From positions 124,001 through 188,000 of the forward strand of contig NZ_JAOWLB010000006.1 in the NCBI RefSeq assembly GCF_025751555.1: 64,000 nt of DNA, written 5' to 3'. A program made the translations under genes and the position numbers. Below the pieces are notes generated by a model that saw only the letters and a list, made by a program, of their open reading frames with translations, was not told the origin of the DNA and made no database searches. The stretch is from Ruegeria aquimaris (GTDB lineage Bacteria > Pseudomonadota > Alphaproteobacteria > Rhodobacterales > Rhodobacteraceae). Shown one piece after another: positions 1-64,000 of the stretch (within the stretch, counting starts at the first letter, position 1; every line of letters starts with the position of its first letter).

Positions 1-203
1 TCGTAGTCGGTCTGCTCTGCCCCGTCCTTGTCAAAAGCGGTCTTGATGGTCCCGCAGACATTCGACCCGCAAGGCGCGACCGCAACGTGAAGATAGCCGC
101 CGGTATCCCCCGGTTCGGTTTTCCAGGTACCTGCCGCCGGGTCAGCCATGGCGGCACCGGCAACACCTAGGCCAAGCGCAGCAGCAAGAATCAGTCTGTT
201 CAT
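1..203 (-). CDS. DUF2147 family exported protein (C-terminus outside window)
   Basis: The first 67 codons are present and the rest runs off the left edge. The product opens with a signal peptide of about 20 residues (basic start, Leu/Ala/Gly-rich core, cleavage after an Ala-Met-Ala stretch). The mature part begins [11 protein letters not shown] and contains PCGSNVCG, the usual opening of DUF2147 proteins, small secreted or periplasmic proteins of unknown function. A strong AGGAGGG ribosome site lies 7 bases before the ATG. It is divergent from hisA. The family call rests on N-terminal motifs only. Confidence 0.8.
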
Positions 204-336
204 GTGTATTCCCTCCTGTTTGCGTCAGTTTGGCGCTCCCGGCGACGGTCGGGCAAGGCTGACTTTGGGTCGCGTTGCATCGCCTCGCTGTCTTGTGCCA
301 TATCGCGCCAGACACTCAGCAGAAAGCCGCTTGCCC

Positions 337-1059
337 ATGATCCTCTACCCCGCAATCGACCTCAAGGATGGCCAGGCCGTGCGTCTCGTACATGGCGAGA
401 TGGACCACGCCACCGTGTTCAATGACAATCCCGCCGCGCAGGCGCAGGAATTCGTCGCGGCGGGCTGCGAATGGCTGCATCTGGTCGACCTGAACGGCGC
501 CTTTGCCGGTGAGCCGGTCAACGCCGCCCCGGTCGAGGCGATCCTGGCGCAGTGCAAGGTGCCCGCGCAGCTGGGCGGCGGCATCCGCGACATGGCCACC
601 ATCGAACGCTGGCTGGACAAGGGGCTGGCCCGGGTCATCCTGGGCACCGTGGCGGTCGAGAACCCCGCTCTGGTGCGCGAGGCCGCGCGCGCCTTCCCCG
701 GCAAGGTGGCCGTGGGTATCGACGCCCGCAACGGCCGCGTCGCCACCAAGGGCTGGGCGGAAGAGACCGATGTGATGGTTACCGATCTGGCCAAATCATT
801 CGAGGATGCGGGCGTTGCCGCCATCATCTATACCGACATCCTGCGCGATGGCGCGATGAAGGGCCCGAATGTCGAAGCCACCGCCGATTTGGCCCGTGCC
901 GTGTCGATCCCGGTCATCGCCTCGGGCGGGGTGTCCTCGCTGGAGGATCTGATTGCGCTGCGCGATTGTGGCGCCGCATTGAACGGCGCGATCTCGGGCC
1001 GGGCGCTCTATGACGGGGCGTTGGACCTCAAGCAAGCGCTGAGCGCGCTCAAGGGTTGA
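337..1059 (+). CDS. hisA: HisA, phosphoribosylformimino-5-aminoimidazole carboxamide ribotide isomerase
   Basis: Histidine biosynthesis: isomerises ProFAR to PRFAR in the cytoplasm. The 240-residue product is a full (beta/alpha)8 barrel. It has the N-terminal [12 protein letters not shown] strand with the first catalytic Asp, the GGGIRD phosphate loop near residue 80, the second-half catalytic Asp in the [14 protein letters not shown] segment near residue 165, and the ASGGVSS phosphate loop near 195. The reading frame is open for 63 more codons upstream, but the start chosen is the one where the family homology begins. It lies upstream of hisF and hisE in the same direction, separated by a DUF2867 gene. 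Confidence 0.97.
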
Positions 1060-1071
1060 GCGCTGCGACAC

Positions 1072-1097
1072 AGCGCCCGGTTTCGATGCCGGGCGCT
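1072..1097 (+). terminator. Possible terminator after hisA
   Basis: A 9-bp perfect stem (AGCGCCCGG / CCGGGCGCT) closes an 8-base loop and is followed by a short TTTG, starting 12 bases after the hisA stop. The T-run is weak, so this may only attenuate transcription into the next gene. Confidence 0.5.
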
Positions 1098-1135
1098 TTG
1101 CTGTGTGATCCGGGCAGACCGCAAGGGGACCGCCC

Positions 1136-1630
1136 ATGACCCGCACCTACCCTATTGTCGAAAAGACCCCGCTGCCCGCAACCGCGCAGCTTTGGCGGGC
1201 TGTAGAGCCCGGCGATTTCATCGACGGCTATGCGGTAGAGAGCCGGATATCGCCGCGCGCGGCCGCCGAGATTGGGCTGGCCCTGCCCGGCTGGGCAAAT
1301 GCCCTCATGCGCCTGCGCAACTGGATCGTGCGGCCGCTGGGCCTCAAGACCGAGGTATCCGACAGCGGTGACAAGGCGATCTTTCCGGTCACCTACGAGG
1401 ATGCGGAGGAGCTGATCCTGGGCGCCGATGACAGCCACCTGAACTTTCGCATCTCGCTGGTGCAACAGGCCGGGCGGCTGCACATGGCGACCTGGGTGCA
1501 TCGCAACAACCTGCTGGGGCGGGTCTATCTGGCGGTGGTGATGCCGTTCCACATCCTGATCGTGCGCGGGGCCATGCGCCGCATCGCCCGGCACGGCGGC
1601 GCGATTGCATCCGCGCCGGGGGCACAGTAA
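1136..1630 (+). CDS. DUF2867 domain protein
   Basis: A 164-residue protein with no signal peptide. The central segment (residues about 55-140), with the FPVTYEDAEELILGADDSHLNFRIS and HRNNLLGRVYLAVVMPFH regions, is typical of DUF2867 proteins, a family related to the ligand-binding-type folds of unknown function. The last 30 residues contain a moderately hydrophobic stretch followed by basic residues, which could lie against a membrane. It sits between hisA and hisF in the same direction, but nothing in it points to histidine synthesis; the position is probably incidental. Function unknown. Confidence 0.8.
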   Translation: MTRTYPIVEKTPLPATAQLWRAVEPGDFIDGYAVESRISPRAAAEIGLALPGWANALMRLRNWIVRPLGLKTEVSDSGDKAIFPVTYEDAEELILGADDSHLNFRISLVQQAGRLHMATWVHRNNLLGRVYLAVVMPFHILIVRGAMRRIARHGGAIASAPGAQ

Positions 1631-1663
1631 AGACGGGCGACCCCGGCAACCCGCGAGCCTGCC

Positions 1664-2425
1664 ATGCTGAAAACCCGCATCATCCCCTGTCTCGACGTCG
1701 CCGATGGCCGCGTGGTCAAGGGCGTGAATTTCGTTGGCCTGCGCGATGCGGGCGACCCGGTGGATGCAGCCCGCGCTTATGATGCGGCGGGCGCGGACGA
1801 GATCTGTTTCCTCGACATCCACGCCACCCATGAAAACCGCGGCACCATGTTCGACGTGGTCAGCCGCACCGCCGAGCAGTGTTTCGTGCCGCTCACAGTG
1901 GGCGGCGGCGTGCGCACCCATGCGGATGTGCGCGCGCTCTTGCTGGCGGGCGCCGACAAGGTCAGCTTCAATTCGGCCGCCGTGGCCAACCCCGATGTCA
2001 TCGCCGAGGCCGCCGACCGGTTCGGCAGCCAGTGCATCGTCTGCGCCATCGACGCCAAGACCGTAGAGCCGGGCCGGTGGGAGATCTTTACCCATGGCGG
2101 GCGCAAGCCCACCGGGATCGACGCGGTGGAGTTTGCCCGCCTCGTCACTGCCAAGGGGGCCGGTGAGATCCTGCTGACCTCGATGGATCGGGACGGCACC
2201 AAATCGGGCTTCAACCTGCCCTTGACCCGCGCCATCGCCGATGCGGTCGACGTGCCGGTGATCGCCTCGGGCGGCGTCGGCACGCTGGATCACCTGGTCG
2301 AAGGTGTGACCGAGGGGCATGCCAGCGCCGTGCTCGCCGCCTCGATCTTTCACTTTGGCGAGTACACCATCCGCGAGGCCAAGGAACACATGGCCGCCGC
2401 CGGCATCCCGATGAGGCTGACATGA
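1664..2425 (+). CDS. hisF: HisF, imidazole glycerol phosphate synthase cyclase subunit
   Basis: The cyclase half of IGP synthase: converts PRFAR and ammonia (from HisH) to IGP and AICAR. The 253-residue barrel begins [20 protein letters not shown], with the catalytic Asp near residue 11. It carries the [10 protein letters not shown] and [10 protein letters not shown] phosphate loops and the second catalytic Asp in [13 protein letters not shown] near residue 175. Length matches the family. Its stop overlaps the start of hisE by 4 bases (ATGA), so the two are translationally coupled. HisH, the glutaminase partner, is not in the window. Confidence 0.97.
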
Positions 2426-2739
2426 GCATCCTGCACGATCTTGCTGTCACTATCGAGGCCCGCAAGGGTGCCGACCCGGATAGCAGCTGGACCGCCAAGC
2501 TGCTGGCCAAAGGGCCCGAGAAATGCGCCGAGAAATTTGGTGAAGAGGCGATCGAGGCGATCATCGAAGCGGTGAAGGGCGACCGGGCCAAACTCACCTC
2601 GGAGGCGGCGGATGTGCTCTATCACTTCCTCGTCATGCTGGCCGCCCGCGATGTCGCGCTCGACGATGTGCTGGCTGAACTGGCCCGCAGACAGGGTCTG
2701 AGCGGCATCGCCGAGAAGGCCGCGCGCCCCAAAGGTTGA
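2422..2739 (+). CDS. hisE: HisE, phosphoribosyl-ATP pyrophosphatase
   Basis: Second step of histidine synthesis: hydrolyses PR-ATP to PR-AMP. The 105-residue all-helical product has the MazG/HisE acidic motif [17 protein letters not shown] at about residues 37-53 and the [18 protein letters not shown] helix at about 60-77, which together bind Mg2+. It is a stand-alone HisE rather than a HisIE fusion, as usual in alphaproteobacteria. It starts within the hisF stop codon. Confidence 0.96.
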
Positions 2740-2800
2740 CCCACCGGCGCTGAGCGGTACGATCCAACCAACTGAACCGACCACCGAACCGAGGCATCCC

Positions 2801-3361
2801 ATGACAACTTTCCGGGCCCTAGTCGCCACCCTGGCGGTGCTGTTCATCGCGGCCTGCACGGATACGCAGGCTGTCAGCCAAAAGGACGTGAACGCTCTGG
2901 CGCAACAATTGCGCGCGCTCGGGCCGGAAGTGGACCCTGCCGAGGCGCAGCGCGCCGCCGAAATCTCCTATAGCTATGGCCGGCAACTGGCGCGCGAATA
3001 TAACGTCACCAGCAGCCCTATTATCCATAACGCCAAGGTTCTGAACGGCTTTCGCGAACGCGGTCTGTGCGTGCACTACGCCCAGGACATGCAAAAGCGC
3101 CTGAATCAGGAGAATTTCCGCACTCTGGTCATTCACCGCGCCATTGCCACCCCTGACAACATCTGGCGCATCGACCACAGTACGGCCGTCATCAGCCGCC
3201 GGGGCGACAACATGTACGAGGGCGTCGTTCTGGACCCCTGGCGCAATGCGGGGGAGTTGTTCTGGTCCCCGACACGCGCTGACGAGGTCTACAACTGGCG
3301 CCCGCAGCGCGAGGTGCTGGAAGAGAAGGCCGCCGCAAAACTGGCCCGCCAGCCATCCTGA
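2801..3361 (+). CDS. Lipoprotein with a possible Cys-His-Asp peptidase-like triad
   Basis: A 186-residue protein with a lipoprotein signal: hydrophobic core ending FIAAC, so the lipidated Cys would be residue 19. The mature part contains, in order, RGLCVHYAQDM (about residues 95-105), RIDHSTAVI (about 124-132) and GVVLDPWRN (about 141-149). Cys, His and Asp in this order and spacing, with an Ala three residues after the Cys, resemble transglutaminase-like and papain-like cysteine hydrolases. That similarity is my inference; I do not recognise a named family. It follows hisE by 61 bases, is convergent with the CoA-binding gene, and is probably an envelope protein. Confidence 0.7.
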   Translation: MTTFRALVATLAVLFIAACTDTQAVSQKDVNALAQQLRALGPEVDPAEAQRAAEISYSYGRQLAREYNVTSSPIIHNAKVLNGFRERGLCVHYAQDMQKRLNQENFRTLVIHRAIATPDNIWRIDHSTAVISRRGDNMYEGVVLDPWRNAGELFWSPTRADEVYNWRPQREVLEEKAAAKLARQPS

Positions 3362-3364
3362 GCC

Positions 3365-3835
3365 TCAGAGCTTGGACGAGATGATACCGGTGGCAAAGCC
3401 GCCCATGCGCAACTCGCCGAACAGCCGCTGATACTCGATCTTGGGGCAGCGGTTCTGAATCACGTCCACCCCACGTGCCTCGGCCATTGCTGTGGCTTCG
3501 GCATTCTCGACCCCGATCTGCATCCAGACGGTTTTGAGATGCGGAAAAACGTCCAGCGCCTCTTTCACGATCGGTGGAACCGCCTCGGACCGGCGGAAGA
3601 CGTCCAGCATGTCGACCGGTTCTTCGATCTCGCCCAGACTGCCCCGCACCGTTTCGCCAAACATGGTCGCCCCGGCATGCCCGGGATTGACCGGGATCAC
3701 CCGGTATCCCTTGAGCCCCAGATATCGCGCCACGTAATAACTCGGGCGGACCGGGTTCAACGAGACACCCACGACCGCTATGACCTTGGTCCTGGTCAAG
3801 ACCCGTTTCAGAAATTCGTCGGAATACTCATGCAT
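3365..3835 (-). CDS. CoA-binding (Rossmann) domain protein
   Basis: A single-domain CoA-binding protein of the YccU type, 156 residues. The N-terminus has the strand-turn-helix VIAVVGVSLNPVRPSYYVARYL with the nucleotide-loop GxS. KGYRVIPVNPGH is the second strand, and VWMQIGVENAEA followed by VIQNRCPKIEY is the family C-terminal signature. Such domains resemble the CoA-ligase module of succinyl-CoA synthetase but lack the catalytic part; substrate and role are unknown. It is convergent with the preceding lipoprotein gene, with 3 bases between stops. Confidence 0.9.
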   Translation of the reverse strand: MHEYSDEFLKRVLTRTKVIAVVGVSLNPVRPSYYVARYLGLKGYRVIPVNPGHAGATMFGETVRGSLGEIEEPVDMLDVFRRSEAVPPIVKEALDVFPHLKTVWMQIGVENAEATAMAEARGVDVIQNRCPKIEYQRLFGELRMGGFATGIISSKL

Positions 3836-3903
3836 GGCCGCAGATTAGTTTCCGGTGCGCGCACTGCAAGAGACATTCGCGGTCTCTCCTGGACAGGACG
3901 AAC

Positions 3904-3932
3904 AAAAAAACGCCCAGGCAAAGGCCTGGGCG
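3904..3932 (-). terminator. Strong rho-independent terminator (leftward)
   Basis: A 9-bp perfect stem (CGCCCAGGC / GCCTGGGCG) with a 4-base loop, followed in the leftward direction by seven T. It ends transcription coming from the YHS-domain gene, whose stop is about 150 bases upstream. The interval therefore forms an unusually long 3' UTR or a separate small RNA. It also insulates the CoA-binding gene to its left. Confidence 0.85.
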
Positions 3933-4083
3933 TTAGGTATGGAACGAGGGACAGTGAAATGACCCGCGGCAGTTCCGTTCCGCGGTCACTGTGACATTTA
4001 GGCATGCATGCGCGGAAAAAAAGAGGTAAGCTCCAACTTTGTGGTGACATGTCGATTTCCGGCAGAAATCCGCCATTCCGCAA

Positions 4084-4530
4084 CTATGGGAACAGAACCC
4101 CCGGCCAGTTCCTTTCGGCCAGCGCAATGTTCCCCGGAATGTCCTCCTGCCACAGGCGCGCCACCTCGGGCGAGTGCACAAGATAGAGCTTGTCCTCGAC
4201 GATTTGCCAGGTGTCAGGGTCCGTATCCGTGAGATACCCACGCGCCACAGCATAGGCGCAATAGCCGCCGAACTGAGGTGCAAAGGCGCGTGGGTTGGCT
4301 TCGAAAATTTCACGATTCTCGTGGCTTGAGAAATGCCAATAGGCCGCCTTCCACATCACTGCGATATCGGGTGAACCCCGTTTCGGTGCACCGTTCCGGA
4401 AGTACGCCACCGTATCGAACCCACGAATGGCGACCCCGTCCTGTGCAAAGAACACGGTCGGATCTGCACGAACAGCGGAACCCACAGCGACAGTTGCGAG
4501 GCCAGAGATGAAAAGGCGGCGGTTCAGCAA
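4084..4530 (-). CDS. YHS-domain protein with signal peptide
   Basis: A 148-residue exported protein. The N-terminus MLNRRLFISGLATVAVGSAVRA has a paired Arg followed by a hydrophobic core, like a short or Tat-like signal. The mature part matches YHS-domain proteins: GVAIRGFDTVAYF near residues 33-45, WHFSSHENREIFEANPRAFAPQFGGYCAYAVARG near 65-98. The Tyr-Cys-containing motif is characteristic of these metal- or haem-associated periplasmic proteins. The role is not established. It has its own terminator downstream. Confidence 0.88.
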   Translation of the reverse strand: MLNRRLFISGLATVAVGSAVRADPTVFFAQDGVAIRGFDTVAYFRNGAPKRGSPDIAVMWKAAYWHFSSHENREIFEANPRAFAPQFGGYCAYAVARGYLTDTDPDTWQIVEDKLYLVHSPEVARLWQEDIPGNIALAERNWPGVLFP

Positions 4531-4651
4531 TAGACTTGCTCCAATCCTCGGGAACCCGTTTCAGATCGGAACAGAATGCCCGTTCCAGCCGCTTTGGAAA
4601 AGATATCTGACGGATATGTGAATGAAACCTGCACCGCTCTGGCGCCTTTGA

Positions 4652-4936
4652 TCAATCAAAGAAGTCCTCGATAGCGTCGGATAGGTCATCGAACAGGCGA
4701 TGGGCCAAACCCTTTTTCTTCTTCTTTTTCTTCTGCTTCTTGTGAAACTCGGCGTCCGGTCGGAACACATCTTCGCGCATCGAAGGCGAAGCGGCGCGGG
4801 CAACCGGCGCCGCCGAAACCCGGACAGAGTGTTTGATCGGTGCCCCGCAGCCATCGCAGCGCAACCGTCCGGCTTCGCTCTGCCCCAACGCCATTCTGCT
4901 CCCGCAGTAGCAGCAGGTTACAATTTCAGCGTTCAC
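4652..4936 (-). CDS. Small zinc-ribbon protein
   Basis: A 94-residue protein with two CxxC pairs: CCYCGSRM at residues 8-15 and CDGCGAP at about 27-33, a zinc-ribbon knuckle. A run of nine or ten Lys near residues 66-76 is followed by an acidic helix ending in DFFD. The poly-Lys/acidic tail suggests a nucleic-acid or ribosome contact, but this is inference. It lies 18 bases downstream of rlmB in the same direction and probably shares its transcript, consistent with a role around rRNA. Confidence 0.8.
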   Translation of the reverse strand: MNAEIVTCCYCGSRMALGQSEAGRLRCDGCGAPIKHSVRVSAAPVARAASPSMREDVFRPDAEFHKKQKKKKKKKGLAHRLFDDLSDAIEDFFD

Positions 4937-4954
4937 GGATCTCTCCAGCGGCGT

Positions 4955-5728
4955 CTAGCGCTCTCTGGATGCATATAGGGCGATGGCGGCCGCATTCGAG
5001 ACGTTGAGAGAACCAAACCCGCCCGCTGCGTCGATCTTGACCAGCTTGTCGACGGTTTCCTTGGTCTTTTGCCGCAGCCCCGGCCCCTCGGCCCCAAGGA
5101 CAAGCGCAACGGCCCGATCGCGCCGCCCAACCAGCGCCGTCTCGATCGTTTCCTCGGCTTCGCCGTCGAGACCCAGCACGATGTACCCCATGCCCTGCAA
5201 TTCGGTGATTGCCTCGGACAGGTTGCGCACGCGCAGATAAGGCTGACGCTCCAGCGCGCCGCTGGCTGTTTTGGCCAGCGCGCCGGTTTCAGGCGCCGAA
5301 TGGTGCCTCGTCCCGATCACGGCACTGGCGCCCAGTACCTCGGCCGACCGCAGAATGGCACCAACATTGTGCGGATCGGTCACCCGGTCGAGCAGAATCA
5401 CGCGGGGGCATTCATGCCCGACGCAAACGTCCTCCAGCCGCCCCCAGTCCAATGGTTTGACTTCCAATGCCGCCCCCTGGTGAACCGAGCCCGGATCAAT
5501 CGGCGCGCTGAATTTCCGCGGGTCCACGATCTCCGGTTCGATCCCTGCGGTAGCGATTGCTTCGGCAAGCTTGTCCTTTGCGTTCAGCGTCACGATCAAG
5601 CGCAATTTCACCCGGTCAGGGTTCTCCAGAGCATCGCGAACAGCGTGCAACCCGAACAGCCAGACGGTTTCCGCCGCCGCTGCCTTGCGGGCCTGTTCCT
5701 TCTCGACAACCCATTTCGGTTTCTTCAT
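4955..5728 (-). CDS. rlmB: 23S rRNA 2'-O-methyltransferase, SpoU/TrmH family (RlmB type)
   Basis: A SPOUT methyltransferase, 257 residues. A basic N-terminal extension (about 20 residues) precedes the substrate-binding domain that starts LFGLHAVRDAL. The SPOUT knot shows the three SpoU motifs: LLDRVTDPHNVGAILRSAEVLGA (motif 1), LVLGAEGPGLR (motif 2) and LNVSNAAAIALY (motif 3). RlmB methylates G2251 in the 23S P-loop using SAM. Assignment to RlmB rather than another TrmH-family enzyme rests on overall organisation. It is divergent from tRNA-Tyr. Confidence 0.92.
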   Translation of the reverse strand: MKKPKWVVEKEQARKAAAAETVWLFGLHAVRDALENPDRVKLRLIVTLNAKDKLAEAIATAGIEPEIVDPRKFSAPIDPGSVHQGAALEVKPLDWGRLEDVCVGHECPRVILLDRVTDPHNVGAILRSAEVLGASAVIGTRHHSAPETGALAKTASGALERQPYLRVRNLSEAITELQGMGYIVLGLDGEAEETIETALVGRRDRAVALVLGAEGPGLRQKTKETVDKLVKIDAAGGFGSLNVSNAAAIALYASRER

Positions 5729-5843
5729 TTGTGCGCCCTCCGGGGCCTGCGAAAGTTTCCTGCGCCAAAGCGGTTTTTTCCTGTTGACGCTCCTTTGGCG
5801 CGCTTGTAATCACGCCTCCACGTCAGGTGCAACGCCTGACAGT

Positions 5844-5927
5844 GGGCGACAGGCCGCAAGGTGTGGCAGGGGACTGTAACTCCCTCGCGGAGACGCACGC
5901 CTGGTTCGATTCCAGGGTCGCCCACCA
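5844..5927 (+). tRNA. tRNA-Tyr (anticodon GTA)
   Basis: Folds as a class II tRNA. The acceptor stem is GGGCGAC/GTCGCCC with encoded discriminator A and CCA, and the D-stem is GCC/GGC. The anticodon stem GGGGA/TCCCT encloses loop CTGTAAC (anticodon GTA), a long variable arm follows, and the T arm is CCTGG-TTCGATT-CCAGG. The GTA anticodon plus long variable arm identify bacterial tRNA-Tyr. No integrase or duplicated 3' end was seen next to it. Confidence 0.97.
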
Positions 5928-6038
5928 TCTCTTTCCAGACAATTGAACGGAACGGATGGTGGATGGCAACCATCGTTCGGCGCACGCGTGCGGCCCGCAT
6001 GTGCAGGGATCGAAGTTGACACAACCAAGCCAGACGCG

Positions 6039-6062
6039 CCGGGACAGGGGTACCCGTCCCGG
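6039..6062. terminator. GC-rich hairpin between tRNA-Tyr and the DUF2478 gene
   Basis: A 7-bp stem (CCGGGAC / GTCCCGG) with a 10-base loop that is itself partly palindromic (GGGGTACCC). There is no T-run on either side. It lies 7 bases past the stop of the leftward DUF2478 gene and about 110 bases past tRNA-Tyr, so it could mark a convergent transcript end. Confidence 0.35.
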
Positions 6063-6068
6063 TATCAC

Positions 6069-6590
6069 TCAGGCAGCCTGGCTTCTTTCCGCCAAGACCC
6101 GACGCATCCATTGGACGAGCCTGTCGATTTCGGGTTCAAGCTTTTCCGCAGCACCTTCGGTAAAGTCGAGAAACTTTTCCTCGTTCAGACCGTTGACCCC
6201 CAGCAGAACCGGAATGTCTTGCGCCAGTGCTTCGGCGATCAGGGGACGAAAACCCCGGCCATCGGCCTCGTGCTTGCCGAACTTGTTGACGATCAGCAGA
6301 TCGGGTCCATTACCCAAGGCGCCCATGACCAGCCCCACCGCGCGCTCCAGCTCGCCCGGATTCAGACGGCATCCCCGCGCACCGGCGCCCAGCGATTGCG
6401 AGATCCGGATCACCTCGCCCGTCGGCATGACCCGCAGATCCATGTCGCAATGGGCATTGTCGGCGCATTCGGTATTGGTCTGCACCACACCGGCCAAACC
6501 TACGCCTTCGGCCTCCAACCGTTCGGCTACGGCGCTCAGCAGCCGGTCTGTAGCGCCGCGCGCCTGTGTCGTTACATAGGCCAGGTTCAT
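6069..6590 (-). CDS. DUF2478 protein (NTPase-like)
   Basis: A 173-residue cytoplasmic protein starting MNLAYVTTQARGATDRLL, the usual opening of DUF2478 proteins, followed by AGVVQTN and a Cys/His pair (TECADNAHCDMDLRVM), ISQSLGAGARGCRLNPG, and DLLIVNKFGKHEADGRGF. These proteins resemble a degenerate P-loop NTPase fold and often sit near molybdenum-transport genes, though none are in view here. The ATG at the right end is preferred over an in-frame TTG two codons earlier. Function unknown. Confidence 0.85.
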   Translation of the reverse strand: MNLAYVTTQARGATDRLLSAVAERLEAEGVGLAGVVQTNTECADNAHCDMDLRVMPTGEVIRISQSLGAGARGCRLNPGELERAVGLVMGALGNGPDLLIVNKFGKHEADGRGFRPLIAEALAQDIPVLLGVNGLNEEKFLDFTEGAAEKLEPEIDRLVQWMRRVLAERSQAA

Positions 6591-6653
6591 TCCCAACCAT
6601 CCTTTCTTCCATCATCAATCATCATCTAGCACGCCCTCCCCCTTTCGGCCACC

Positions 6654-7319
6654 TCAGGGCATCGGTGACACGCCGATGACCCCCGCGTGGCCAAGCAGAA
6701 GGGTGCCAAACAGCACACTGGCCAGCATCATATCGACCGGGCGCAACAGTTCGACGCCATGCCGCAGAGACAGAAGCCGCGTGTTCGCCGCAAGGCGGTG
6801 CCAGTCGCGGTCCATGTCCCGCTGCTTGCGACGGTCGATCAGCCGCATGCCCAGCACCGCGAAGCCCGCAAAAAGGCCGAACAGCACCACATGTGCCAGA
6901 TCTCCATTTGCCAACAGATGGGCCAACGACCAGAGCGCCAGCGCCAAGGGCAGCGGGTGGCGCGAAAACGCCAGAACGCTCGGCGCGGCCGGGTCGAACG
7001 GCCCTCGCCCCATTCCGCCGAAAGATAGCGGATTGCAGGCACGCATGCCCGCAACGGCAATAAGGCAGACAACCGGCATAACGATCATCGGAACCCAGCG
7101 CAGGATGGGCAAGGGCGGGATCACCTCGACATAGGGCGCCTCGCCCGCGGCCACGATCAGCCAATACAACACGGCAAGCGACAGCAGGGAATAGGCCACC
7201 AGATAGCCACGTAACCCCAGTCGCGCGACCAACCAGGGCCGGACAGGCGGCCGGACCGGGATGGCGTGGCTGAGCAGGAACACGGCCAAAGCCGCCGCAA
7301 ACGCACCCCATCCGCCCAT
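6654..7319 (-). CDS. NnrU-family membrane protein
   Basis: A 221-residue integral membrane protein with about six hydrophobic segments. Family features are the N-terminal SHAIPVRPPVRP, the GLRGYLVAYSLLSLAVLYWLI helix, and SFGGMGRGPFDPAAPSVLAFSRHPLPLALALWSLAHLLANGD near residues 100-140. The latter carries the conserved Arg-His-Pro common to NnrU and isoprenylcysteine-methyltransferase-like membrane proteins. NnrU is associated with nitrite/nitric-oxide respiration in denitrifiers, but many homologues lie outside such loci. No denitrification genes are in this window, so the specific role is open. Confidence 0.85.
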   Translation of the reverse strand: MGGWGAFAAALAVFLLSHAIPVRPPVRPWLVARLGLRGYLVAYSLLSLAVLYWLIVAAGEAPYVEVIPPLPILRWVPMIVMPVVCLIAVAGMRACNPLSFGGMGRGPFDPAAPSVLAFSRHPLPLALALWSLAHLLANGDLAHVVLFGLFAGFAVLGMRLIDRRKQRDMDRDWHRLAANTRLLSLRHGVELLRPVDMMLASVLFGTLLLGHAGVIGVSPMP

Positions 7320-7406
7320 CTCTTGCCTCCGTCACATTCCGGTTGACCCTAGATCGACCCTTGCGACCCGGCCTTGCGCAAAGTCAAGCCGGACCGCAAG
7401 ACCGGA

Positions 7407-9473
7407 TCAAAGGCCAAGCGCCTTGCGCCGCTCCTCGGCAAAGCCCTGCACCAGCCGGTCGGCAATCAGCGCCAGAATGGCCATCGCCGCCCCTGCCGAG
7501 ATGCCCAACCCCACATCCGCCTGTCCCAGCGCCAGATAGATCGACTGGCCCAGACCGGTCGTCCCGATCAGCGCCGCGATCACCAGCATCGAGAAGGCAT
7601 AGAGAATGGTCTGATTCAGCCCCAGCAGGATGGTCGGCGCGGCATAGGGGGCGCGCACATCGCGCAGGATCTGCCAGTCCGTCGCGCCGCTGGAGATGGC
7701 GGCCTCCATCATCTCTTCGGGCGTATCCACCAGACCGTGGCGGGTATAGCGGATCATCGGCACGATGGCATAGGCGCAGATCGCCAGAAAGGCCGAGAAC
7801 TCTCCGATCTGGAACAGCATCAGCACCGGGATCAGAAAGACGAAGAGCGGAATGGTTTGCAGCATGTCGCAGATCGGCCGCACAATACGCCAGACCGGTG
7901 CCCATATGGCACTGGCCACGCCAATCGCCCCGCCCACAACCGCACAGGCAAATACCGAGGCGCCACAAAGGTAGAGCGACAACAGCGCGCGGTCCCACAG
8001 GCCCGACAGCAGGATCGTGCAGAGCAAGACCACCACCAGGATCGCCAGCCGCCGACCGCCCGCCACATATCCCAGCGCCGCCGCCCCGGTCAGGACAAAG
8101 GGCCAAGGCAAGTTGGTCACTCCGGTCTCGATCATGCCAAAGGCGATCAGGACAACGAAGCCGCCTGTCACGTTGCCGCGCCACGCCAGCAAGAGGCCCA
8201 GCGCACCACCCAGACCAAAGACCAGCGCGCTCATCGCCGGGGTCCACATGAACCCCCAGGTAAACGGCAGAACGGCCTGATCCAGCCCGATCCTGAGCGG
8301 CAGCAGCACGTAATAGAGAGTGTTGTTCTTCAACGCCTCCAGCGCCATCCCGTTGGACTGGGTAAAGCGGGTCAGCCCGCGGTCCAGACTGTTCGCCACC
8401 CCGTCCAGCATCGCCACCTCGGACGCGCCCGGCAGGCTGGACCAGAACAGTACGGTGAAGACCACCGCAAAGGCCAGAACCGCCCAGACAACACGCAGGT
8501 CGTAGCGTTTGCGTTCGGTCGCCAGCACCGCGCTCATCCGGTCGATCACCACGGCAAAGATCACGATCACCATACCGGCCAGCAGCGACGGGCCAAATTG
8601 CGCCTTGCGCATGGTCAACAGGACCTCCCAGCCGATATCGTTGAACCCGCCGATGACGGCGGCGATGATCACCATGCTGAGCGCGGCCATCAGGCATTGA
8701 TTGAACCCGACCATGATCTGGCGCGAGGCCGAGGGGATTTCGACCTGAAACAGTTGCTGAAGCCGAGAGCCGCCGGACATGATCGCGGCTTCCTTGATCT
8801 CGGCCTCGACCCGCTCCAGCCCCAGCATCACGTTGCGCGCCATCGGCGGCGCGGCATAGATCGCCGAGGCGATCAGACCAACGACCGGGCCAAACCCGAA
8901 GAGCAGCAACAAAGGTGTGAGATAGGCGAATGTCGGCACCGTCTGCATGATGTCCAGTACCGCCTGCACCGCGCCTTTCACCCGCGGCACTTCGTTGGCA
9001 AGGATGCCGATACCGCCTCCGACAACCAGCGCCACAGGCACCGACACGGCGACCAGCGCCAGCGTGTTCATGCCCTCGTGCCAATACCCCGAGGCCAGCA
9101 CCAGACCCAGGCCAAAGAATCCGAGAGCAGCCATCGACAGCCCGCCAAGGTACCAGCCCAGCGCGGTGACAAGCCCGATCACCATCGGCCAGGGCGTGGC
9201 GTTCAGGGCGGTGTTCGCCCAGCCCATCGGATAGACCATGATGTCCGAGAACAACCGGGCCACCGGCTTGATCCAGCCCAAGAGCCAGGCCAGCGCCGCA
9301 CCCACCCAGTCGGTCATCGGCAGGACCCAGGTCTTGGGCCAGGCGCCAAGCCACGGCACGACCGGTTCCAGCGCCAGGCAGAGTGCGCCCACCAGCGCGG
9401 TGATCAGGGCGGCCTTTGCCCCCAATGTCAGTCGCGTTGCGTGCGGTGCCGCAACATCCGCAACCGCAGTCAT
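7407..9473 (-). CDS. Glycine betaine/proline-type ABC transporter, fused double permease
   Basis: A 688-residue inner-membrane protein containing two ProW-like permease domains in tandem. The first domain's EAA-type loop is around residues 220-250 (VEAEIKEAAIMSGGSRLQQLF). The second is around 590-620 (TPEEMMEAAISSGATDWQIL). A conserved MQTVPTFAYLTP / LQTIPLFVFLIP segment comes before each. Canonical ProW has one such domain and works as a homodimer, so here duplication and fusion give a pseudodimer. The stop codon of the ATPase gene overlaps its start by 4 bases. The substrate is probably a quaternary amine (glycine betaine, choline or a relative). Confidence 0.92.
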   Translation of the reverse strand: MTAVADVAAPHATRLTLGAKAALITALVGALCLALEPVVPWLGAWPKTWVLPMTDWVGAALAWLLGWIKPVARLFSDIMVYPMGWANTALNATPWPMVIGLVTALGWYLGGLSMAALGFFGLGLVLASGYWHEGMNTLALVAVSVPVALVVGGGIGILANEVPRVKGAVQAVLDIMQTVPTFAYLTPLLLLFGFGPVVGLIASAIYAAPPMARNVMLGLERVEAEIKEAAIMSGGSRLQQLFQVEIPSASRQIMVGFNQCLMAALSMVIIAAVIGGFNDIGWEVLLTMRKAQFGPSLLAGMVIVIFAVVIDRMSAVLATERKRYDLRVVWAVLAFAVVFTVLFWSSLPGASEVAMLDGVANSLDRGLTRFTQSNGMALEALKNNTLYYVLLPLRIGLDQAVLPFTWGFMWTPAMSALVFGLGGALGLLLAWRGNVTGGFVVLIAFGMIETGVTNLPWPFVLTGAAALGYVAGGRRLAILVVVLLCTILLSGLWDRALLSLYLCGASVFACAVVGGAIGVASAIWAPVWRIVRPICDMLQTIPLFVFLIPVLMLFQIGEFSAFLAICAYAIVPMIRYTRHGLVDTPEEMMEAAISSGATDWQILRDVRAPYAAPTILLGLNQTILYAFSMLVIAALIGTTGLGQSIYLALGQADVGLGISAGAAMAILALIADRLVQGFAEERRKALGL

Positions 9474-10522
9474 GCTTCGTCCACCTGCAAGGCGGCGGCA
9501 AGAGCCGAAGGATTGACCGTTCCGACAATCGCGCCGCCCGCATCCCGCACCGGTACCGGCTGGTAAAGCTCCATGCAGCGCGCCAGCGCCGCGTCGAGCG
9601 TCATGTTGGTGGTCAGTCCGGGATCGTCAGGACCACGCTCCCCATCGCCTGCCTGCATGACCGAGGCCACCCTTGCATGGCGGCCCTTGGCCACATCCTT
9701 GGAAAACTCGCGCACATAGTCATCGACCGGCTGCAACACGATTTCGGTCGGCGTGCCGATCTGAACGATCTTGCCGTCCCGCATGATGGCGATCCGGTCA
9801 GCCAGTTTCAGCGCCTCGGCAATATCGTGGGTGATAAAGACGATGGATTTCCTGAGCGTCGCCTGAATGCGCAGGAACTCATCCTGCAACTGCCGCCGGA
9901 TTAGCGGGTCGAGCGCGGAAAACGGCTCGTCCAGGAACCAGATGTCCGGGTTGACCGCCAGACTGCGGGCAATACCCACACGCTGACGCTGACCGCCTGA
10001 CAGCTGGCGCGGGAAGCTGTCCTCGCGCCCGTCGAGCCCGACCAGCGAGATCACCTCCTGCGCGCGGGCGCGGCGTTCCTTGCGCCCCACCCCCTGCACC
10101 TTGAGCGGATAGGCCACGTTTTCGGCCACCGTCATATGCGGGAACAGGCCGAAATGCTGGAACACCATGCCCAGCTTTCGCCGCCGCAACTCGGTGAGCT
10201 TCTGCTTGCTCGCGCCGATGACGTTCTCGCCGTCGATGCGGATCTCGCCACCAGTGCCCGGCAACAGTTGCGAGATACAGCGGATCAGCGTGGACTTGCC
10301 CGAACCGGACAGGCCCATGATCACAAACAGCTCGCCCTCGCGTACCTCGAAACTGGCGTCCTGCACCGCAGGGATATACCCCCGTGCGCGCAGATCGTCG
10401 GCCGCTGCATCAGCATTGCCCCCTGACCGGGCCAACGCCTCGGTCAGGGCCTTGTCCGCGCTCGGGCCAAAAACCTGCCAGAGACTCTGGCAGGCAATGG
10501 CCGGCGTATCCGACGTACTCAC
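9470..10522 (-). CDS. Glycine betaine/proline-type ABC transporter ATPase (ProV-like)
   Basis: A 350-residue ATPase of the OpuA/ProV class. It has Walker A GLSGSGKST near residue 72, Q-loop VFQHFGLFPHMTV, signature LSGGQRQRVGIARSLA, Walker B DIWFLDEPFSALDP, and the switch His in VFITHDIAEAL. About 60 extra N-terminal residues resemble the ProV N-terminal leader (LTEALARSGGNADAAADDL). The C-terminal 80 residues look like one degenerate CBS domain, whereas typical ProV has a CBS pair. It lies 9 bases after the binding-protein stop and overlaps the permease start, forming one operon. Confidence 0.94.
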   Translation of the reverse strand: MSTSDTPAIACQSLWQVFGPSADKALTEALARSGGNADAAADDLRARGYIPAVQDASFEVREGELFVIMGLSGSGKSTLIRCISQLLPGTGGEIRIDGENVIGASKQKLTELRRRKLGMVFQHFGLFPHMTVAENVAYPLKVQGVGRKERRARAQEVISLVGLDGREDSFPRQLSGGQRQRVGIARSLAVNPDIWFLDEPFSALDPLIRRQLQDEFLRIQATLRKSIVFITHDIAEALKLADRIAIMRDGKIVQIGTPTEIVLQPVDDYVREFSKDVAKGRHARVASVMQAGDGERGPDDPGLTTNMTLDAALARCMELYQPVPVRDAGGAIVGTVNPSALAAALQVDEA

Positions 10523-10531
10523 GTCAGCGGC

Positions 10532-11482
10532 TCACTTGGTTGCCGCATCGACGACGGGGCGCCAGCTGCCCTCGTTCTCGGCCATCCATGCGGCGACCAC
10601 ATCCTCGACCGAGCCACCGTCGACGTCGATCTTGCCCATCATCGGCTGCTGCGCCTCGACGCTCAGTTGATAGTTGGACAGGATTTCATAGGCCGCCGGC
10701 CATTTTTCGGCAAAACCGGACCAAGACGCCTTGAAGATACGGCTGGGAGCAAAGTCGCAGTCGTTCACGGCATTCGGGTTCGGGCCCCAGGCCGGATCGT
10801 TGAAACATTCCTCGTTGCCCACCGGCAGATCGACAAATTTGACGTCATAGGCCGACATCGCCCAATGCGGTTGCCAGAAGGTGATGAGCAGCGGCGACTT
10901 GCGCTCGGTCGAAGCGCGCAGTTCGGCGATCAGCGCCCCTTCGGACCCTGCGGGAACCGCCTTGATCGGCAGGTCGAAGCCGGTCATCCGGTCAGCCCCC
11001 GGCGTGCCCCAGTCGGCCGGATAGTCGACCAACCGGCCCATCGGAATGGTCTCGGCAGTGGCGAACACCTGCGCGCAATCCTTCAGCGCCTCCCAAGCGG
11101 GCAGGCCCGGGCACAGATCGGCGACATGCGCCGGATAGGCGATGCCTTCGCGTGCGTTCAGACCCAGATCGCCGATTTCGACAACGGTGCCTTCGGATAC
11201 CTTCTTGGCGTATTCGTCGGACACGTTCGACGACCAGATTTCCAGCGTCGCGTGAATGTCGCCATCCGCCAGCGCCTGGAACTGGTTCATCATGCCCGCA
11301 GTCACGTATTCAACCTTGTACCCCGCCGCCTTGAGCATCTCGCCCGCGACATGGGTGGTGACGTGCTGCCCGGTCCATTCATTGATCGCCAGCTTGATCG
11401 GCTCGTTCGCAGCGCCCATGTCGGCGGCCTGCACGGCACCGGCCAACGCGGTCAGTGCGATTCCCAGTCCGATGGTTTTCAT
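10532..11482 (-). CDS. Glycine betaine-type ABC transporter periplasmic binding protein (ProX/OpuAC family)
   Basis: A 316-residue secreted protein: signal peptide with cleavage near AVQAAD (residues 18-21), then the OpuAC fold. LAINEWTGQHVTTHVAGEMLKAAGYKVEYV opens the mature lobe. Aromatic residues that could form a cation-pi cage occur in EWTG, LEIWSSN, ITFWQPHWAM and KASWSGFAEKWP. It is the first gene of the three-gene operon and has a good GGGAGACAGAGG ribosome site. An operator-like dyad about 77 bases upstream matches the one in front of betI (see that entry), suggesting regulation with choline metabolism. Exact ligand not proven. Confidence 0.92.
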   Translation of the reverse strand: MKTIGLGIALTALAGAVQAADMGAANEPIKLAINEWTGQHVTTHVAGEMLKAAGYKVEYVTAGMMNQFQALADGDIHATLEIWSSNVSDEYAKKVSEGTVVEIGDLGLNAREGIAYPAHVADLCPGLPAWEALKDCAQVFATAETIPMGRLVDYPADWGTPGADRMTGFDLPIKAVPAGSEGALIAELRASTERKSPLLITFWQPHWAMSAYDVKFVDLPVGNEECFNDPAWGPNPNAVNDCDFAPSRIFKASWSGFAEKWPAAYEILSNYQLSVEAQQPMMGKIDVDGGSVEDVVAAWMAENEGSWRPVVDAATK

Positions 11483-11558
11483 CCTCTGTCTCCCTGTTTC
11501 TTTGGTTCCCTAAGTATCCGTCCTGCCGCGCCGGCTGTCACGCCAGATGTTGCAGTCG

Positions 11559-11582
11559 GTTATTGATTGACCAGTCAATAAC
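11559..11582. promoter_or_regulatory. BetI-box-like dyad upstream of the ABC transporter
   Basis: An inverted repeat with 8-bp perfect arms GTTATTGA / TCAATAAC around the 8-base spacer TTGACCAG. Its core ATTGATTGACCAGTCAAT agrees at 15 of 18 positions with the dyad upstream of betI (on its minus strand, ATTGATTGACGGATCAAT). Both have the layout ATTGA-N8-TCAAT with TTGAC opening the spacer. It sits between the divergent binding-protein gene and the thioesterase gene. Control by BetI is inference. Confidence 0.65.
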
Positions 11583-11737
11583 ATGGTTTCCGCCACTTTT
11601 GTCGAGGTTTTTTTGGGCATACCCGCCCTGAGGGCCTCGGAAACGCAGCTTGGCTTGGCAGTCATGGGCGCCTATCCTTTGTGGAAAGCCTCCCTTCAGG
11701 TGCAGGACATGACCCCAATCAAAGGAACGCCCAAGGT

Positions 11738-12145
11738 ATGCTAACCGTCGACTCCGCCCAACAAATTCTCGACGAGAACTTTGCCGAATGGGTCCGTGCA
11801 CTGGACCTGACCGTGATCTCCATCGACAAGACGCATGCGCTGATGCGGATGCCGCTTGCCGAACATCTGGCGCGGGTGGGCGGGATCGTGTCGGGCCAGG
11901 CTCTGGCGGCGCTGGCCGACACCACGATGGTGCTGGCAGCCGTCGCGCATGGAGATAGTTTCAAACTCTATGCAACGACAGATCTGCACACCCAGTTCCT
12001 GCGTCCGGGCGCGGGCACCGCCATCCTGTGCCGGGCCGAAGTTGTGCGGGCGGGCAAGGCGCTGGTCTTTGCCCGCGCCGACATGACAGAGGAATCCAGC
12101 GGCAAGCTGGTGGCCACGGCCACCGCCACCTTTTACGCCCCCTGA
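11738..12145 (+). CDS. PaaI-family hotdog thioesterase
   Basis: A 135-residue hotdog-fold protein. The pattern MRMPLAEHLARVGGIVSGQALAALADTTMVLA (about residues 37-68) is the PaaI/YbdB hot-dog helix. The GGIVSGQ loop and an Asp in LADTT occupy the positions of the catalytic Asp region, followed by YATTDLHTQFLRPGAGTAILCRAEVVRAGK. It probably hydrolyses acyl- or aryl-CoA esters. The start chosen is the ATG at MLTVDSAQQ, where homology begins; upstream codons are open but unlike the family. The gene after it runs the same way. Confidence 0.88.
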   Translation: MLTVDSAQQILDENFAEWVRALDLTVISIDKTHALMRMPLAEHLARVGGIVSGQALAALADTTMVLAAVAHGDSFKLYATTDLHTQFLRPGAGTAILCRAEVVRAGKALVFARADMTEESSGKLVATATATFYAP

Positions 12146-12197
12146 ACGACGGCACGACCAGTGCTGCGGAGAGTTGCACCGAAACCGAGGTCAGAAC

Positions 12198-12860
12198 ATG
12201 CGCCATTTCAACGAAATCCACGATCTGGCTGCCGCGCGCCATGGCGGCGAGGCTGCGCTGGAGACAAAACTGCAAAAGCCAAAAAGCCCGGATGATCTGG
12301 CCGCAATGCCGGATGATCGCTGGCTTTCTGTCATTACCAAGTGCATCTTTCAGGCTGGCTTCAACTGGAAAGTGATCGAAGCCAAATGGGACGGGTTCGA
12401 GGCGGCCTTTGACGGATTCGAGGTCGGCCGCTGCGCATTCATGGATGACGAGAAGTTCGATGCGCTGCTCGTCGACTCCCGGATCGTGCGCAACGGAACA
12501 AAGATAGCCACCGTCCGCGACAACGCCGCCTTTCTCCTTGAGCTGCGACAGGAGGGCGGCGCGGGCAAGGTGTTGGGGACCTGGCCGTCGACGGACTATA
12601 TCGGCCTGCTTGACATGCTCAAGACCCGCGGTGCGCGCCTGGGCGGAACCACGGCACAATACGCGATGCGCTTTGCGGGACGCGACAGTTTCATCCTGTC
12701 TCAGGACGTTACCGCCCGCCTGATCGCCGAAGGCGTGATCGACAAGCCGCCGAGTTCAAAGAAGGCGATGGCGCAGGTGCAAGCGGCCTTCAACACCTGG
12801 ATGGAGCAATCCGGACGGTCGCTGACCGAGATCAGCCGCGTTCTGGCGATGAGCCTCTGA
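12198..12860 (+). CDS. DNA-3-methyladenine glycosylase I-like protein
   Basis: A 220-residue member of the Tag-related HhH glycosylase superfamily (COG2818 type). Conserved blocks are DDRWLSVITKCIFQAGFNWKVIEAKW (residues about 41-66), FDALLVDSRIVRNGTKIATVRDNAAF (about 93-118), WPSTDYIGLLDMLKTRGARLGGTTAQYAMRFAGRDSFILSQDV (about 133-175) and a C-terminal basic helix. It would excise alkylated purines in base-excision repair. It lacks the four zinc-binding Cys/His of E. coli Tag, as this alphaproteobacterial branch commonly does. A terminator follows. Confidence 0.85.
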   Translation: MRHFNEIHDLAAARHGGEAALETKLQKPKSPDDLAAMPDDRWLSVITKCIFQAGFNWKVIEAKWDGFEAAFDGFEVGRCAFMDDEKFDALLVDSRIVRNGTKIATVRDNAAFLLELRQEGGAGKVLGTWPSTDYIGLLDMLKTRGARLGGTTAQYAMRFAGRDSFILSQDVTARLIAEGVIDKPPSSKKAMAQVQAAFNTWMEQSGRSLTEISRVLAMSL

Positions 12861-12869
12861 ACCACAGGA

Positions 12870-12896
12870 AAGGGCGGCCACAGGTTGGCCGCCCTT
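12870..12896. terminator. Bidirectional terminator
   Basis: A stem AGGGCGGCC / GGCCGCCCT with a 7-base loop, flanked by short A and T runs on the two sides. It lies between the convergent glycosylase and sulfatase genes, 10 and 21 bases from their stops. Confidence 0.75.
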
Positions 12897-12916
12897 CTGT
12901 CTGTTTCTATTGGCGT

Positions 12917-14515
12917 CTACTGCAACGCCTTGGACAAGAAATCCTCAACCACATTCGACATGTCAAAGGACGCCCCGCCCTGAACCGGGGGATACTCTGC
13001 CAGAGACTGCAGATGCTGCCCCAACAGCACGTTCATGGGCTGGAACAGCCACGAGACCTTTTGGATCAGGTGACCGTAGGAATCCGTGCTGTCATAGCTT
13101 TCGAACGGGTCCATACGCAGGTTGAACACGCGCGGCATCGAATGGGCGACGATGTCTCCATAATAATCCTCGCGGGTGATGAAGTGGAACTTCCACGGCC
13201 CCATCCGCACCGCAGCCAGCACCCCTTCGTAATAGTGGAAGATATGGTTGCGGGCCGAGGCCGCCGCTTCGCCTGTCCAGTACGGCAGGTTGTTCACCCC
13301 GTCGATGACCTGCTGCTTTTCTTCCATCACTTCGGCGGCCACATCTTCGATACCTGCGGCAGCCGCCAGAGACGTGAACATGTCCTGATGGCCCTGGATA
13401 CCGTTCAGGACCTTGCCCGCTTCAAGGACGCCAGGCCAGCGCAACATCGAGATCACACGAACGCCGCCCTCCCATGTCGTCATTTTCTCGCCACGGAATG
13501 GTGTCGTCGCACCGTGCGGCCACGAAGAATGCTCGGGCCCGTTATCGGTCGAATACCAGACGATGGTATTCTCGGCGAGGCCCTGCTCTTCGAGCCAGTC
13601 GAGCACCAGCCCGATGTCATGGTCATGCTGAAGCATGCCCGATCCGTGATAGTCGGATTCCGACGTATACTCTTCGGCCGCATACCGCCATTTGTCGTCC
13701 AGCCGGGTATACAGGTGCATCCGGCTCGTGTTCAGCCAGACAAAAAACGGCTCGTCGGCCTCTTTCGCACTTGCCATGAAGTTCTGTGCGAGCGGGATGA
13801 CTTCGGCAGAATCGAAGTTTTTCATCCGCTCCTGGGTCAATGGTCCGGTGTCTTCGATCGTCTGCATCCCGACGCGGCCAAATCGGGGCTGTTCAGTCGG
13901 ATCGTCGGTTTCGCTGGCAAAGCTGTGGATCACGCCGCGCGTCCCGAATTGCGCCTCGTATTCTTCCAGGCTGCCGGAAAACTGCGCACCAAAACGCTGA
14001 TAGTCGCGCTGCTCGGCTTCTTCCTGAGTGTTCAGGTGATAGAGGTTGCCAAAGAATTCGTCGAAACCGTGGACTGTCGGCAGGTGCTCGTTCCGGTCAC
14101 CGAGGTGGTTCTTGCCGAAATGGCCGGTACGGTACCCAATCTGCTTCAGCTGTTCGGCCAAAGTCGGCGAGGCAGCTTGAAGCCCCAGCGGAGAGCCCGG
14201 CTGGCCAACCGTCGTCATGCCCGACCGAATTGGGTATTGGCCCGTGATGAATGCGGCACGGCCAGCCGTGCAGCTGGGTTGCGCATAATGGTCGGTAAAC
14301 CGAACTCCCTCTGCGGCGATCCGGTCTATGTTGGGTGTAGTGTATCCCATCGTTCCCATCCCGTAGGCGGAAACGTTCTGCCATCCGATATCATCACCCC
14401 AGATGACGAGAATATTGGGTTTGGCACTGTTTTCCTGTGCCCACGCGGGAACCAGGTGGACCATCGAAATCAGGGTCAGTGTCGCGATACTTCGAAGCGG
14501 CTTTCTCATTGGCAT
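12917..14515 (-). CDS. Secreted sulfatase (arylsulfatase family)
   Basis: A 533-residue exported sulfatase. A signal peptide precedes [27 protein letters not shown], which supplies the first metal-binding Asp pair. The formylglycine signature [15 protein letters not shown] (Cys-x-Ala-x-Arg) follows about 60 residues later. HFGKNHLGD gives the active-site Lys/His, and [14 protein letters not shown] the second Asp-Asn metal pair. The chosen ATG has GAGAG upstream and places the signal peptide correctly; 18 further open codons upstream do not fit. No anaerobic or aerobic sulfatase-maturating enzyme is in the window. Substrate unknown; it is distinct from the choline sulfatase at 57.6-59.1 kb. 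Confidence 0.93.
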
Positions 14516-14742
14516 AACTCTCAGTTTTTGGGCATTAAATCGATGATCAATCAGAAAACGATAGCGCACGCTTCATGAACTTCCATATGGAACGAGAAGA
14601 ATTCTGCGTCTCCTTCCGGCAGGCCAACCAAACTGGACGGAGCATCCATTGTCCGGCGTATCCGGCTTCCGGCAATGCCTGCTTTTTGAGTTGAATGGAA
14701 AAACATCTTGCAGGGGCCGTGCCTGCGGCTAGGGTCTGATCC

Positions 14743-15426
14743 ATGATGCTGCGCGCGCTTTTCCTGATCCTTGTGGTTGCGGCCTGTGGCCGCCCGCTGA
14801 CCGAAACCGAACGCAGTTTTGCGTCGCGCCTGCATGGCGACGCGCTCGACCTGGACAGGGTCCGCCTTGTCGAAGGCGCGCCAGTTGGAGCGGTGACCTT
14901 TCACCGGAAACCACGCCCGCGCGTGACCTGCCGCGAACGTATCCTGCCTCCGACAAAAGAAGAGATCGTGACCGCCAAACCGGCGGCCGTGACCCTGTTC
15001 CAGAAGGTGTACTTTACCAAGGGCTGGTATCTGGACGACTATCTTCCTGACTTTCCCCAACGCATGAACCTGGTCGCCGCGATGCTGCTGGCCCACGAGC
15101 TGACCCACGTCTGGCAGTGGCAAAACAGGCAAGTGACGGGTTATCACCCCTTGAGGGCCGCCGCCGAACATGGCGCCAGCGACGATCCCTACCTGTTTGA
15201 ACTGGAAACCTCGCCCGACTTTCTGGACTACGGGTACGAACAGCAGGGCGCCATCGTCGAAGAATATGTCTGCTGTCGTGCGCTGGCACCCGAGGCGGCC
15301 CGAACCAAGCGACTGCATGGCATGCTGTCAGCGGCCTTTCCGGTTTCGGATCTGCCACACTCCACGCGCGAAAGCGACGTGCTCTTGCCCTGGAAGGGCG
15401 CGGAAATCGCCGGTATCTGCGACTAG
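14743..15426 (+). CDS. Lipoprotein with HExxH metallopeptidase-like motif
   Basis: A 227-residue predicted lipoprotein (LVVAAC, lipidated Cys at 15). The middle carries AMLLAHELTHVWQWQNRQ near residues 113-130: HELTH is a zincin HExxH motif, and IVEEYV about 55 residues later could provide a third ligand. Two Met codons are possible at the start. Conserved hypothetical proteins with this motif in Rhodobacteraceae are often labelled DUF4157-like; I infer a zinc-dependent envelope protein, without known substrate. It is divergent from the sulfatase and convergent with the cytochrome genes. Confidence 0.75.
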   Translation: MMLRALFLILVVAACGRPLTETERSFASRLHGDALDLDRVRLVEGAPVGAVTFHRKPRPRVTCRERILPPTKEEIVTAKPAAVTLFQKVYFTKGWYLDDYLPDFPQRMNLVAAMLLAHELTHVWQWQNRQVTGYHPLRAAAEHGASDDPYLFELETSPDFLDYGYEQQGAIVEEYVCCRALAPEAARTKRLHGMLSAAFPVSDLPHSTRESDVLLPWKGAEIAGICD

Positions 15427-15478
15427 ACCCGCTGAGCCAGTAACGGACCCAGTCAGATCACCGCGAAGGGCGACTGGA

Positions 15479-15886
15479 TCAGCCTTCGTCCACCACCTGG
15501 ATACTCTCCAGATAGGCCAGCAGCGCCGCCAGCGGTCTGGGCGTCGGCGTCGGCACCCCGTCGATATCGACCGGCACCAGTTCACCTTCGAGCAGGGATC
15601 CGAACTCTGGCATCACCGTCGCGGAAACCTTGCCATGCCCGTAGCCGTCGATCTTGGACAGAATCTCGGCACGCGGAAACTCGCCATCCCGCCGCGCTGC
15701 GATGCCGGTCAGATCGGGCGCGTTCTGCCCGCCAGAGAGCGTCGCCCCCTGCCCCCGGTAGTCGTGGCAGGCCACGCAATTGGCGGCGAATATCGCCTCG
15801 CCTTCCGCCGGGCCGGGCATCATATCCTGAGCCGTACAGGCCGCTGCCATTCCCGTCAGCATCAGCACTCCGACAATTCTGCGCAT
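15479..15886 (-). CDS. Mono-haem cytochrome c, lipoprotein (third of three)
   Basis: A 135-residue class I cytochrome c. The N-terminus is a lipoprotein signal with lipobox GMAAAC, so it is probably anchored to the periplasmic face of a membrane. It has one haem site CVACH near residue 37 and a candidate distal Met in VMPEFGS near residue 92. It is the last of three tandem cytochrome genes in one direction, 11 bases after the previous stop, probably one transcript started near an FNR-like site. Partner enzyme not evident in the window. Confidence 0.9.
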   Translation of the reverse strand: MRRIVGVLMLTGMAAACTAQDMMPGPAEGEAIFAANCVACHDYRGQGATLSGGQNAPDLTGIAARRDGEFPRAEILSKIDGYGHGKVSATVMPEFGSLLEGELVPVDIDGVPTPTPRPLAALLAYLESIQVVDEG

Positions 15887-15897
15887 CTCTTCCCCTC

Positions 15898-16293
15898 TTA
15901 GCGGTCTTGTAACGTTTGGATATAGGCAAGCAGATCGACAATCGGCTGGCTGGTCAACATCGGCTGTCCGGTTTCGGTCTTTATCGCGACATCGCGGCCT
16001 TCGAAATAGGGACCATAGACAGGCATCGGGCTGCCATGGCTGACCAACGGATCGCGACCGTCGATACGGCGCACCACGCGCGCGACCGGAAACGCACCAT
16101 CGCCCTGAAGCGCGGTCAGGTCGGCGGGCTGAATTACCAGTACCCCGGCCATCGGCCCCTGCCCGGTCGCTTCGATGCCGTGGCAGGTCGCACAGTGATG
16201 TCGATAGAGTTGTTCCCCCTCCGCTGCATCCTGCGCCTGGCCCGCCGTCGCCGATACCAGCACGGCCATCGCCGCAATCAAAGCTTGTTTCAT
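15898..16293 (-). CDS. Mono-haem cytochrome c, soluble periplasmic (second of three)
   Basis: A 131-residue secreted cytochrome c. The signal peptide ends near AGQAQDAAEG, followed by QLYRHHCATCHG (haem site CATCH) and GDGAFPVARVVRRIDGRDPL, with the distal Met in PMPVYGPYF. The ATG used gives a proper signal peptide; 62 upstream in-frame codons overlap the neighbouring gene and are not used. Unlike its two neighbours it has no lipobox, so it may shuttle electrons between them. This is inference from the arrangement. Confidence 0.9.
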   Translation of the reverse strand: MKQALIAAMAVLVSATAGQAQDAAEGEQLYRHHCATCHGIEATGQGPMAGVLVIQPADLTALQGDGAFPVARVVRRIDGRDPLVSHGSPMPVYGPYFEGRDVAIKTETGQPMLTSQPIVDLLAYIQTLQDR

Positions 16294-16318
16294 TGGATCA
16301 GACACTCCCTTTTCGAGG

Positions 16319-16705
16319 TCACGGTTCCTGTAGTGTTTCAAGATATCGCACCAGTTCGACCAGGGACACCGGCGTTTCGATCTTCTCGCCATCCGGCGTC
16401 TCCCACAAGACAGTTGGCCCCGCCAGCGCCCTGGCAAACTCGGGCATGGTTCCCGCATGGGCTTTGCCCGGATAGCCATAAATCGAAGCCATCACCCGCT
16501 CTGTCGGAAAGATACCGTCATTGCCCGCCGCCAACCCGCGCAGGTTCGCCGGGGGCACCGGCAGCCCGGCACTCTTTGGCCCGTCCCCCGCCCCGGTCGC
16601 TCCGTGACAGGAGATGCAGTTTCGCGCAAACAGGCGCTCGCCACGGCCCTCGGGCGTGGTTGCGCAAGCCGCAAGCAAGACCGTCATCACAACAGCAATC
16701 CGCAT
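16319..16705 (-). CDS. Mono-haem cytochrome c, lipoprotein (first of three)
   Basis: A 128-residue cytochrome c lipoprotein (lipobox LLAAC, Cys at 14). Its haem site is CISCHG near residue 31, and the distal Met lies in GTMPEFARAL near residue 88. The middle motif AGNDGIFPTERVMASIYGYPGK parallels GAFPVARVVRRIDG and GEFPRAEILSKIDGYGHGK of the two following cytochromes, showing that the three arose by duplication. The start was chosen so that the signal peptide begins MRIAVVMT. An FNR-like site lies 60 bases upstream. Confidence 0.9.
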   Translation of the reverse strand: MRIAVVMTVLLAACATTPEGRGERLFARNCISCHGATGAGDGPKSAGLPVPPANLRGLAAGNDGIFPTERVMASIYGYPGKAHAGTMPEFARALAGPTVLWETPDGEKIETPVSLVELVRYLETLQEP

Positions 16706-16764
16706 CACAATACCGTTTCCGCCCGCACCCATGTTCAGCCTTGTGCATCCCTTCGGCCGGGGCA

Positions 16765-16778
16765 ATGATCCAGATCAA
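16765..16778. promoter_or_regulatory. FNR/FnrL-like box
   Basis: ATGAT-CCAG-ATCAA, nine of ten conserved positions of the FNR/FnrL consensus TTGAT-N4-ATCAA. Its centre is 66 bases from the first cytochrome ATG (leftward) and 33 bases from the transporter ATG (rightward). A centre at -41.5 would put the leftward transcript start about 25 bases before the cytochrome start codon, a normal leader. Dnr/NnrR proteins bind similar sites. Confidence 0.6.
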
Positions 16779-16804
16779 CACCTGCCTCAGACGCGGATCG
16801 CCTC

Positions 16805-17242
16805 ATGCCTCACTACGCTGCCCTCATGCTGATCGCCGGGATCGGCATCCCGATTCTGGCCGCACTGAATGCCGCGCTGGGAAAGATCATCGGTTCGCCA
16901 ACCGCGGCCGGGGTCGTATTGTTTGCGGTGGCCTTTGCAGCGTCGGCGGCGCTGATGCTGCTGGTTCCCGGGCCTCAGGCGCTGACCAAGCTCGGTGGCG
17001 CCCCGCGCCACCTCTTCCTGGCCGGGCTTCTGGTCGCTTTTTATGTGCTGTCGATCACCCATGTCGCGCCACATTTCGGGGTCGGCAACGCGGTGTTCTT
17101 TGTCTTGCTCGGACAGTTGATCTCGGCCGCCGCCATCGACCATTTTGGCCTGTTCGGCGCGCAAGTCAGCCCGCTGGGCCTGACCCGCGCGGGCGGTATC
17201 GCCCTGATGGCGGCCGGGGTTTGGCTTACCCAACAGGCGTAA
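16805..17242 (+). CDS. DMT-superfamily (DUF606/YdcZ type) membrane protein
   Basis: A 145-residue protein made almost entirely of four to five hydrophobic helices. The N-terminal segment [42 protein letters not shown] and the C-terminal [18 protein letters not shown] are typical of DUF606, a half-length branch of the drug/metabolite transporter superfamily that probably dimerises. Substrate unknown. Its last 17 bases overlap the end of lolD, which runs the opposite way. Confidence 0.85.
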
Positions 17243-17912
17243 GCCGCCCGTCCTCCAGCCGCAGCACCCGGTCCATCCGGGCCGCTAGGTCCATGTTATG
17301 CGTCGCGATCAGCGCCGCCAGACCGGTGCCCCGCACCAGTTCCAGGAGCGCATCGAACACCTGGTCCGAGGTCGCGGGATCCAGATTGCCGGTCGGCTCA
17401 TCCGCCAGCAAGAGGCGAGGTGCGTTGGCCAGCGCCCTGCAGAAAGCCACCCGCTGTTGCTCGCCGCCAGACAGGGCCGCCGGGCGATGCGCGGCCCGTT
17501 CGGCCACGCCGACACGGGTCAGCAGATCGCTCGCGCGGGCCTGCGCGGTGCGTTCCGAGACCCCGTTTGCCAGTTGCGGCAGGGTCACGTTTTCCAGCGC
17601 CGTGAACTCAGGCAGCAGGTGGTGGAACTGATATACGAACCCGACATCCTGCCGTCGCACGATGGTGCGCGCCCTGTCGCCGCGCCCGGACATGTCCTGT
17701 CCTGCAATCTCGACCTGACCCGCATCCGGCACATCCAGCAGACCCGCGATGTGGAGAAGGGTTGATTTGCCCGCGCCGGAAGGCGCCACCAGGGCCACCA
17801 TTTCGCCCGCGTGCAACTCCAGATCGGCACCGCGCAGCACGCGCACCGCGCCGGGGGTGCCGGGCAGATAGGTCTTCTCGATACCGCGCAGGCGCAGGGT
17901 CACGTCACTCAT
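17226..17912 (-). CDS. lolD: LolD, lipoprotein-release ABC transporter ATPase
   Basis: A 228-residue ATPase of the MacB/LolD family: Walker [10 protein letters not shown] near residue 43, [17 protein letters not shown] (the LolD Q-loop), signature [16 protein letters not shown], Walker [14 protein letters not shown], and the switch His in IATHNMD. LolCDE extracts mature lipoproteins from the inner membrane for transfer to LolA. Its start overlaps the end of the permease gene by 8 bases. Many lipoproteins occur in this window as possible clients. Confidence 0.94.
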
Positions 17913-19191
17913 AGCGCAGCGCCTCCACCGGGTTCAGCCGGGCCGCGCGGCGGGCCGGGAAATAGGTCACGACAAAGGAAAGCCCCAGCGACAGGCCCGC
18001 CGCCTTGAGCACGTCCGCAAGCCGCAATTCGGCGGGCAAGGCATAGATGCCGCGAATGGCCGGGTCCCAGACGCCGCCGCCCATCACATAGTTTACAAAG
18101 GAAAAAATCGGGTCGATGTAGATCGCGAAGAGGCAGCCCAGCACCACGCCAAAAGCGGTGCCGATGATGCCGGTGAAGGCGCCGCAGATGAAAAACACCC
18201 GCAGGACCGAGCCCTCGCTCAGCCCGATGGTGCGCAGGATGCCGATGTCGCGGCCCTTGTTCTTGACCAGCATGATCAGGCCCGAGACAATGTTCATGGT
18301 GGCGATCAGCACGAGGATCGAAAGGATGATGAACATCACGTTATCCTCGACCTCGAGCGCGCGCAGAAAACCGCCCGAAGCATCCTGCCAGGTCCAGACC
18401 TGCGCACCCTCGCCTGCGGCGGTCAGGATCGGGATCAGCACCCGGTCGAGCGCCTCGGGCTCGGTCACCATGACCTCGATCTCATCGGCCACGCCCTCGC
18501 GGTTGAAGTAACTCTGTGCCTCGGCAAAGGGCATATAAATCCGTGTTCTATCAATATCATAGCGACCGGCGGAAAAGACATAGACAACCTCGTAGGCATT
18601 CACCCTGGGCGAGGTTCCCATCGGTGTCCGGGCGCCGTTGGGCGAGATCAGCTTGAGGCGGTCGCCCACCGTGATACCAAGCTCGCGGGCGATGCCGGAG
18701 CCGATTGCGATGCCGTCTTCGAAGCGGGAGAGGTCGCCGTAGGAGCGGTCGTTGCCGACAATGCCGGGCAGGCCGGCGAGGTCGGCGGCGGCGATGCCGA
18801 AGACCTCGACGCCTGCGTTGCGGGTCTGGGCCGAGGCCATCACCTGGCCCTTGACCAGCGGCGCGGCGCGGGTCACGCCCGGCACCTGGGCCACCCGCGC
18901 GGCCATTTCGGAATAGTCGGAGATGGTCCGGTCGACCTGACCGTTCTCCCGGATTATCCCGCTATTATATACAGTTACATGGGCATTCGCCCCCAGGATC
19001 GTGCCCACGAAATCGGATCGAAAGCCCGAGCGCACCGCCAGTGTCGCGATCAGCGCGAACACCGCCAGCGTGATGCCGATCAGGCTGATCCATGTCATAA
19101 CGCTGACGCCGCCCTCGGCCCGGCGGGCGCGGAGGTAGCGCCAGGCGATTTTCCACTCGAAAGCGGCGAAGGGGGCCGGTTGTCTGGCCAT
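17905..19191 (-). CDS. lolC: LolC/E, lipoprotein-release ABC transporter permease
   Basis: A 428-residue permease. The first helix follows [30 protein letters not shown], the LolC/LolE opening. A large periplasmic domain (about residues 50-270) comes next. Three C-terminal helices then include the [36 protein letters not shown] segment that contacts the ATPase. Alphaproteobacteria usually have one LolC/E-type protein (sometimes called LolF) acting as a homodimer, which fits the single copy here. The ATG chosen is preceded by a proper leader; 35 further open codons upstream are not used. Confidence 0.92.
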
Positions 19192-19311
19192 GTCTGGCTC
19201 CTGCTCGTTTGCGGGCGATGTACGGCGTTTTGACCGTTTTGTACATGGTCTGAACCCGCAATGTGCCGTTTTGTACGTCGCGAATTCAGGGTTCACAAAG
19301 CCCCACGGCGG

Positions 19312-19707
19312 TCATCCGCGCAACGTGCGCCTGCGGCGGAGAACGGGCGCGCGCGGCCGGTCCAGCCCCAGAGGGCAGGCATCGGCAAGGCGGGCGGCCA
19401 GCAGCGCGCGCAGATCGGTGAGGGCCGAGATGCGCCCGTCGATCTCGGCCAGTTTGGCGGTCAGAACCTCGGCCACCTGGTCGCTGCTCAATCCACCGGA
19501 AAGTCCGCGCAACAGCCCGCCGATTTCCGCCAGCGAAAACCCCAGGCCTTGCGCCTGGCGGATCAGCCGCACCAGCACTTCGGCCTCGTCAGAGAAGTCG
19601 CGATAGCCGTTGGGCCAGCGGTCGGCCTGGATCAGCCCTTGCCGCTCGTAGAGCCGCAAGGCGTCACAGCTCACGCCGGTGCGTTCCGCCAATTCTCCGA
19701 TCCGCAT
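19312..19707 (-). CDS. MerR-family transcriptional regulator
   Basis: A 131-residue MerR protein. The N-terminal winged helix MRIGELAERTGVSCDALRLYERQGLI and RWPNGYRDFSDEAEVLVRLIRQAQGLGFSL are the HTH and wing, followed by a long dimerisation helix (SSDQVAEVLTAKLAEIDGRI). The C-terminus has one Cys in DACPLG and no clear metal-binding loop, so it is not a copper or mercury sensor by motif. It is divergent from a membrane protein gene with a MerR-type promoter between them, which is probably its target. Confidence 0.92.
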   Translation of the reverse strand: MRIGELAERTGVSCDALRLYERQGLIQADRWPNGYRDFSDEAEVLVRLIRQAQGLGFSLAEIGGLLRGLSGGLSSDQVAEVLTAKLAEIDGRISALTDLRALLAARLADACPLGLDRPRAPVLRRRRTLRG

Positions 19708-19716
19708 GAAACCCTC

Positions 19717-19746
19717 TTGACCCTGGACTTAGGTCCAAGGTTTAGA
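19717..19746 (+). promoter_or_regulatory. MerR-type promoter and operator
   Basis: A -35 TTGACC and a -10-like TTTAGA are separated by 18 bases. The spacer holds the dyad TGGAC-TTAG-GTCCA. A dyad within a long spacer is the hallmark of MerR-activated promoters. It reads rightward into the small membrane protein gene and lies just outside the MerR start codon. Confidence 0.75.
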
Positions 19747-19786
19747 GACCGGCGCATTCAACGTCCATATGCAAAGGATCTGACGA

Positions 19787-20191
19787 ATGCTGACCCCTTC
19801 CCGTTTCCACCACATCTATCGCCTGTCGGCCTGGTATGACCTGGCCGTCAGTTGGCCCTATGCAACGCCCCTGACCCTGTCGCTGTTCTGGAGCGTCTTG
19901 GACGGGGCGCATGGCCAGCTGGGGCTGGCCGCCCTGCCCGCCCTGTCCGTCTATGCGGTGCTGTTTGGGAACTTCTTTGGCAGCGTGGTGGTGGTCTGGT
20001 CGCTGGTACGGCTGGTCCATGACGACCCGCGATTGGCGCGGTACGATGCGGGCGCGCGCTGGATGTTCTCGGCCTGGATGCTGAACGCGCTCTGGGCGGA
20101 GGCAAGCCCGCTCTTGTGGCTGTTTCTCGTCATCGAAGTGAGTTTTGCGATCCTGCAATCGCTGCCGCTGCGGCGCGAGTTACCGGTGTAA
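19787..20191 (+). CDS. Small membrane protein, probable MerR target
   Basis: A 134-residue protein with about four hydrophobic segments (residues roughly 20-35, 45-75, 90-105 and 108-125). An N-terminal Tyr/Trp-rich start is followed by ATPLTLSLFWSVLD. I do not recognise the family. It is preceded by a MerR-type promoter, so its expression is probably induced by whatever the adjacent MerR protein senses. That is the only clue to its role. Confidence 0.75.
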   Translation: MLTPSRFHHIYRLSAWYDLAVSWPYATPLTLSLFWSVLDGAHGQLGLAALPALSVYAVLFGNFFGSVVVVWSLVRLVHDDPRLARYDAGARWMFSAWMLNALWAEASPLLWLFLVIEVSFAILQSLPLRRELPV

Positions 20192-20375
20192 GCTTTGGCC
20201 CCGGGGCGCGGCGGCCGTTTCCGGGTTGGAAACATTGTGGCCAACAAGTCGCAATTTGCCACCGAAATACCCCGGATTTTAACCAAAATTAACACGCCGG
20301 ACAGGCAGGTTTTGAACCGGAAAGCCAACACTGCCAGCATAGCCAGACTTGGGGGGCATCGCGAGAGAGGTGCTC

Positions 20376-20729
20376 ATGAACGCGATAAAGACCGTGCCAG
20401 TGGCGGCCCTGAACGGGCCCGCAATGATCGACTGCGAAACCGCGGCCCTGATCCGGGCGGTGATGTTGCCGCTGTTCGAGGCCGCGCAATCCTGGCCTGA
20501 ACTGATCGACGCCATGCAGAAACGCGGCTATGGCCTGGCGTTTCGAGGGGGTGCGTTTTGCATTACGGAAACGGAAACCGGCGCCCGCCTGTGCGGGCTG
20601 CGGTTTCTGGGCCTGACCATCGAACATCTGATCGGCCGCCTGGGCCGGCCTTGTGTCAAGGCCGCCCCGGGTGGGTCGGCGGACGGGTACCTGATGCGTA
20701 ACCCGCCCGTCCGCGCCGCGATGCACTGA
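20376..20729 (+). CDS. Conserved hypothetical protein
   Basis: A 117-residue soluble protein without signal peptide. The core PLFEAAQSWPELIDAMQKRGYGLAFRGGAFCITETETGARLCGLRFLGLTIEHLIGRLG (about residues 33-92) reads as a compact alpha/beta module. I know similar sequences only as unannotated Rhodobacteraceae proteins. A GAGAGG ribosome site supports the ATG used. It ends 42 bases from the convergent proS stop; a GGGCCGC-TG-GCGGCCC hairpin lies in that gap. Function unknown. Confidence 0.7.
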   Translation: MNAIKTVPVAALNGPAMIDCETAALIRAVMLPLFEAAQSWPELIDAMQKRGYGLAFRGGAFCITETETGARLCGLRFLGLTIEHLIGRLGRPCVKAAPGGSADGYLMRNPPVRAAMH

Positions 20730-20771
20730 GGATCCGGGCCGCTGGCGGCCCGCCCCCATCTCTTGAGCGTC

Positions 20772-22166
20772 TTACAGCCAGGTGTGGAAGGACCGGCCAG
20801 CCATCGGTTCTTCGCGGGCGAGATGCGGGTGGTGCGGCGCATAGATCTCCGCCACCTTCCTGACCGCCTCTTCCGGGCTCAGCTCGACGCTTTCGCCGGT
20901 CTTGCGACTGGTCAGTTCCACCACCCCGTTTTTCAGCCCGCGCGGCCCGACGGTGATGCGCCACGGCAGGCCGATCAGGTCCATGGTGGCGAACTTGCCC
21001 CCGGCCCGCTCGTTGGTGTCGTCATAGAGCGGCTCGAGCCCGATGGCGGTCAGCGCGGCATAGAGCTGATCACAGGCGGCGTCGGCCTCGGCATCGCCCT
21101 GTTTCAGGTTGACGATCCCGCAATGGAACGGCGTCACGCCCTCGGGCCAGATGATGCCCTTGTCGTCATGGCTGGCCTCGATGATGGCGCCGATCAGGCG
21201 GCTGACACCGATGCCATGGCTGCCCATGTGGACCGGAACCGGCTTGCCATCGGGGCCCTGCACGGTGGCGCCCATCGGGTCGGAATATTTGGTGCCGAAA
21301 TAGAAGATCTGGCCCACTTCGATGCCACGCGCGCTGCGGCGGCGTTCTTCGGGGATCTGGTTGAACACCGCCTCGTCATGGGTTTCGTCGGTGCGGGCGT
21401 AGAGCGAGGTGAACTCCTCCATCACCGCGCGGCACTGCTCGACGCTGTCATAGTCGATCTCGCGTTCGCCCAGGCGGATGTCGGTCACCTTGCTGTCATA
21501 GAAGACCTCGGACTCGCCGGTCTCGGCAAGCACCAGGAATTCATGAGTGTCGTCGCCGCCGATCGGGCCAGAATCGGCGCGCATCGGGATCGCCTGAAGG
21601 CCCATCCGCTCGTAGGTGCGGATATAGCTGACCAGGTGGCGGTTGTAGGAATGCAGCGCGTCCTCTTTGGTGAGGTCGAAGTTGTAGCCGTCCTTCATCA
21701 GGAATTCGCGGCCGCGCATGACACCGAAGCGCGGGCGAATCTCGTCGCGGAATTTCCACTGGATGTGGTAAAGCGTCAGCGGCAGGTCCTTGTAGCTGCT
21801 GACATGGCCGCGGAAGATGTCGGTGATCAGTTCCTCGTTGGTGGGGCCAAAGAGCATGTCGCGGCCGTGGCGGTCGGTGATGCGCAGCATTTCCTCGCCA
21901 TAATCGTCATAGCGGCCGCTTTCGCGCCAGAGATCGGCCGATTGCAGCGTGGGCATCAGCATCGGGATGTGGCCGGCGCGGATCTGCTCCTCGTGCACGA
22001 TGTTTTCCAGCTTGCGCAGCACCTTGAAGCCCAAGGGCAGCCAGGAATAGATGCCCGCCTGGGCCTGTTTGATCATGCCAGCGCGCAGCATCAGGCGGTG
22101 GCTGACGATCTGGGCCTCGGCGGGGTTTTCCTTGAGAACGGGCAGAAAGTATCGCGACAGGCGCAT
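20772..22166 (-). CDS. proS: Prolyl-tRNA synthetase (short alphaproteobacterial type)
   Basis: A 464-residue class II aminoacyl-tRNA synthetase charging tRNA-Pro. The N-terminus [57 protein letters not shown] is typical. Motif 2 is around [28 protein letters not shown], and motif 3 around [16 protein letters not shown]. The C-terminal anticodon-binding domain starts at [23 protein letters not shown]. It lacks the roughly 180-residue editing insertion of the E. coli enzyme, as expected for alphaproteobacteria, so editing is presumably done by a free-standing protein elsewhere. The upstream open frame is not used. Confidence 0.97.
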
Positions 22167-22292
22167 CGGCAGGGTCTTTCGTGAAGGAACGTTGCAGAGC
22201 GGAATAAGACAAAGGTCCGCGACAGGCAATCGCCCTGCTGCGGTTTCGGGCGGGCGGTATGGCGGTTTTTGCCCGGTTCGGGGCGGAACAAG

Positions 22293-22320
22293 GCGCCGGT
22301 CCCTGGGGAAGGACCGGCGC
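22293..22320 (-). terminator. Hairpin in the proS-luxR gap
   Basis: A perfect 10-bp stem GCGCCGGTCC / GGACCGGCGC with an 8-base loop, followed leftward by a weak CCTTGTT. It is the only structure I see in the roughly 310-base gap between the luxR-type stop (about 160 bases away) and the proS start. It would terminate luxR transcription and insulate proS. Confidence 0.5.
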
Positions 22321-22478
22321 GGTTGCCTCACCGGGGAAATGTCCCGGTTCTCAGGACCCGGAGGGGACGGCACCCGGAGACAGGCGATAATGTCCTGCCG
22401 GGCCCACGCGGGTCCTGCTCACTCACGAAGCCGTGACACCCTGCACCGGAGCAGCATCCGGGGCGAGTGCGGAAAACC

Positions 22479-23291
22479 TCATCGTGACGGGGCGGGGTCC
22501 GGAACCGGACCGGCAAACATCTGGTTCAGCAGCGCCGCCTTGGCCACCGCCTGGGCGGTGGTCTCGACCCTCAGCGTATCGCGCGCCTTGCGCAGGTGTT
22601 TCTCGACGGCGCTGAGCGACAGGCCGGTCAGGACCTGGATATCCTGCATGGTCTTGCCGTCGGCCACCCAGTCCAGCAGTTCGCGCTGGCGGCGGCTGAG
22701 CCGGCCGCACGGCACCGGCAGCGGCAGTTGCGAAATCTTGAGATGGGCGATGTTGCAGAGCGCCAGCACCGCGGCCGAAACCTCGGGCCAGCGGGCATCG
22801 AGCGCGGCCTGGGTTTCGCCCGCCGGGGCGGCGAGGCCCATGGCGCCCTTGCAGCGGCGGCCGCCCTCGGCGAAGCTGACCGAGATGCCGGCACGGCGGC
22901 GGCTGGTCGCCATCTCGTCCATCGCCGCGCATTCATCGGGCGAGAGCCGCCCGGCGGCGCGTTCGGCATGGACCCAGCCCCAGGATACCGCCCCCACGTT
23001 TTCCAGCACCCAGCGGTATTCGGCGGTGCGGCGGTAGAGGCCCGATGTGTGATGCGCGCGCACCCGGTCCAGCGCGTGGGTGCTGAGAAACAGCACGTCC
23101 TGCGGATCGCCGATGCTGGTACCGACGCGTCCCCGGGTGAGGCCATAATTCACCCGTTCGAATCCGAACCGCCGCAGCCCCGCGACCAGCAGTTCCCAGA
23201 CGGCGCCGATGTCTGGCGCTATCGCGATCTGATTGACCCGGTCCAGAACCTCTGGCGCCTGTTCTGCCTGCCTGTCTGCCTGGCTGCTCAT
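22479..23291 (-). CDS. LuxR-family regulator with autoinducer-binding-like domain (LuxR solo)
   Basis: A 270-residue regulator. Residues about 25-185 form an autoinducer-binding-like domain (LLVAGLRRFGFERVNYGLTRG, then YRWVLENVGAVSWGWV). Residues about 200-260 are a GerE/LuxR HTH (LSRRQRELLDWVADGKTMQDIQVLTGLSLSAVEKHLRKARDTLRV). No luxI-type synthase is nearby, so it is an orphan that may sense an acyl-homoserine lactone or another small molecule. It is divergent from the AI-2E-family permease gene; that gene name does not imply shared signalling. Confidence 0.88.
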   Translation of the reverse strand: MSSQADRQAEQAPEVLDRVNQIAIAPDIGAVWELLVAGLRRFGFERVNYGLTRGRVGTSIGDPQDVLFLSTHALDRVRAHHTSGLYRRTAEYRWVLENVGAVSWGWVHAERAAGRLSPDECAAMDEMATSRRRAGISVSFAEGGRRCKGAMGLAAPAGETQAALDARWPEVSAAVLALCNIAHLKISQLPLPVPCGRLSRRQRELLDWVADGKTMQDIQVLTGLSLSAVEKHLRKARDTLRVETTAQAVAKAALLNQMFAGPVPDPAPSR

Positions 23292-23425
23292 TCCCTTGCC
23301 TCAACCCATTACCCGTAACACGGCCCCAGGGGCGGTGCCCGGCATGGTTCCCGAAGGAAGGAAGGCTTGCAAGCCCCGCCCGCATCGGCGAAAACCGAAA
23401 TCGGACCCATCGAACCGGAGTCGGC

Positions 23426-24493
23426 ATGGCTTTGCCAGTCAAGGACCAACTGAGATACTGGGGCATCGCGACGGTGGTGATCGTCGTGGTGCTGTATCTG
23501 CTGGGCGACGTGCTGTTGCCCTTCGTGATCGGGGGCGCGATCGCCTATTTCGTCGATCCGGTCGCCGACCGGCTGGAGAAATGGGGCCTGTCGCGCAGCG
23601 CGGCCACGGCGGTGATCACCATCGCCTCGGTGCTGCTGTTCGTGCTGACCATGGTGATGATCGTGCCGGTGCTGGTGGCGCAGATGATCGACCTGGTGAA
23701 CACGCTGCCGCAGCTGTTCCAGGATTTCCGCACCTTTGTGAGCACCCATTTCCCGTCGGTCCTGGACCGGGGGTCGAATGCGCATCAGATCATCGCCTCG
23801 GTCGGCGAGATGCTGAAATCGCGCACCGGCGAATTCCTGCAAACCATCGCCGGATCGGTCGGATCGGCGGTCAACGTCGTGCTTTTGCTGGTGATCGTGC
23901 CGGTGGTGTCGGTCTATCTGCTGCTGGACTGGGACCGGATGATCGCCCGCATCGACCAGCTGTTGCCGCTGGACCATGCGCCGGTGATCCGGCGTCTGGC
24001 CGGAGAGATCGACGCGGTGCTGGCCTCGTTCGTGCGTGGCATGGGAACGGTCTGTCTGATCCTGGGTACCTATTACGCGGTGGCGCTGATGCTGGTGGGG
24101 CTGCAATTCGGCCTAGTGGTGGGGCTGATCGCCGGTCTGGTGACCTTCATCCCCTATCTCGGCGCGCTGATCGGCGGCGCGCTGGCCATCGGTCTGGCGC
24201 TGTTCCAGTTCTGGGGTGACTGGTTTTCCATCGGGCTGGTGGCCGCGATTTTCGCCATTGGACAGGTGGTCGAGGGCAATCTGTTGACGCCCAAGCTGGT
24301 GGGCAGTTCGGTCGGGCTGCATCCGGTCTGGCTGTTGCTGGCGCTGTCGGTGTTTGGCGCGCTCTTTGGCTTTGTCGGCATGCTGGTCGCGGTGCCGGTG
24401 GCCGCCGCGCTAGGTGTTTTGGCGCGCTTTGCCACCGCGCAATATCTGGGGAGCCGCCTGTATCGCGGGCTGGCGGGACAGGACACGGAATAG
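23426..24493 (+). CDS. AI-2E/PerM-family permease
   Basis: A 355-residue integral membrane protein with about eight hydrophobic helices and the long PerM periplasmic/cytoplasmic helical stretch at residues 60-140. Family marks are VLLPFVIGGAIAYFVDPVADRLEKWGLSR near residue 30, GLIAGLVTFIPYLGALIGGALAI near 235, and EGNLLTPKLVGSSVGLHPVWLLLALSVFGALFGFVGMLVAVPVAAALGVL near 280-330. Members have been linked to AI-2 export or Na+/H+ antiport; the substrate is unknown here. Its stop directly abuts the hda start, so they form one unit. Confidence 0.92.
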   Translation: MALPVKDQLRYWGIATVVIVVVLYLLGDVLLPFVIGGAIAYFVDPVADRLEKWGLSRSAATAVITIASVLLFVLTMVMIVPVLVAQMIDLVNTLPQLFQDFRTFVSTHFPSVLDRGSNAHQIIASVGEMLKSRTGEFLQTIAGSVGSAVNVVLLLVIVPVVSVYLLLDWDRMIARIDQLLPLDHAPVIRRLAGEIDAVLASFVRGMGTVCLILGTYYAVALMLVGLQFGLVVGLIAGLVTFIPYLGALIGGALAIGLALFQFWGDWFSIGLVAAIFAIGQVVEGNLLTPKLVGSSVGLHPVWLLLALSVFGALFGFVGMLVAVPVAAALGVLARFATAQYLGSRLYRGLAGQDTE

Positions 24494-25177
24494 ATGGCCC
24501 GACAACTCAGCTTCGACCTCCCTGCGATGACCGCGCTGGGGCGGGAGGATTTTTTCGTCTCGCCCGCCAACGCCTTGGCGGTGGCGATGATCTCGGCCCA
24601 GGTCTGGCCCGGCGGAAAGCTGGTGCTGAGCGGCCCCATGGGCGCGGGCAAGACGCATCTGGCGCATGTCTGGGCAGCCGAAACCGGCGGCCGGATCGTG
24701 GCGGCGGCGGAGTTGACCGAAGAGATGATCCCGGCGCTGGCAGCAGGCCCGGTCGCGGTCGAGGACGTGCCAGCGATTGCCGGGGACGGCACGCGCGAGG
24801 CGCTGCTGTTTCACCTGCACAACCTGACGCTGGCGCAGGGGCATGCGCTGTTGATGACCGGGCAATCGGCGCCAGGGTTCTGGAACCTGACCCTGCCCGA
24901 CCTGACAAGCCGGATCGAGGGTGCCCAGCATGTGGCGCTGGAGCCGCCCGACGATGCGCTTTTGGGCGCGGTGCTGGCCAAACTGTTCATCGACCGCCAG
25001 CTGTATCCCGGGCCCGAGGTGATCGCCTATCTGGTCAAGCACATGGACCGCAGTTTCGAGGCCGCCGCGCGCAATGTCGCGGCGCTGGACCGGCTGGCGC
25101 TGGCTGAACGGCGCGAGATCACCCGGGCGCTGGCGGTGCGGGTGCTGACCGCAGGTGCGGCGGGAGAGCGCAATTGA
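24494..25177 (+). CDS. hda: Hda-like DnaA-related regulatory ATPase
   Basis: A 227-residue protein with a DnaA-like AAA+ domain but no DnaA domain IV. QLSFDLPAMTALGREDFFVSPANALAV is the Hda N-terminus with its clamp-binding QLSFDLP segment. GPMGAGKTHLAHVWAAE is Walker A, AVEDVPAI the Walker B region, and a C-terminal lid helix DRSFEAAARNVAALDRLAL completes it. Hda/HdaA with the sliding clamp promotes hydrolysis of DnaA-ATP and prevents re-initiation. The order permease-hda is conserved in alphaproteobacteria; ppk commonly follows hda but is missing here. Confidence 0.92.
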   Translation: MARQLSFDLPAMTALGREDFFVSPANALAVAMISAQVWPGGKLVLSGPMGAGKTHLAHVWAAETGGRIVAAAELTEEMIPALAAGPVAVEDVPAIAGDGTREALLFHLHNLTLAQGHALLMTGQSAPGFWNLTLPDLTSRIEGAQHVALEPPDDALLGAVLAKLFIDRQLYPGPEVIAYLVKHMDRSFEAAARNVAALDRLALAERREITRALAVRVLTAGAAGERN

Positions 25178-25226
25178 CCGGGGCGGGCCGATCCCGCATC
25201 CTGCGGCAAGCAAGACCGAGGGCCAG

Positions 25227-26771
25227 ATGAACCAGCCTACCGAAGTGACCCTCCCGGATTGGGGGCCTTTTGGCCGCCCGCTGTTCAACGACCCAAGCGC
25301 CCGCGCCCTGTCGCGAATCGGGGTGGTCGATGTGGGCTCCAACTCGGTCCGGATGGTGGTGTTCGATGGCGCCGCCCGGTCGCCCGCTTATTTCTACAAC
25401 GAGAAGATCATGTGTGCGCTCGGCGCGGGCCTGTCTGAATCCGGCAGGCTGAACCCCGAGGGCCGGGTGCGGGCGCTGGCGGCTCTGCGCCGGTTCCAGC
25501 ATCTGGCGGGCGATCTGGACCTGCCGCCGCTGGCCGCCGTGGCCACTGCCGCGGTACGCGAGGCCGAGGACGGGCGCGCGTTCTGCGACGAGGTGCTGCG
25601 CGAGACGGGACTGAAGATCCAGGTGATCGACGGCGACGAGGAGGCACGGCTGTCGGCGCAGGGGGTTCTGTTGGGCTGGCCCGGCGCCTATGGGCTGATC
25701 TGCGATATCGGCGGGTCATCGATGGAACTGGCCGAGATCGCCAACAACCAGGTGGGGCGGCGGGTGACCTCGCCGCTGGGACCGCTGAAGCTGCGCGACA
25801 TCAAGGGCGGCCGCAAGGGGCGCAAGGCGCATATCAAGCAGGTCATGGGTGAGCTGAAGGCGCAGCTGGGGCCGCAGCGCGACCGGCTGTTCCTGGTCGG
25901 CGGCAGCTGGCGGGCGATCGCGCGGATCGACATGCTGCGGCGCAACTATCCGCTGAAGGTGCTGCACGAATATCGCATGACCGTGCGCGACGTGCATGAG
26001 ACGGTGAAGTTCATCGAGAACTCGGACCTGGAGAAGCTGCGGAGCAAGACCGGGCTGTCCTCGTCCCGGATATCGCTGGTGCCCTATGCGATCGACGTGC
26101 TGACCCGCCTGATCCGCGATTTCAAGCCCAAGGATATCGCCATTTCCTCGTATGGTATCCGCGAGGGGCTGCTGTTCGAGCAGATGCCGCAGCGGCTGCG
26201 TGACCGCGATCCGCTGATCGAGGCGAGCTATTTCGCCGAGGCCAAGGATGCCCGCCTGCCCGGGTTCGGCAAGCAGCTGTTCGAGTTTGTGATGCCGCTG
26301 TTCAAATCCGCCCCGCCCGCGCAGGTGCGGCTGATCAAGGCGGCCTGCCTGCTGCATGACGTGAGCTGGCGGGCGCATCCCGATTACCGCGCCGAGATCT
26401 GTTTCGACAACGTCACCCGCGCCAATCTGGGCGGGTTGAAGCACTCGGAACGGGTGTTCATCGGGCTGGCGCTGCAACACCGCTACAAGAACAAGCGCGA
26501 AGGCAACCGGTTCGACCCGATCTATGCGCTCTTGGACGAGCGGAGCCAGACCCAGGCCGAGACCCTGGGCAAGGCGATGCGGTTCGGCGCGATGCTGTGG
26601 CTGAAACGCGACGCGCGGATGGGGCGGCTGACCTGGTTCCCCAAGAAACGCCGGCTGGAGCTGCACCTGCCGAAAGAGGCCGCAGCACTGTTTGGCGAAG
26701 TGGCCGAGGCGCGGTTCCAGTCGCTGGTCTCGGCGCTGGGGGCGACCTCGGAGGTGTTCATCGAGGAGTGA
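25227..26771 (+). CDS. ppx: Exopolyphosphatase (Ppx/GppA family)
   Basis: A 514-residue ASKHA-fold phosphatase. The phosphate-1 loop is GVVDVGSNSVRMVVFD near residue 31, and AVATAAVREAEDG and IDGDEEARLSAQGV follow. The phosphate-2 loop is ICDIGGSSMELAEI near 160, with SYGIREGLLFEQMP near 310. The C-terminal HD-like part contains CLLHDVSWRAHPDYR near 400. It degrades polyphosphate and may act on pppGpp. It starts 49 bases after hda and looks co-transcribed; no polyphosphate kinase gene lies in between. An earlier in-frame start inside the hda end is rejected because homology begins at the chosen ATG. Confidence 0.93.
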   Translation: MNQPTEVTLPDWGPFGRPLFNDPSARALSRIGVVDVGSNSVRMVVFDGAARSPAYFYNEKIMCALGAGLSESGRLNPEGRVRALAALRRFQHLAGDLDLPPLAAVATAAVREAEDGRAFCDEVLRETGLKIQVIDGDEEARLSAQGVLLGWPGAYGLICDIGGSSMELAEIANNQVGRRVTSPLGPLKLRDIKGGRKGRKAHIKQVMGELKAQLGPQRDRLFLVGGSWRAIARIDMLRRNYPLKVLHEYRMTVRDVHETVKFIENSDLEKLRSKTGLSSSRISLVPYAIDVLTRLIRDFKPKDIAISSYGIREGLLFEQMPQRLRDRDPLIEASYFAEAKDARLPGFGKQLFEFVMPLFKSAPPAQVRLIKAACLLHDVSWRAHPDYRAEICFDNVTRANLGGLKHSERVFIGLALQHRYKNKREGNRFDPIYALLDERSQTQAETLGKAMRFGAMLWLKRDARMGRLTWFPKKRRLELHLPKEAAALFGEVAEARFQSLVSALGATSEVFIEE

Positions 26772-26822
26772 GGGCGGCGCGTCGCATGCACCCGAACGCC
26801 TGGCATTGTGAACCCACCGGCC

Positions 26823-26848
26823 AGATTGTGAAAAAGCGGACCTTGCAC
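26823..26848. repeat. Short degenerate copy of the R1/R2 repeat
   Basis: The segment ending AGCGGACCTTGCACC matches 15 consecutive bases of repeat R1, preceded by a GATTG shared with both longer copies. It sits 51 bases after the ppx stop, at the left edge of the mosaic region. It may be the remnant of a further copy. Confidence 0.5.
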
Positions 26849-26958
26849 CACCATCCGGCAAACCGCTGCTTGGAACCCGAGCTTATACCTCTCCGGCGTA
26901 TGAACGGTCGTGCTCCCTTGCGCGCATTTGGAAGATATTGTGACAATTGGAGTTCTGT

Positions 26959-27654
26959 GTGGTAACATCGGCGGCGACGACTGTTCTCTTAAGCACGAAG
27001 CTGCACACAAGATTGGTGGTCTACCCTTTGGAAAACAAAATCGCGGGTGCCCGTTGGCCCGAAACGCTGATCTGGTCGGCACCGGCCGTGATCGTTGGCG
27101 CATGCGTTTTCGTGATTGCCACCGTGATTGGTATCGTGGCCGGTTTGCGCGGCATTGAGCTGGAACTGCTTGTCCGGGACCCTGCCGCATCTTACAAATA
27201 TCCACCGTATGTAGGCTTTTTCTCGCATATCGGCATAGTTGTCATGGTCTCTACCGCGTCGCTGACAGCCTTTGCCGCCTGGATGTCAATCACCCTGGGG
27301 CGCGGTAACACCAGAGTGCTTGCGCATGTATCGGTCTTGTCGGCGGTTCTGGCAATCGACGATATCTTCATGATCCACGAGCAAGCGTCCCGCCTGGGCG
27401 AAGTCGCGATATTCGCGGTCTACGGTCTGCTGGCGCTTGCGATCTGGAGGTACCTGCACCGCAGTTCCGACCGCTACGACCTGCGCGGGCTTGCTGCGGC
27501 CATCGCCTTGCTCGGCTTTTCGGTCTTTGTCGACGTGTTCAGGCTCCACGGCCCAATTGCCTATTGGCTTGAAGACTTTTCGAAACTGTCGGGCTTCGCC
27601 GCCTGGCTGACATTCTGGGCCGGTTACGCACAACACACGCTGAACGAGGCCTGA
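26959..27654 (+). CDS. Membrane protein of unknown function
   Basis: A 231-residue protein with six or more hydrophobic segments. There is no ATG near the start. GTG is preferred because TTGGAG lies 6 bases before it; an in-frame TTG four codons upstream is the alternative. The motif LAIDDIFMIHEQAS in the middle, with charged residues between two helices, is the most distinctive element; I do not recognise a characterised family. It stands alone between ppx and repeat R1, in a segment of lower GC than its neighbours, and may have been acquired. Confidence 0.65.
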   Translation: MVTSAATTVLLSTKLHTRLVVYPLENKIAGARWPETLIWSAPAVIVGACVFVIATVIGIVAGLRGIELELLVRDPAASYKYPPYVGFFSHIGIVVMVSTASLTAFAAWMSITLGRGNTRVLAHVSVLSAVLAIDDIFMIHEQASRLGEVAIFAVYGLLALAIWRYLHRSSDRYDLRGLAAAIALLGFSVFVDVFRLHGPIAYWLEDFSKLSGFAAWLTFWAGYAQHTLNEA

Positions 27655-27879
27655 CCGGCCGGTTCACCCGTGCCTGTTTGTTGCGCCGTCATGCGTCACA
27701 TCAGATGACCGACGTGATAGGCCTTGGACCTATATCGCGGGTTTGCATAAGAACCGCTTCTGTAGGTGCGGAGGTAAGACCACGACGTCGGGGTTGTCTG
27801 CTGGATGGTCGTTGACATCAGGATGCGCCAGCGCCCGCTTTGACGATGCCACCTGAATTTCCGTCCTCCTGGGGTGTCG

Positions 27880-28018
27880 GTGCCTCGGGCGTGGGTGGTA
27901 TAGTCGGATCAGAATGACGCCGTCTCTATGCCAAGGCGCCCAGGACAGTGAACTGCGTGGCCTGATTGCAATACAGCGGACCTTGCACCGACTTGCCGCG
28001 AAAGTCGGCTTCGCGCCC
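27880..28018. repeat. Direct repeat R1 (139 bp)
   Basis: Matches 28889-29027 at 136 of 139 positions without gaps, in the same orientation. It contains the hairpin CCGACTT-GCCGCGA-AAGTCGG. It lies in the roughly 450-base non-coding gap between two membrane-protein genes; the rest of that gap shows no gene or clear structure. Leftward reading frames exist in both copies but differ at the ends and look non-coding. Confidence 0.92.
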
Positions 28019-28105
28019 GAAGCGGTCCTCCAAATGCCGGTTCTGAAAAGATATTCTCCAACCCACAAGACGCCTGCACCAAAGTCTGCAAACTAGACGC
28101 GGAGG

Positions 28106-28636
28106 TCAAATAGAGTTCCAAGGCAAAGTGTGGAAGACAAAGCGCCATAGATAATAAACAACTGCTGATGAGACGAGGATAGTTGCTGAGATAATCAGAA
28201 TCACCATCCCTAGCTTAGATTGATCTCGTCTTTTCCAAGGCATTGGCGCTTCAAAGACAGTTGCTGACCAAAACACCATTGCTATTGGGAAAAACAAGAT
28301 CGCATATACGTGCAGAGTGATCCAAGGAAGCATTTCCATCCACATTCGGGGGACGTGTGCGAAAGACAGCGGGACTGCCGTCATGATCGAACAAGCCAAA
28401 CCCCAGATCAGGGACGCAATGAGCTGTACGAAAGGCGTGTAACGAACAAGGATTTTGTTTATATTATTATATAAAATCAATGTTATAAGTAGTGATGGCA
28501 TCATTGTGGCGATAATTGCGACCAACCAAAACCCATCAGGAAGGAAGTTGTTGCGAGCGGACCAGAAACCGACAATGAACTCCACGCTGAATCCGATCAG
28601 TCCACCAATCAGTCCAGAGATCAGTAGCTTCCCCAT
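28106..28636 (-). CDS. AT-rich membrane protein of unknown function
   Basis: A 176-residue protein with five hydrophobic segments (about residues 5-25, 35-55, 65-90, 95-120 and 140-165). It shows no recognised domain. The ATG used is preceded by AAGGAG, though 14 bases away; a TTG start 11 codons upstream is possible but less likely. Base composition is markedly more AT-rich than the surrounding genes, and codon use includes many A/T-ending codons, which points to horizontal transfer. It is bracketed by repeats R1 and R2. Function unknown. Confidence 0.65.
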   Translation of the reverse strand: MGKLLISGLIGGLIGFSVEFIVGFWSARNNFLPDGFWLVAIIATMMPSLLITLILYNNINKILVRYTPFVQLIASLIWGLACSIMTAVPLSFAHVPRMWMEMLPWITLHVYAILFFPIAMVFWSATVFEAPMPWKRRDQSKLGMVILIISATILVSSAVVYYLWRFVFHTLPWNSI

Positions 28637-28765
28637 TTTCGGCCCCGCTTCTCCTTCATTCGCACACAAGTCGAAAACCTATCACGTCGCACCTGAGTCA
28701 ATATTGATTGGTATCAAGTCAACAAATTCCCAAATTGTCTGCAACGTGCTCCTCAGCAAGCGCCA

Positions 28766-29027
28766 GGATCGTCCGCAGAACAGTGAATGAGGCCCGGATG
28801 TGCAAGCGCCCACTTTGGCGTTTACTGTTCTAGATATCCGTCATCCCCGGCGGGGTCGGCTCAAGAGGCTCAACGGGGTGCTCCGGCTGTGCCTCGGGCG
28901 TGGGTGGTATAGTCGGATCAGAATGACGCCGTCTCTATGCCAAGGCGCCCAGGACAGTGAACTGCGTGGCCGGATTGCAATACAGCGGACATTGCACCGG
29001 CTTGCCGCGAAAGTCGGCTTCGCGCCC
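28766..29027. repeat. Chimeric direct repeat R2
   Basis: The left part (about 28766-28900) matches R3 at 30111-30243. The right part (28889-29027) is the second copy of R1. The left part includes a copy of the last 22 codons and stop of the leftward gene at 30174-30563, with one codon changed (PETQ to PEAQ). R2 therefore joins the two repeat types and fills most of the gap between the AT-rich membrane protein and the methyltransferase gene. Confidence 0.9.
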
Positions 29028-29063
29028 AAACCTCTATTCTTCTACAGCGCGGCTAATGTCGCC

Positions 29064-29999
29064 TTAAGGTGTGCGGGAAGCAGCCACGATTTGCTTCATG
29101 TGGCGCATGTCGGTGCCACAACATCCCCCCAAAACCTTAATATGAGGGAACCTTCGTCTGATCTCTGACAACTGCACACCCAACTCGGTTGGATTGCCGT
29201 CGTCCAGTTCTTCGGCTTCGTCAAGTTCAGCATGGCTACAGCGTGAGGCATTGGCAATGATACCTCTTACGCGCTGCATCCAGGGTGCGTCTTCTAGGAC
29301 TTCAGAGAAATGCTCAGGATGCGCGCAGTTGATCATGAAGTAGCCTGCATAGCTGTCAGTCGCAGCATCGACCTCCGATATCGCTTCCTCTAGTGACTCT
29401 CCGGTTGGCAACCGCCCGTCAGTTTCCACCGTGAAAGAGATGACCACCGGAAGCCCAAACCGGCGGGCCGCCCTGACCATGCCAATCGCTTCGGATGGAT
29501 ATGCCAAAGTGTATCCGCTGATCACATCCACATCTGTTTCTGCCAATGCCGAAATTTGCTCCGAGTGATAGCGTTCTGCCTCATCCGAGTGCATTTGCGC
29601 TTCCGGGGCGTAGGCATCTTCGCGTGGTCCAATATTTGCACTGATGACGGTCGGAGCATGGTCGCTTTCCGACCGTACAGTCGCCATCATGGCGATAGCA
29701 TCTTGATTAAGCTTCTTGAGTTCGCTGGAAGCGTACCCAAGCGCAGCCCCGCGATCTCGGTTTGCAACCCATGTTGGGCTTTCTAGAATGACACCGACAC
29801 CTGTTTCTTTGCCTAGAGCGATCAGGTCTTTCAGATATCCCTTGAGAAGCTCTCGACCCTCCGCGGTTTTCATAAGCGGGTATGAGGCAAAACCCGGCAA
29901 ATCTACGCCGTGATTGAATATCAAGTCGGTTTCCATCCCAGTGTAGGCCAAGAACAGGTCGGCATTGTCGGGAGGAAAACAGTCTCGATAAATTGACAT
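29064..29999 (-). CDS. Homocysteine S-methyltransferase family protein
   Basis: A barrel-type homocysteine S-methyltransferase of the MmuM/HMT family, about 311 residues. The N-terminus has LFLAYTGMETDLIFNHGVDLPGF. The middle has VISANIGPREDAY and SGYTLAYPSEA, and VVISFTVETDGRLPTGE and the zinc-site region YFMINCAHPEHF follow. The C-terminus has the paired zinc Cys in GGCCGTD. It would transfer a methyl group from a donor such as S-methylmethionine or a betaine to homocysteine. The start is uncertain: an in-frame ATG 17 codons earlier exists, neither has a ribosome site, and homology begins at the one used. The gene sits between repeats R2 and R3. Confidence 0.85.
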   Translation of the reverse strand: MSIYRDCFPPDNADLFLAYTGMETDLIFNHGVDLPGFASYPLMKTAEGRELLKGYLKDLIALGKETGVGVILESPTWVANRDRGAALGYASSELKKLNQDAIAMMATVRSESDHAPTVISANIGPREDAYAPEAQMHSDEAERYHSEQISALAETDVDVISGYTLAYPSEAIGMVRAARRFGLPVVISFTVETDGRLPTGESLEEAISEVDAATDSYAGYFMINCAHPEHFSEVLEDAPWMQRVRGIIANASRCSHAELDEAEELDDGNPTELGVQLSEIRRRFPHIKVLGGCCGTDMRHMKQIVAASRTP

Positions 30000-30110
30000 C
30001 GCCGTGGACCAAGCGCCTGAATTGTCCTCAGACCATAACAACAGATGCATAGTTTGTCACTGATGCACCTTGAACGAAGCAGTCATTGGCGCAGCCGCAG
30101 CGAAAGCACA

Positions 30111-30243
30111 CTTCGTCCGCGGAACAGTGAATGAGGCCCGTATGTGCGAGCGTCTGCTTTGGCGTTTTCCGGGTCAAATATCCGTCATCCCCGGCGGGGT
30201 CGGCTCAAGAGGCTCAACGGGGTGCTCCGGCTGTGTCTCGGGC
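30111..30243. repeat. Direct repeat R3, overlapping the 3' end of the adjacent gene
   Basis: Matches the left part of R2 in the same orientation, 1.34 kb apart. Similarity covers the last 22 codons of the leftward gene (one mismatch in about 66 bases) and about 70 bases beyond its stop, where divergence is higher. The pair brackets the homocysteine methyltransferase gene. Confidence 0.88.
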
Positions 30244-30563
30244 GGGGCTGGTTTGCGGCGGATGAGGATGTCGCCGTTGGGCAGCATCTCGGGCATCTCG
30301 TAGACGGACCAGTCCTCGACCCGGTCGGCGAGGTCGGCGATGGCCGGGCCCATCTGTTCGAGGAAACTCAGGACCGAGGGGCCGACGGTGCCGGCCATGT
30401 CGCGCAGGTCCCGTAGCGCCGGTTCCATTTCCTGTTGCAGTCCCTTGAGGAACAGTTCCGCGCCGCGTTCCATCAGCGAGCGGCCTTCGTCCGTCTCCTG
30501 CGCGGTGGCGGAGAGCGGGGCGGTCAGACCCAGGGTCAGGGCGAGGGCAAGGAGCGGTCTCAT
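30174..30563 (-). CDS. Small secreted protein of unknown function
   Basis: A 129-residue protein with a signal peptide (MRPLLALALTLGLTAPLSATAQ, cleavage near residue 21). The mature part is helical and acidic (RSLMERGAELFLKGLQQEMEPALRDLRDMAGTVGPSVLSFLEQMGPAIADLADRVEDW). A Pro-rich tail, PAPPETQPEHPVEPLEPTPPG, follows. Relatives in Rhodobacteraceae are often mislabelled as AAA ATPases; no nucleotide-binding motif is present. Its 3' end is duplicated at 28838-28905. The ATG used fits the signal peptide; upstream open codons are not used. Confidence 0.82.
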   Translation of the reverse strand: MRPLLALALTLGLTAPLSATAQETDEGRSLMERGAELFLKGLQQEMEPALRDLRDMAGTVGPSVLSFLEQMGPAIADLADRVEDWSVYEMPEMLPNGDILIRRKPAPPETQPEHPVEPLEPTPPGMTDI

Positions 30564-30601
30564 GGGCCCAAGATAGGCATTCGTGCCCGCGATTTCAAAG
30601 C

Positions 30602-31615
30602 TCAGATGTCGATATCCAGCGCCACCGGGAAATGGTCCGACGCGGTCAGCAGCGCATCGCGCAGTTCTTCCATCCGCCAGCATTCGGCATCCTCGAACGG
30701 GTGCCAGATGCGCCAGGCGGGGCGGTGGGGCATCAGCCCCTTGCTGATCATGATGTAATCGAGCAGCGCCGAAAGGTAGCGCCCGTTGCCGGGCAGCTGG
30801 AAGCGCGCGGTGCTGGGCAGCGCGCCGGGCCGCACCTGTCGCGCCTTGTCGGCGTTGGGGTCAAAGAGCCCGGCGTCGAGCAGGATCTCGACCGAGGAGC
30901 GACCGAAAAGATGTTCGAACTCGTCAAGCCCCGGCCCGTCGTTCAGATCCCCGAGCAGGATCACGTCCTCACCCTGGCCCAGATGCGCCTCGATGCGTTC
31001 GCGCAGCCAGATCGCCTGCGCCAATTGCTTGCGCCGGTTCAGGATCGAGATGCGGATCGCCTCGTCGCGGGTTTCGGCGCCATGCGGCGCCTTGGATTTC
31101 AGATGCGCCCCGATCAGGCGGAACCGGTTGCCAGCGGCGGTGGTGACGGCCAGTTCCAGCGGCGGCTTCGAGAAGCGCACCAGATCCTCGGTCGCGTCGA
31201 TGTCGAGGTCGATCCGGTAGGTGCCGTCGAAGCGGGGCGGCGTGGCGCTGCCGCGCTTGCCGGTCTCTTCGCCCTGCGGATCGTGGACCGCACTCAGCCT
31301 GGCCGGATCATAGAGCAGCGCCAGTTCCTGGTGCGTCTCGTTGGCGAACCCCATCACGGCGGCGCTGGTGCGCAGGTCGAAGGCGCGGGCAAAGCCGGTC
31401 AGCGCCCGCACGCTGTTCTGGGTGCGCCCGGTATTGGGCGCCTCGACGATCAGCACCGCGTCGGCATCGAGCGCGGTGAGCACTTTGGCGATGGCCTCGA
31501 TCTGCTGGGCGCGGGTCACGTCGTGGCGGCCCGACCATTCGTCGTCCAGCAGAAGCTTGTCGTTGCGATCGAACAGGTTGGCGAACCACTCGACATTCCA
31601 GGTGGCCAGCCGCAT
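30602..31615 (-). CDS. Endonuclease/exonuclease/phosphatase-family protein
   Basis: A 337-residue EEP-fold enzyme without signal peptide. The motif order is RLATWNVEWF at the N-terminus (catalytic Asn), ADAVLIVEAPN (metal-binding Glu), LIGAHLKSKAPHG (catalytic His region), DVILLGDLNDGP (Asp-Asn pair) and ASDHFPVALDI at the C-terminus (the SDH motif). The superfamily includes AP endonucleases, sphingomyelinase-like and inositol phosphatases; the substrate cannot be told from sequence. It is followed 4 bases before its start by the TerB/DnaJ gene running the same way, so they may be one transcript. Confidence 0.9.
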   Translation of the reverse strand: MRLATWNVEWFANLFDRNDKLLLDDEWSGRHDVTRAQQIEAIAKVLTALDADAVLIVEAPNTGRTQNSVRALTGFARAFDLRTSAAVMGFANETHQELALLYDPARLSAVHDPQGEETGKRGSATPPRFDGTYRIDLDIDATEDLVRFSKPPLELAVTTAAGNRFRLIGAHLKSKAPHGAETRDEAIRISILNRRKQLAQAIWLRERIEAHLGQGEDVILLGDLNDGPGLDEFEHLFGRSSVEILLDAGLFDPNADKARQVRPGALPSTARFQLPGNGRYLSALLDYIMISKGLMPHRPAWRIWHPFEDAECWRMEELRDALLTASDHFPVALDIDI

Positions 31616-31619
31616 CGCC

Positions 31620-32300
31620 CTAGACCCTCGCGCCCTTGATCTCGTCCCAGGCGCGGTTGATGTCGATCATCTTCTTCTCGGCCAGGCGGATCGCCTCTTC
31701 GGGCACGCCGCGCGCCATCATCGCGTCGGGATGGGTGTCGCGTACCAGCTGCCGCCAGACCTTGCGGATCTCGTCCATCGGCATGTCGCGGGAGACGCCC
31801 AGCACGGTATAGGGGTCCTTGGGCGCGTCGGGCACAAAGCGCGCCCGGAGCGCGCTGAACTGCTGGTCGGTCTGGCCGAAGATATGGGCAACATCCTCGA
31901 GAAACTCGTTCTCGCCCGGGTGATAGAACCCGTCGGCCAGAGCGATGTGAAACAGCCCTTCCATCAGGTCGCAGAGCACGGTGCTGTCCTCGGCGAACAT
32001 GCCTTTGATCTTGCGGGCGTAATCCTGGTACCCGGCGACATCGGTTCGGGCCATGTTGAAGACGCGGGCGGCGCCGGCCTCGTCATCGCGGGCGATCTGG
32101 AACACCTCGCGAAAGGCGGTGACCTCGTCGCGGGTGACCTGGCCGTCGGCCTTGGCCATCTTGGCGCCCAGCGCGATGACGGCGATGGCAAAGGCTACGG
32201 ATTTCTCGGGCGGCGTGCGCAGCCGTTCGAAAACGGCGCTCAGGCTTTCGCCCTGGGTCAGCGCGCTCAGCGCCTCGGTGATGCGGGTCCAGAGTGACAT
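31620..32300 (-). CDS. TerB-like and J-domain co-chaperone-type protein
   Basis: A 226-residue soluble protein. Residues about 30-150 are a TerB-like helical domain (FAIAVIALGAKMAKADGQVTRDEV, then ALADGFYHPGENEFLEDVAHIFG, both with acidic metal-binding-like loops). Residues about 160-226 form a J-domain with the canonical HPD motif in RQLVRDTHPDAM. This is the DjlA arrangement without its N-terminal membrane anchor. The J-domain should stimulate a DnaK ATPase; clients are unknown. Confidence 0.9.
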   Translation of the reverse strand: MSLWTRITEALSALTQGESLSAVFERLRTPPEKSVAFAIAVIALGAKMAKADGQVTRDEVTAFREVFQIARDDEAGAARVFNMARTDVAGYQDYARKIKGMFAEDSTVLCDLMEGLFHIALADGFYHPGENEFLEDVAHIFGQTDQQFSALRARFVPDAPKDPYTVLGVSRDMPMDEIRKVWRQLVRDTHPDAMMARGVPEEAIRLAEKKMIDINRAWDEIKGARV

Positions 32301-32309
32301 GCGCTCAAC

Positions 32310-32834
32310 CTACCCCGTGTGGCCGCCGGTGTCAGGGGGCGCGGTGTCGCTGGGGCGCAGAATTTTCTGCACCAGCACAAGATCGAGCCATTGCCCGGCC
32401 TTGCGGCCGACCTGCGGCATGCGCCCCACTTCGCGATACCCCATGGCCGCGTGAAAGGCCAAGCCTTCGGGATTGGCGCCCGAGACACCGCCCACCAGGA
32501 CATGCACGCCCGCGTCGCGAGCTGTGCGCTCCAATGCCAGCATCAGCGCCCGGCCCAGCCCGCGCCCGCGCGCATCGGGGTCCAGCAGGATGGTATGCTC
32601 GCGGGTGTGGGCATAGCCGGGGCCGGTCCGGAACACACCATAGGTGGCAAAGCCGGTGACCCGACCCTCGGCCTCGGCTACCAGATAGGCAGGCGCGCGC
32701 GCGGCGATATCGGCGGCGACGCTTTCGGGCGCGCGCAAATCGGTGGTAAAGGTCACCAGCGTATCGCGCACATAGTGGTTGGCGATCGCGGCGATCGCCG
32801 GGGCGTCCGCCCCGGTCGCGGGACGGATGGTCAT
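32310..32834 (-). CDS. GNAT-family N-acetyltransferase
   Basis: A 174-residue acetyltransferase of the phosphinothricin/Pat type. It starts [22 protein letters not shown], has the acetyl-CoA loop [18 protein letters not shown] near residues 85-102, the [44 protein letters not shown]-terminal half, and the Arg-Lys pair of this subfamily. Substrate probably a small amine or amino-acid analogue. Its start overlaps the stop of the VOC gene by 4 bases, so they are translationally coupled. Confidence 0.92.
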
Positions 32835-33433
32835 TCGAGAAGCCTCAACCCATGCGGCGTCCTGATCTCGGCCCTGAGACCCGAGGCCCCCGGCTCGAAC
32901 ACCACCCGTTGCAGCGACCCGCAGAGCGCCGCCAGGTCTGCGGCCTGCGGATGGGTCACGATCAGCCGTTCCAACGCACAGCCCGAGGGGGCCAGCATCG
33001 CCGCCGGATGCAGCGAACCCTGCCATTGGATCAGCGCCGGGAAGCGGTCGTCATAGGGCAGGATACCGGTTGCGGGCACCGCCATGCGCCAGCGGAGCGC
33101 GCCGCGCTCCAGATCCACCGGTGCGCCCGCCCCCGGCGGCACCCTGGCCAACGCCGCGTCGAGATCGGTCACCCGGCAGATCCAGTTGCTCAGCCGTGGC
33201 GCGCCCTGAAAGCGGTCGAGGTCGAACCAGCGAGGCCGGTCCGGCACGGGCGCCGCCGGGTCGATGGCGATCGCCTCCAGATAGAGACCGTCCGCCAGAC
33301 CCAGGAGCCGGTTCCAGGTACCGAAGCGCGCGTGCTGTCCGCCCGGTTGCATCGCCACCCCCAACGCGTCTTCGACATGGGCGACAGCCGCCTCCAGCGT
33401 CGTCCCCGCCACCGCGAAATGATCCAGTTCCAT
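32831..33433 (-). CDS. VOC/glyoxalase-like domain protein
   Basis: A 200-residue protein beginning [58 protein letters not shown], the opening of the glyoxalase-like (VOC) domain family with a His after the first strand and a Glu in LEAIAI as possible metal ligands. A second, less conserved half starts near [11 protein letters not shown]. Such single proteins usually bind a metal and a small substrate; function unknown. It is coupled with the GNAT gene. The ATG used has GGGGGAGGAG in front of it. Confidence 0.85.
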
Positions 33434-33586
33434 GCGCTCCTCCCCCGGGGTTTCACGCCCCCCAGAAACGGCAATCGCGCGCTTGGTGCAAGCCGTCTGC
33501 CGGATTTTGCGCTTCTTTCTGGTCGGAAATACTCTCGGGGGTGAATTGCCCCGCAGGGGCAAGAGGGGGCAGACAGCCCCCTGCCC

Positions 33587-34078
33587 CTATACCAGCCAGG
33601 CCACCAGCGACCAGAGGCCAGCGAGCACGCTGGGATAGAAGGTACCCGCAAAGCCCACCCCCCGGAGCGGCGGCGACAGGTGGTAACCCAGCCAGAACAG
33701 GAGCCGCATCAGCGCAAAGCCGAGGCCCAGGGCAATAGCCACCGCGCCGCCCAGGGTCATCGCGGCAAAGGGCCAGATCGCCAGCGCCAGCACCAATTGT
33801 TCGACGGTGTTGACCAGCACCCGCTGGTCGATATCGGCCGCAGAACCGGGGGCAAAGGGCTGCCCGTCAATGATCGCATCGTCGAAAAACCGCCGCTGTG
33901 CCAGCCGCCCGATCATCAGGGCCAGAACCAGGCCCGGCGCAAGGAAAGCCCCGGGCAAGGCAAGTGTCGCGGGCAGATAGGGCAAGCCGGCCCATTGCGG
34001 ACCGCCCACCAGGACAATCGCCCAGAGGAGGCCCGCGGCCATGCCGGCAAGGATTGTGGAACGTCTGGATCGCAGCAT
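33587..34078 (-). CDS. MAPEG-family membrane protein
   Basis: A 163-residue protein with four to five hydrophobic helices. The segment VLVNTVEQLVLALAIWPFAAM (about residues 91-111) carries the MAPEG signature Asn-Thr-x-Glu-Gln; RLLFWLGYHLSPPLRGVGFAGTFYPSV is the matching C-terminal part. The MAPEG family includes glutathione transferases and isomerases of lipid mediators; bacterial members are mostly uncharacterised. The ATG after an in-frame TTG is preferred. Confidence 0.88.
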   Translation of the reverse strand: MLRSRRSTILAGMAAGLLWAIVLVGGPQWAGLPYLPATLALPGAFLAPGLVLALMIGRLAQRRFFDDAIIDGQPFAPGSAADIDQRVLVNTVEQLVLALAIWPFAAMTLGGAVAIALGLGFALMRLLFWLGYHLSPPLRGVGFAGTFYPSVLAGLWSLVAWLV

Positions 34079-34125
34079 GGCGCAACTCAATCACCGCGCG
34101 CGCGCTTTGCCAAGACCGGTCGGGG

Positions 34126-34340
34126 ATCATCCGGCGGGCATCGCCCGGGCTTTCCCCCGGCCACAGGCCCTCCCGCCCGGCGCCAACCATGCCAAATGCA
34201 TGGCCGCGCCCGTTGGGCATGGCATCGCGCTGGCGCGCGATGCCGCAGCCGGCAGAGCCGGCTGCCCGGCCCAAGGCCGCAAGGGGAGCTGCCCGCAGGG
34301 CAGGCACCCGCGGGCGCGGGAGCGCGCCCTGCCCCGATAA
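34126..34340. repeat. Tandem repeat copy A (non-coding part)
   Basis: About 215 bases that recur at an exact offset of 420 bases with roughly four mismatches. The sequence is GC-rich with several internal dyads (CCGGCAGAGCCGG; GGGCGCGG...GCGCGCCC). It lies downstream of the mcm remnant, exactly as copy B lies downstream of the real mcm stop. No gene is seen in it, although open frames run through because of its composition. Confidence 0.92.
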
Positions 34341-34342
34341 CC

Positions 34343-34476
34343 TGAGCGGTGCACCAGTTTCAGGATATCGCGCGCCGCCTTGGGGTCGTTGGTCCCGGGG
34401 CCAAAGGTGGCCTTGACGCCCTTGTCATAGAGGAAGTGGCAATCCTCCTTCAGGATCACGCCGCACAGATTAGGAC
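34343..34476 (-). pseudogene. Remnant of a methylmalonyl-CoA mutase-like C-terminus
   Basis: The leftward translation contains [37 protein letters not shown], matching the last 40 residues of the intact mutase ([39 protein letters not shown]). The stop has been changed (TGA to TCA), so the frame reads on. There is no start or upstream domain. Nucleotide identity to the intact gene is about 80% here, far lower than in the adjoining non-coding repeat. It is a decayed fragment of a duplicate or paralogue. Confidence 0.88.
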
Positions 34477-34545
34477 AAAGCTTGTCGCTCCGGCTGCTTT
34501 GACCACCGCGCTGGCGCTTTGCCACGGCCCGTCCGACCACCTGCA

Positions 34546-34760
34546 ATCATCCGGCGGGCATCGCCCGGGCTTTCCCCCGGCCATAGGCCCTCCCGCCCGG
34601 CGCCAACCATGCCAAAGGCATGGCCGCGCCCGTTGGGCATGGCATCGCGCTGGCGCGCGATGCCGCAGCCGGCAGAGCCGGCTGCCCGGCCCAAGGCCGC
34701 CAGGGGGGCTGCCCGCAGGGCAGGCACCCGCGGGCGCGGGAGCGCGCCCTGCCCCGATAG
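34546..34760. repeat. Tandem repeat copy B (non-coding part)
   Basis: Second copy of the 215-base non-coding repeat, directly following the mcm stop. It may supply hairpins ending the mcm transcript: CCGGCAGAGCCGG and the CGCGGGAGCGCG dyad are present in both copies. The similarity also extends faintly to the right of each copy's far end (a shared GCGCTTTGCCA about 30 bases upstream). Confidence 0.9.
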
Positions 34761-34762
34761 CC

Positions 34763-36880
<2,118 letters not shown>

Positions 36881-37949
36881 TGCGTTTTCCTCTTGTCAAA
36901 TCGGGGGTTGGCGGGGTTTGCCCCGCCGTTTTCTTGTTCAGATCGTCGACCAGCCAGGCCAGGCCATCGGCCCCGGCGGCCAGCCACATCAGGTCGTCGG
37001 CATAGGCCTCGCGCAGGGCGGCGGCCTGATCCGGGGCGAACGGGGTCCAGCGCCCCTCGCCCTTGGGCAGTTGCGCCGCCAGAGCGGGGGGCAGCAGGCC
37101 GCGCAGCGCGGCCAGGTCCGGCGTGGGGTTCAGGCGCTCGCGGCTGTGTTCGCGCGGCGCCGGGCGGCCGGTGACGGTGGCCAGCTGCGCCTCGGGACGG
37201 CCTGCAAAGATCTCGAACGGCAAGACCCAGATGCGTGCGCCCGGCAGGGCGCAGGCGACATCGGTGATCACGTCGCGCCAGCCGCGCGGATTGCGTGCGA
37301 TCCAGTCCAGCGCCACCAGCGACGGCAGGCCGAAGCCGCGCGCCAGACCATAGCCCAGCGCCGAGGCCCACCAATGATCCTGTGACCGGATGTTGAGCAG
37401 CACGTCGGTGACCTGCCCGTCAAAGGCCTGGCCATAGCGCGCCAGCCGTTCGCCAGCCGAGGGGTAGAGCGCGGCCTGACGCAGGTTCTCGCGCATGGAA
37501 CCCAGCATGTTCTCTTCGCTGACCAAGAGCCGCCGGGTGCCCGAGAGCGCGCTGCGGGACAGGTTCAGGCGCACGCGTCCCACGGCGCGGCGGCGCGGGT
37601 CGCGGCCGGTGGCGATGGACGGTCCGGGCAGGATGCCGCGAAACAGGCCCGTGCGGGTACGGTGCGGTCCCCAGAATCCGGTGCCGTCGCGGGCCAGACG
37701 CTCGGCGTTCTGGCGCATGTAGTGCTGAAAGGTGGTGGTGGCGCAGCGGTGCGCGCCGAGATGCAGGATAACGTCCATGGCTTCGCCTTTCTGGCCGGCC
37801 ATGCGGGCCGGTCGCGGGTTGGGGAACGTGACGACAGTCATGCCGAACCCCTGACGAAGCGATTAACGTTAAACTTTTTGCGGCCCCTGCGCATCTGGAC
37901 AGTCGCAATCGCCCCGTCCACGTTTATATTGAACGGGACAGGAGACCGC

Positions 37950-38396
37950 ATGAAACGACTATTCGCCCTTGTTTTCCTTGCCTTACTTCCGGTGTCGGGT
38001 TGGGCCGCGGACGCCGCGCAGCCTGCCGAGCAGGACCTCATCCGGCCTGCCGGTGACAGCGATTTGAGCGAATTTTTATGGATAAAGCGGCCCATCGTCG
38101 TGTTTGCCGACACCGATGCGGATCCGCGGTTCCACCAGCAGATGGAAATGCTGCGCGACGGGCTGATGATGCTGGAGGAGCGCGATGTCGTGGTGCTGAC
38201 CGATACCGACCCGTCAGCGCGTGCACCATTACGGCAAAAACTGCGCCCGCGCGGCTTTGCTCTGGTGGTGCTCGACAAGGACGGCGGCGTCAAGCTGCGC
38301 AAGCCCACGCCCTGGAGCGTGCGCGAGCTGACCCGTACCATCGACAAGATGCCGACCCGCGAACAGGAAGTGCGCGAGCGGCGCGGGCTGAACTGA
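37950..38396 (+). CDS. DUF4174 family secreted protein
   Basis: A 148-residue protein with a clear signal peptide (MKRLFALVFLALLPVSGWAADA). The mature domain follows the thioredoxin-like DUF4174 pattern: KRPIVVFADTDADPRFHQQMEMLRD, EERDVVVLTDTDP, LRPRGFALVVLDKDGGVKLRKPTPWSVRELTRTIDKMPTREQE. It has no CxxC, so it is not a classical thiol oxidoreductase. A GGAG ribosome site lies before the ATG. It is divergent from the sulfotransferase-mcm pair. Function unknown. Confidence 0.85.
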   Translation: MKRLFALVFLALLPVSGWAADAAQPAEQDLIRPAGDSDLSEFLWIKRPIVVFADTDADPRFHQQMEMLRDGLMMLEERDVVVLTDTDPSARAPLRQKLRPRGFALVVLDKDGGVKLRKPTPWSVRELTRTIDKMPTREQEVRERRGLN

Positions 38397-38412
38397 GGCG
38401 CGCGGGCGGCCA

Positions 38413-38934
38413 TCACACGTCCCCCCGGGCAAAGAAGACTTGCCGCCGGTCCCGGTCGAGGATCACCAGTGCGTTGTTTTCCGGCGCAAAAACCAGCAAT
38501 GCGGCGGGCGATTGCAGGGCGCCCAGATAGGCCGATTTGGTGGCCTCGTCCATGCAGGCACGGGCGCTGAGGCCCGAGGAAAGGACACCCAGCCCCTTGG
38601 GCAGATCCGCCGACATCACCAACTGCGAGACCCGGTCGGGGGTCTCGCCCGCCAGCTCAAAGGCGACGACGATCTCTTTCGACAAAGCGGCCAGACCGTC
38701 ATGCAGGGTCGATACGGTGCGCACCTTGCCTTGGAGAAAATCAGCCTGCGTGGCGAAGACCCCGGCGGTGCATTCCAGCTTGGAGTCGAAATAGAGCGTA
38801 TCGCCCAGCGGCATCCAGCCGCCGAGTTGGGCACGCACCTCGGCCTCGCGGTCGAGCGCACAGGCCGCCAGCCCCAGAAGGGCCAGCGCGGCCAGTGGCC
38901 GGACACCGCGAGGATATGGGCGTGCCCCGAACAT
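38413..38934 (-). CDS. Hypothetical lipoprotein
   Basis: A 173-residue predicted lipoprotein with lipobox LGLAAC (Cys near residue 25). The mature part has LGGWMPLGDTLYFDSKLECTAGVFAT, and two further Cys that could pair (LECTAG and RACMDE). I do not recognise the family. It begins 4 bases after the pccA stop in the same direction and so is probably the downstream gene of the pccA transcript, although no link to propionate metabolism is visible. Confidence 0.75.
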   Translation of the reverse strand: MFGARPYPRGVRPLAALALLGLAACALDREAEVRAQLGGWMPLGDTLYFDSKLECTAGVFATQADFLQGKVRTVSTLHDGLAALSKEIVVAFELAGETPDRVSQLVMSADLPKGLGVLSSGLSARACMDEATKSAYLGALQSPAALLVFAPENNALVILDRDRRQVFFARGDV

Positions 38935-38938
38935 GGGG

Positions 38939-40984
38939 TTACTCGAACTCCATGATCACATCGTCAACAGCAAGGCTGTCGCCGGGGCCTGCGTTGATCT
39001 TGGCGACCACACCCTTTTTCTCGGCGCGCAGGATGTTTTCCATCTTCATCGCCTCGACGGTGCAGAGCGCCTGACCTTCCTGAACCTCCTGGCCCACTTC
39101 GACATCGACCTTCACGATCAGGCCGGGCATCGGGCAGAGCAGCAGTTTCGAGGTGTCGGGCGGCAGTTTCTCGGGCATGAGCTTGGCCAGCTCGGCCTGG
39201 CGCGGGGTGCGCACATGGACCTTGAGGTCGGCGCCCCGGGTGCGGATGCGGAAGCCGCCCGAGATCTTGCCCGCCTTGAGCACCAGAGGCGCGCCATCGA
39301 CGCTGAGCTTGGCCAGTTGGTCGCCCGGGGTCCAGTCGCTGGTGACCCGCATTGCGCCGCCGCCCTGAAAGGTGACGGTGGAGCCGTCATGGTCGGCGTC
39401 GATATGCACGGGGAAATCGCTGCCTTGCAGGCTGACCACCCATTCGGTGCCGACGCGGCGCTCGTGATTGTCCATCCGACCCGAGACACGGGTGCGCCGG
39501 ATCTCGGCCACGCGGTGCATCGCGGCGGCGGCAGCGGCCACGCGGCGCAGGTCGGTTTCAGGCAGCGTCACGCCTTCGAAGCCTTCGGGATATTCCTCGG
39601 CGATAAAGGCCGTGGTCATGTCGCCCGAGATGAATTTCGGGTGGTCCATCACCGCGCTGAGGAACGGCAGGTTGTGACCGATGCCTTCGACCTCGAAACT
39701 GTCGAGCGCGATGCGCATCGCCTCAATCGCGGCGGCACGGGTCGGTGCCCAGGTGCAGAGCTTGGCGATCATCGGGTCGTAGTACATCGAGATCTCGCCG
39801 CCTTCGTAGACGCCGGTATCGTTGCGCACCGCTGCCTCGCCCGTGGGCGCGTCCCCCTGCCATTTGCCATTGACCAGCATCGGACCGGCGGCGGTCTCCG
39901 CCGGGGGACGATAACGGGTCAGACGACCGATCGAGGGCAGGAAGCCGCGATAAGGATCCTCGGCGTAAAGCCGGTTCTCGATGGCCCAGCCGGTGAGTTT
40001 CACATCGTCCTGGGTGATGCTGAGCGGCTCGCCCGCCGCCACGCGGATCATCTGTTCCACCAGATCGACGCCGGTGATCAGCTCGGTCACCGGGTGTTCC
40101 ACCTGAAGGCGGGTGTTCATCTCGAGGAAGTAGAAGTTCTTCTGCCCGTCGACGATGAATTCCACGGTGCCCGCGCTGGCATAGCCCACGGCCTTGGCCA
40201 ATGCCACGGCCTGTTCGCCCATTGCGCGGCGGGTGGCCTCGTCGAGGAAGGGGCTGGGCGCCTCTTCGACGACCTTCTGGTTACGGCGCTGGATCGAGCA
40301 TTCCCGCTCGCCCAGATAGATGCCGTTGCCATGGCTGTCGCACAGCACCTGAATCTCGATATGGCGCGGCTGGGTGACGAATTTCTCGATGAAGATCCGG
40401 TCATCCCCAAAGGAGTTCGCCGCCTCGTTCTTGGAGCTCTGGAAGCCTTCGCGCGCCTCCTGATCGTTCCACGCGATCCGCATGCCCTTGCCGCCGCCCC
40501 CGGCGGAGGCCTTGATCATCACCGGGTAGCCGATCTCGTTCGAGATCTTCACTGCCTCGTCGGCATCGGCGATCAGGCCCATGTAGCCCGGAACGGTGGA
40601 CACGCCCGCCTCCTGGGCGATCTTCTTCGAGGTGATCTTGTCGCCCATCGCCTCGATGGCGCCCTTGGGGGGCCCGACAAAGATGACACCGGCGGCATCC
40701 AGCGCCTCGGCGAATTTCGAGTTCTCGGACAGGAAGCCATAGCCCGGATGCACCGCCTGGGCGCCGGTCGCCTTGATCGCCGCCATCACCTTGTCGATGA
40801 CGATATAGGACTGGTTGGCGGGCGGCGGGCCGATATGCACCGCCTCGTCGGCCATCTGCACATGCAGCGCCTGCTTGTCGGCATCCGAATAGATGGCGAC
40901 GGTGGAAATGCCCATCTTGCGCGCCGTCTTGATGACCCGGCAGGCAATTTCGCCCCGGTTGGCGATCAGGATCTTGTTGAACAT
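38939..40984 (-). CDS. pccA: Propionyl-CoA carboxylase, biotin-carrier/biotin-carboxylase (alpha) subunit
   Basis: A 681-residue alpha chain. The biotin-carboxylase domain starts MFNKILIANRGEIACRVIKTARKMGI and has the ATP-grasp Gly-rich loop KASAGGGGKGMRIAW near residue 165, FIEKFVTQPRHIEIQVLCDSHGN, and the catalytic FLEMNTRLQVEHPVTE near 290. A BT linker domain follows, then a C-terminal biotinyl domain with the biotin Lys in VEAMKMENIL near 650. With PccB it carboxylates propionyl-CoA to methylmalonyl-CoA. Upstream in-frame codons before the ATG are ignored. It is separated from pccB by about 4.5 kb of unrelated genes. Confidence 0.95.
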   Translation of the reverse strand: MFNKILIANRGEIACRVIKTARKMGISTVAIYSDADKQALHVQMADEAVHIGPPPANQSYIVIDKVMAAIKATGAQAVHPGYGFLSENSKFAEALDAAGVIFVGPPKGAIEAMGDKITSKKIAQEAGVSTVPGYMGLIADADEAVKISNEIGYPVMIKASAGGGGKGMRIAWNDQEAREGFQSSKNEAANSFGDDRIFIEKFVTQPRHIEIQVLCDSHGNGIYLGERECSIQRRNQKVVEEAPSPFLDEATRRAMGEQAVALAKAVGYASAGTVEFIVDGQKNFYFLEMNTRLQVEHPVTELITGVDLVEQMIRVAAGEPLSITQDDVKLTGWAIENRLYAEDPYRGFLPSIGRLTRYRPPAETAAGPMLVNGKWQGDAPTGEAAVRNDTGVYEGGEISMYYDPMIAKLCTWAPTRAAAIEAMRIALDSFEVEGIGHNLPFLSAVMDHPKFISGDMTTAFIAEEYPEGFEGVTLPETDLRRVAAAAAAMHRVAEIRRTRVSGRMDNHERRVGTEWVVSLQGSDFPVHIDADHDGSTVTFQGGGAMRVTSDWTPGDQLAKLSVDGAPLVLKAGKISGGFRIRTRGADLKVHVRTPRQAELAKLMPEKLPPDTSKLLLCPMPGLIVKVDVEVGQEVQEGQALCTVEAMKMENILRAEKKGVVAKINAGPGDSLAVDDVIMEFE

Positions 40985-41016
40985 GCGATGTCCTCTGTCT
41001 TGGGAAAGTCGGAACG

Positions 41017-41056
41017 CAAAACGCCGCCCCGGGCCATCAGGCCCGACACGGCGTTC
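41017..41056 (-). terminator. Terminator after the small lipoprotein gene
   Basis: A two-part stem: outer AACGCCG / CGGCGTT, inner GGGCC / GGCCC. It is followed leftward by TTTTGCG. It lies about 50 bases after the stop of the small lipoprotein gene and about 30 bases before the pccA start, separating the two transcripts. Confidence 0.7.
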
Positions 41057-41104
41057 CACGCGAATGCGGCCGGACCGTGTGCGGCCCGGGTGATGATTAC
41101 GGCA

Positions 41105-41308
41105 TCAGTTGCAGGTGTTTTGCACCTTGCAATAGAGAAGGTTGCCCGCGGCGCCGGCAGCGGCGCCCACGACCGGGTTGCCATCGAGGACAAGCGAGGT
41201 GAGCAAGCCCGCGCTACCGCCATAAAGCGCCTGTTCGGTCTGGGTTTCGCCACAAGCGGCAAGGCCCGCGCACAGCGCCAGGCCGACAATGAGTTTCGGT
41301 TTGTACAT
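41105..41308 (-). CDS. Small lipoprotein
   Basis: A 67-residue lipoprotein: signal MYKPKLIVGLALCAGLAAC with the lipidated Cys at 19. A short mature part, GETQTEQALYGGSAGLLTSLVLDGNPVVGAAAGAAGNLLYCKVQNTCN, is Gly/Ala-rich with two Cys. The second of two close ATG codons is preferred because AAGGATGG precedes it at proper spacing. Such Gly-zipper-like small lipoproteins are common in Rhodobacteraceae and are presumed outer-membrane components. Confidence 0.82.
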   Translation of the reverse strand: MYKPKLIVGLALCAGLAACGETQTEQALYGGSAGLLTSLVLDGNPVVGAAAGAAGNLLYCKVQNTCN

Positions 41309-41967
41309 CCTGCCCATCCTTCGGTTTGGTCCGAGTTTTCGGACCGATCCTCTACCCGCAGGACAGGCGCGCGCAAGTCAAAGAACCGTGCCACGACAGG
41401 GTGCGCAACTTGTTGCTTATGCTGGGGGATTTCCGCCGATCCGGGCCGAAACGAAACCGGGAAAAAGGCGAGCGGTTCGATACTTGGGGGATCGGACCGC
41501 CCGCTTAGGGAAGGGGTACGGAATAGTAGGTGTGCGACCGGCGCAGGCAGTTCAGAGCCGGTCACATCCCGCAGGCTGGCGCAAACGCGACGCGCCGCCA
41601 AGCCCCGGCGTGCAGGGTGCTGGAATTGAGCCGGAATCTGCCGGGCTTGCGCGGGCGCGGGCGGGAAGATGCCGACCGGACGCCCCGTGCGCACCCGCGC
41701 CGCGCTTGTCACATGGCCGTTACAGAGGGCAGACCGACTGACCCGGTCGCTGCGGTGGTAAACGGCCCTCTCACGGTGGATGCACGAGAAAGTGCCCGGC
41801 AAACCTTTGGTCACATCGGAGACGTATTCACACGGGCAAATCGCAACTCTCGACCGATCACCATCGCGGCAATTTTCGTTCACAGCCAATCGCTTGCTTG
41901 TCATTTGCCCGGAGTGCGGACGCGTGAAACCCAGACCCTCGCCACACACAAGAGGAGATGGGTAGAC
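41309..41967 (+). other. Long gene-free stretch upstream of the porin
   Basis: About 660 bases with no convincing gene. Rightward frames are open over most of it because of GC content but have no ribosome sites or recognisable protein. The last 30 bases hold the porin ribosome site (AGAGGAG). The region probably carries the porin promoter and a long regulated leader, but I see no known riboswitch or strong dyad in it. Confidence 0.5.
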
Positions 41968-43107
41968 ATGGTGAGGAGACTTGATGCAATTTCGGCGCTG
42001 GCGCTGATGGTGGGCCTGGGGGCCGCCGGAACGGCGATGGCCGGGGATGCCGGCAGCCAGGCCGAGCTGGACGCGCTGCGCGCCCGGGTCGAGGCGCTGG
42101 AAGCGGGCCGTTCCGCTGCTGCAAGCGGCGACCTGCATGTCGGGCGCACCGCGATCGACATTTACGGCTATGCCAAGGCGGATTTCTTTTACGATTTCGA
42201 CTTTGTTCAGGGCGACACCGCATTCGTGAACAATATCGGCGAACCGGCGAACGCCACCGACGGCACCTTTGGCGCCACGGTGCGGCAGTCGCGCCTGGGC
42301 ATCCGCACCAAGACCGAGACCGATATCGGCACCCTGGGCGGGCAGCTGGAATTCGACCTCTTCGCCTCGGGCGGTCGGTCGGAACTGCGGCTGCGCCATG
42401 CCAATATCCGCATCGGCGATCACTGGCTGGTCGGCCAGACCTGGACCAACTTCATGCCGATCAACCATTACCCGACCAGCGTCGAGTTCAACGGCCCGGT
42501 CGGCGTGAGTTTTGCCCGGGTGCCGCAGGTGCGTTACACCCATGCCTTCGGCAAGGCGGTGTTCAGCGCCTCGATCGAGGAAAACCGCTCTCCGTCGGAC
42601 GATCCGGTTATCACCGCCGCGCTGGAATACAATGACGATCTGTTCTCGGCCCGTATCGCAGGCCTGGTCGGCACCGTCATCTCGGGCGGAACCGATGTGG
42701 ACCAGACCGGTCTGACCCTGTCGGGCAATGTGCGCCCCTGGCATGGCGGCCTGTTCCAGGCCACCTTCGCCACCGGCGAGGCGCTGGGTCCGCTGCTGAT
42801 CGGCGGTGGTGCGGCGGCGGTTGGCGGTGTCGCCAACGATGTCGACGGCTACACGCTCGAATTCCGGCAGGACGTCGGCGAGAAGTGGAACTTCGGCATC
42901 GCCTACGGCAACGAGGAATACGACCTTCCCACAGTCACCGGCGCGCTCGATTTCGTCGAGCTCGAGACCATTCATGTCAACGCGTTCTACAAACCCACCG
43001 ACAACCTGACGTTGGGGGCCGAATACATCTTCGGCGAACGGACCACCTCGACGGGCGCCAGCTTTGAAGGCGACCGGGTTCAGCTTGCGGTACAGCTGAA
43101 CTTCTGA
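41968..43107 (+). CDS. Outer-membrane porin, DcaP-like
   Basis: A 379-residue beta-barrel protein. A signal peptide (ALMVGLGAAGTAMAGD) is followed by a short coiled-coil, SQAELDALRARVEALEAG (periplasmic trimerisation stretch). The barrel then starts IDIYGYAKADFFYDFD, continues ATVRQSRLGIRTKTETDIGTLGGQLEFDLF, RLRHANIRIGDHWLVGQTWTNFMP and VPQVRYTHAFGKAVFSASIE, and ends in a C-terminal Phe (VQLAVQLNF), the signal for barrel assembly. This is the pattern of the DcaP family, which takes up dicarboxylates and other small anions. The start is fixed by the signal peptide and AGAGGAG. Confidence 0.88.
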   Translation: MVRRLDAISALALMVGLGAAGTAMAGDAGSQAELDALRARVEALEAGRSAAASGDLHVGRTAIDIYGYAKADFFYDFDFVQGDTAFVNNIGEPANATDGTFGATVRQSRLGIRTKTETDIGTLGGQLEFDLFASGGRSELRLRHANIRIGDHWLVGQTWTNFMPINHYPTSVEFNGPVGVSFARVPQVRYTHAFGKAVFSASIEENRSPSDDPVITAALEYNDDLFSARIAGLVGTVISGGTDVDQTGLTLSGNVRPWHGGLFQATFATGEALGPLLIGGGAAAVGGVANDVDGYTLEFRQDVGEKWNFGIAYGNEEYDLPTVTGALDFVELETIHVNAFYKPTDNLTLGAEYIFGERTTSTGASFEGDRVQLAVQLNF

Positions 43108-43114
43108 GTGCGGC

Positions 43115-43148
43115 GGCACGCTCTGTTCTCCCTCGGGCAGAGCGTGCC
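43115..43148 (+). terminator. Hairpin after the porin gene
   Basis: An 11-bp perfect stem GGCACGCTCTG / CAGAGCGTGCC with a 12-base loop, starting 8 bases after the porin stop. There is no T-run, so it may act as a transcript 3'-end stabiliser as much as a terminator. It lies between convergent genes. Confidence 0.65.
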
Positions 43149-43190
43149 GGAACACCCCGGCGTGCGTCATATGTTCGCCGAACCGGACCA

Positions 43191-43544
43191 TCAATAACCG
43201 TCCCTGAACGCATCGGGGAAGGACAGGCGCGCCGCGGCGACGTCGATTACCAGAAGCGCCTCGTAGCTTGTCGGATCGAAGGGCTCTTCGACCGCCAGCA
43301 CCTCGCGCCCGAACAGCCAGCTGAGCCGCCCCGCATCAAGATTGCCGCGCTCGAAAGGCTGGTCGCCGAACTGCTCCCACAAGGCCTGCATGAACAGCTC
43401 GTCCGCGCGCCGGTCGACCGCCTTGCGATCGCGGTAGCGTTCGCGACGAATCAAGGGCGTCACGCCCTTGGGGTTGGCGCGGCGAATCGTGAACTGGAAA
43501 TCGGAGCCGGGCATACGGCTGGGAAAACCGCGGTGTTTCAGCAT
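43191..43544 (-). CDS. Conserved hypothetical protein
   Basis: A 117-residue soluble protein rich in charged residues (RRANPKGVTPLIRRERYRDRKAVDRRADELFMQALWEQFGDQPFERGNLDAGRLSWLFGREVLAVEEPFDPTSYEALLVID within residues 20-105). No signal peptide, no recognised domain. It is downstream of a small lipoprotein gene in the same direction (69 bases). Function unknown. Confidence 0.65.
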   Translation of the reverse strand: MLKHRGFPSRMPGSDFQFTIRRANPKGVTPLIRRERYRDRKAVDRRADELFMQALWEQFGDQPFERGNLDAGRLSWLFGREVLAVEEPFDPTSYEALLVIDVAAARLSFPDAFRDGY

Positions 43545-43613
43545 GGCGCGCCCTCCCGGACCGGGCGAACCACGGGGTGCGGAACCGGCCCGTAAGCCGA
43601 TCCCGCGGAAAGC

Positions 43614-43751
43614 TTACTTGTACTTGCCGGTAAAGGTCGGCTCGGTCGAGATGGGCTCGACGATGACGAACTCTTCTTTCGGCGAGTTGTCACACGCAGC
43701 CACGGCGCCGACAAAGGCGACCATAGCCACAAATTTGATGCATTTCGACAT
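43614..43751 (-). CDS. 45-residue lipoprotein
   Basis: Codes for a very small lipoprotein: signal MSKCIKFVAMVAFVGAVAAC with the lipobox Val-Ala-Ala-Cys at residue 20. The mature 26 residues are acidic (DNSPKEEFVIVEPISTEPTF) and end TGKYK. TAGGAG lies 6 bases before the ATG, an excellent ribosome site. The overlapping frames on this strand are shadows. Similar tiny lipoproteins ending in a conserved EPTFTGKYK-like tail are, as I recall, common in Rhodobacteraceae. Upstream, a CAGGAG/CTCCTG hairpin sits in the leader. Role unknown. Confidence 0.82.
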   Translation of the reverse strand: MSKCIKFVAMVAFVGAVAACDNSPKEEFVIVEPISTEPTFTGKYK

Positions 43752-43965
43752 CTGTTTCTCCTACTGACGTTACTGAAACCTACAGGAGTCGTTGCTCCTG
43801 ATTGCCTCACCCTTTCGGGGTTGGTTGCGCGTTGGCAACCGTGCCAGAGGATAGTTGAATTCGGGCCGGAAATACATCCGGAATAGGGTAAGTTCATGGC
43901 CTGTGACTCCAAAGTCGCAAAACTCCGCCGGTGTGAAGATTGACCCGCAACATGTTGTGGCATCG

Positions 43966-44448
43966 TCAAAACTCCTCCCAGATACAGCGAGAGTCCTGAA
44001 GGCGGTAGGCTTCAAAATATTGTGTGGCCCCTGGTTGCGAGGTGCCGAACTCGACCGGGCGGTCCGACATCGAGATCACCACCCGCGCGGGCGTGATGCC
44101 CCGGGTTTCGACATAGGGAACAGCCAGGATCTGGCACAGATGAGCCATGTCGATGGCGGCCACGTCATAGCCGATCTGGCCGGCCAGATCGCCGATCCTG
44201 GGGGCGAGGAAGCGGAACCGCACCCACAGTTCGCCCGGGTTGTCATCGAGCAGGACATCGGACAGTTCGACCGGCTGGCCCGAGGGTACCGGCAACAACG
44301 CCTGGGCGCGCACCGGCAGGGCAAAGGCGGCGAGTGCGGCCAGGACATATATGCAACCCCGACCCCACGCAAAGCGGGCTCCTCCGGTCGGGGTTGCTTG
44401 CGCGACGCGCTTGGCGTGCGCTGTTCCATGTCGGCTGGCGCGGATCAT
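43966..44448 (-). CDS. DUF6497-like exported protein
   Basis: A 160-residue protein: about 25 polar N-terminal residues, a hydrophobic segment (CIYVLAALAAFALPVRAQA) that is a signal peptide or anchor, then a soluble domain with VELSDVLLDDNPGELWVRFRFLAPRIG and CQILAVPYVETRGITPARVVISMSDRPVEFG, and a final Cys. This fits an acetolactate-synthase-unrelated family of Rhodobacteraceae proteins (DUF6497). The ATG overlaps the upstream cupin stop (ATGA), supporting coupling. Function unknown. Confidence 0.75.
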   Translation of the reverse strand: MIRASRHGTAHAKRVAQATPTGGARFAWGRGCIYVLAALAAFALPVRAQALLPVPSGQPVELSDVLLDDNPGELWVRFRFLAPRIGDLAGQIGYDVAAIDMAHLCQILAVPYVETRGITPARVVISMSDRPVEFGTSQPGATQYFEAYRLQDSRCIWEEF

Positions 44449-44843
44449 GGGGCTGATTCGTCCTTGGTGTCAAATTGAGCCGGAGAGATGATCTCGATCA
44501 GTTCCATGTCGTCGGAATGCCGGACCTCGCGGTGCCTGATCCCCGGCGGTTGCAATACGCAGGACCCGGCCCGCAGGATATGCTCGCCCTGGCCTTCGTA
44601 TTCGAAGACGACCCAGCCCTTGGTGACATAGACCATCTGGAAGTCGAGGTCATGACTGTGCCAGGCGCCGGGGCTTTCCATACCCGGCACCGCGCGGATC
44701 ACATGGGCGCCGAACTTGCCCTGGGTCGCGTCGTTTATGCCCAGGTCGCGGTATTCGAAGAAAGCGCGCAGCCCCTGCCCGACGAAGGCCGAATTGTCGG
44801 CATGGGAGACGGTGAAGGCCTGATTTTTCCAAAGCCGGGTCAT
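44445..44843 (-). CDS. Single-domain cupin protein
   Basis: A 132-residue cupin. Cupin motif 1 is WHSHDLDFQMVYVTKGWVVFEYEG near residues 61-84 (two His and a later acidic residue), and motif 2 is AGSCVLQPPGIRHREVRHSDD near residues 92-112, with one His in place. It probably binds a metal and a small molecule; no substrate can be named. It starts within the end of the GFA-family gene (4-base overlap) and overlaps the next gene by the same amount, so three genes form a tightly coupled set. Confidence 0.88.
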   Translation of the reverse strand: MTRLWKNQAFTVSHADNSAFVGQGLRAFFEYRDLGINDATQGKFGAHVIRAVPGMESPGAWHSHDLDFQMVYVTKGWVVFEYEGQGEHILRAGSCVLQPPGIRHREVRHSDDMELIEIISPAQFDTKDESAP

Positions 44844-45328
44844 GCGTGCACCAGATGATGATGGTCATAGACCGCCGGGTCCTTCGGCGTGCCTGCAAGA
44901 TCGGTGGCGTGCTGGGCGTAGACCGGGAAACCGGCCTGCACCAGCGTCCCCTTCTGGGCGCATTCGGTGAAGATGTACTTGGCGTTCTCCGGCGTGCGGT
45001 CGAACCAGTCGGGATCGTCGAGCGTACCGGTCATGACAGCCGTGAAACCGGGGAACCGCTCCAGCTCCAGATAGGTGGTAGTGGAGCAGGTCGGGCAGGA
45101 TTTCAGGTGGATCTCCTTGCCGCTGCCTTCGGAGACGTGGGTGTAGGTCCGCGGGGCGCCCGATACCAGCCGGAAGGCGCTGCCGGAAAACCCGGCAAGC
45201 GCATTCATCGGTGTCCCGGTCATCTTCTGGCAAAAGCGACAGGTGCACCATGTCAAACGCAGGGGCGGTTCGCTCACTTCGTAGCGAAGCGCGCCGCACA
45301 GGCATCCACCGGCGTGGGTCTTGTCCAT
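44840..45328 (-). CDS. GFA/CENP-V-family zinc protein
   Basis: A 162-residue protein of the glutathione-dependent formaldehyde-activating-enzyme-like family. The zinc ligands are GGCLCGALRYE near residue 8, WCTCRFCQKMTG near 28 (Cys-x-Cys and Cys-x2-Cys) and KSCPTCSTTTYLE near 77. The family's true activity is mostly unknown. The ATG used has GGGAGGAGG in front; the TTG two codons earlier is not used. It is the first gene of the coupled trio with the cupin and the DUF6497-like protein. Confidence 0.88.
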   Translation of the reverse strand: MDKTHAGGCLCGALRYEVSEPPLRLTWCTCRFCQKMTGTPMNALAGFSGSAFRLVSGAPRTYTHVSEGSGKEIHLKSCPTCSTTTYLELERFPGFTAVMTGTLDDPDWFDRTPENAKYIFTECAQKGTLVQAGFPVYAQHATDLAGTPKDPAVYDHHHLVHA

Positions 45329-45380
45329 GTTCAACCTCCTCCCAGAGTGAAAGCACGTCAGGCGTCTTCGGCAGGTTCCG

Positions 45381-45496
45381 TAGGGTGGGCAGTTTGCCCA
45401 CCAGTGACGTTTCGCAGGCCATTCAGGCGCTGGTTCCGTAGGGTGGGCAATTTGCCCACCTTTCCGGTTGGGGTGGGCAAACTGCCCACCCTACGG
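45381..45496. repeat. Cluster of three GTGGGC/GCCCAC palindromes
   Basis: Three copies of TAGGGTGGGCA-(2-3)-TTGCCCACC-type dyads: 45381-45402, 45439-45460 and 45471-45496, the last inverted with CCCTACGG on its right. Two copies share TTCCGTAGGGTGGGC exactly. Dispersed repeats of this kind occur in many proteobacteria. They end 3 bases from the pccB stop and may form the pccB transcript end. Confidence 0.85.
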
Positions 45497-45498
45497 GG

Positions 45499-47031
45499 TC
45501 AGAGCGGGATGTTGTCGTGCTTCTTCCACGGATTTTTCAGCGACTTGTTCCGCAGCGAGGCAAAGGCGCGGCTGACGCGTTTGCGGGTGCTGCGCGGCAG
45601 GATCACCTCGTCGATGAAGCCCTTTTCGGCGGCCACAAACGGGTTGGCGAAGCGGTTCTCATAGTCCTTGGTATGGGCCGCGATCTTTTCGGCATCGCCC
45701 AGGTCTGCGCGGTGGATGATCTCGGTCGCGCCCTTGGCGCCCATCACCGCGATCTCGGCGGTAGGCCAGGCATAGTTGAAATCGCCGCGCAGATGCTTGG
45801 AAGCCATCACGTCATAGGCGCCGCCATAGGCCTTGCGGGTGATCACGGTGACCTTTGGCACGGTGGCCTCGCCATAGGCGAACAGCAGCTTGGCGCCATG
45901 CTTGATGACGCCGCCGTATTCCTGGCTGGTGCCCGGCAGGAAACCCGGCACGTCAACCAGGGTCAGGATCGGGATTTCGAAACAGTCGCAGAAGCGGACA
46001 AAGCGCGCGGCCTTGCGGCTGCTGTCGATGTCGAGACAGCCGGCCAGCACCATCGGCTGATTTGCCACGACACCCACGGTCTGGCCCTCCAGCCGGATGA
46101 ACCCGGTGATGATGTTCTTGGCGAAGTTTTCCTGGATCTCGTAGAAATCGCCCTCGTCCGCGATCTTGAGGATCAGTTCCTTCATGTCATAGGGCGAGTT
46201 GGCGTTTTCCGGCACCAGCGTGTCGAGGCTGGCCTCGATCCGGCCCGGCTCGTCGAAGAAGGGGCGCACGGGCGGCTTTTCGCGGTTGTTGAGCGGCAGG
46301 AAATCGACCAGGCGGCGGACCTCGGCCAGCGCCTCGACATCGTTTTCAAAAGCACCGTCGGCGACCGAGGATTTGCGGGTGTGGGTCGAGGCGCCGCCCA
46401 GTTCCTCGGCGGTCACCACCTCGTTGGTGACGGTCTTGACCACGTCGGGGCCGGTCACGAACATATAGGACGTGTCCTTGACCATGAAGATGAAGTCGGT
46501 CATCGCCGGGGAATAGACCGCGCCACCGGCGCAGGGGCCCATGATCACGCTGATCTGCGGCACCACACCGCTTGCCATGATGTTGCGCTGGAACACCTCG
46601 GCATAGCCCGCGAGGGAGGCCACGCCTTCCTGGATTCGCGCGCCGCCCGAGTCGTTCAACCCGATGACCGGCGCGCCGTTTTGCACCGCCATATCCATGA
46701 TCTTGCAGATCTTCTGTGCGTGGGTTTCGCTGAGCGAGCCGCCAAACACGGTGAAATCCTGGGAAAAGACATAGACCATCCGGCCATTGATCGTGCCCCA
46801 GCCGGTGACCACGCCATCGCCCGCAGGCTTTTGTTTTTCCATGCCGAAATCGGTGCAGCGGTGACTGACGAACATGTCGAATTCTTCGAAGCTGTCGTCA
46901 TCGAGCAGCAGTTCGATCCGTTCGCGCGCCGTCAGTTTGCCACGGGCGTGCTGGGCTTCGATCCGCTTTTGCCCGCCCCCCAGCCGCGCGGCGTCGCGGC
47001 GGGTTTCCAGCTCGGAAAGGATGTCTTTCAT
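45499..47031 (-). CDS. pccB: Propionyl-CoA carboxylase, carboxyltransferase (beta) subunit
   Basis: A 510-residue carboxyltransferase. The N-terminal half has [29 protein letters not shown] and [30 protein letters not shown]. It also has the oxyanion/CoA loops [27 protein letters not shown] and [18 protein letters not shown]. The C-terminal half has [61 protein letters not shown], the acyl-CoA side. It works with PccA on propionyl-CoA. TTTGCAAA-type PccR sites lie about 75-115 bases upstream. In-frame codons before the ATG are not used. Confidence 0.96.
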
Positions 47032-47104
47032 GGCGATTGTCCCTTGTGAAATTTGGAGGGACAATAGAGTGTCCGGACGTCGCCCCAAAGCACTATTCGG
47101 CAAA

Positions 47105-47145
47105 TTTGCAAATTGTTGGCAAGCAGCGTTTTGCTAAATGCAAAA
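47105..47145 (-). promoter_or_regulatory. PccR-type operator upstream of pccB
   Basis: A perfect TTTGCAAA octamer (47105-47112) and, 25 bases on, the dyad TTTTGC-TAA-ATGCAAAA containing a one-mismatch octamer TTTGCTAA. PccR of Rhodobacter sphaeroides is known to bind paired TTTGCAAA octamers at pccB; here the spacing is different, so binding is inference. The region also faces the divergent MFS transporter gene. Confidence 0.65.
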
Positions 47146-47214
47146 TTGTTAATTAACACTTTAACTCTATCGGCTGACATGGACTCCACCAGAGGGCAGC
47201 CATAGATGTAAACC

Positions 47215-48420
47215 ATGCGGTTCACTTCACCCACATCGCAGCGGACTCCGCCCAAGCTGGTCACGCTGATCCTGCTGTCGGGCCTGTCGGCGCTGGGGAT
47301 GAACATCTTTCTGCCCAGCCTGCCGAACATGACCGCGTATTTCGACACCGATTATCGGCTGATGCAGCTCTCAGTGGCGCTGTACCTCGCTGTGAACGCG
47401 GCGATGCAGATCGTGATCGGCCCGATGGCGGACAAGGCCGGGCGGCGGCCGGTGATCCTGTGGGGGCTGGGCCTGTTCATGGCGGCGACGCTGGGCTGCA
47501 TCGTGGCGCCGACGGCGGAGGTTTTCCTGTTCTTTCGCATGTGCCAGGCGGTGATCGCGGTCGGCATCGTGCTGAGCCGCGCCGCGGTGCGCGACATGTA
47601 CGATCAGGATCAGGCGGCGTCGATGCTGGGCTGGGTGACGATGGGGATGGCGGTGGTGCCGATGATCGGCCCCGCCGTGGGCGGCCAGCTGGACCAGAAC
47701 TTTGGCTGGCAGGCGAATTTCTGGCTGCTTCTTGCGCTGGGTGGCCTGGCGCTGGCGCTAACCTATTTCGACTTTGGCGAAACCGCGCTGAAAAGCGGCA
47801 AGACACTGGCACAGCAGTTCCGGGAGTATCCCGCCCTGCTGACCTCGCCCCGGTTCTGGGGCTATTCGATGGCCTGTGGCTTTTCCTCGGGGGCGTTCTT
47901 TGCCTATCTGGGCGGTGCGCCCTTTGTCAGCACCGAGGTGTTCGGGATGGAGCCGGGGCGCATGGGCCTGTTCTTTGGCGCGCCCGCGATCGGGTATTTT
48001 GCCGGGAACTTCCTGAGCGGCGCGTTCTCGACCCGGGTCGGGGTCAACCGGATGATCCTGTGGGGCAGCCTGATGAACACGCTGGGGGTGTTCCTGTCGC
48101 TGGCGATCATGATCGCGGGCATCGGCAACGAATACACGTTCTTTGGCTTCATGACCCTGGTGGGCGTTGGCAATGGCATGTCGATTCCCAATGCCACCGC
48201 CGGGGCCCTGTCGGTGCGCCCGCATCTGGCGGGCAGCGCCTCGGGGCTGAACGGGTCGATCATGCTGGGTCTGGGCGCGGCGCTGAGTGCGCTGGCGGGC
48301 GCCTTGCTGACGCCTGAAACCGGGGCGATGCCGCTTTTGTGGCTGATGTTTGCAACAGCCCTGCTAGGGGTGGCTGCCATTGTCGCGGTGATCTGGCGGG
48401 CGCGTCGGCTGGGCCTGTGA
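47215..48420 (+). CDS. Bcr/CflA-type multidrug efflux MFS transporter
   Basis: A 401-residue MFS protein with 12 hydrophobic segments. The Bcr/CflA pattern shows in SGLSALGMNIFLPSLPNMTAYF near residue 22 and the loop-2/3 motif IVIGPMADKAGRRPVILWG near residue 66. RMCQAVIAVGIVLSRAAVRDMYD follows near 105, and GMAVVPMIGPAVGGQLDQNFGWQANF near 142 is antiporter motif C. It probably exports drugs or small metabolites by proton antiport. Its 3' end overlaps the opposing LysR gene by 57 bases. Confidence 0.92.
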   Translation: MRFTSPTSQRTPPKLVTLILLSGLSALGMNIFLPSLPNMTAYFDTDYRLMQLSVALYLAVNAAMQIVIGPMADKAGRRPVILWGLGLFMAATLGCIVAPTAEVFLFFRMCQAVIAVGIVLSRAAVRDMYDQDQAASMLGWVTMGMAVVPMIGPAVGGQLDQNFGWQANFWLLLALGGLALALTYFDFGETALKSGKTLAQQFREYPALLTSPRFWGYSMACGFSSGAFFAYLGGAPFVSTEVFGMEPGRMGLFFGAPAIGYFAGNFLSGAFSTRVGVNRMILWGSLMNTLGVFLSLAIMIAGIGNEYTFFGFMTLVGVGNGMSIPNATAGALSVRPHLAGSASGLNGSIMLGLGAALSALAGALLTPETGAMPLLWLMFATALLGVAAIVAVIWRARRLGL

Positions 48421-49266
48421 AGGCAGCGAGGCAAGGGTGCGCTCGACCCACTGCACGACCAGACGGATCCGCTCAAGCTCTCGCAGTTCGCGACGCACCA
48501 TCAGCCAAAACTCACGCCTGGGCAGCGCACCATGTGTGAATGGCAGTTCGACCAGACGTGGCTCGGCATCGCCGACGATCCGGGGCAGCAGCGTCTTGCC
48601 ATGGCCGCAGCAGACAAGCCGGAACAGGGTCTCGGCATCGTTGACCGAGATATGGGCCGCACCCTCGGCCCCTGCCGCGCGCGTGATCGCTGCCGCCTGA
48701 GGCAGGTAATGCATGCGTGGCTCATAGCCGATCCAGGGCAGATCCTGCACGGCACCGCGCGCGCCATAGGCGGCATAGTCAAGATCGCCCAGCTTGCGCG
48801 CCAGCACGCCCTGCCCGCCCTCTGTCGGGCGCGCGAGGCGCAGAGCAATATCGGCCTCGCCGCGCAATAGACTCAGATCCCGCGCCTCGGCAATCAGCTC
48901 CAGCCGCAATGTCGGAGCCGCCGCGCGCAGGCCGGAAAGCGCAGGCACAAGGATATGGTTGATCACCATGGGCACCGCGGTCAGACGCACGGTTCCAAGG
49001 GCACCGCCGGTGTCGGCCCCGGCCAGAGCCGCAACCGCCTGCATCTCGTCCCGCATGACCTCGGCAGGACGGTAGAGCCGACGTCCGAAATCGGTAAGTG
49101 TCAGGCCCTGCCCGCTCACCTCGACCACCTGTCGCCCCAGCGCCGCTTCCATCGCCCGCAGGCGCCGCGACACGGTGGTCTTGTCGACATCAAGGGAACG
49201 GGCCGCCGCCTTGAGGCTGCCGGTCTGCGCAACTGCCAGCAGGAACCGCATGTCATCCCAGTTCAT
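48364..49266 (-). CDS. LysR-family transcriptional regulator
   Basis: A 300-residue LysR protein. The HTH MNWDDMRFLLAVAQTGSLKAAARSLDVDKTTVSRRLRAMEAALGRQVVE starts at residue 1, and the effector domain begins near 90 (GTVRLTAVPMVINHILVPALSGLRAAAPTLRLELIAE). It is divergent from the YciI-like gene, with 97 bases between starts, so that gene is its most likely target. The C-terminal 57 bases overlap the convergent MFS gene. Confidence 0.92.
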   Translation of the reverse strand: MNWDDMRFLLAVAQTGSLKAAARSLDVDKTTVSRRLRAMEAALGRQVVEVSGQGLTLTDFGRRLYRPAEVMRDEMQAVAALAGADTGGALGTVRLTAVPMVINHILVPALSGLRAAAPTLRLELIAEARDLSLLRGEADIALRLARPTEGGQGVLARKLGDLDYAAYGARGAVQDLPWIGYEPRMHYLPQAAAITRAAGAEGAAHISVNDAETLFRLVCCGHGKTLLPRIVGDAEPRLVELPFTHGALPRREFWLMVRRELRELERIRLVVQWVERTLASLPSQAQPTRPPDHRDNGSHP

Positions 49267-49363
49267 GGCTGCAACTTTGCATTTTCTGAGTGCATATTTC
49301 CACCCTACGCTGTGGATGTGCAGCATGCGAGCTTTGTCCCGACCCATAGCGAAAGGACAGATC

Positions 49364-49651
49364 ATGCTCTACCGTGTCACGTTTCAGGATAATCCCGGCC
49401 AGGAACATCTGCGCCAGAGGCATATGGCGGAACACCTTGCCTTTCTGGCAAGGCATGGCGCGGCCATTCAGGGCGCCGGGCCGCTGTTTGACGGGACCCA
49501 GGGGCGCGGCGGCATGTGGCTGGTCGAGGCCGCGACCCGCGCCGAGGTCCTGACCCTTGTCGAGGAGGATCCGTTCTGGCCCACGGGCCTGCGACAGAGC
49601 GTCGACGTGCTGGAATGGCGGCAGGTCTTTCGCGATGGCCGACCGGTCTGA
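49364..49651 (+). CDS. YciI-like protein
   Basis: A 95-residue protein of the YCII-related family (ferredoxin-like fold). It has LYRVTFQDNPGQEHLRQRHMAEHLAFLARHGAAIQGAGPLFD with the conserved His and the following Gly-Pro loop, then MWLVEAATRAEVLTLVEEDPFWPTGLRQSVDVLEWR with the Asp-Pro-Phe. Members act as small hydrolases or isomerases on unstable metabolites. It is divergent from a LysR gene, which probably controls it. The ATG has AAAGGACAG before it. Confidence 0.9.
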   Translation: MLYRVTFQDNPGQEHLRQRHMAEHLAFLARHGAAIQGAGPLFDGTQGRGGMWLVEAATRAEVLTLVEEDPFWPTGLRQSVDVLEWRQVFRDGRPV

Positions 49652-49666
49652 GCTTGCGGGGCGCGC

Positions 49667-49704
49667 TTTGCAAACGTAACCTCTGCACAAGGTTAATTTG
49701 CAAA
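49667..49704 (+). promoter_or_regulatory. Paired TTTGCAAA octamers upstream of pccR
   Basis: Two perfect TTTGCAAA octamers (49667-49674 and 49697-49704) with 22 bases between them, so their centres are 30 bases or about three helical turns apart. The second lies 13 bases from the pccR start codon. The site fits autoregulation by PccR. Confidence 0.7.
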
Positions 49705-49717
49705 GAAGCGGCATCCG

Positions 49718-51115
49718 ATGGCCACCCAGAAACTCTATGCCGGCGCCAAGCTGCGCGAGATCCGCAACCGCCTGTCGCTGACGCAAAAGGATTTCGCCGC
49801 CAAGCTGGGCGTGTCGCTGCCCTATCTGAACCAGATGGAGAACAACAACCGCCCGGTCTCGACCTCGGTGGTGCTGGCGCTGGCGCAGGAATTCGGGCTG
49901 GACGTGACCGAACTGAGCACCGGCGACAGCGAGCGGCTGGTCAGCGACATGCGCGAGGCGCTGGCGGACCCGATCTTTGCCGACGCGATGCCCCCTCTGG
50001 CCGATCTGCGCCTGACCGCGTCAAACGCACCGGCGCTGGCGCGCGCCTTTATCGAGCTGCACCGCACCTATCGCCAGACCCACGAACGGCTCGCCTCGCT
50101 GGACGAGGCGCTGGGGCGCGAGGATGCCCGCATCCAGGCCAGCCCCTGGGAGGAAGTGCGCGACTTCTTCCACTATTGCGACAACTATATCGACGCGGTC
50201 GATCACGCGGCAGAGCGGTTCGCGGCCCGGGCCCAGGCCGACGGGGTGCGTGGCGCGGCGCTGGCCGCACTGGCCGATCGCGGCATCACGGTCGAGCTGG
50301 CCGATATCGAGGCGCTGCGCCAATATGACCCCGCAACACGCCTGCTGCGGCTATCGACCCGCAGCGCGCCGCCGACCCAGGTGTTTCAACTGCTGTTGCA
50401 GGTGGCGCTGCTCAGCCAGAACTCGCTGCTGGAGGCAACGCTCGATTTCGCCCGTTTCCACAGCGAAGAGGCGCGCGCCATCGCCAAGATCGGGCTGGCC
50501 AATTACTTCGCCGGTGCGGCGCAGATGCCCTATGGCATCTTCCTGGAGGCCGCCCAACAGACCCGCCACGATCTGGAGCGGCTCAGCACCCGCTTCGGGG
50601 CCTCGATCGAGCAGGTGGCACACCGTCTCTCGACCCTGCAACGACCGGGCGCCAAGGGCATTCCGTTTTTCTTCGTCCGGGTCGATCAGGCAGGCACCAT
50701 CACCAAGCGCCACTCGGCCACGCGGCTGCAATTCGCCCGCTTCGGCGGCGCCTGCCCGCTCTGGAACGTGCATCGCGCCTTTGAAACACCGGGGCATTTC
50801 CTGCGGCAACTGGCGGAAACGCCTGATGGAGTCCGCTATATATCGCTGGCGCGCGACGTCTCGAAAACGGGGGGGTCCTTCGGCGCGCCGGTGCGGCGCT
50901 ACGCGATCGGGCTGGGCTGCGAGGTGCGCCATGCCGACCAACTGGTCTATGCCGATAATCTCGATGTCAGCAATGCCAGCGCCTACGAGCCGATCGGCAT
51001 TTCCTGCCGCATCTGCGAGCGCAAGACCTGCCACCAACGCTCGGTGCCGCCGCTGGAGCGGCGCCTGAGCATCGACAGTGACCATCGCGGCACCCTTCCT
51101 TACGAGGTCAACTGA
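49718..51115 (+). CDS. pccR: PccR-like short-chain fatty acyl-CoA regulator (ScfR family)
   Basis: A 465-residue regulator. The N-terminal XRE-type HTH KLREIRNRLSLTQKDFAAKLGVSLPYLNQMENNNRPVS spans about residues 8-45. A helical middle domain follows. A C-terminal ScfR domain has VYLLF-like ARFHSEEARAIAKIGLANYFAGAAQMPYGIF, FFFVRVDQAGTITKRHSATRLQFARFGGACPLWNVHRAFETPG (about 320-365) and a Cys cluster GISCRICERKTCHQRSVPP near the end. In R. sphaeroides PccR senses short acyl-CoA and activates pcc/mcm genes. Close linkage to pccB and matching octamers support this call. Confidence 0.88.
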   Translation: MATQKLYAGAKLREIRNRLSLTQKDFAAKLGVSLPYLNQMENNNRPVSTSVVLALAQEFGLDVTELSTGDSERLVSDMREALADPIFADAMPPLADLRLTASNAPALARAFIELHRTYRQTHERLASLDEALGREDARIQASPWEEVRDFFHYCDNYIDAVDHAAERFAARAQADGVRGAALAALADRGITVELADIEALRQYDPATRLLRLSTRSAPPTQVFQLLLQVALLSQNSLLEATLDFARFHSEEARAIAKIGLANYFAGAAQMPYGIFLEAAQQTRHDLERLSTRFGASIEQVAHRLSTLQRPGAKGIPFFFVRVDQAGTITKRHSATRLQFARFGGACPLWNVHRAFETPGHFLRQLAETPDGVRYISLARDVSKTGGSFGAPVRRYAIGLGCEVRHADQLVYADNLDVSNASAYEPIGISCRICERKTCHQRSVPPLERRLSIDSDHRGTLPYEVN

Positions 51116-51187
51116 TCTTCATTTCGCTGAAAATACTCCGGGGGAGTCGCTGCCAGGCGACGGGGGCAGCGCCCCCGCCCCTTTTGC

Positions 51188-51427
51188 TCAGGCCTTGGAC
51201 AGGATGCCCCAGATCTCATCCTTCAGCGCCGCGCGCTTTTTGCGCAACTCGACCTCGGCCAGTTCCTCCATCGGTTCCACGTTGGTCTCGGCCCGGTGTA
51301 CAGCCCGGTTGATCTCGTGATACTCGTCTGCCAGTTTGGAAAAATGCGCATCCGTCTGCTTGAGCTGGCTCATCAGATCGACCTTTTCGGGAAATTCCTC
51401 GGCCAGTTCATGCGGGGTATGGGACAT
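51188..51427 (-). CDS. YdcH-family (DUF465) small protein
   Basis: A 79-residue all-helical protein with the DUF465 core: LAEEFPEKVDLMSQLKQTDAHFSKLADEYHEINRAVHRAETNVEPMEELAEVELRKKRAALKDEIWGIL. It forms a helical hairpin with heptads typical of a coiled coil. These small proteins are widespread in proteobacteria and their role is unknown. It stands alone between pccR and betA with an AAAGGAG ribosome site. Confidence 0.92.
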   Translation of the reverse strand: MSHTPHELAEEFPEKVDLMSQLKQTDAHFSKLADEYHEINRAVHRAETNVEPMEELAEVELRKKRAALKDEIWGILSKA

Positions 51428-51548
51428 CCGTTCGCTCCTTTTTCAATGTCAGCCCAGAAGCTAGACGCCCGCCACAAGGCCGACATTGACAGGGATCAAA
51501 TCGGGTGCGGCAGGCGAGATTTTTCGACGAAAAATCTCTGCCCCTGCC

Positions 51549-53207
51549 TCACCGTTGCGAGGCCTCCCAACGTGGATTGATCCAGGGGATGTCATTGGCG
51601 CGCGGCAGCGGGTCACGGCCCAGAATATGGTCCGACATCTTCTCGCCCACCATGATCGAAGGCGCATTGAGATTGCCATTGGTGATCTGCGGAAAGATCG
51701 AGCTGTCGGCCACGCGCAGCCCCTCGACCCCAATCACCCGGCCCTGCCCGTCGACCACGGCGTTCGGATCATCCGCCCGACCCATGCGGCAGGTGCCGCA
51801 AGGGTGATAGGCGCTTTCGGCATGCTCGGCGATGAACGCGTTGAGTTCGTCGTCGCTCTGCACCGCAGCACCCGGCTGGATCTCCTTGCCGGCATAGGGT
51901 TTGAACGCGTCCTGCCCGAAGATCTCGCGCGTCAGCCGGATACAGGTGCGGAAATCGGCCCAGTCCTTTTCGTGGCTCATGTAGTTGAAGCGGATCACCG
52001 GTGCGTCCTCGGGCCGGTCCGAGCGCAGGGTGACCGCCCCGCGCGAGGGCGAGCGCATCGGCCCCACATGGGCCTGGAAGCCATGGCCCTCGGCCGCGGC
52101 CTGACCGTCATAGCGCACGGCGATGGGCAGGAAGTGATACTGGATATCCGGATAGGGCACGCCGGGTTGCGAACGGATGAAGGCCGCGCTTTCGAACTGG
52201 TTCGAGGCACCCAGCCCGGTCTTGGTGAACAGCCATTGCGCGCCGATCGCCGCCTTGCCCAACAGGTTCCAGTATTTGTAGAGCGTCACCGGCTGGATCG
52301 CGGCCTGCTGGATGTAAAGCTCCAGATGGTCCTGCAAGTTGGCCCCCACGCCGGGGCGGTCGGCCACGACCGCGATACCATGTTCGGCGAGGTGCGCCGC
52401 AGGGCCGATGCCCGACAGCATCAGCAGTTTGGGCGAGTTGATCGAGGAGGCCGCGATGATCACTTCGCGGCGGGCGCGGATCACCTCGGCCTTGCCGCCC
52501 CGGATGATCTCGACCCCGGTGGCGCGGCCCGCGTCCATCACCACGCGGGCGGCTAGGCCGCGCACCACGTCGCAGTTCTCGCGCTTGAGCGCCGGTTTCA
52601 GATAGGCATTGGCCGCAGACCAGCGCCGCCCCTTCCAGACGGTCTGCTCCATCGGGCCAAAGCCCTCCTGTTTCTCGCCGTTATAGTCGCCGGTGACCTC
52701 GTAACCGGCCTGACGCCCGGCCTCGACAAAGGCCTTGAACAGCGGGTTCGAGCGCGGCCCGCGGGTGACATGCAGCGGCCCGTCGGTACCGCGCCAGGCG
52801 GCATCGCCACCATGACCGCCATCGTGCCAGGTCTCCATCCGTTTGAAATAGGGCAGCACATCGGCATAGGCCCAGCCATCGGCGCCCATCTCGGACCAGG
52901 TGTCGAAATCCATCGCATGACCGCGCACATAGACCATGCCGTTGATCGAGGAGGACCCGCCGATCACCTTGCCGCGCGGGCAGACCAGGCGGCGGTTGTT
53001 CAGATGCGGCTCGGGCTCGGACAGGTAACCCCAGTCATAGCGCGACATGTTCATCGGATAGCTGAGCGCGGCGGGCATCTGGATGAACGGCCCGGCATCG
53101 GTGCCGCCATGTTCGATCACCAGAACCGAGGCCCCCGCCCCGCTGAGCCTGTAGGCCATGGCGCAGCCCGCGCTGCCGGCCCCCACGATGACAAAATCCG
53201 CTTCCAT
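51549..53207 (-). CDS. betA: Choline dehydrogenase (GMC oxidoreductase)
   Basis: A 552-residue FAD enzyme. The FAD-binding loop is [31 protein letters not shown] at the N-terminus. GMC signature 1 is [20 protein letters not shown] near residue 76 and signature 2 is [17 protein letters not shown] near 250. The C-terminus has [60 protein letters not shown], with the catalytic His and the final His/Asn region. It oxidises choline to betaine aldehyde at the membrane. It follows betT by 82 bases, probably one operon. betB is not in the window. Confidence 0.94.
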
Positions 53208-53289
53208 CCGTCTGTCTTTCCTTGCTGTCGGCGTCGCCTTGCACACGCCAAAGGGGGAACCCGGCCAACAGGGGCCGGGTCCGTTTGTG

Positions 53290-54492
53290 TCAGTGCACGC
53301 TCTCGACCTTGTGGAAGTCGAGCGCGCGATCTTCGGGGGATGTCCTGATTGCCATCACCGTGCTGCGGTGACGCAGCGCGATGTAGAGGACGCAGGCCAG
53401 GTACAGGCCGATCACGACCGAGCCGACCCACTGGATCTGGAGCCACTGGCTCTGGAACAGCAGAGTCAGTGCAAACAGCACGCCGACATTGCCCGCGATG
53501 TACAGCGGACGGCCCAGACGCTCGACCGTGATCGACAGGTTGTCGGTGTAAAGCCGGATCAGCGAGTCGAGCGAGTTGATGACAAAGGTGATGCCCACCG
53601 CGATCATCGCCACATTGGTCAGCCCGGCGGTGCTGATCCCGTTCTCGTGATAGAAGTAGAGGACCGAGAACCAGATCGCCAAGGGGATCGAGGGGAAGAC
53701 CAGGAGCGCGATCAGCAATTGCCAGGTCTTCAGCCCGCCGACAAAGCGCGAGGTGAACTGGCCGATCATGATCGACCAGGCAAACCACCAGAACAGGTAG
53801 AAAGCGTGGTAATCGGTCAGCGGCAGCACAAATTCATGCAGGTTGCCGAAATAGGCGCCAAGCAGGCCAAGGTTCTGGCCGACACCGTCCAGGCCCATGC
53901 CCGCGCTGGCCCACATTCCCAGGATCAGCGCGATGAACAGAAAGGTCGAACCGACCGACAGAACGCGCACGTATTTCAGGTCGGTCGAGGAATAGGCCGC
54001 CGCCAGGATGGTCAGGAACACGATGAGATAGAAGGCGGGCACCACCGTCTCGCCATCGCCGATCTCGGGAACGTAGCCGGGCAGATAGATCAGGAACAGG
54101 CTGGCGGTAAAGGCGCAGGTGCCGATGATGACGATGTTGTTGATCAGCTTCACCAGCGGGATCTCGAAAAAGCCGACGCGCGGCTCGATCACGCAGAAAT
54201 AGAAGGCGGTCAGGAAGTAGAAGGCCCAGATCAGAAAGCCCCAGAACCCGAACTCGATGGCCAGCGGGTTGGCAAAGGCATAGGCGGGCTCGTCTGCATA
54301 GCCGCCGAACTCGGCCAGCGGGAACATGATCAGCCCGACATCCAGGCCGGATGTGAACAGGATCGCGATGAAGGTGAACAGATGCACCGGCGTCGGGCCG
54401 ATACAGGTCACGTCACGCCATTTGACGGTGCAGAAGGCCACCAGACCAAAGGTCAGGATCAGGCCGAAGCTCAGAATTCCGTTCAGTATCAT
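53290..54492 (-). CDS. betT: BCCT-type transporter, short form (choline transporter BetT-like)
   Basis: A 400-residue membrane protein with about ten hydrophobic helices. The middle segment [54 protein letters not shown] (about 225-278) corresponds to the BCCT core helix with its Trp-rich substrate box (YLFWWFAWS). Typical BCCT proteins have 12 helices and 500 or more residues; this one starts about 100 residues later, and no N-terminal part lies upstream in any frame. Linkage to betA and a BetI-like regulator points to choline. Transport is presumably sodium- or proton-driven. Confidence 0.85.
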
Positions 54493-54588
54493 TGCCCCTC
54501 CCTGGGAGTTGTTTCCGGCCTCCCTCCTCCGGGGTTGGCCGAATGAACATGGCAGATACCACTATTACCCGTTTAACAAAACAAAATC

Positions 54589-54604
54589 TTGTATGATCAT
54601 TCAA
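54589..54604. promoter_or_regulatory. Operator-like palindrome between betT and the TetR gene
   Basis: TTGTATGATCATTCAA, a 16-base inverted repeat broken only at one base per arm (TTGnATGA-TCATnCAA). It lies 97 bases before betT and 57 before the TetR-family gene, in an AT-rich stretch. The form differs from the ATTGA-N8-TCAAT dyads near betI and the ABC transporter, so the second regulator probably has its own operator. Confidence 0.6.
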
Positions 54605-54660
54605 TTTTTTGCGTAACCCTTTAATCTTGCCTGCCCTCTCAGTTTGGCCAATATGGCCGC

Positions 54661-55260
54661 ATGAGACGCAGACGCATTCGGGATATCCGCAATGACGAGT
54701 TGGTCGCCGCCGCGATCCGGTCGTTGCATCACAGGGGATTCGGGTCGGTCACCATGGCCGAGATCGCGGGCGAGGCCGGGGCATCGGCGGCGTCTATCAA
54801 CTATTACTTCGGGTCCAAGGACCGGCTGATGGAAGAGACCATGCGCCGTCTGCTGTCCATCCTGCACACCGCGCTTCTGGCCCGGCTGGCCGAGGCACGG
54901 ACCCCGCGCGACCGGCTGCTGGCGATTGTCGAGGCCAATTTCGACGACACGCTGTTCACCCCTGCGCAATGTTCGGTCTGGGTGCAGTTCTGGGCCAATG
55001 CGCCCTATACCAGCAGCCTGTCCCGCCTGCACCGGATCAACCGGGCGCGGGTGGCAAGCAACATCCGCCGGGAACTGCGGCAACTGGTGCCGGAACAGGG
55101 TCTGAACCGGGTGCAGACGACGATACAGGCCTATATGGATGGGGTCTGGATCGAAGCGGCGCAGGGGGGCACCGTGCCGGATGCAGCCGCGGCGCGGGCC
55201 GATGCCCGGGCGCTCGCGGAACTGTTGCTGGATCAGAGCCGTCAGTCTTTGGGGTCCTGA
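54661..55260 (+). CDS. TetR-family regulator, BetI-like
   Basis: A 199-residue TetR protein. The HTH spans residues about 10-55 (RNDELVAAAIRSLHHRGFGSVTMAEIAGEAGASAASINYYFGSKDRLMEETMRRLL). The effector domain contains IVEANFDDTLFTPAQCSVWVQFWANAPYTSSLSRLHRINRARVASNIRRELRQLV, which is close to the BetI C-terminal domain. It is divergent from betT-betA and probably represses them in response to choline or betaine aldehyde. It is a second BetI-like regulator besides the betI next to betC. There is no clear ribosome site before the ATG. Confidence 0.9.
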   Translation: MRRRRIRDIRNDELVAAAIRSLHHRGFGSVTMAEIAGEAGASAASINYYFGSKDRLMEETMRRLLSILHTALLARLAEARTPRDRLLAIVEANFDDTLFTPAQCSVWVQFWANAPYTSSLSRLHRINRARVASNIRRELRQLVPEQGLNRVQTTIQAYMDGVWIEAAQGGTVPDAAAARADARALAELLLDQSRQSLGS

Positions 55261-55268
55261 CCCGCCCG

Positions 55269-56042
55269 TCAGACCGGCCGCGCGTCGAAGATGTAACGAT
55301 TGAGAGAGAACATGTAGTCTCCGGCCTCTGCCACGGCTTTCTGATCGTCCTGCCAGCGTCGCCAGTCCTCGTCCGAGAAATCTGCTGCCGCCGCCGTGAT
55401 CGATTCCATGAAACTTGCCGTGAGGTGGGCGTAATTGTCCGGTCCGGGCGTCCAGTTCAGCACAGTCAGGGTTTCGCGCGCCGTGACGGCGAAGCCAGCG
55501 GCTCTCAGGCGCCTAGACAGTGTTCGGGGCAGATAGGCGTCTGCATAGGGCCGGATATAGATGCGCATCGCCTTTGCCATCAGATCAGGATCCCGGGCGT
55601 TCCAGACTAGCGAACCCCAGTCAGTATCCAGAATGACAAGGCGGCCATCCGGGCGCAGCACCCGGCGCATTTCCCGCAACGCAGCCTCGGGATCGGGCAG
55701 GAAACAGAGGAGTTGCGCGGCGGTGACCGCATCAAAGCTGTCGTCATCGAACGGCAATTCACAGGCATCGCCCTGAACGAAACTGCCACCGGGGCACAGC
55801 GCGCGGGCCATCGCGATCATCGGTTCCGCCGCATCGAGACCGGTAACCGATCCCGAGTGTCCAACAATGCCGAGCATGTCCCGTACCATGATCCCATTGC
55901 CCGAGCCGATGTCGAGCACCGCCTCTCCGGGCTTGAGCGCGAGGTGGTCCAGTATGACCCGGCGCTGTGCCTTCATGTCAGGCGTGGCTGCGAGAGCCTC
56001 CTGTTTACGGCTCATTTCCGCGTCGTAGAAGCCCTGGGGCAT
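55269..56042 (-). CDS. SAM-dependent methyltransferase
   Basis: A 257-residue class I methyltransferase. Motif I is AVLDIGSGNGIMVRDML near residue 43, the acidic loop after strand 2 is SVTGLDAAEPMI near 69, and motif II/III is PFDDDSFDAVTAAQLLCFLPDPEAALREMRRVLRPDGRLVILDTDW near 98-143. This is the UbiE/ArsM-like arrangement; substrate unknown. The ATG used has GGGAG in front. It is convergent with the TetR gene (8 bases between stops). It sits among the choline genes, but no function there is evident. Confidence 0.88.
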   Translation of the reverse strand: MPQGFYDAEMSRKQEALAATPDMKAQRRVILDHLALKPGEAVLDIGSGNGIMVRDMLGIVGHSGSVTGLDAAEPMIAMARALCPGGSFVQGDACELPFDDDSFDAVTAAQLLCFLPDPEAALREMRRVLRPDGRLVILDTDWGSLVWNARDPDLMAKAMRIYIRPYADAYLPRTLSRRLRAAGFAVTARETLTVLNWTPGPDNYAHLTASFMESITAAAADFSDEDWRRWQDDQKAVAEAGDYMFSLNRYIFDARPV

Positions 56043-56286
56043 GGCAATCTCCCGCAAATGGCTGGTCAGGGATGAACCCGAGAACACTATCACATCTGCC
56101 GAATTCTGGACAGGTTTGCCCGTGCTTGGCTGCTGGATCGAAGCCGGAGACGGAAGGGAAGACCACCTGTTGCATCAGGGATGATCACGACCCTCTGCAA
56201 AGGATTGCTTTTCCTTTCACTGCCGACTTTGGCTATGCTCGGCAAAGCTCCAGGCTGAGCCGAGAGATCATGGAAGGGGCCGTGTC

Positions 56287-57093
56287 ATGCGCCGCGACGA
56301 ACTGACTGAACGTTTCCGGGCCTTGCACGTTCCCGGTGATCCTCTGGTGATGCCGAACCCGTGGGATATCGGGTCGGCCAAGGTGATGGCCGGTTTGGGC
56401 GCGCGGGCTCTGGCGACGACCTCATCCGGGCACGGGTTTACCTTGGGTCTGGCGGATGGCGGTCAGATTTCGCGCGACATCGCCTTGCAGCACGCGGCCG
56501 ACATCTGCGCCGCAGTCGATGTGCCGGTGAACGGCGATTTCGAGAACGGGTTCGGCGACAGTCCCGAAACCGTGGCCGAGACGGTGCGGCTGGCGGCGGA
56601 GGCGGGACTGGCCGGGGTTTCGATCGAGGATACCATGATGCCGTCCAAGGGGTCTTATTCCTTCGATCTGGCCCTGGCCCGGATCGAGGCGGCGGTGGCC
56701 GCCGCCCGCGCGGCGGGGATCGTGCTGACCGCACGCGCCGATGGCTGGCTGATGCGAAACTATGATCAGGCCGAGGCCTTGCGCCGGTGCGTGGCCTTTG
56801 CCCAAGCGGGTGCGGATGTGATCTATGCCCCGCTTGTCGATGCAGATACCACCCGGGCGCTAGTGGCCACCGGGACGCCGGTCAATCAGCTGGCAGCGGG
56901 GGAAATGCGGGACCTGACGACTGAACAGATGGGCGCGCTGGGGGTTGCCCGAATCTCGATCGGTGGCGGGTTGGCCCGGGTGACGCAGCAGATTCTGCTG
57001 GACGGCACCCGCGCCATGCTGGAGCGCGGCGATTTCACCCTGCTGAAAGGCGCGGCCAGTGTGGCAGAGGTCGAGGCGTTGCTGAACGGGTGA
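56287..57093 (+). CDS. Isocitrate lyase/PEP mutase-family enzyme
   Basis: A 268-residue barrel protein. LVMPNPWDIGSAKVMAGLGARALATTSSGHGFTLGLADG near residues 21-59 is the opening. The metal/substrate Asp-Phe-Glu-Asn lies in VPVNGDFENGFGDSPE near 80, with GVSIEDTM near 111 and VLTARADGWLM near 146. It lacks the KKCGH-type catalytic Cys loop of isocitrate lyase, so it belongs to the oxaloacetate-decarboxylase/PEP-mutase-like branch, cleaving or rearranging a C-C or C-P bond. Substrate unknown. A long 244-base leader separates it from the methyltransferase start. Confidence 0.88.
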   Translation: MRRDELTERFRALHVPGDPLVMPNPWDIGSAKVMAGLGARALATTSSGHGFTLGLADGGQISRDIALQHAADICAAVDVPVNGDFENGFGDSPETVAETVRLAAEAGLAGVSIEDTMMPSKGSYSFDLALARIEAAVAAARAAGIVLTARADGWLMRNYDQAEALRRCVAFAQAGADVIYAPLVDADTTRALVATGTPVNQLAAGEMRDLTTEQMGALGVARISIGGGLARVTQQILLDGTRAMLERGDFTLLKGAASVAEVEALLNG

Positions 57094-57113
57094 GGTCCGG
57101 CAATCCGGGCCAT

Positions 57114-57473
57114 TCAGCGGATGCGATAGACCTTTGACACGATGCGCCAGCTGCCCTCGTGCAACAGCAGCGTGAGGAAATCGTCAAAGCGCATGCCGGC
57201 CCAGTCGTTTTCGACATGGACCACTGCGATATCCCCCTGCACCGAAACAGAACTGATTGCCCAGAACGGATCGGTTTCCGCGTCCGCCGCTTCCTCGCAC
57301 ATGGCGATGAACGCGTCGCGGGAGTTCCAGAGCAGCTCTCCTTCGTAATGGCCCACCTCGCTGGCCTTGTCGAAGAATATCCGCTCCAACGTAGGCCGGT
57401 CGCCCCGGGTCATCGCCATCACGTAGGTTTCGACAAGAGCGGTCAACGCCGCGATGTGTTCTGAAGTGGTCAT
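57114..57473 (-). CDS. NTF2-like (SnoaL/lumazine-binding type) protein
   Basis: A 119-residue cone-fold protein: LVETYVMAMTRGDRPTLERIFFDKASEVGHYEGELLWNSRDAFIAMC is the helical start, and AISSVSVQGDIAVVHVENDWAGMRFDDFLTLLLHEGSWRIVSKVYRIR the curved sheet. It is typical of the nuclear-transport-factor-2-like superfamily with unknown ligand. It is convergent with the PEP-mutase-family gene (20 bases between stops). GGGGGAG precedes the ATG. Confidence 0.9.
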   Translation of the reverse strand: MTTSEHIAALTALVETYVMAMTRGDRPTLERIFFDKASEVGHYEGELLWNSRDAFIAMCEEAADAETDPFWAISSVSVQGDIAVVHVENDWAGMRFDDFLTLLLHEGSWRIVSKVYRIR

Positions 57474-57629
57474 GATCTCCCCCTATTGGCGGCAGAAGTC
57501 TAGCCGATCAGGACCGGAAATGCATGCCCGAAGAGCACCGCCTTGCCTAACGAAGGTCACTTGGCAGGGCATGTAAAGATCGGTGCCACAGCCACTTTGG
57601 CCGTGGCCCTATATTGTTGAGAGTTAAGG

Positions 57630-59138
57630 TTACTCTCCTCTGGGAAAGCGCTGGCTTTCCTCCAGATTGTCCAAGTTCATGTGGTTGCGCATGTAGCGTT
57701 CCGAGGCCTTTTGCAGCGGCTGGTAATCCCAGGGGTAATAGCCGCCCTGACGCAGCGCCTCGTAAACCACCCAGCGGCGGGCCTGGCTGGCGCGCACCTC
57801 GGCATCGAAGCGGTCGAGATCCCAACGGGCCTGGGATTTGGCGCGCAGGCTCTGCACCGTGCCCTGATGGTCCGGGTGATCCGCAAGGTTGGTCAACTCG
57901 TGCGGGTCGGCATCCAGATCGAAAAGCTGGTCGGGGTCGAGCGCGCAGCGGTTGTACTTCCATTTGCCATAGCGCATCGACACGAGCGGCGCATAAGAGG
58001 CCTCGGCGGCGTATTCCATCAGCACCGGCGCCGTGCGCTCGGTGCCGTTGGCCAGCGACACCAGGCTGGTGCCATCGGTCCAGGGCGCGATTTCGGCCAT
58101 GTCGACACCGGCCAGTTCGCCCAGCGTGGGCGTCACGTCGATGGTCGAGACCGGCGTGTCGATGCGCCCCGGGGCCATGCCCGGCGCGGCCACCATCAGC
58201 GGCACTCTGGCGGAGCCTTCGTAGAAGTTCATCTTGAACCATAGCCCGCGCTCGCCCAGCATGTCGCCGTGATCCGAGACAAAGAGGATGATCGCCTCTT
58301 GCCGGGTGGTTTCCAGCACCTCGAGGATCTCTCCTACCTTGTCATCCAGATAGGAGATATTGGCGAAATAGGCGCGGCGTGACTTGCGGATGTCGTCCTC
58401 GGTGATGTCGAAATTGCGCCAGTCATTGGCGTCGAAGATGCGCTTGGCATGCGGGTCGTGGTTGTCGTAGCCCAGATCGCCCACCTCTGGCAGCAGGTGT
58501 TCGCAATCCTCGTAGAGGTCCCAATATTTGCGCCGCGCCACATAGGGGTCATGCGGATGGGTGAACGAGACGGTGACACACCAGGGACGGCCATCCTTGC
58601 CGCGCGCCAGATCGTAGAGCTTGGCCTTGGCGTGATGAGCGACCTCGTCGTCATATTCCATCTGGTTGGTGATCTCGGCCACGCCCGCGCCGGTGACCGA
58701 GCCCATGTTGTGATACCACCAGTCGATGCGCTCGCCCGGTTTGCGATAATCGGGCGTCCAGCCGAAATCGGCCGGGTAGATATCGGTGGTCAACCGCTCC
58801 TCGAACCCGTGTAGCTGGTCGGGGCCGACAAAATGCATCTTGCCCGACAGGCAGGTGTAATAGCCCGCGCGGCGCAGGTGATGGGCATAGGTCGGGATAT
58901 CGCTGCGGAACTCGGCGGCGTTGTCATAGACCCCGGTGCGCGACGGCAACTGGCCGGACATGAAGCTGGCCCGCCCCGGCGCGCAGAGCGGCGAGGCGGT
59001 ATAGGCATTGGCGAAACGGGTCGAGCGCGCCGCGAGCTGTTTCAGATTTGGCGCATGCAGCCAGTCGGCGGGACCGTCGGGAAAGAGGGTGCCGTTGAGC
59101 TGATCCACCATCAGGATCAGAATATTGGGTTGGGTCAT
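57630..59138 (-). CDS. betC: Choline sulfatase
   Basis: A 502-residue cytoplasmic sulfatase without signal peptide. MTQPNILILMVDQLNGTLFPDG gives the first metal site. SPLCAPGRASFMSGQLPSRTGVYDNAAEF carries the formylglycine signature Cys-x-Pro-x-Arg near residue 54, and FVSDHGDMLGERGLWFKMNFYEGSARVPLMVAAPG near 290 the second metal Asp and active-site His/Lys. The C-terminal part (WKYNRCALDPDQLFDLDADPHELTNLADHPDHQGTVQSL) fits the choline-sulfatase tail. It releases choline and sulfate from choline-O-sulfate. Its start overlaps betI by 4 bases. Confidence 0.95.
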   Translation of the reverse strand: MTQPNILILMVDQLNGTLFPDGPADWLHAPNLKQLAARSTRFANAYTASPLCAPGRASFMSGQLPSRTGVYDNAAEFRSDIPTYAHHLRRAGYYTCLSGKMHFVGPDQLHGFEERLTTDIYPADFGWTPDYRKPGERIDWWYHNMGSVTGAGVAEITNQMEYDDEVAHHAKAKLYDLARGKDGRPWCVTVSFTHPHDPYVARRKYWDLYEDCEHLLPEVGDLGYDNHDPHAKRIFDANDWRNFDITEDDIRKSRRAYFANISYLDDKVGEILEVLETTRQEAIILFVSDHGDMLGERGLWFKMNFYEGSARVPLMVAAPGMAPGRIDTPVSTIDVTPTLGELAGVDMAEIAPWTDGTSLVSLANGTERTAPVLMEYAAEASYAPLVSMRYGKWKYNRCALDPDQLFDLDADPHELTNLADHPDHQGTVQSLRAKSQARWDLDRFDAEVRASQARRWVVYEALRQGGYYPWDYQPLQKASERYMRNHMNLDNLEESQRFPRGE

Positions 59139-59707
59139 TTACCGGCCTCTATCAGGGTGTCGAGCACGCGCAGCGCGTGGGTACAGGCGATCTCGGGCGC
59201 TTCGGGCGCATCCAGAGCAGCGTGAATATAGAGCCCGTCGATCAGCGCGCGCATGTCGCGGGCGACATCCAGAGGGTTGGCAACGACCGGGCGCAATGCA
59301 TGGACAAGGTTCGAATAGAGCCTGGCCTGGTAGATGCGCCAGAGCCGCAGTGCATCGGCATTGGTCTGCGACAGCATGTAGAAGGTCATCCAGGCGGCGA
59401 TCACGTCGGGCGTGAAACAGGAATGGGCAAAGCAGGCCCGCACGATGGCATGCGGGCGCCGGTCGGTCGGGCAGTTCCGCAACTCGTCACGCGCCTCGCC
59501 GCCGAATTCCGTCAGGATATGACGCATGGCGGCGAGAAAGATCTGGTCCTTGCCGCCGAAATAGTGATGCGCCAGGGCGCTGGATATCCCCGCCCGCTTG
59601 GCGATCTGGCTGACGGTCACGTCGAGGCTTTTCTGGACGCCAAGCTCGGCGATCGTCGCCTTGACGATGGCGTCGCGCCGGATCGGCTCCATTCCGGTTT
59701 TCGGCAT
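59135..59707 (-). CDS. betI: BetI, TetR-family repressor of choline genes
   Basis: A 190-residue regulator opening MPKTGMEPIRRDAIVKATIAELG, the N-terminus shared by BetI proteins. The HTH is DVTVSQIAKRAGISSALAHHYFGGKDQIFLAAMRHIL (about 28-65), and the BetI-type effector domain has VRACFAHSCFTPDVIAAWMTFYMLSQTNADALRLWRIYQARLYSNLVHALRP. BetI represses bet genes and is released by choline. It is the first gene of the betI-betC unit (overlap ATGA); its putative operator lies 53 bases upstream. Confidence 0.92.
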   Translation of the reverse strand: MPKTGMEPIRRDAIVKATIAELGVQKSLDVTVSQIAKRAGISSALAHHYFGGKDQIFLAAMRHILTEFGGEARDELRNCPTDRRPHAIVRACFAHSCFTPDVIAAWMTFYMLSQTNADALRLWRIYQARLYSNLVHALRPVVANPLDVARDMRALIDGLYIHAALDAPEAPEIACTHALRVLDTLIEAGK

Positions 59708-59759
59708 GCGCCCTCCCTTGCCCCACGACCGCTATTGGGAGGAAGGCTAGGTTTATTAT

Positions 59760-59777
59760 ATTGATCCGTCAATCAAT
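59760..59777. promoter_or_regulatory. BetI-box-like dyad upstream of betI-betC
   Basis: ATTGATCCGTCAATCAAT; read leftward it is ATTGA-TTGACGGA-TCAAT. Followed in that direction by TATAAT-like sequence. The same layout recurs at 11559-11582 in front of the glycine betaine ABC transporter operon. The position fits autorepression of betI-betC. Confidence 0.68.
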
Positions 59778-59842
59778 GAAGGGCCACGTTCCGCGCCGCC
59801 CGATCATGATGCGGACGGCGCGGCCTTGTCCGGGTGCCGCCG

Positions 59843-60808
59843 TTACTCGGCGGCGCGCAATTCGGCGCCTTGCGGCACGACCTCGTATCCGGGCTCTTCG
59901 GGCTCGTCATCGACCATCTCGGCCGGGAAGCCGGGGGCCAGGATCGACAGGCCGGTCGCCTCTTCGAGGCGGCGGATGATATCGTCGGACTGGGCGCGGT
60001 CGCCATAGCGGCGGATGCCGTCATTGAAGATCTCGATCATCAGCGGCGAAATTTCCAGCGGCACGCCGGCGCGGTCGGCGATGGTCTGGAACAGGCCGAT
60101 ATCCTTTTTCACCAGATCCATGGTGAAGTTGATGTCGCGGCTGCCGTTCAGGATCACCTGGCTTTCGGTTTCATGCACGAAGGAGGTGCCGGAACTGATC
60201 TTGATCGCCTCGTAAGTGGTGTTCATGTCCATCCCGGCGGCCTTCATCGTCACCAGCGCCTCGCAACAGGTCAGCAGGTTGGCGGTGGCGAGATAGTTGG
60301 TCATCACCTTGAGCACCGAGGCGGAGCCGAGCGGGCCGGTGTGCAGGATGCGGCGGCCCATGATGGTGAGGAACGGCAGGATGCGTTCAAAGGTGGCGCG
60401 GTCGCAGCCCGCAAAGATCGAGATATTGCCGGTATCGGCCCGGTGGCATCCCCCCGAAACCGGGCAGTCGACGGCGGCGCCGCCGCGCGCGATCACATGC
60501 GCACCGAGGCGCTTTACCTCGGCCTCGTCCGTGGTCGACATTTCGAGCCAGATCTTGCCCTCTTTTACCTCGGGCAGCATTTCGTTCATGACCGAGGCGC
60601 TGGCGGCGGGCGATGGCAGGCAGGTGATCACGGCGTCACAGTCGCGCATCATCTGTGCCGGGCCTGCGGCCGCCTTGGCACCGCGCGACACAAAACCTGC
60701 GACCAGATCGGGATTGAGGTCGTGCACCGTCAGATCGACACCATTGCGCAGGAGCGAGCCCGAGAGCTTGCCGCCCACATTGCCCAATCCGATGAACCCT
60801 ACTTTCAT
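59843..60808 (-). CDS. Beta-hydroxyacid dehydrogenase family (3-hydroxyisobutyrate dehydrogenase-like) oxidoreductase
   Basis: A 321-residue NAD(P)-dependent enzyme. Rossmann loop MKVGFIGLGNVGGKLSGSLLRNG at the N-terminus is followed by the substrate motif DCPVSGGCHRADTGNISIFAG near residue 115 (family signature), then LKVMTNYLATANLLTCCEALV near 165 with the catalytic Lys (in VLKVMTNYL). An acidic C-terminal tail of about 25 residues (DDEPEEPGYEVVPQGAELRAAE) extends beyond the usual end. It oxidises or reduces a beta-hydroxyacid; the substrate is unknown. It is divergent from a LysR gene with a palindrome-rich intergenic region, which suggests control by that regulator. Confidence 0.9.
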   Translation of the reverse strand: MKVGFIGLGNVGGKLSGSLLRNGVDLTVHDLNPDLVAGFVSRGAKAAAGPAQMMRDCDAVITCLPSPAASASVMNEMLPEVKEGKIWLEMSTTDEAEVKRLGAHVIARGGAAVDCPVSGGCHRADTGNISIFAGCDRATFERILPFLTIMGRRILHTGPLGSASVLKVMTNYLATANLLTCCEALVTMKAAGMDMNTTYEAIKISSGTSFVHETESQVILNGSRDINFTMDLVKKDIGLFQTIADRAGVPLEISPLMIEIFNDGIRRYGDRAQSDDIIRRLEEATGLSILAPGFPAEMVDDEPEEPGYEVVPQGAELRAAE

Positions 60809-60948
60809 ATTATCCTCCCAGCGGGGAACACCCCGGATGATTTGTTTCGGGCGCAGTATCGGCTCGGGTATTCACAAAGAGAAACGAATAAAAATATCAA
60901 ATATACCTATAATTTTTTTGTGATAAATGGCCTGAAGCCAGGCGCGTG

Positions 60949-60995
60949 CAAAATTCTGAACAGAATTTTGGTCCAGAAAATTTGTAATTTTCTGG
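60949..60995. promoter_or_regulatory. Tandem palindromes upstream of the LysR gene
   Basis: Two adjacent near-perfect dyads: arms CAAAATTCTG / CAGAATTTTG around AA (60949-60970) and arms CCAGAAAATT / AATTTTCTGG around TGT (60973-60995). The right arm of the first and left arm of the second also form an imperfect dyad. They end 34 bases before the LysR start. This could be a LysR operator set or a structured leader. The rest of the intergenic stretch is AT-rich. Confidence 0.75.
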
Positions 60996-61028
60996 GCGGC
61001 GCGCGAGGGGGCGCTGGAGGGACGAAAG

Positions 61029-61913
61029 ATGGACAGGCTACCAAACCCGACCTGGTTGCGGACGTTCGAGGCCGCCGCCAGACATCTGAACTTCACCGAA
61101 GCCGCGCGAGAGCTTGGATTGACCCAGACCGCCGTTTCGCTGCATATCCGCTCGCTCGAAGCCGATCTGGGCGAGCGGCTGTTCACCCGCTCGGCCCGGC
61201 GTCTGGCGTTGACGGAACTGGGACGGTCCTATGCGCTGACGGTGCGCCGGGCACTGGCCGATATTGCCCTCTCGACAAACAGCCTGTTCGGACCAGCGAC
61301 CCGCCAGACCCTGCGCATTCGCGCGCCGATCTCGACCGCGACCTACTGGATTGCCACGGAACTGCCCGCGTTTGCGGCGGCCTATCCGGATATCCCGGCG
61401 CGGCTGGTGTCGAACATCTGGGGCGACGGACCGGAAAACGAGGATGTCGACCTGGATATCCGCCTGGGTCACGGCGACTGGCCCGGCTTGTTGGCCGAAA
61501 AGCTGTGCGACGAGACCATCGTGCCGATTGGCCGTGCGGATGGTCCGCCGCTGTCGCCCGAGGCGCTGCGCGCCGCGCCGCAGATCCATATCCTGGGCTA
61601 CGAGGACAACTGGGCGCGCTGGTTCGAGGCGCAGGGGCTGCCGCCCGCAGAGCGGACGGCGCTGTTTTCGGTTGATACCACCGTCTCGGCCATTCAACTG
61701 GTGCTGGCCGGGGCGGGCCATGCCACCATCCTGACCCGCTTTGCCCGCAATGCCATCGCGCAGGGCATGCCCTTGCGCCTGGCGGGCGAACCGATTCCTT
61801 TTTCCCAGTCGCATTACCTGATCCGGCCGCCAGGGGCGGCCGCCTCGCCAGCCCGGGCGCAGCTCTTTCTGTCTTGGTTGCGGAGGCGGGTCGGAGCGGA
61901 TGCCGCTGGATGA
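61029..61913 (+). CDS. LysR-family regulator (GcvA-like)
   Basis: A 294-residue LysR protein. MDRLPNPTWLRTFEAAARHLNFTEAARELGLTQTAVSLHIRSLEADLGERLFTRSARRLALTELGRSY is the HTH and linker helix in the GcvA style. The effector domain has LRIRAPISTATYWIATELPAFAAAYPDIPARLVSNIW and DVDLDIRLGHGDWPGLLAEKLCDETIVPIG. It is divergent from the beta-hydroxyacid dehydrogenase, its probable target. GGAGG lies before the ATG. Confidence 0.92.
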   Translation: MDRLPNPTWLRTFEAAARHLNFTEAARELGLTQTAVSLHIRSLEADLGERLFTRSARRLALTELGRSYALTVRRALADIALSTNSLFGPATRQTLRIRAPISTATYWIATELPAFAAAYPDIPARLVSNIWGDGPENEDVDLDIRLGHGDWPGLLAEKLCDETIVPIGRADGPPLSPEALRAAPQIHILGYEDNWARWFEAQGLPPAERTALFSVDTTVSAIQLVLAGAGHATILTRFARNAIAQGMPLRLAGEPIPFSQSHYLIRPPGAAASPARAQLFLSWLRRRVGADAAG

Positions 61914-62000
61914 TCCCCAGCGGTCGCTTTTCTGCAAAGCCCCGTGTCCCCCGGTCCGGCGTGCTTGACAAGTCCCCCGCGCTTGCCGCATGTGCCTGCT

Positions 62001-62191
62001 GTTGGTGTCCGGGAAACCGGATGAAAAGGGAATGTGCCAGCGGACCGGCGAAAGGCCGGGCGTCAAGCGCAGCCGCCCCCGCGACCGTGACCGGAGAGGG
62101 TGCCCAAGCCACTGGCCGATTGGCCGGGAAGGCGGGACGCCCGACAGGGCAAGACCCTGACATCCGCAAGCCGGGAGACCTGCCAACACCC
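62001..62191 (+). ncRNA. Cobalamin riboswitch
   Basis: The conserved core elements follow in order: GTTGGTGTCC at the left side of P1/P2, GAAAAGGGAATGTGCC, the B12-box region AGCCGCCCCCGCGACCGTGA, GCCACTGG, GGGAAGGCGG, then GCAAGCCGGGAGACCTGCC and ACACC closing P1. It sits about 100 bases before a DUF1636 gene, cobW and cobN. Binding of adenosylcobalamin would turn down translation or transcription of these genes when B12 is plentiful. Confidence 0.93.
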
Positions 62192-62292
62192 GAAGACAAG
62201 ACCGGACGGGGTGTTCCGGTGTCGGGTCCATGTCCGAGAGCGTGGCCCGCGCAAGCCCCGTCCCCCGCACCAGACGAGGGGGGGTGAGAGAC

Positions 62293-62667
62293 ATGACCGA
62301 AGCTGCACCAGTCGAACTGCTGGTCTGCACCACATGCCGCCGCGGAGTGCAGGTCGAGGACGATGCCCAGCGCCCCGGTGCCCTGTTGCATCGCGCGCTG
62401 AGCGCCGCCGAACTGCCCGAAGGGGTCACCGTGAGGCCGGTAGAATGCCTGTCCAATTGCGATCAGGGTTGCTCGATCGTGTTGCGCGGCGGACCGACGC
62501 GCTGGACCTTTGTCTATGAGAACCTCGATGAGTCCAACGATGTTGCCACCATCGTCGAGGGTGTCACCAAATATCACGCCACCGCCGACGGGCTGGTCCC
62601 CTGGCGCGAGCGTCCCCCCCATTTCCGCAAGAACTGCGCCGCGCGCATCCCCCCGATCGGAGCCTGA
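62293..62667 (+). CDS. DUF1636 protein (thioredoxin-like ferredoxin type)
   Basis: A 124-residue protein. ELLVCTTCRRG near residue 8 and PVECLSNCDQGCSIVLRGG near 48 supply four or five Cys in the pattern of [2Fe-2S] thioredoxin-like ferredoxins; WTFVYENLDESNDVATIVEGVTKYHATADGLVPWRERP follows. Such DUF1636 genes are usually next to cobW/cobN in alphaproteobacteria, and may supply electrons or a metal. It starts the riboswitch-controlled transcript; the ATG was chosen for GAGAG and the match to homologues. Confidence 0.88.
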   Translation: MTEAAPVELLVCTTCRRGVQVEDDAQRPGALLHRALSAAELPEGVTVRPVECLSNCDQGCSIVLRGGPTRWTFVYENLDESNDVATIVEGVTKYHATADGLVPWRERPPHFRKNCAARIPPIGA

Positions 62668-62670
62668 GCC

Positions 62671-63726
62671 ATGAGCACCCTTGAAAAACTTCCCGTTACC
62701 GTGATCACCGGCTTTCTCGGCGCGGGCAAGACCACGCTGATCCGCCACCTGATGCAGAACCCGCAAGGCAAGCGGCTGGCCGTGGTGGTCAACGAGTTTG
62801 GCGATGTGGGCGTCGATGGCGAGATCCTGAAAAGCTGCGCAATCCCGGAATGCCCGGCGGAAAACATCATGGAACTGGCCAACGGCTGCATCTGCTGCAC
62901 CGTGGCCGATGATTTCATTCCCACCATCGAGGCGCTGATGGCGTTGGAGCCGCGACCCGATCACATCCTGATCGAGACCTCGGGCCTGGCGCTGCCGAAG
63001 CCGCTGCTCAAGGCGTTCGACTGGCCCGATATCCGCTCGAAAATCACCGTGGACGGTGTGATCGCACTGGCCGATGCCGAGGCGGTGGCGGCGGGCCGCT
63101 TCGCGCCCAATGTGGCGGCGGTGGATGCCCAGCGCCTGGCGGATGACTCGATCGACCATGAAACGCCTCTGTCCGAGGTGTTCGAGGATCAGATCAGCTG
63201 CGCTGACATCATCCTGCTGACCAAGCCGGATCTGGCAGGCCCCGAGGGCGTGGCCCGCGCGCGCGAGGTGATCGCCGCCGAGGCCCCCCGCCCGCTGCCG
63301 GTGGTCGAGGTGGCCGAGGGTGCCGTGGATGTTCGGGTGATCCTGGGCCTTGGCGCTGCCGCCGAGGACGACATGGACGCCCGCCCCAGCCATCACGACG
63401 GCCATGACGATCACGAGCATGACGATTTCGAAAGCATCGTGGTGGAACTGCCCGAGCAAACCGACCCGGCAGAGCTGGTTGCGCGGATAGAGCGGCTGGC
63501 CAACGAGTTGAACATCCTGCGCGTCAAGGGCTATGCCGCCGTAGCGGGCAAGCCCATGCGCCTGCTGGTACAAGCCGTGGGCGCACGGGTGCGCCACCAG
63601 TATGACCGCCCGTGGCAACCCGGAGAGGAGCGCCGCTCGCGCATGGTGGTGATCGCCGAACATCACGACATCGACGAGGCCGCGATCCGCTCGATACTGA
63701 CCGGTATCGAAGAGCCTGCGGAGTAA
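62671..63726 (+). CDS. cobW: CobW, cobalamin biosynthesis GTPase
   Basis: A 351-residue COG0523 G3E GTPase. The P-loop is TGFLGAGKTTLIRHL near residue 12, and the metal motif is LANGCICCTVADDF near 69 (Cys-x-Cys-Cys). LIETSGLALPKPLLKAFDWP follows, then LLTKPDLAGPEGV as the guanine-specificity motif (here TKPD). A His/Asp-rich stretch, PSHHDGHDDHEHDDFE near 232-247, lies in the linker, and a C-terminal CobW_C domain completes it. It is thought to deliver cobalt in the aerobic pathway at the CobNST step. Starts 3 bases after the previous stop. Confidence 0.95.
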   Translation: MSTLEKLPVTVITGFLGAGKTTLIRHLMQNPQGKRLAVVVNEFGDVGVDGEILKSCAIPECPAENIMELANGCICCTVADDFIPTIEALMALEPRPDHILIETSGLALPKPLLKAFDWPDIRSKITVDGVIALADAEAVAAGRFAPNVAAVDAQRLADDSIDHETPLSEVFEDQISCADIILLTKPDLAGPEGVARAREVIAAEAPRPLPVVEVAEGAVDVRVILGLGAAAEDDMDARPSHHDGHDDHEHDDFESIVVELPEQTDPAELVARIERLANELNILRVKGYAAVAGKPMRLLVQAVGARVRHQYDRPWQPGEERRSRMVVIAEHHDIDEAAIRSILTGIEEPAE

Positions 63727-63735
63727 GCACGCGCC

Positions 63736-64000
63736 ATGCATGTCGTTTTCCGCGAAAGCCACGGGCTGGAAGAGACCGAGACCCCGACCGACCTGGGCCA
63801 GAGCCCGGCGGATCTGGTGGTGCTGTCGTTCTCGGACAGCGACCTGGGGGCTTTTGCGGCGGGCTGGCATCGCGGCGGCGGGACGGTGGGCAGAATGCCC
63901 AACCTACGCCTGGCCAACCTGACGGCGCTGAAACATCCGCTGTCCGTCGATACCTATGTGGAAAACACCCTGTCAGGGGCCAAGGGCATTCTGATCCGGC
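63736..64000 (+). CDS. cobN: CobN, cobaltochelatase large subunit (start only)
   Basis: The first 88 codons are visible and the gene continues past the window. MHVVFRESHGLEETETPTDLGQSPADLVVLSFSDSDLGAFAAGWHRG is followed by MPNLRLANLTALKHPLSVDTYVENTLSGAKGILIR, the well-conserved start of CobN proteins. The full protein, with CobS and CobT, inserts cobalt into hydrogenobyrinic acid diamide. It starts 9 bases after cobW, so it is in the riboswitch-controlled operon. Confidence 0.92.
   Translation, partial: MHVVFRESHGLEETETPTDLGQSPADLVVLSFSDSDLGAFAAGWHRGGGTVGRMPNLRLANLTALKHPLSVDTYVENTLSGAKGILIR

Follow-up and report, generated by a model that had tools for sequence, protein, structure and literature searches.

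Three unrelated genes between direct repeats at the ppx locus of Ruegeria aquimaris, and a dispersed Rhodobacteraceae repeat that marks exact gene junctions

In integron arrays and in attC clusters without their integrase (CALINs), sites stand in direct order with one to a few genes between them, the sequence switches exactly at the site end, and the recombinase possibly lies elsewhere, an integron integrase not being required for CALINs. In IS91-family and ISCR transposition, a boundary precise to one base could result from the single, sharply fixed end. The dif sites, ~28 bp long, have XerC and XerD arms, and their direction alternates. The dif (pdif) modules of Acinetobacter plasmids are described as discrete gene modules without a recombinase of their own that are moved in trans. 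Hotspots free of mobile elements (PMC5635113) have conserved flanks and cargo that varies among relatives.

Here we analysed a 64,000-nucleotide stretch of the R. aquimaris genome (the window), together with a dispersed repeat of the Rhodobacteraceae. The repeat family shares the integron and CALIN traits above, but its sites are alike in sequence and lack a conserved fold, end in a GGGCCG-like motif and enclose genes in both orientations, not mostly in one relative to the site. Compared with the dif modules, which are also gene modules without their own recombinase, the sites here are ~115 bp long and neighbours keep one strand. The locus resembles the hotspots of PMC5635113 in its flanks, its variable cargo and the lack of a recognised mobility gene in the window cargo, but here copies of the flank ends lie within the interval and an exact-junction dispersed repeat is involved. 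In contrast to IS91-family and ISCR elements, no such transposase was recognised in the window interval cargo, and many sequences are common on the right side of unlike repeats.

The interval between ppx and gene 30174 has the order B-c1-A/B-c2-A/B-c3-A, with B copies of the ppx side and A copies of the 30174 side (Table 1). One unrelated gene lies in each interval between repeats, as an earlier note on this DNA had described. The ORF of c3 matched Pfam S-methyl_trans (E 7.1e-32), and those of c1 and c2 matched no Pfam family at E ≤ 0.1; the absence of a transposase or integrase, also claimed earlier, was borne out among the three cargo ORFs tested. GC content was 0.58 in c1, 0.46 in c2, 0.53 in c3 and 0.67-0.68 in three flanking genes. 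Both c2 and c3 are bracketed by GCGCCC (28013-28018; 29022-29027) and GTCCGC (28771-28776; 30115-30120), hexamers that are frequent in the window (45 GTCYGC and 74 GCGCCC on one strand of 64 kb).

Table 1 Features of the ppx-30174 interval, in window positions
Feature	Position	Strand	Remarks
ppx	25227..26771	+	exopolyphosphatase, conserved left flank; Ppx-GppA E 9e-39, Ppx_C E 1.3e-18
B0 (= R0)	26797..26904	+	degenerate left-flank repeat; possible end GGAACCC at 26872-26878
c1	26879..27795	+	module, putative limits; ORF 26947-27654 (+), 235 aa; no Pfam family
A1 (left half of R1)	27796..27936	+	diverged, shortened copy of gene 30174 3' side; begins GTCTGC
R1/R2 match	27880-28021 and 28889-29030		138/142 identical
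B1 (right half of R1)	27937..28018	+	copy of sequence directly downstream of ppx; ends GCGCCC
c2	28019..28770	-	module; ORF 28106-28669 (-), 187 aa; no Pfam family
A2 (left half of R2)	28769..28936	+	starts TCGTCCGC; R3-like to 28888, R1-like beyond
joint A/B	28933..28945	+	inside copied codons of gene 30174; common to R1 and R2
B2 (right half of R2)	28946..29027	+	ends GCGCCC
c3	29028..30114	-	module; ORF 29064-30050 (-), 328 aa; homocysteine S-methyltransferase family
A3 (= R3)	30113..30277	+	starts TCGTCCGC; non-coding part and 3' end of gene 30174
gene 30174	30174..30563	-	129 aa, small, conserved right flank

The likeness of R1 and R2, put at 136/139 in the earlier note, was confirmed at 138/142, and identity just beyond the match ends was random (15/60 upstream, 9/60 downstream). 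R2 and R3, previously matched over about 130 bp, were 89% identical over 140 nt (28769-28908 versus 30113-30252) or, alternatively, 86% over 165 nt with one gap. The proposed fusion of both repeat types in R2 was also recovered, R3-like on the left and R1-like on the right: positions 28830-28888 matched R3 at 56 of 59 sites and 28889-28932 at only 20 of 44, the latter tract being R1-like. The switch at 28889 falls within the ~100 nt of A2 copied from the 3' end of gene 30174. R0 is indeed a degenerate copy (63% over 104 nt against R2, E 1.8e-5); it also matches profile model R1, of whose training set it is part. A diverged A half at the left of R1 (~27796-27880), absent from the earlier note, was found, A1 being defined by alignment with A2, A3 and strain PrR005. 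At the A/B joint the A2/A3 match ends at 28932 and the B match of relatives starts at 28937-28945, not at a repeat-end motif. B1 shared 90% identity over 87 nt with the corresponding PrR005 sequence, and for B1 and B2 the identity to PrR005 was 90% over 86-87 nt. The search of the own genome that had been suggested returned three strong places, all in this interval, other matches having E of at least 0.24, and the idea that R1-R3 form an element with many copies in this genome was rejected at high identity. The R1-R2 stretch matched no plasmid record, and Rfam gave no match over 26500-30600 at E ≤ 1.

The flanks of the array are conserved in relatives. ppx was at the same place in all five Ruegeria genomes compared, and homologues of gene 30174 were found in 190 of 248 Rhodobacteraceae genomes. 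In these five Ruegeria genomes the interval measured 0.1, 2.2, 3.4, 8.1 and 12.6 kb, with differing contents. The gap was 9-165 bp in 29 of the 43 ppx loci examined, so that the interval is empty in most relatives measured, a point the earlier note had left to be checked. These results show that the ppx-30174 interval is a hotspot whose content is variable or absent in relatives. The earlier note would have given up its reading if the repeats were unique to this place and no alternative cargo existed; close copies of R1-R3 do occur only here in the own genome, but other Ruegeria hold other cargo at the same place, and elsewhere a degenerate repeat family brackets other genes. In the insert of one relative (G003, locus L026) no repeat was recognised.

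That family is a dispersed intergenic repeat of ~115 bp with the end GGGCCG (variants GAGCCC and GTCCGC), to which the B copies of two relatives, PrR005 and DSS-3, belong. It was detected in 50 of 80 Rhodobacteraceae genomes (49 of 79 sampled genera) and in 2 of 74 other Alphaproteobacteria, both borderline. Beyond the hotspot, profile model R1 gave mostly weak matches, some of them coding (L116, L108), and was replaced by model R2. With an independent profile model built only from loci outside the ppx hotspot, hotspot B scored E 6e-14 in PrR005 and 5e-5 in DSS-3, and the reversed control gave none. The window's own repeats scored 0.07 and 0.59 after iteration, and 0.77 and 0.16 with seeds only; this chance-level score in the hotspot-free model is the weakest link of the analysis. 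B is best explained as a decayed member of the Rhodobacteraceae repeat acting as a module end, and the non-coding part of A is probably a decayed member of the same repeat. Pieces of 26-59 nt of a 72-nt block found beside the repeat occurred in 24 of 295 Rhodobacteraceae genomes. Local direct repeats at L136, L156, L166 and L287/L312 proved to be tRNA genes, and those at L155 a cluster of Hint-domain and invertase-remnant sequences; both were set aside. Rfam found only a tRNA in five array regions.

Copies of the family repeat form head-to-tail rows, among them those at 1.80 and 3.87 Mb in R. pomeroyi DSS-3, and successive copies enclose one to a few genes. Neighbouring copies 0.5-5 kb apart lay on the same strand in 29 cases and on opposite strands in one; for copies 0.5-10 kb apart the counts were 39 and 5, and for those more than 100 kb apart 17 and 16. 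Twelve regions picked for clusters gave 36 same and 0 opposite, and 40 further stretches gave 16 and 1. Between copies were an nSTAND3 ATPase, two YaeQ copies, a BLUF sensor, a multicopper oxidase and a PfkB-type kinase.

Junctions with several unrelated sequences fall exactly on the repeat end, GGGCCG or a variant. In nine right-sharing pairs from seven families, identity was 0.70-1.00 at +1 to +30 and 0.17-0.67 at -30 to -7 (backgrounds 0.28 and 0.44, respectively). The YaeQ module spans GGGCCG to GGGCCG, and PrR005 and R. marina match over 5.9 kb, starting at the first G of GGGCCG. The right side was common and the left repeats unlike for the 72-nt block (four DSS-3 places), YaeQ, and blocks of 438 and 83 nt. 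A prediction fixed before new data held strictly in one of three new right-sharing families; another starts at the variant GAGCCC, and the remaining one is a tRNA gene. In seven new left-sharing rows the match stops 23-35 nt before the repeat end; one of them breaks at GTCCGC (by eye), the rest in a variable stretch. A further eight short matches (40-73 nt) were located within flanks and not at the repeat end. Copies with 75-118 nt common on the left show the repeat length only and were not counted as recombination. Exact exchange at the repeat end appears in seven families, the new data being weaker.

From these comparisons of sequence, we judge it somewhat better than an even chance that the window array belongs, in decayed form, to an undescribed cassette system with exact junctions, whose recombinase is supplied from elsewhere. 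The hotspot would contain three consecutive modules, each flanked by B towards ppx and by A towards gene 30174. A site-specific recombinase would exchange modules at the repeat end, as integrons do at attC, and the window modules may have entered at B by this route. The A/B joint, with ~100 nt of gene 30174 inside, may have arisen once by end joining or tandem duplication, and unequal homologous recombination between A copies could then have produced the chimeric R2 and the third interval. Against this explanation, neither the joint nor the switch at 28889 lies at a repeat-end motif, and no recombinase was identified among integron integrase searches of eight genomes and the three cargo ORFs. 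Both mechanisms proposed earlier are partly supported. Of serial insertion with homologous recombination between repeats, exchange is visible in R2. Head-to-tail repeats, exact junctions, locus-specific cargo and a mostly empty ppx interval lend support to the small mobile unit proposed beside it, whose mobility we infer.

An ordinary hotspot, in which homologous recombination in flanking core genes replaces the interval, tandem duplication of a filled interval gives extra slots and cargo is swapped later, would make the repeats copied flanks. Hotspots of this kind, with recombination in the flanks and no mobility genes, have been described (PMC5635113), A and B do copy the two flanks and share one joint, and R2 is a homologous recombinant; however, this account, which we rate as rather unlikely, predicts neither breaks at one base where the repeats are no more alike than background nor rows of a dispersed repeat that keep one direction in different genera. 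Many copies have only their own 75-118 nt in common, ending GGGCCG, as a discrete MITE-like element of ~115 bp with fixed ends would if inserted beside genes, the modules being accidental. This is improbable in our estimate, as right-sharing families would require diverged elements to have inserted repeatedly at a single base, and the head-to-tail order is not accounted for.

One-ended, rolling-circle transposition of the IS91 kind, with the repeat as the fixed end moving adjoining DNA, has in its favour an IS91-family element with a tyrosine recombinase in one DSS-3 cluster. That 2759-bp block is identical elsewhere and ends at L224:11998, ~40 nt before the repeat, and one fixed end is not expected to give right-sharing families; we give this reading very little weight. 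Equally slight is the chance of an integron remnant of the CALIN type, already disfavoured, although direct-order sites, genes between them and an exact junction at the site end form the same topology. RNAalifold gave no pairs on either strand for 13 sites or for 81 dereplicated sites, whose mean single-site folding z was -0.22, and an attC-like or RNA fold was rejected. TIGR02249 found no integron integrase above cut-off in any of eight genomes, only weaker tyrosine-recombinase matches, nor in 14 control genomes. Genes between repeats run both ways by heuristic gene calls, 34 with and 55 against the repeat.

With some doubt, at a little under even chances, the exact-junction cassette explanation may extend to the family: Rhodobacteraceae would carry a further gene-cassette system with modules of tens of bases to several kb and a sequence-defined, double-stranded site, of which the ppx array is a decayed example. 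The site would be ~20 to 115 bp long with an end of roughly AANGGCNGCTTTGGGCCG and variants, and exchange at this end would be carried out by a recombinase encoded elsewhere. A literature search, partial in its sources and with subscription papers and preprints outside its scope, returned no such repeat or cassette system for Rhodobacteraceae.

Roseobacters are abundant marine bacteria, and to our knowledge the accumulation of single genes in their islands is poorly explained. Three unrelated genes set one by one between decayed repeats look like an undescribed way of collecting single genes. As a marker of exact gene junctions, a repeat detected in 49 of 79 sampled genera would help in searching for island genes, and it raises the question of which enzyme, if any, cuts at GGGCCG.

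The long direct repeats of the ppx array are real. R1 and R2 agree at 138/142 positions with random sequence just outside, slightly longer than the 136 identities in 139 bp of the earlier note, and R2 and R3, given there as sharing about 130 bp, are 89% identical over 140 nt. The description of R2 as a fusion of both types also held, the repeat being R3-like before an internal switch (56/59) and R1-like after it (only 20/44 vs R3). The left half of R1 (A1) likewise aligns with A2 and R3, and the array reads ppx-B0-c1-A1/B1-c2-A2/B2-c3-A3-gene 30174, where c1 to c3 are the single-gene modules, A and B the halves on the 30174 and ppx sides, B0 a degenerate copy and A3 the same as R3. A consists of ~60 nt of non-coding DNA and ~100 nt from the 3' end of gene 30174, and B is the sequence just 3' of ppx, with 90% identity across 87 nt to its positional counterpart in Ruegeria sp. 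PrR005. Because GCGCCC and TCGTCCGC mark the limits of identity, c2 and c3 lie between the same kind of ends; such hexamers are common in window DNA, and these ends therefore count as consistency, not proof. Neither the A/B joint nor the switch falls at an end motif; end joining or duplication is the preferred reading for the joint, and homologous recombination for the switch. A simple route to three modules with a chimeric middle repeat would be unequal crossover between A copies of alleles c1-c2 and c1-c3. The own-genome search for further copies of R1 to R3, which the earlier note had proposed, returned none at high identity.

Coordinates of the repeats and loci described (plain coordinates, window; L, fetched loci)
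Feature	Position	Remarks
GCGCCC near the end of R1/R2 identity	28018, 29027 (last base of motif)	identity runs 3 nt further
A2/A3 identity, start	28769, 30113	at TCGTCCGC
Switch within R2	~28889	
Close direct repeat	34092-34464 / 34504-34884	89% over 381 nt; end of methylmalonyl-CoA-mutase-like gene
Second, shorter dispersed intergenic repeat, R. aquimaris	51056-51247; L138:19183-19377; L140:1-282; L147:3230-3496	60-90 nt, up to 93% identical, both orientations
DSS-3 ppx hotspot	L027 about 1500-9700	~8 kb of different cargo, transporter-like genes by eye; second repeat copy adjoins B in opposite direction
DSS-3 modular locus of a different kind	L155:14885-17929	small AT-rich genes amid nested direct repeats; Hint-like protein and invertase remnants adjoin
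Single-gene interval, genome G074	L255:5696-7984	nSTAND3 ATPase sole gene between two repeats; two 95%-identical YaeQ modules adjoin
DSS-3 2759-bp block	L224:9240-11998; L276:7617-10375	100% identical, one copy within row of repeats; IS91-family transposase and split tyrosine-recombinase frame

With high confidence, the ppx-to-30174 interval is a filled hotspot with copied flanks. Across five Ruegeria genomes it measures ~0.1 kb (R. marina), 2.2 kb (R. pomeroyi SZCCDBG043), 3.4 kb (the window), 8.1 kb (R. pomeroyi DSS-3) and 12.6 kb (PrR005). A 4.3-kb stretch of the second DSS-3 replicon is identical to NC_006569.1. Among 43 named ppx loci, the gap was 9-165 bp in 29, so that an empty interval, the state to be checked in relatives according to the earlier note, is the usual one among measured loci, and 2.2 and 4.0 kb in two; the other 12, with no adjacent 30174 homologue matched, are outside these counts and include PrR005, because its insert outruns the fetched flank. 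An interval of ~4 kb was seen outside Ruegeria, in the Rhodobacteraceae MAG UBA3069 (L054).

Profile searches connected B with a degenerate family of intergenic repeats. DSS-3 carries four nearly identical copies of a 72-nt block, two at 1.80 Mb and one each at 3.87 Mb and on the second replicon; the repeats that contain them are otherwise far less similar and adjoin different genes. A profile from 13 copies (model R2, distinct from the window repeat) matched 5/5 Ruegeria genomes at E <= 0.1, with 26 matches in DSS-3, and 50/80 Rhodobacteraceae genomes at E <= 1e-3; in a class-wide sample it matched 4/76 genomes, both Rhodobacteraceae and 2/74 others (E about 3e-4). All 14 plasmid records found carried Rhodobacteraceae genus names; the gene table used, which has known gaps, listed no gene beneath any match. 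An independent model, built solely from loci lacking any hotspot sequence, matched both the PrR005 B (E 6e-14) and the DSS-3 B (E 5e-5), and its reversed control gave no matches. Its scores on the window were weak (B2, E 0.07; B1, E 0.59), and family membership of the window repeats therefore rests on the 90% identity to B of PrR005.

Members of the family lie in head-to-tail rows. Among the matches listed (186 positions; 41 Ruegeria, at least 145 Rhodobacteraceae), neighbours were on the same vs opposite strand in 29 vs 1 cases at 0.5-5 kb, 39 vs 5 at 0.5-10 kb and 17 vs 16 beyond 100 kb. An improved model gave 36 vs 0 at spacings <6 kb in 12 regions picked for clusters, and 40 further stretches gave 16 vs 1. 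By heuristic gene calls, the 36 intervals of the 12 regions held no gene in 3, one in 11, two in 9, three in 6 and more in 7. One interval in G074 contained a DDE transposase gene.

The exact GGGCCG end was present in 68/80 distinct copies, a count somewhat favoured by requiring copies to reach the model's end; per-base conservation was 95-99% and then near background. Flank comparison (40 nt, 80%) passed 47 rows, which were hand-sorted after removing self-comparisons of one stretch. Seven right-sharing families began <=11 nt from the repeat end, one of which takes in a further site that is shifted by 24 nt. Another eight matches, all short (40-73 nt), lay deeper within flanks; all six families >=75 nt began at the repeat end. 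In nine pairs from the seven families, identity was 0.70-1.00 at +1 to +30 (background 0.28), 0.17-0.67 at -30 to -7 (background mean 0.44, 5-95% 0.29-0.62) and 0.30-0.77 at -60 to -31 (background 0.41, 0.17-0.73), the YaeQ pair being the most similar on the left (0.67 and 0.70). BLAST alignments cross several junctions because the repeats resemble one another. The YaeQ module of G074 (99% over 705 nt) spans GGGCCG to GGGCCG, and a 5.9-kb alignment between PrR005 and R. marina starts at the first G of GGGCCG.

The junction prediction was fixed before the 40 further stretches were fetched, which yielded 59 copies, 49 with exact GGGCCG, and were scored over whole flanks, unlike the first survey. 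Three new right-sharing families >=75 nt were found. The first begins at GGGCCG (83 nt, 100% identical), the second precisely at GAGCCC (438 nt, 99.5% identical), and the third is a tRNA-Met gene. The prediction thus held strictly for one of three, and for both non-tRNA families only with the motif widened post hoc. Ten left-sharing rows ended at the junction, mostly of the repeat's own length and hence uncounted; seven stopped 23-35 nt before it, one of which, a 1.5-kb match, has its true break at GTCCGC, where the 115-bp repeat unit starts.

Where hotspots lack mobile elements, the current explanation is homologous recombination at core flanks (PMC5635113); it accounts for the chimeric R2 of the ppx hotspot but fails to account for one-base breaks between unlike repeats. 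The rows have the topology of integron cassettes; however, 81 repeat sites lacked a conserved fold, genes between repeats ran both ways (34 with vs 55 against the repeat), and an integron integrase above cut-off was found in 0/8 genomes. The dif modules show that a recombinase acting in trans can move gene modules, but their sites differ from the Rhodobacteraceae repeat. In one DSS-3 cluster, an element of the IS91 family that carries a tyrosine recombinase ends short of the repeat. On balance, we lean slightly towards the ppx array belonging, in decayed form, to a cassette system with exact junctions and, more tentatively, such a system may be a kind of its own.
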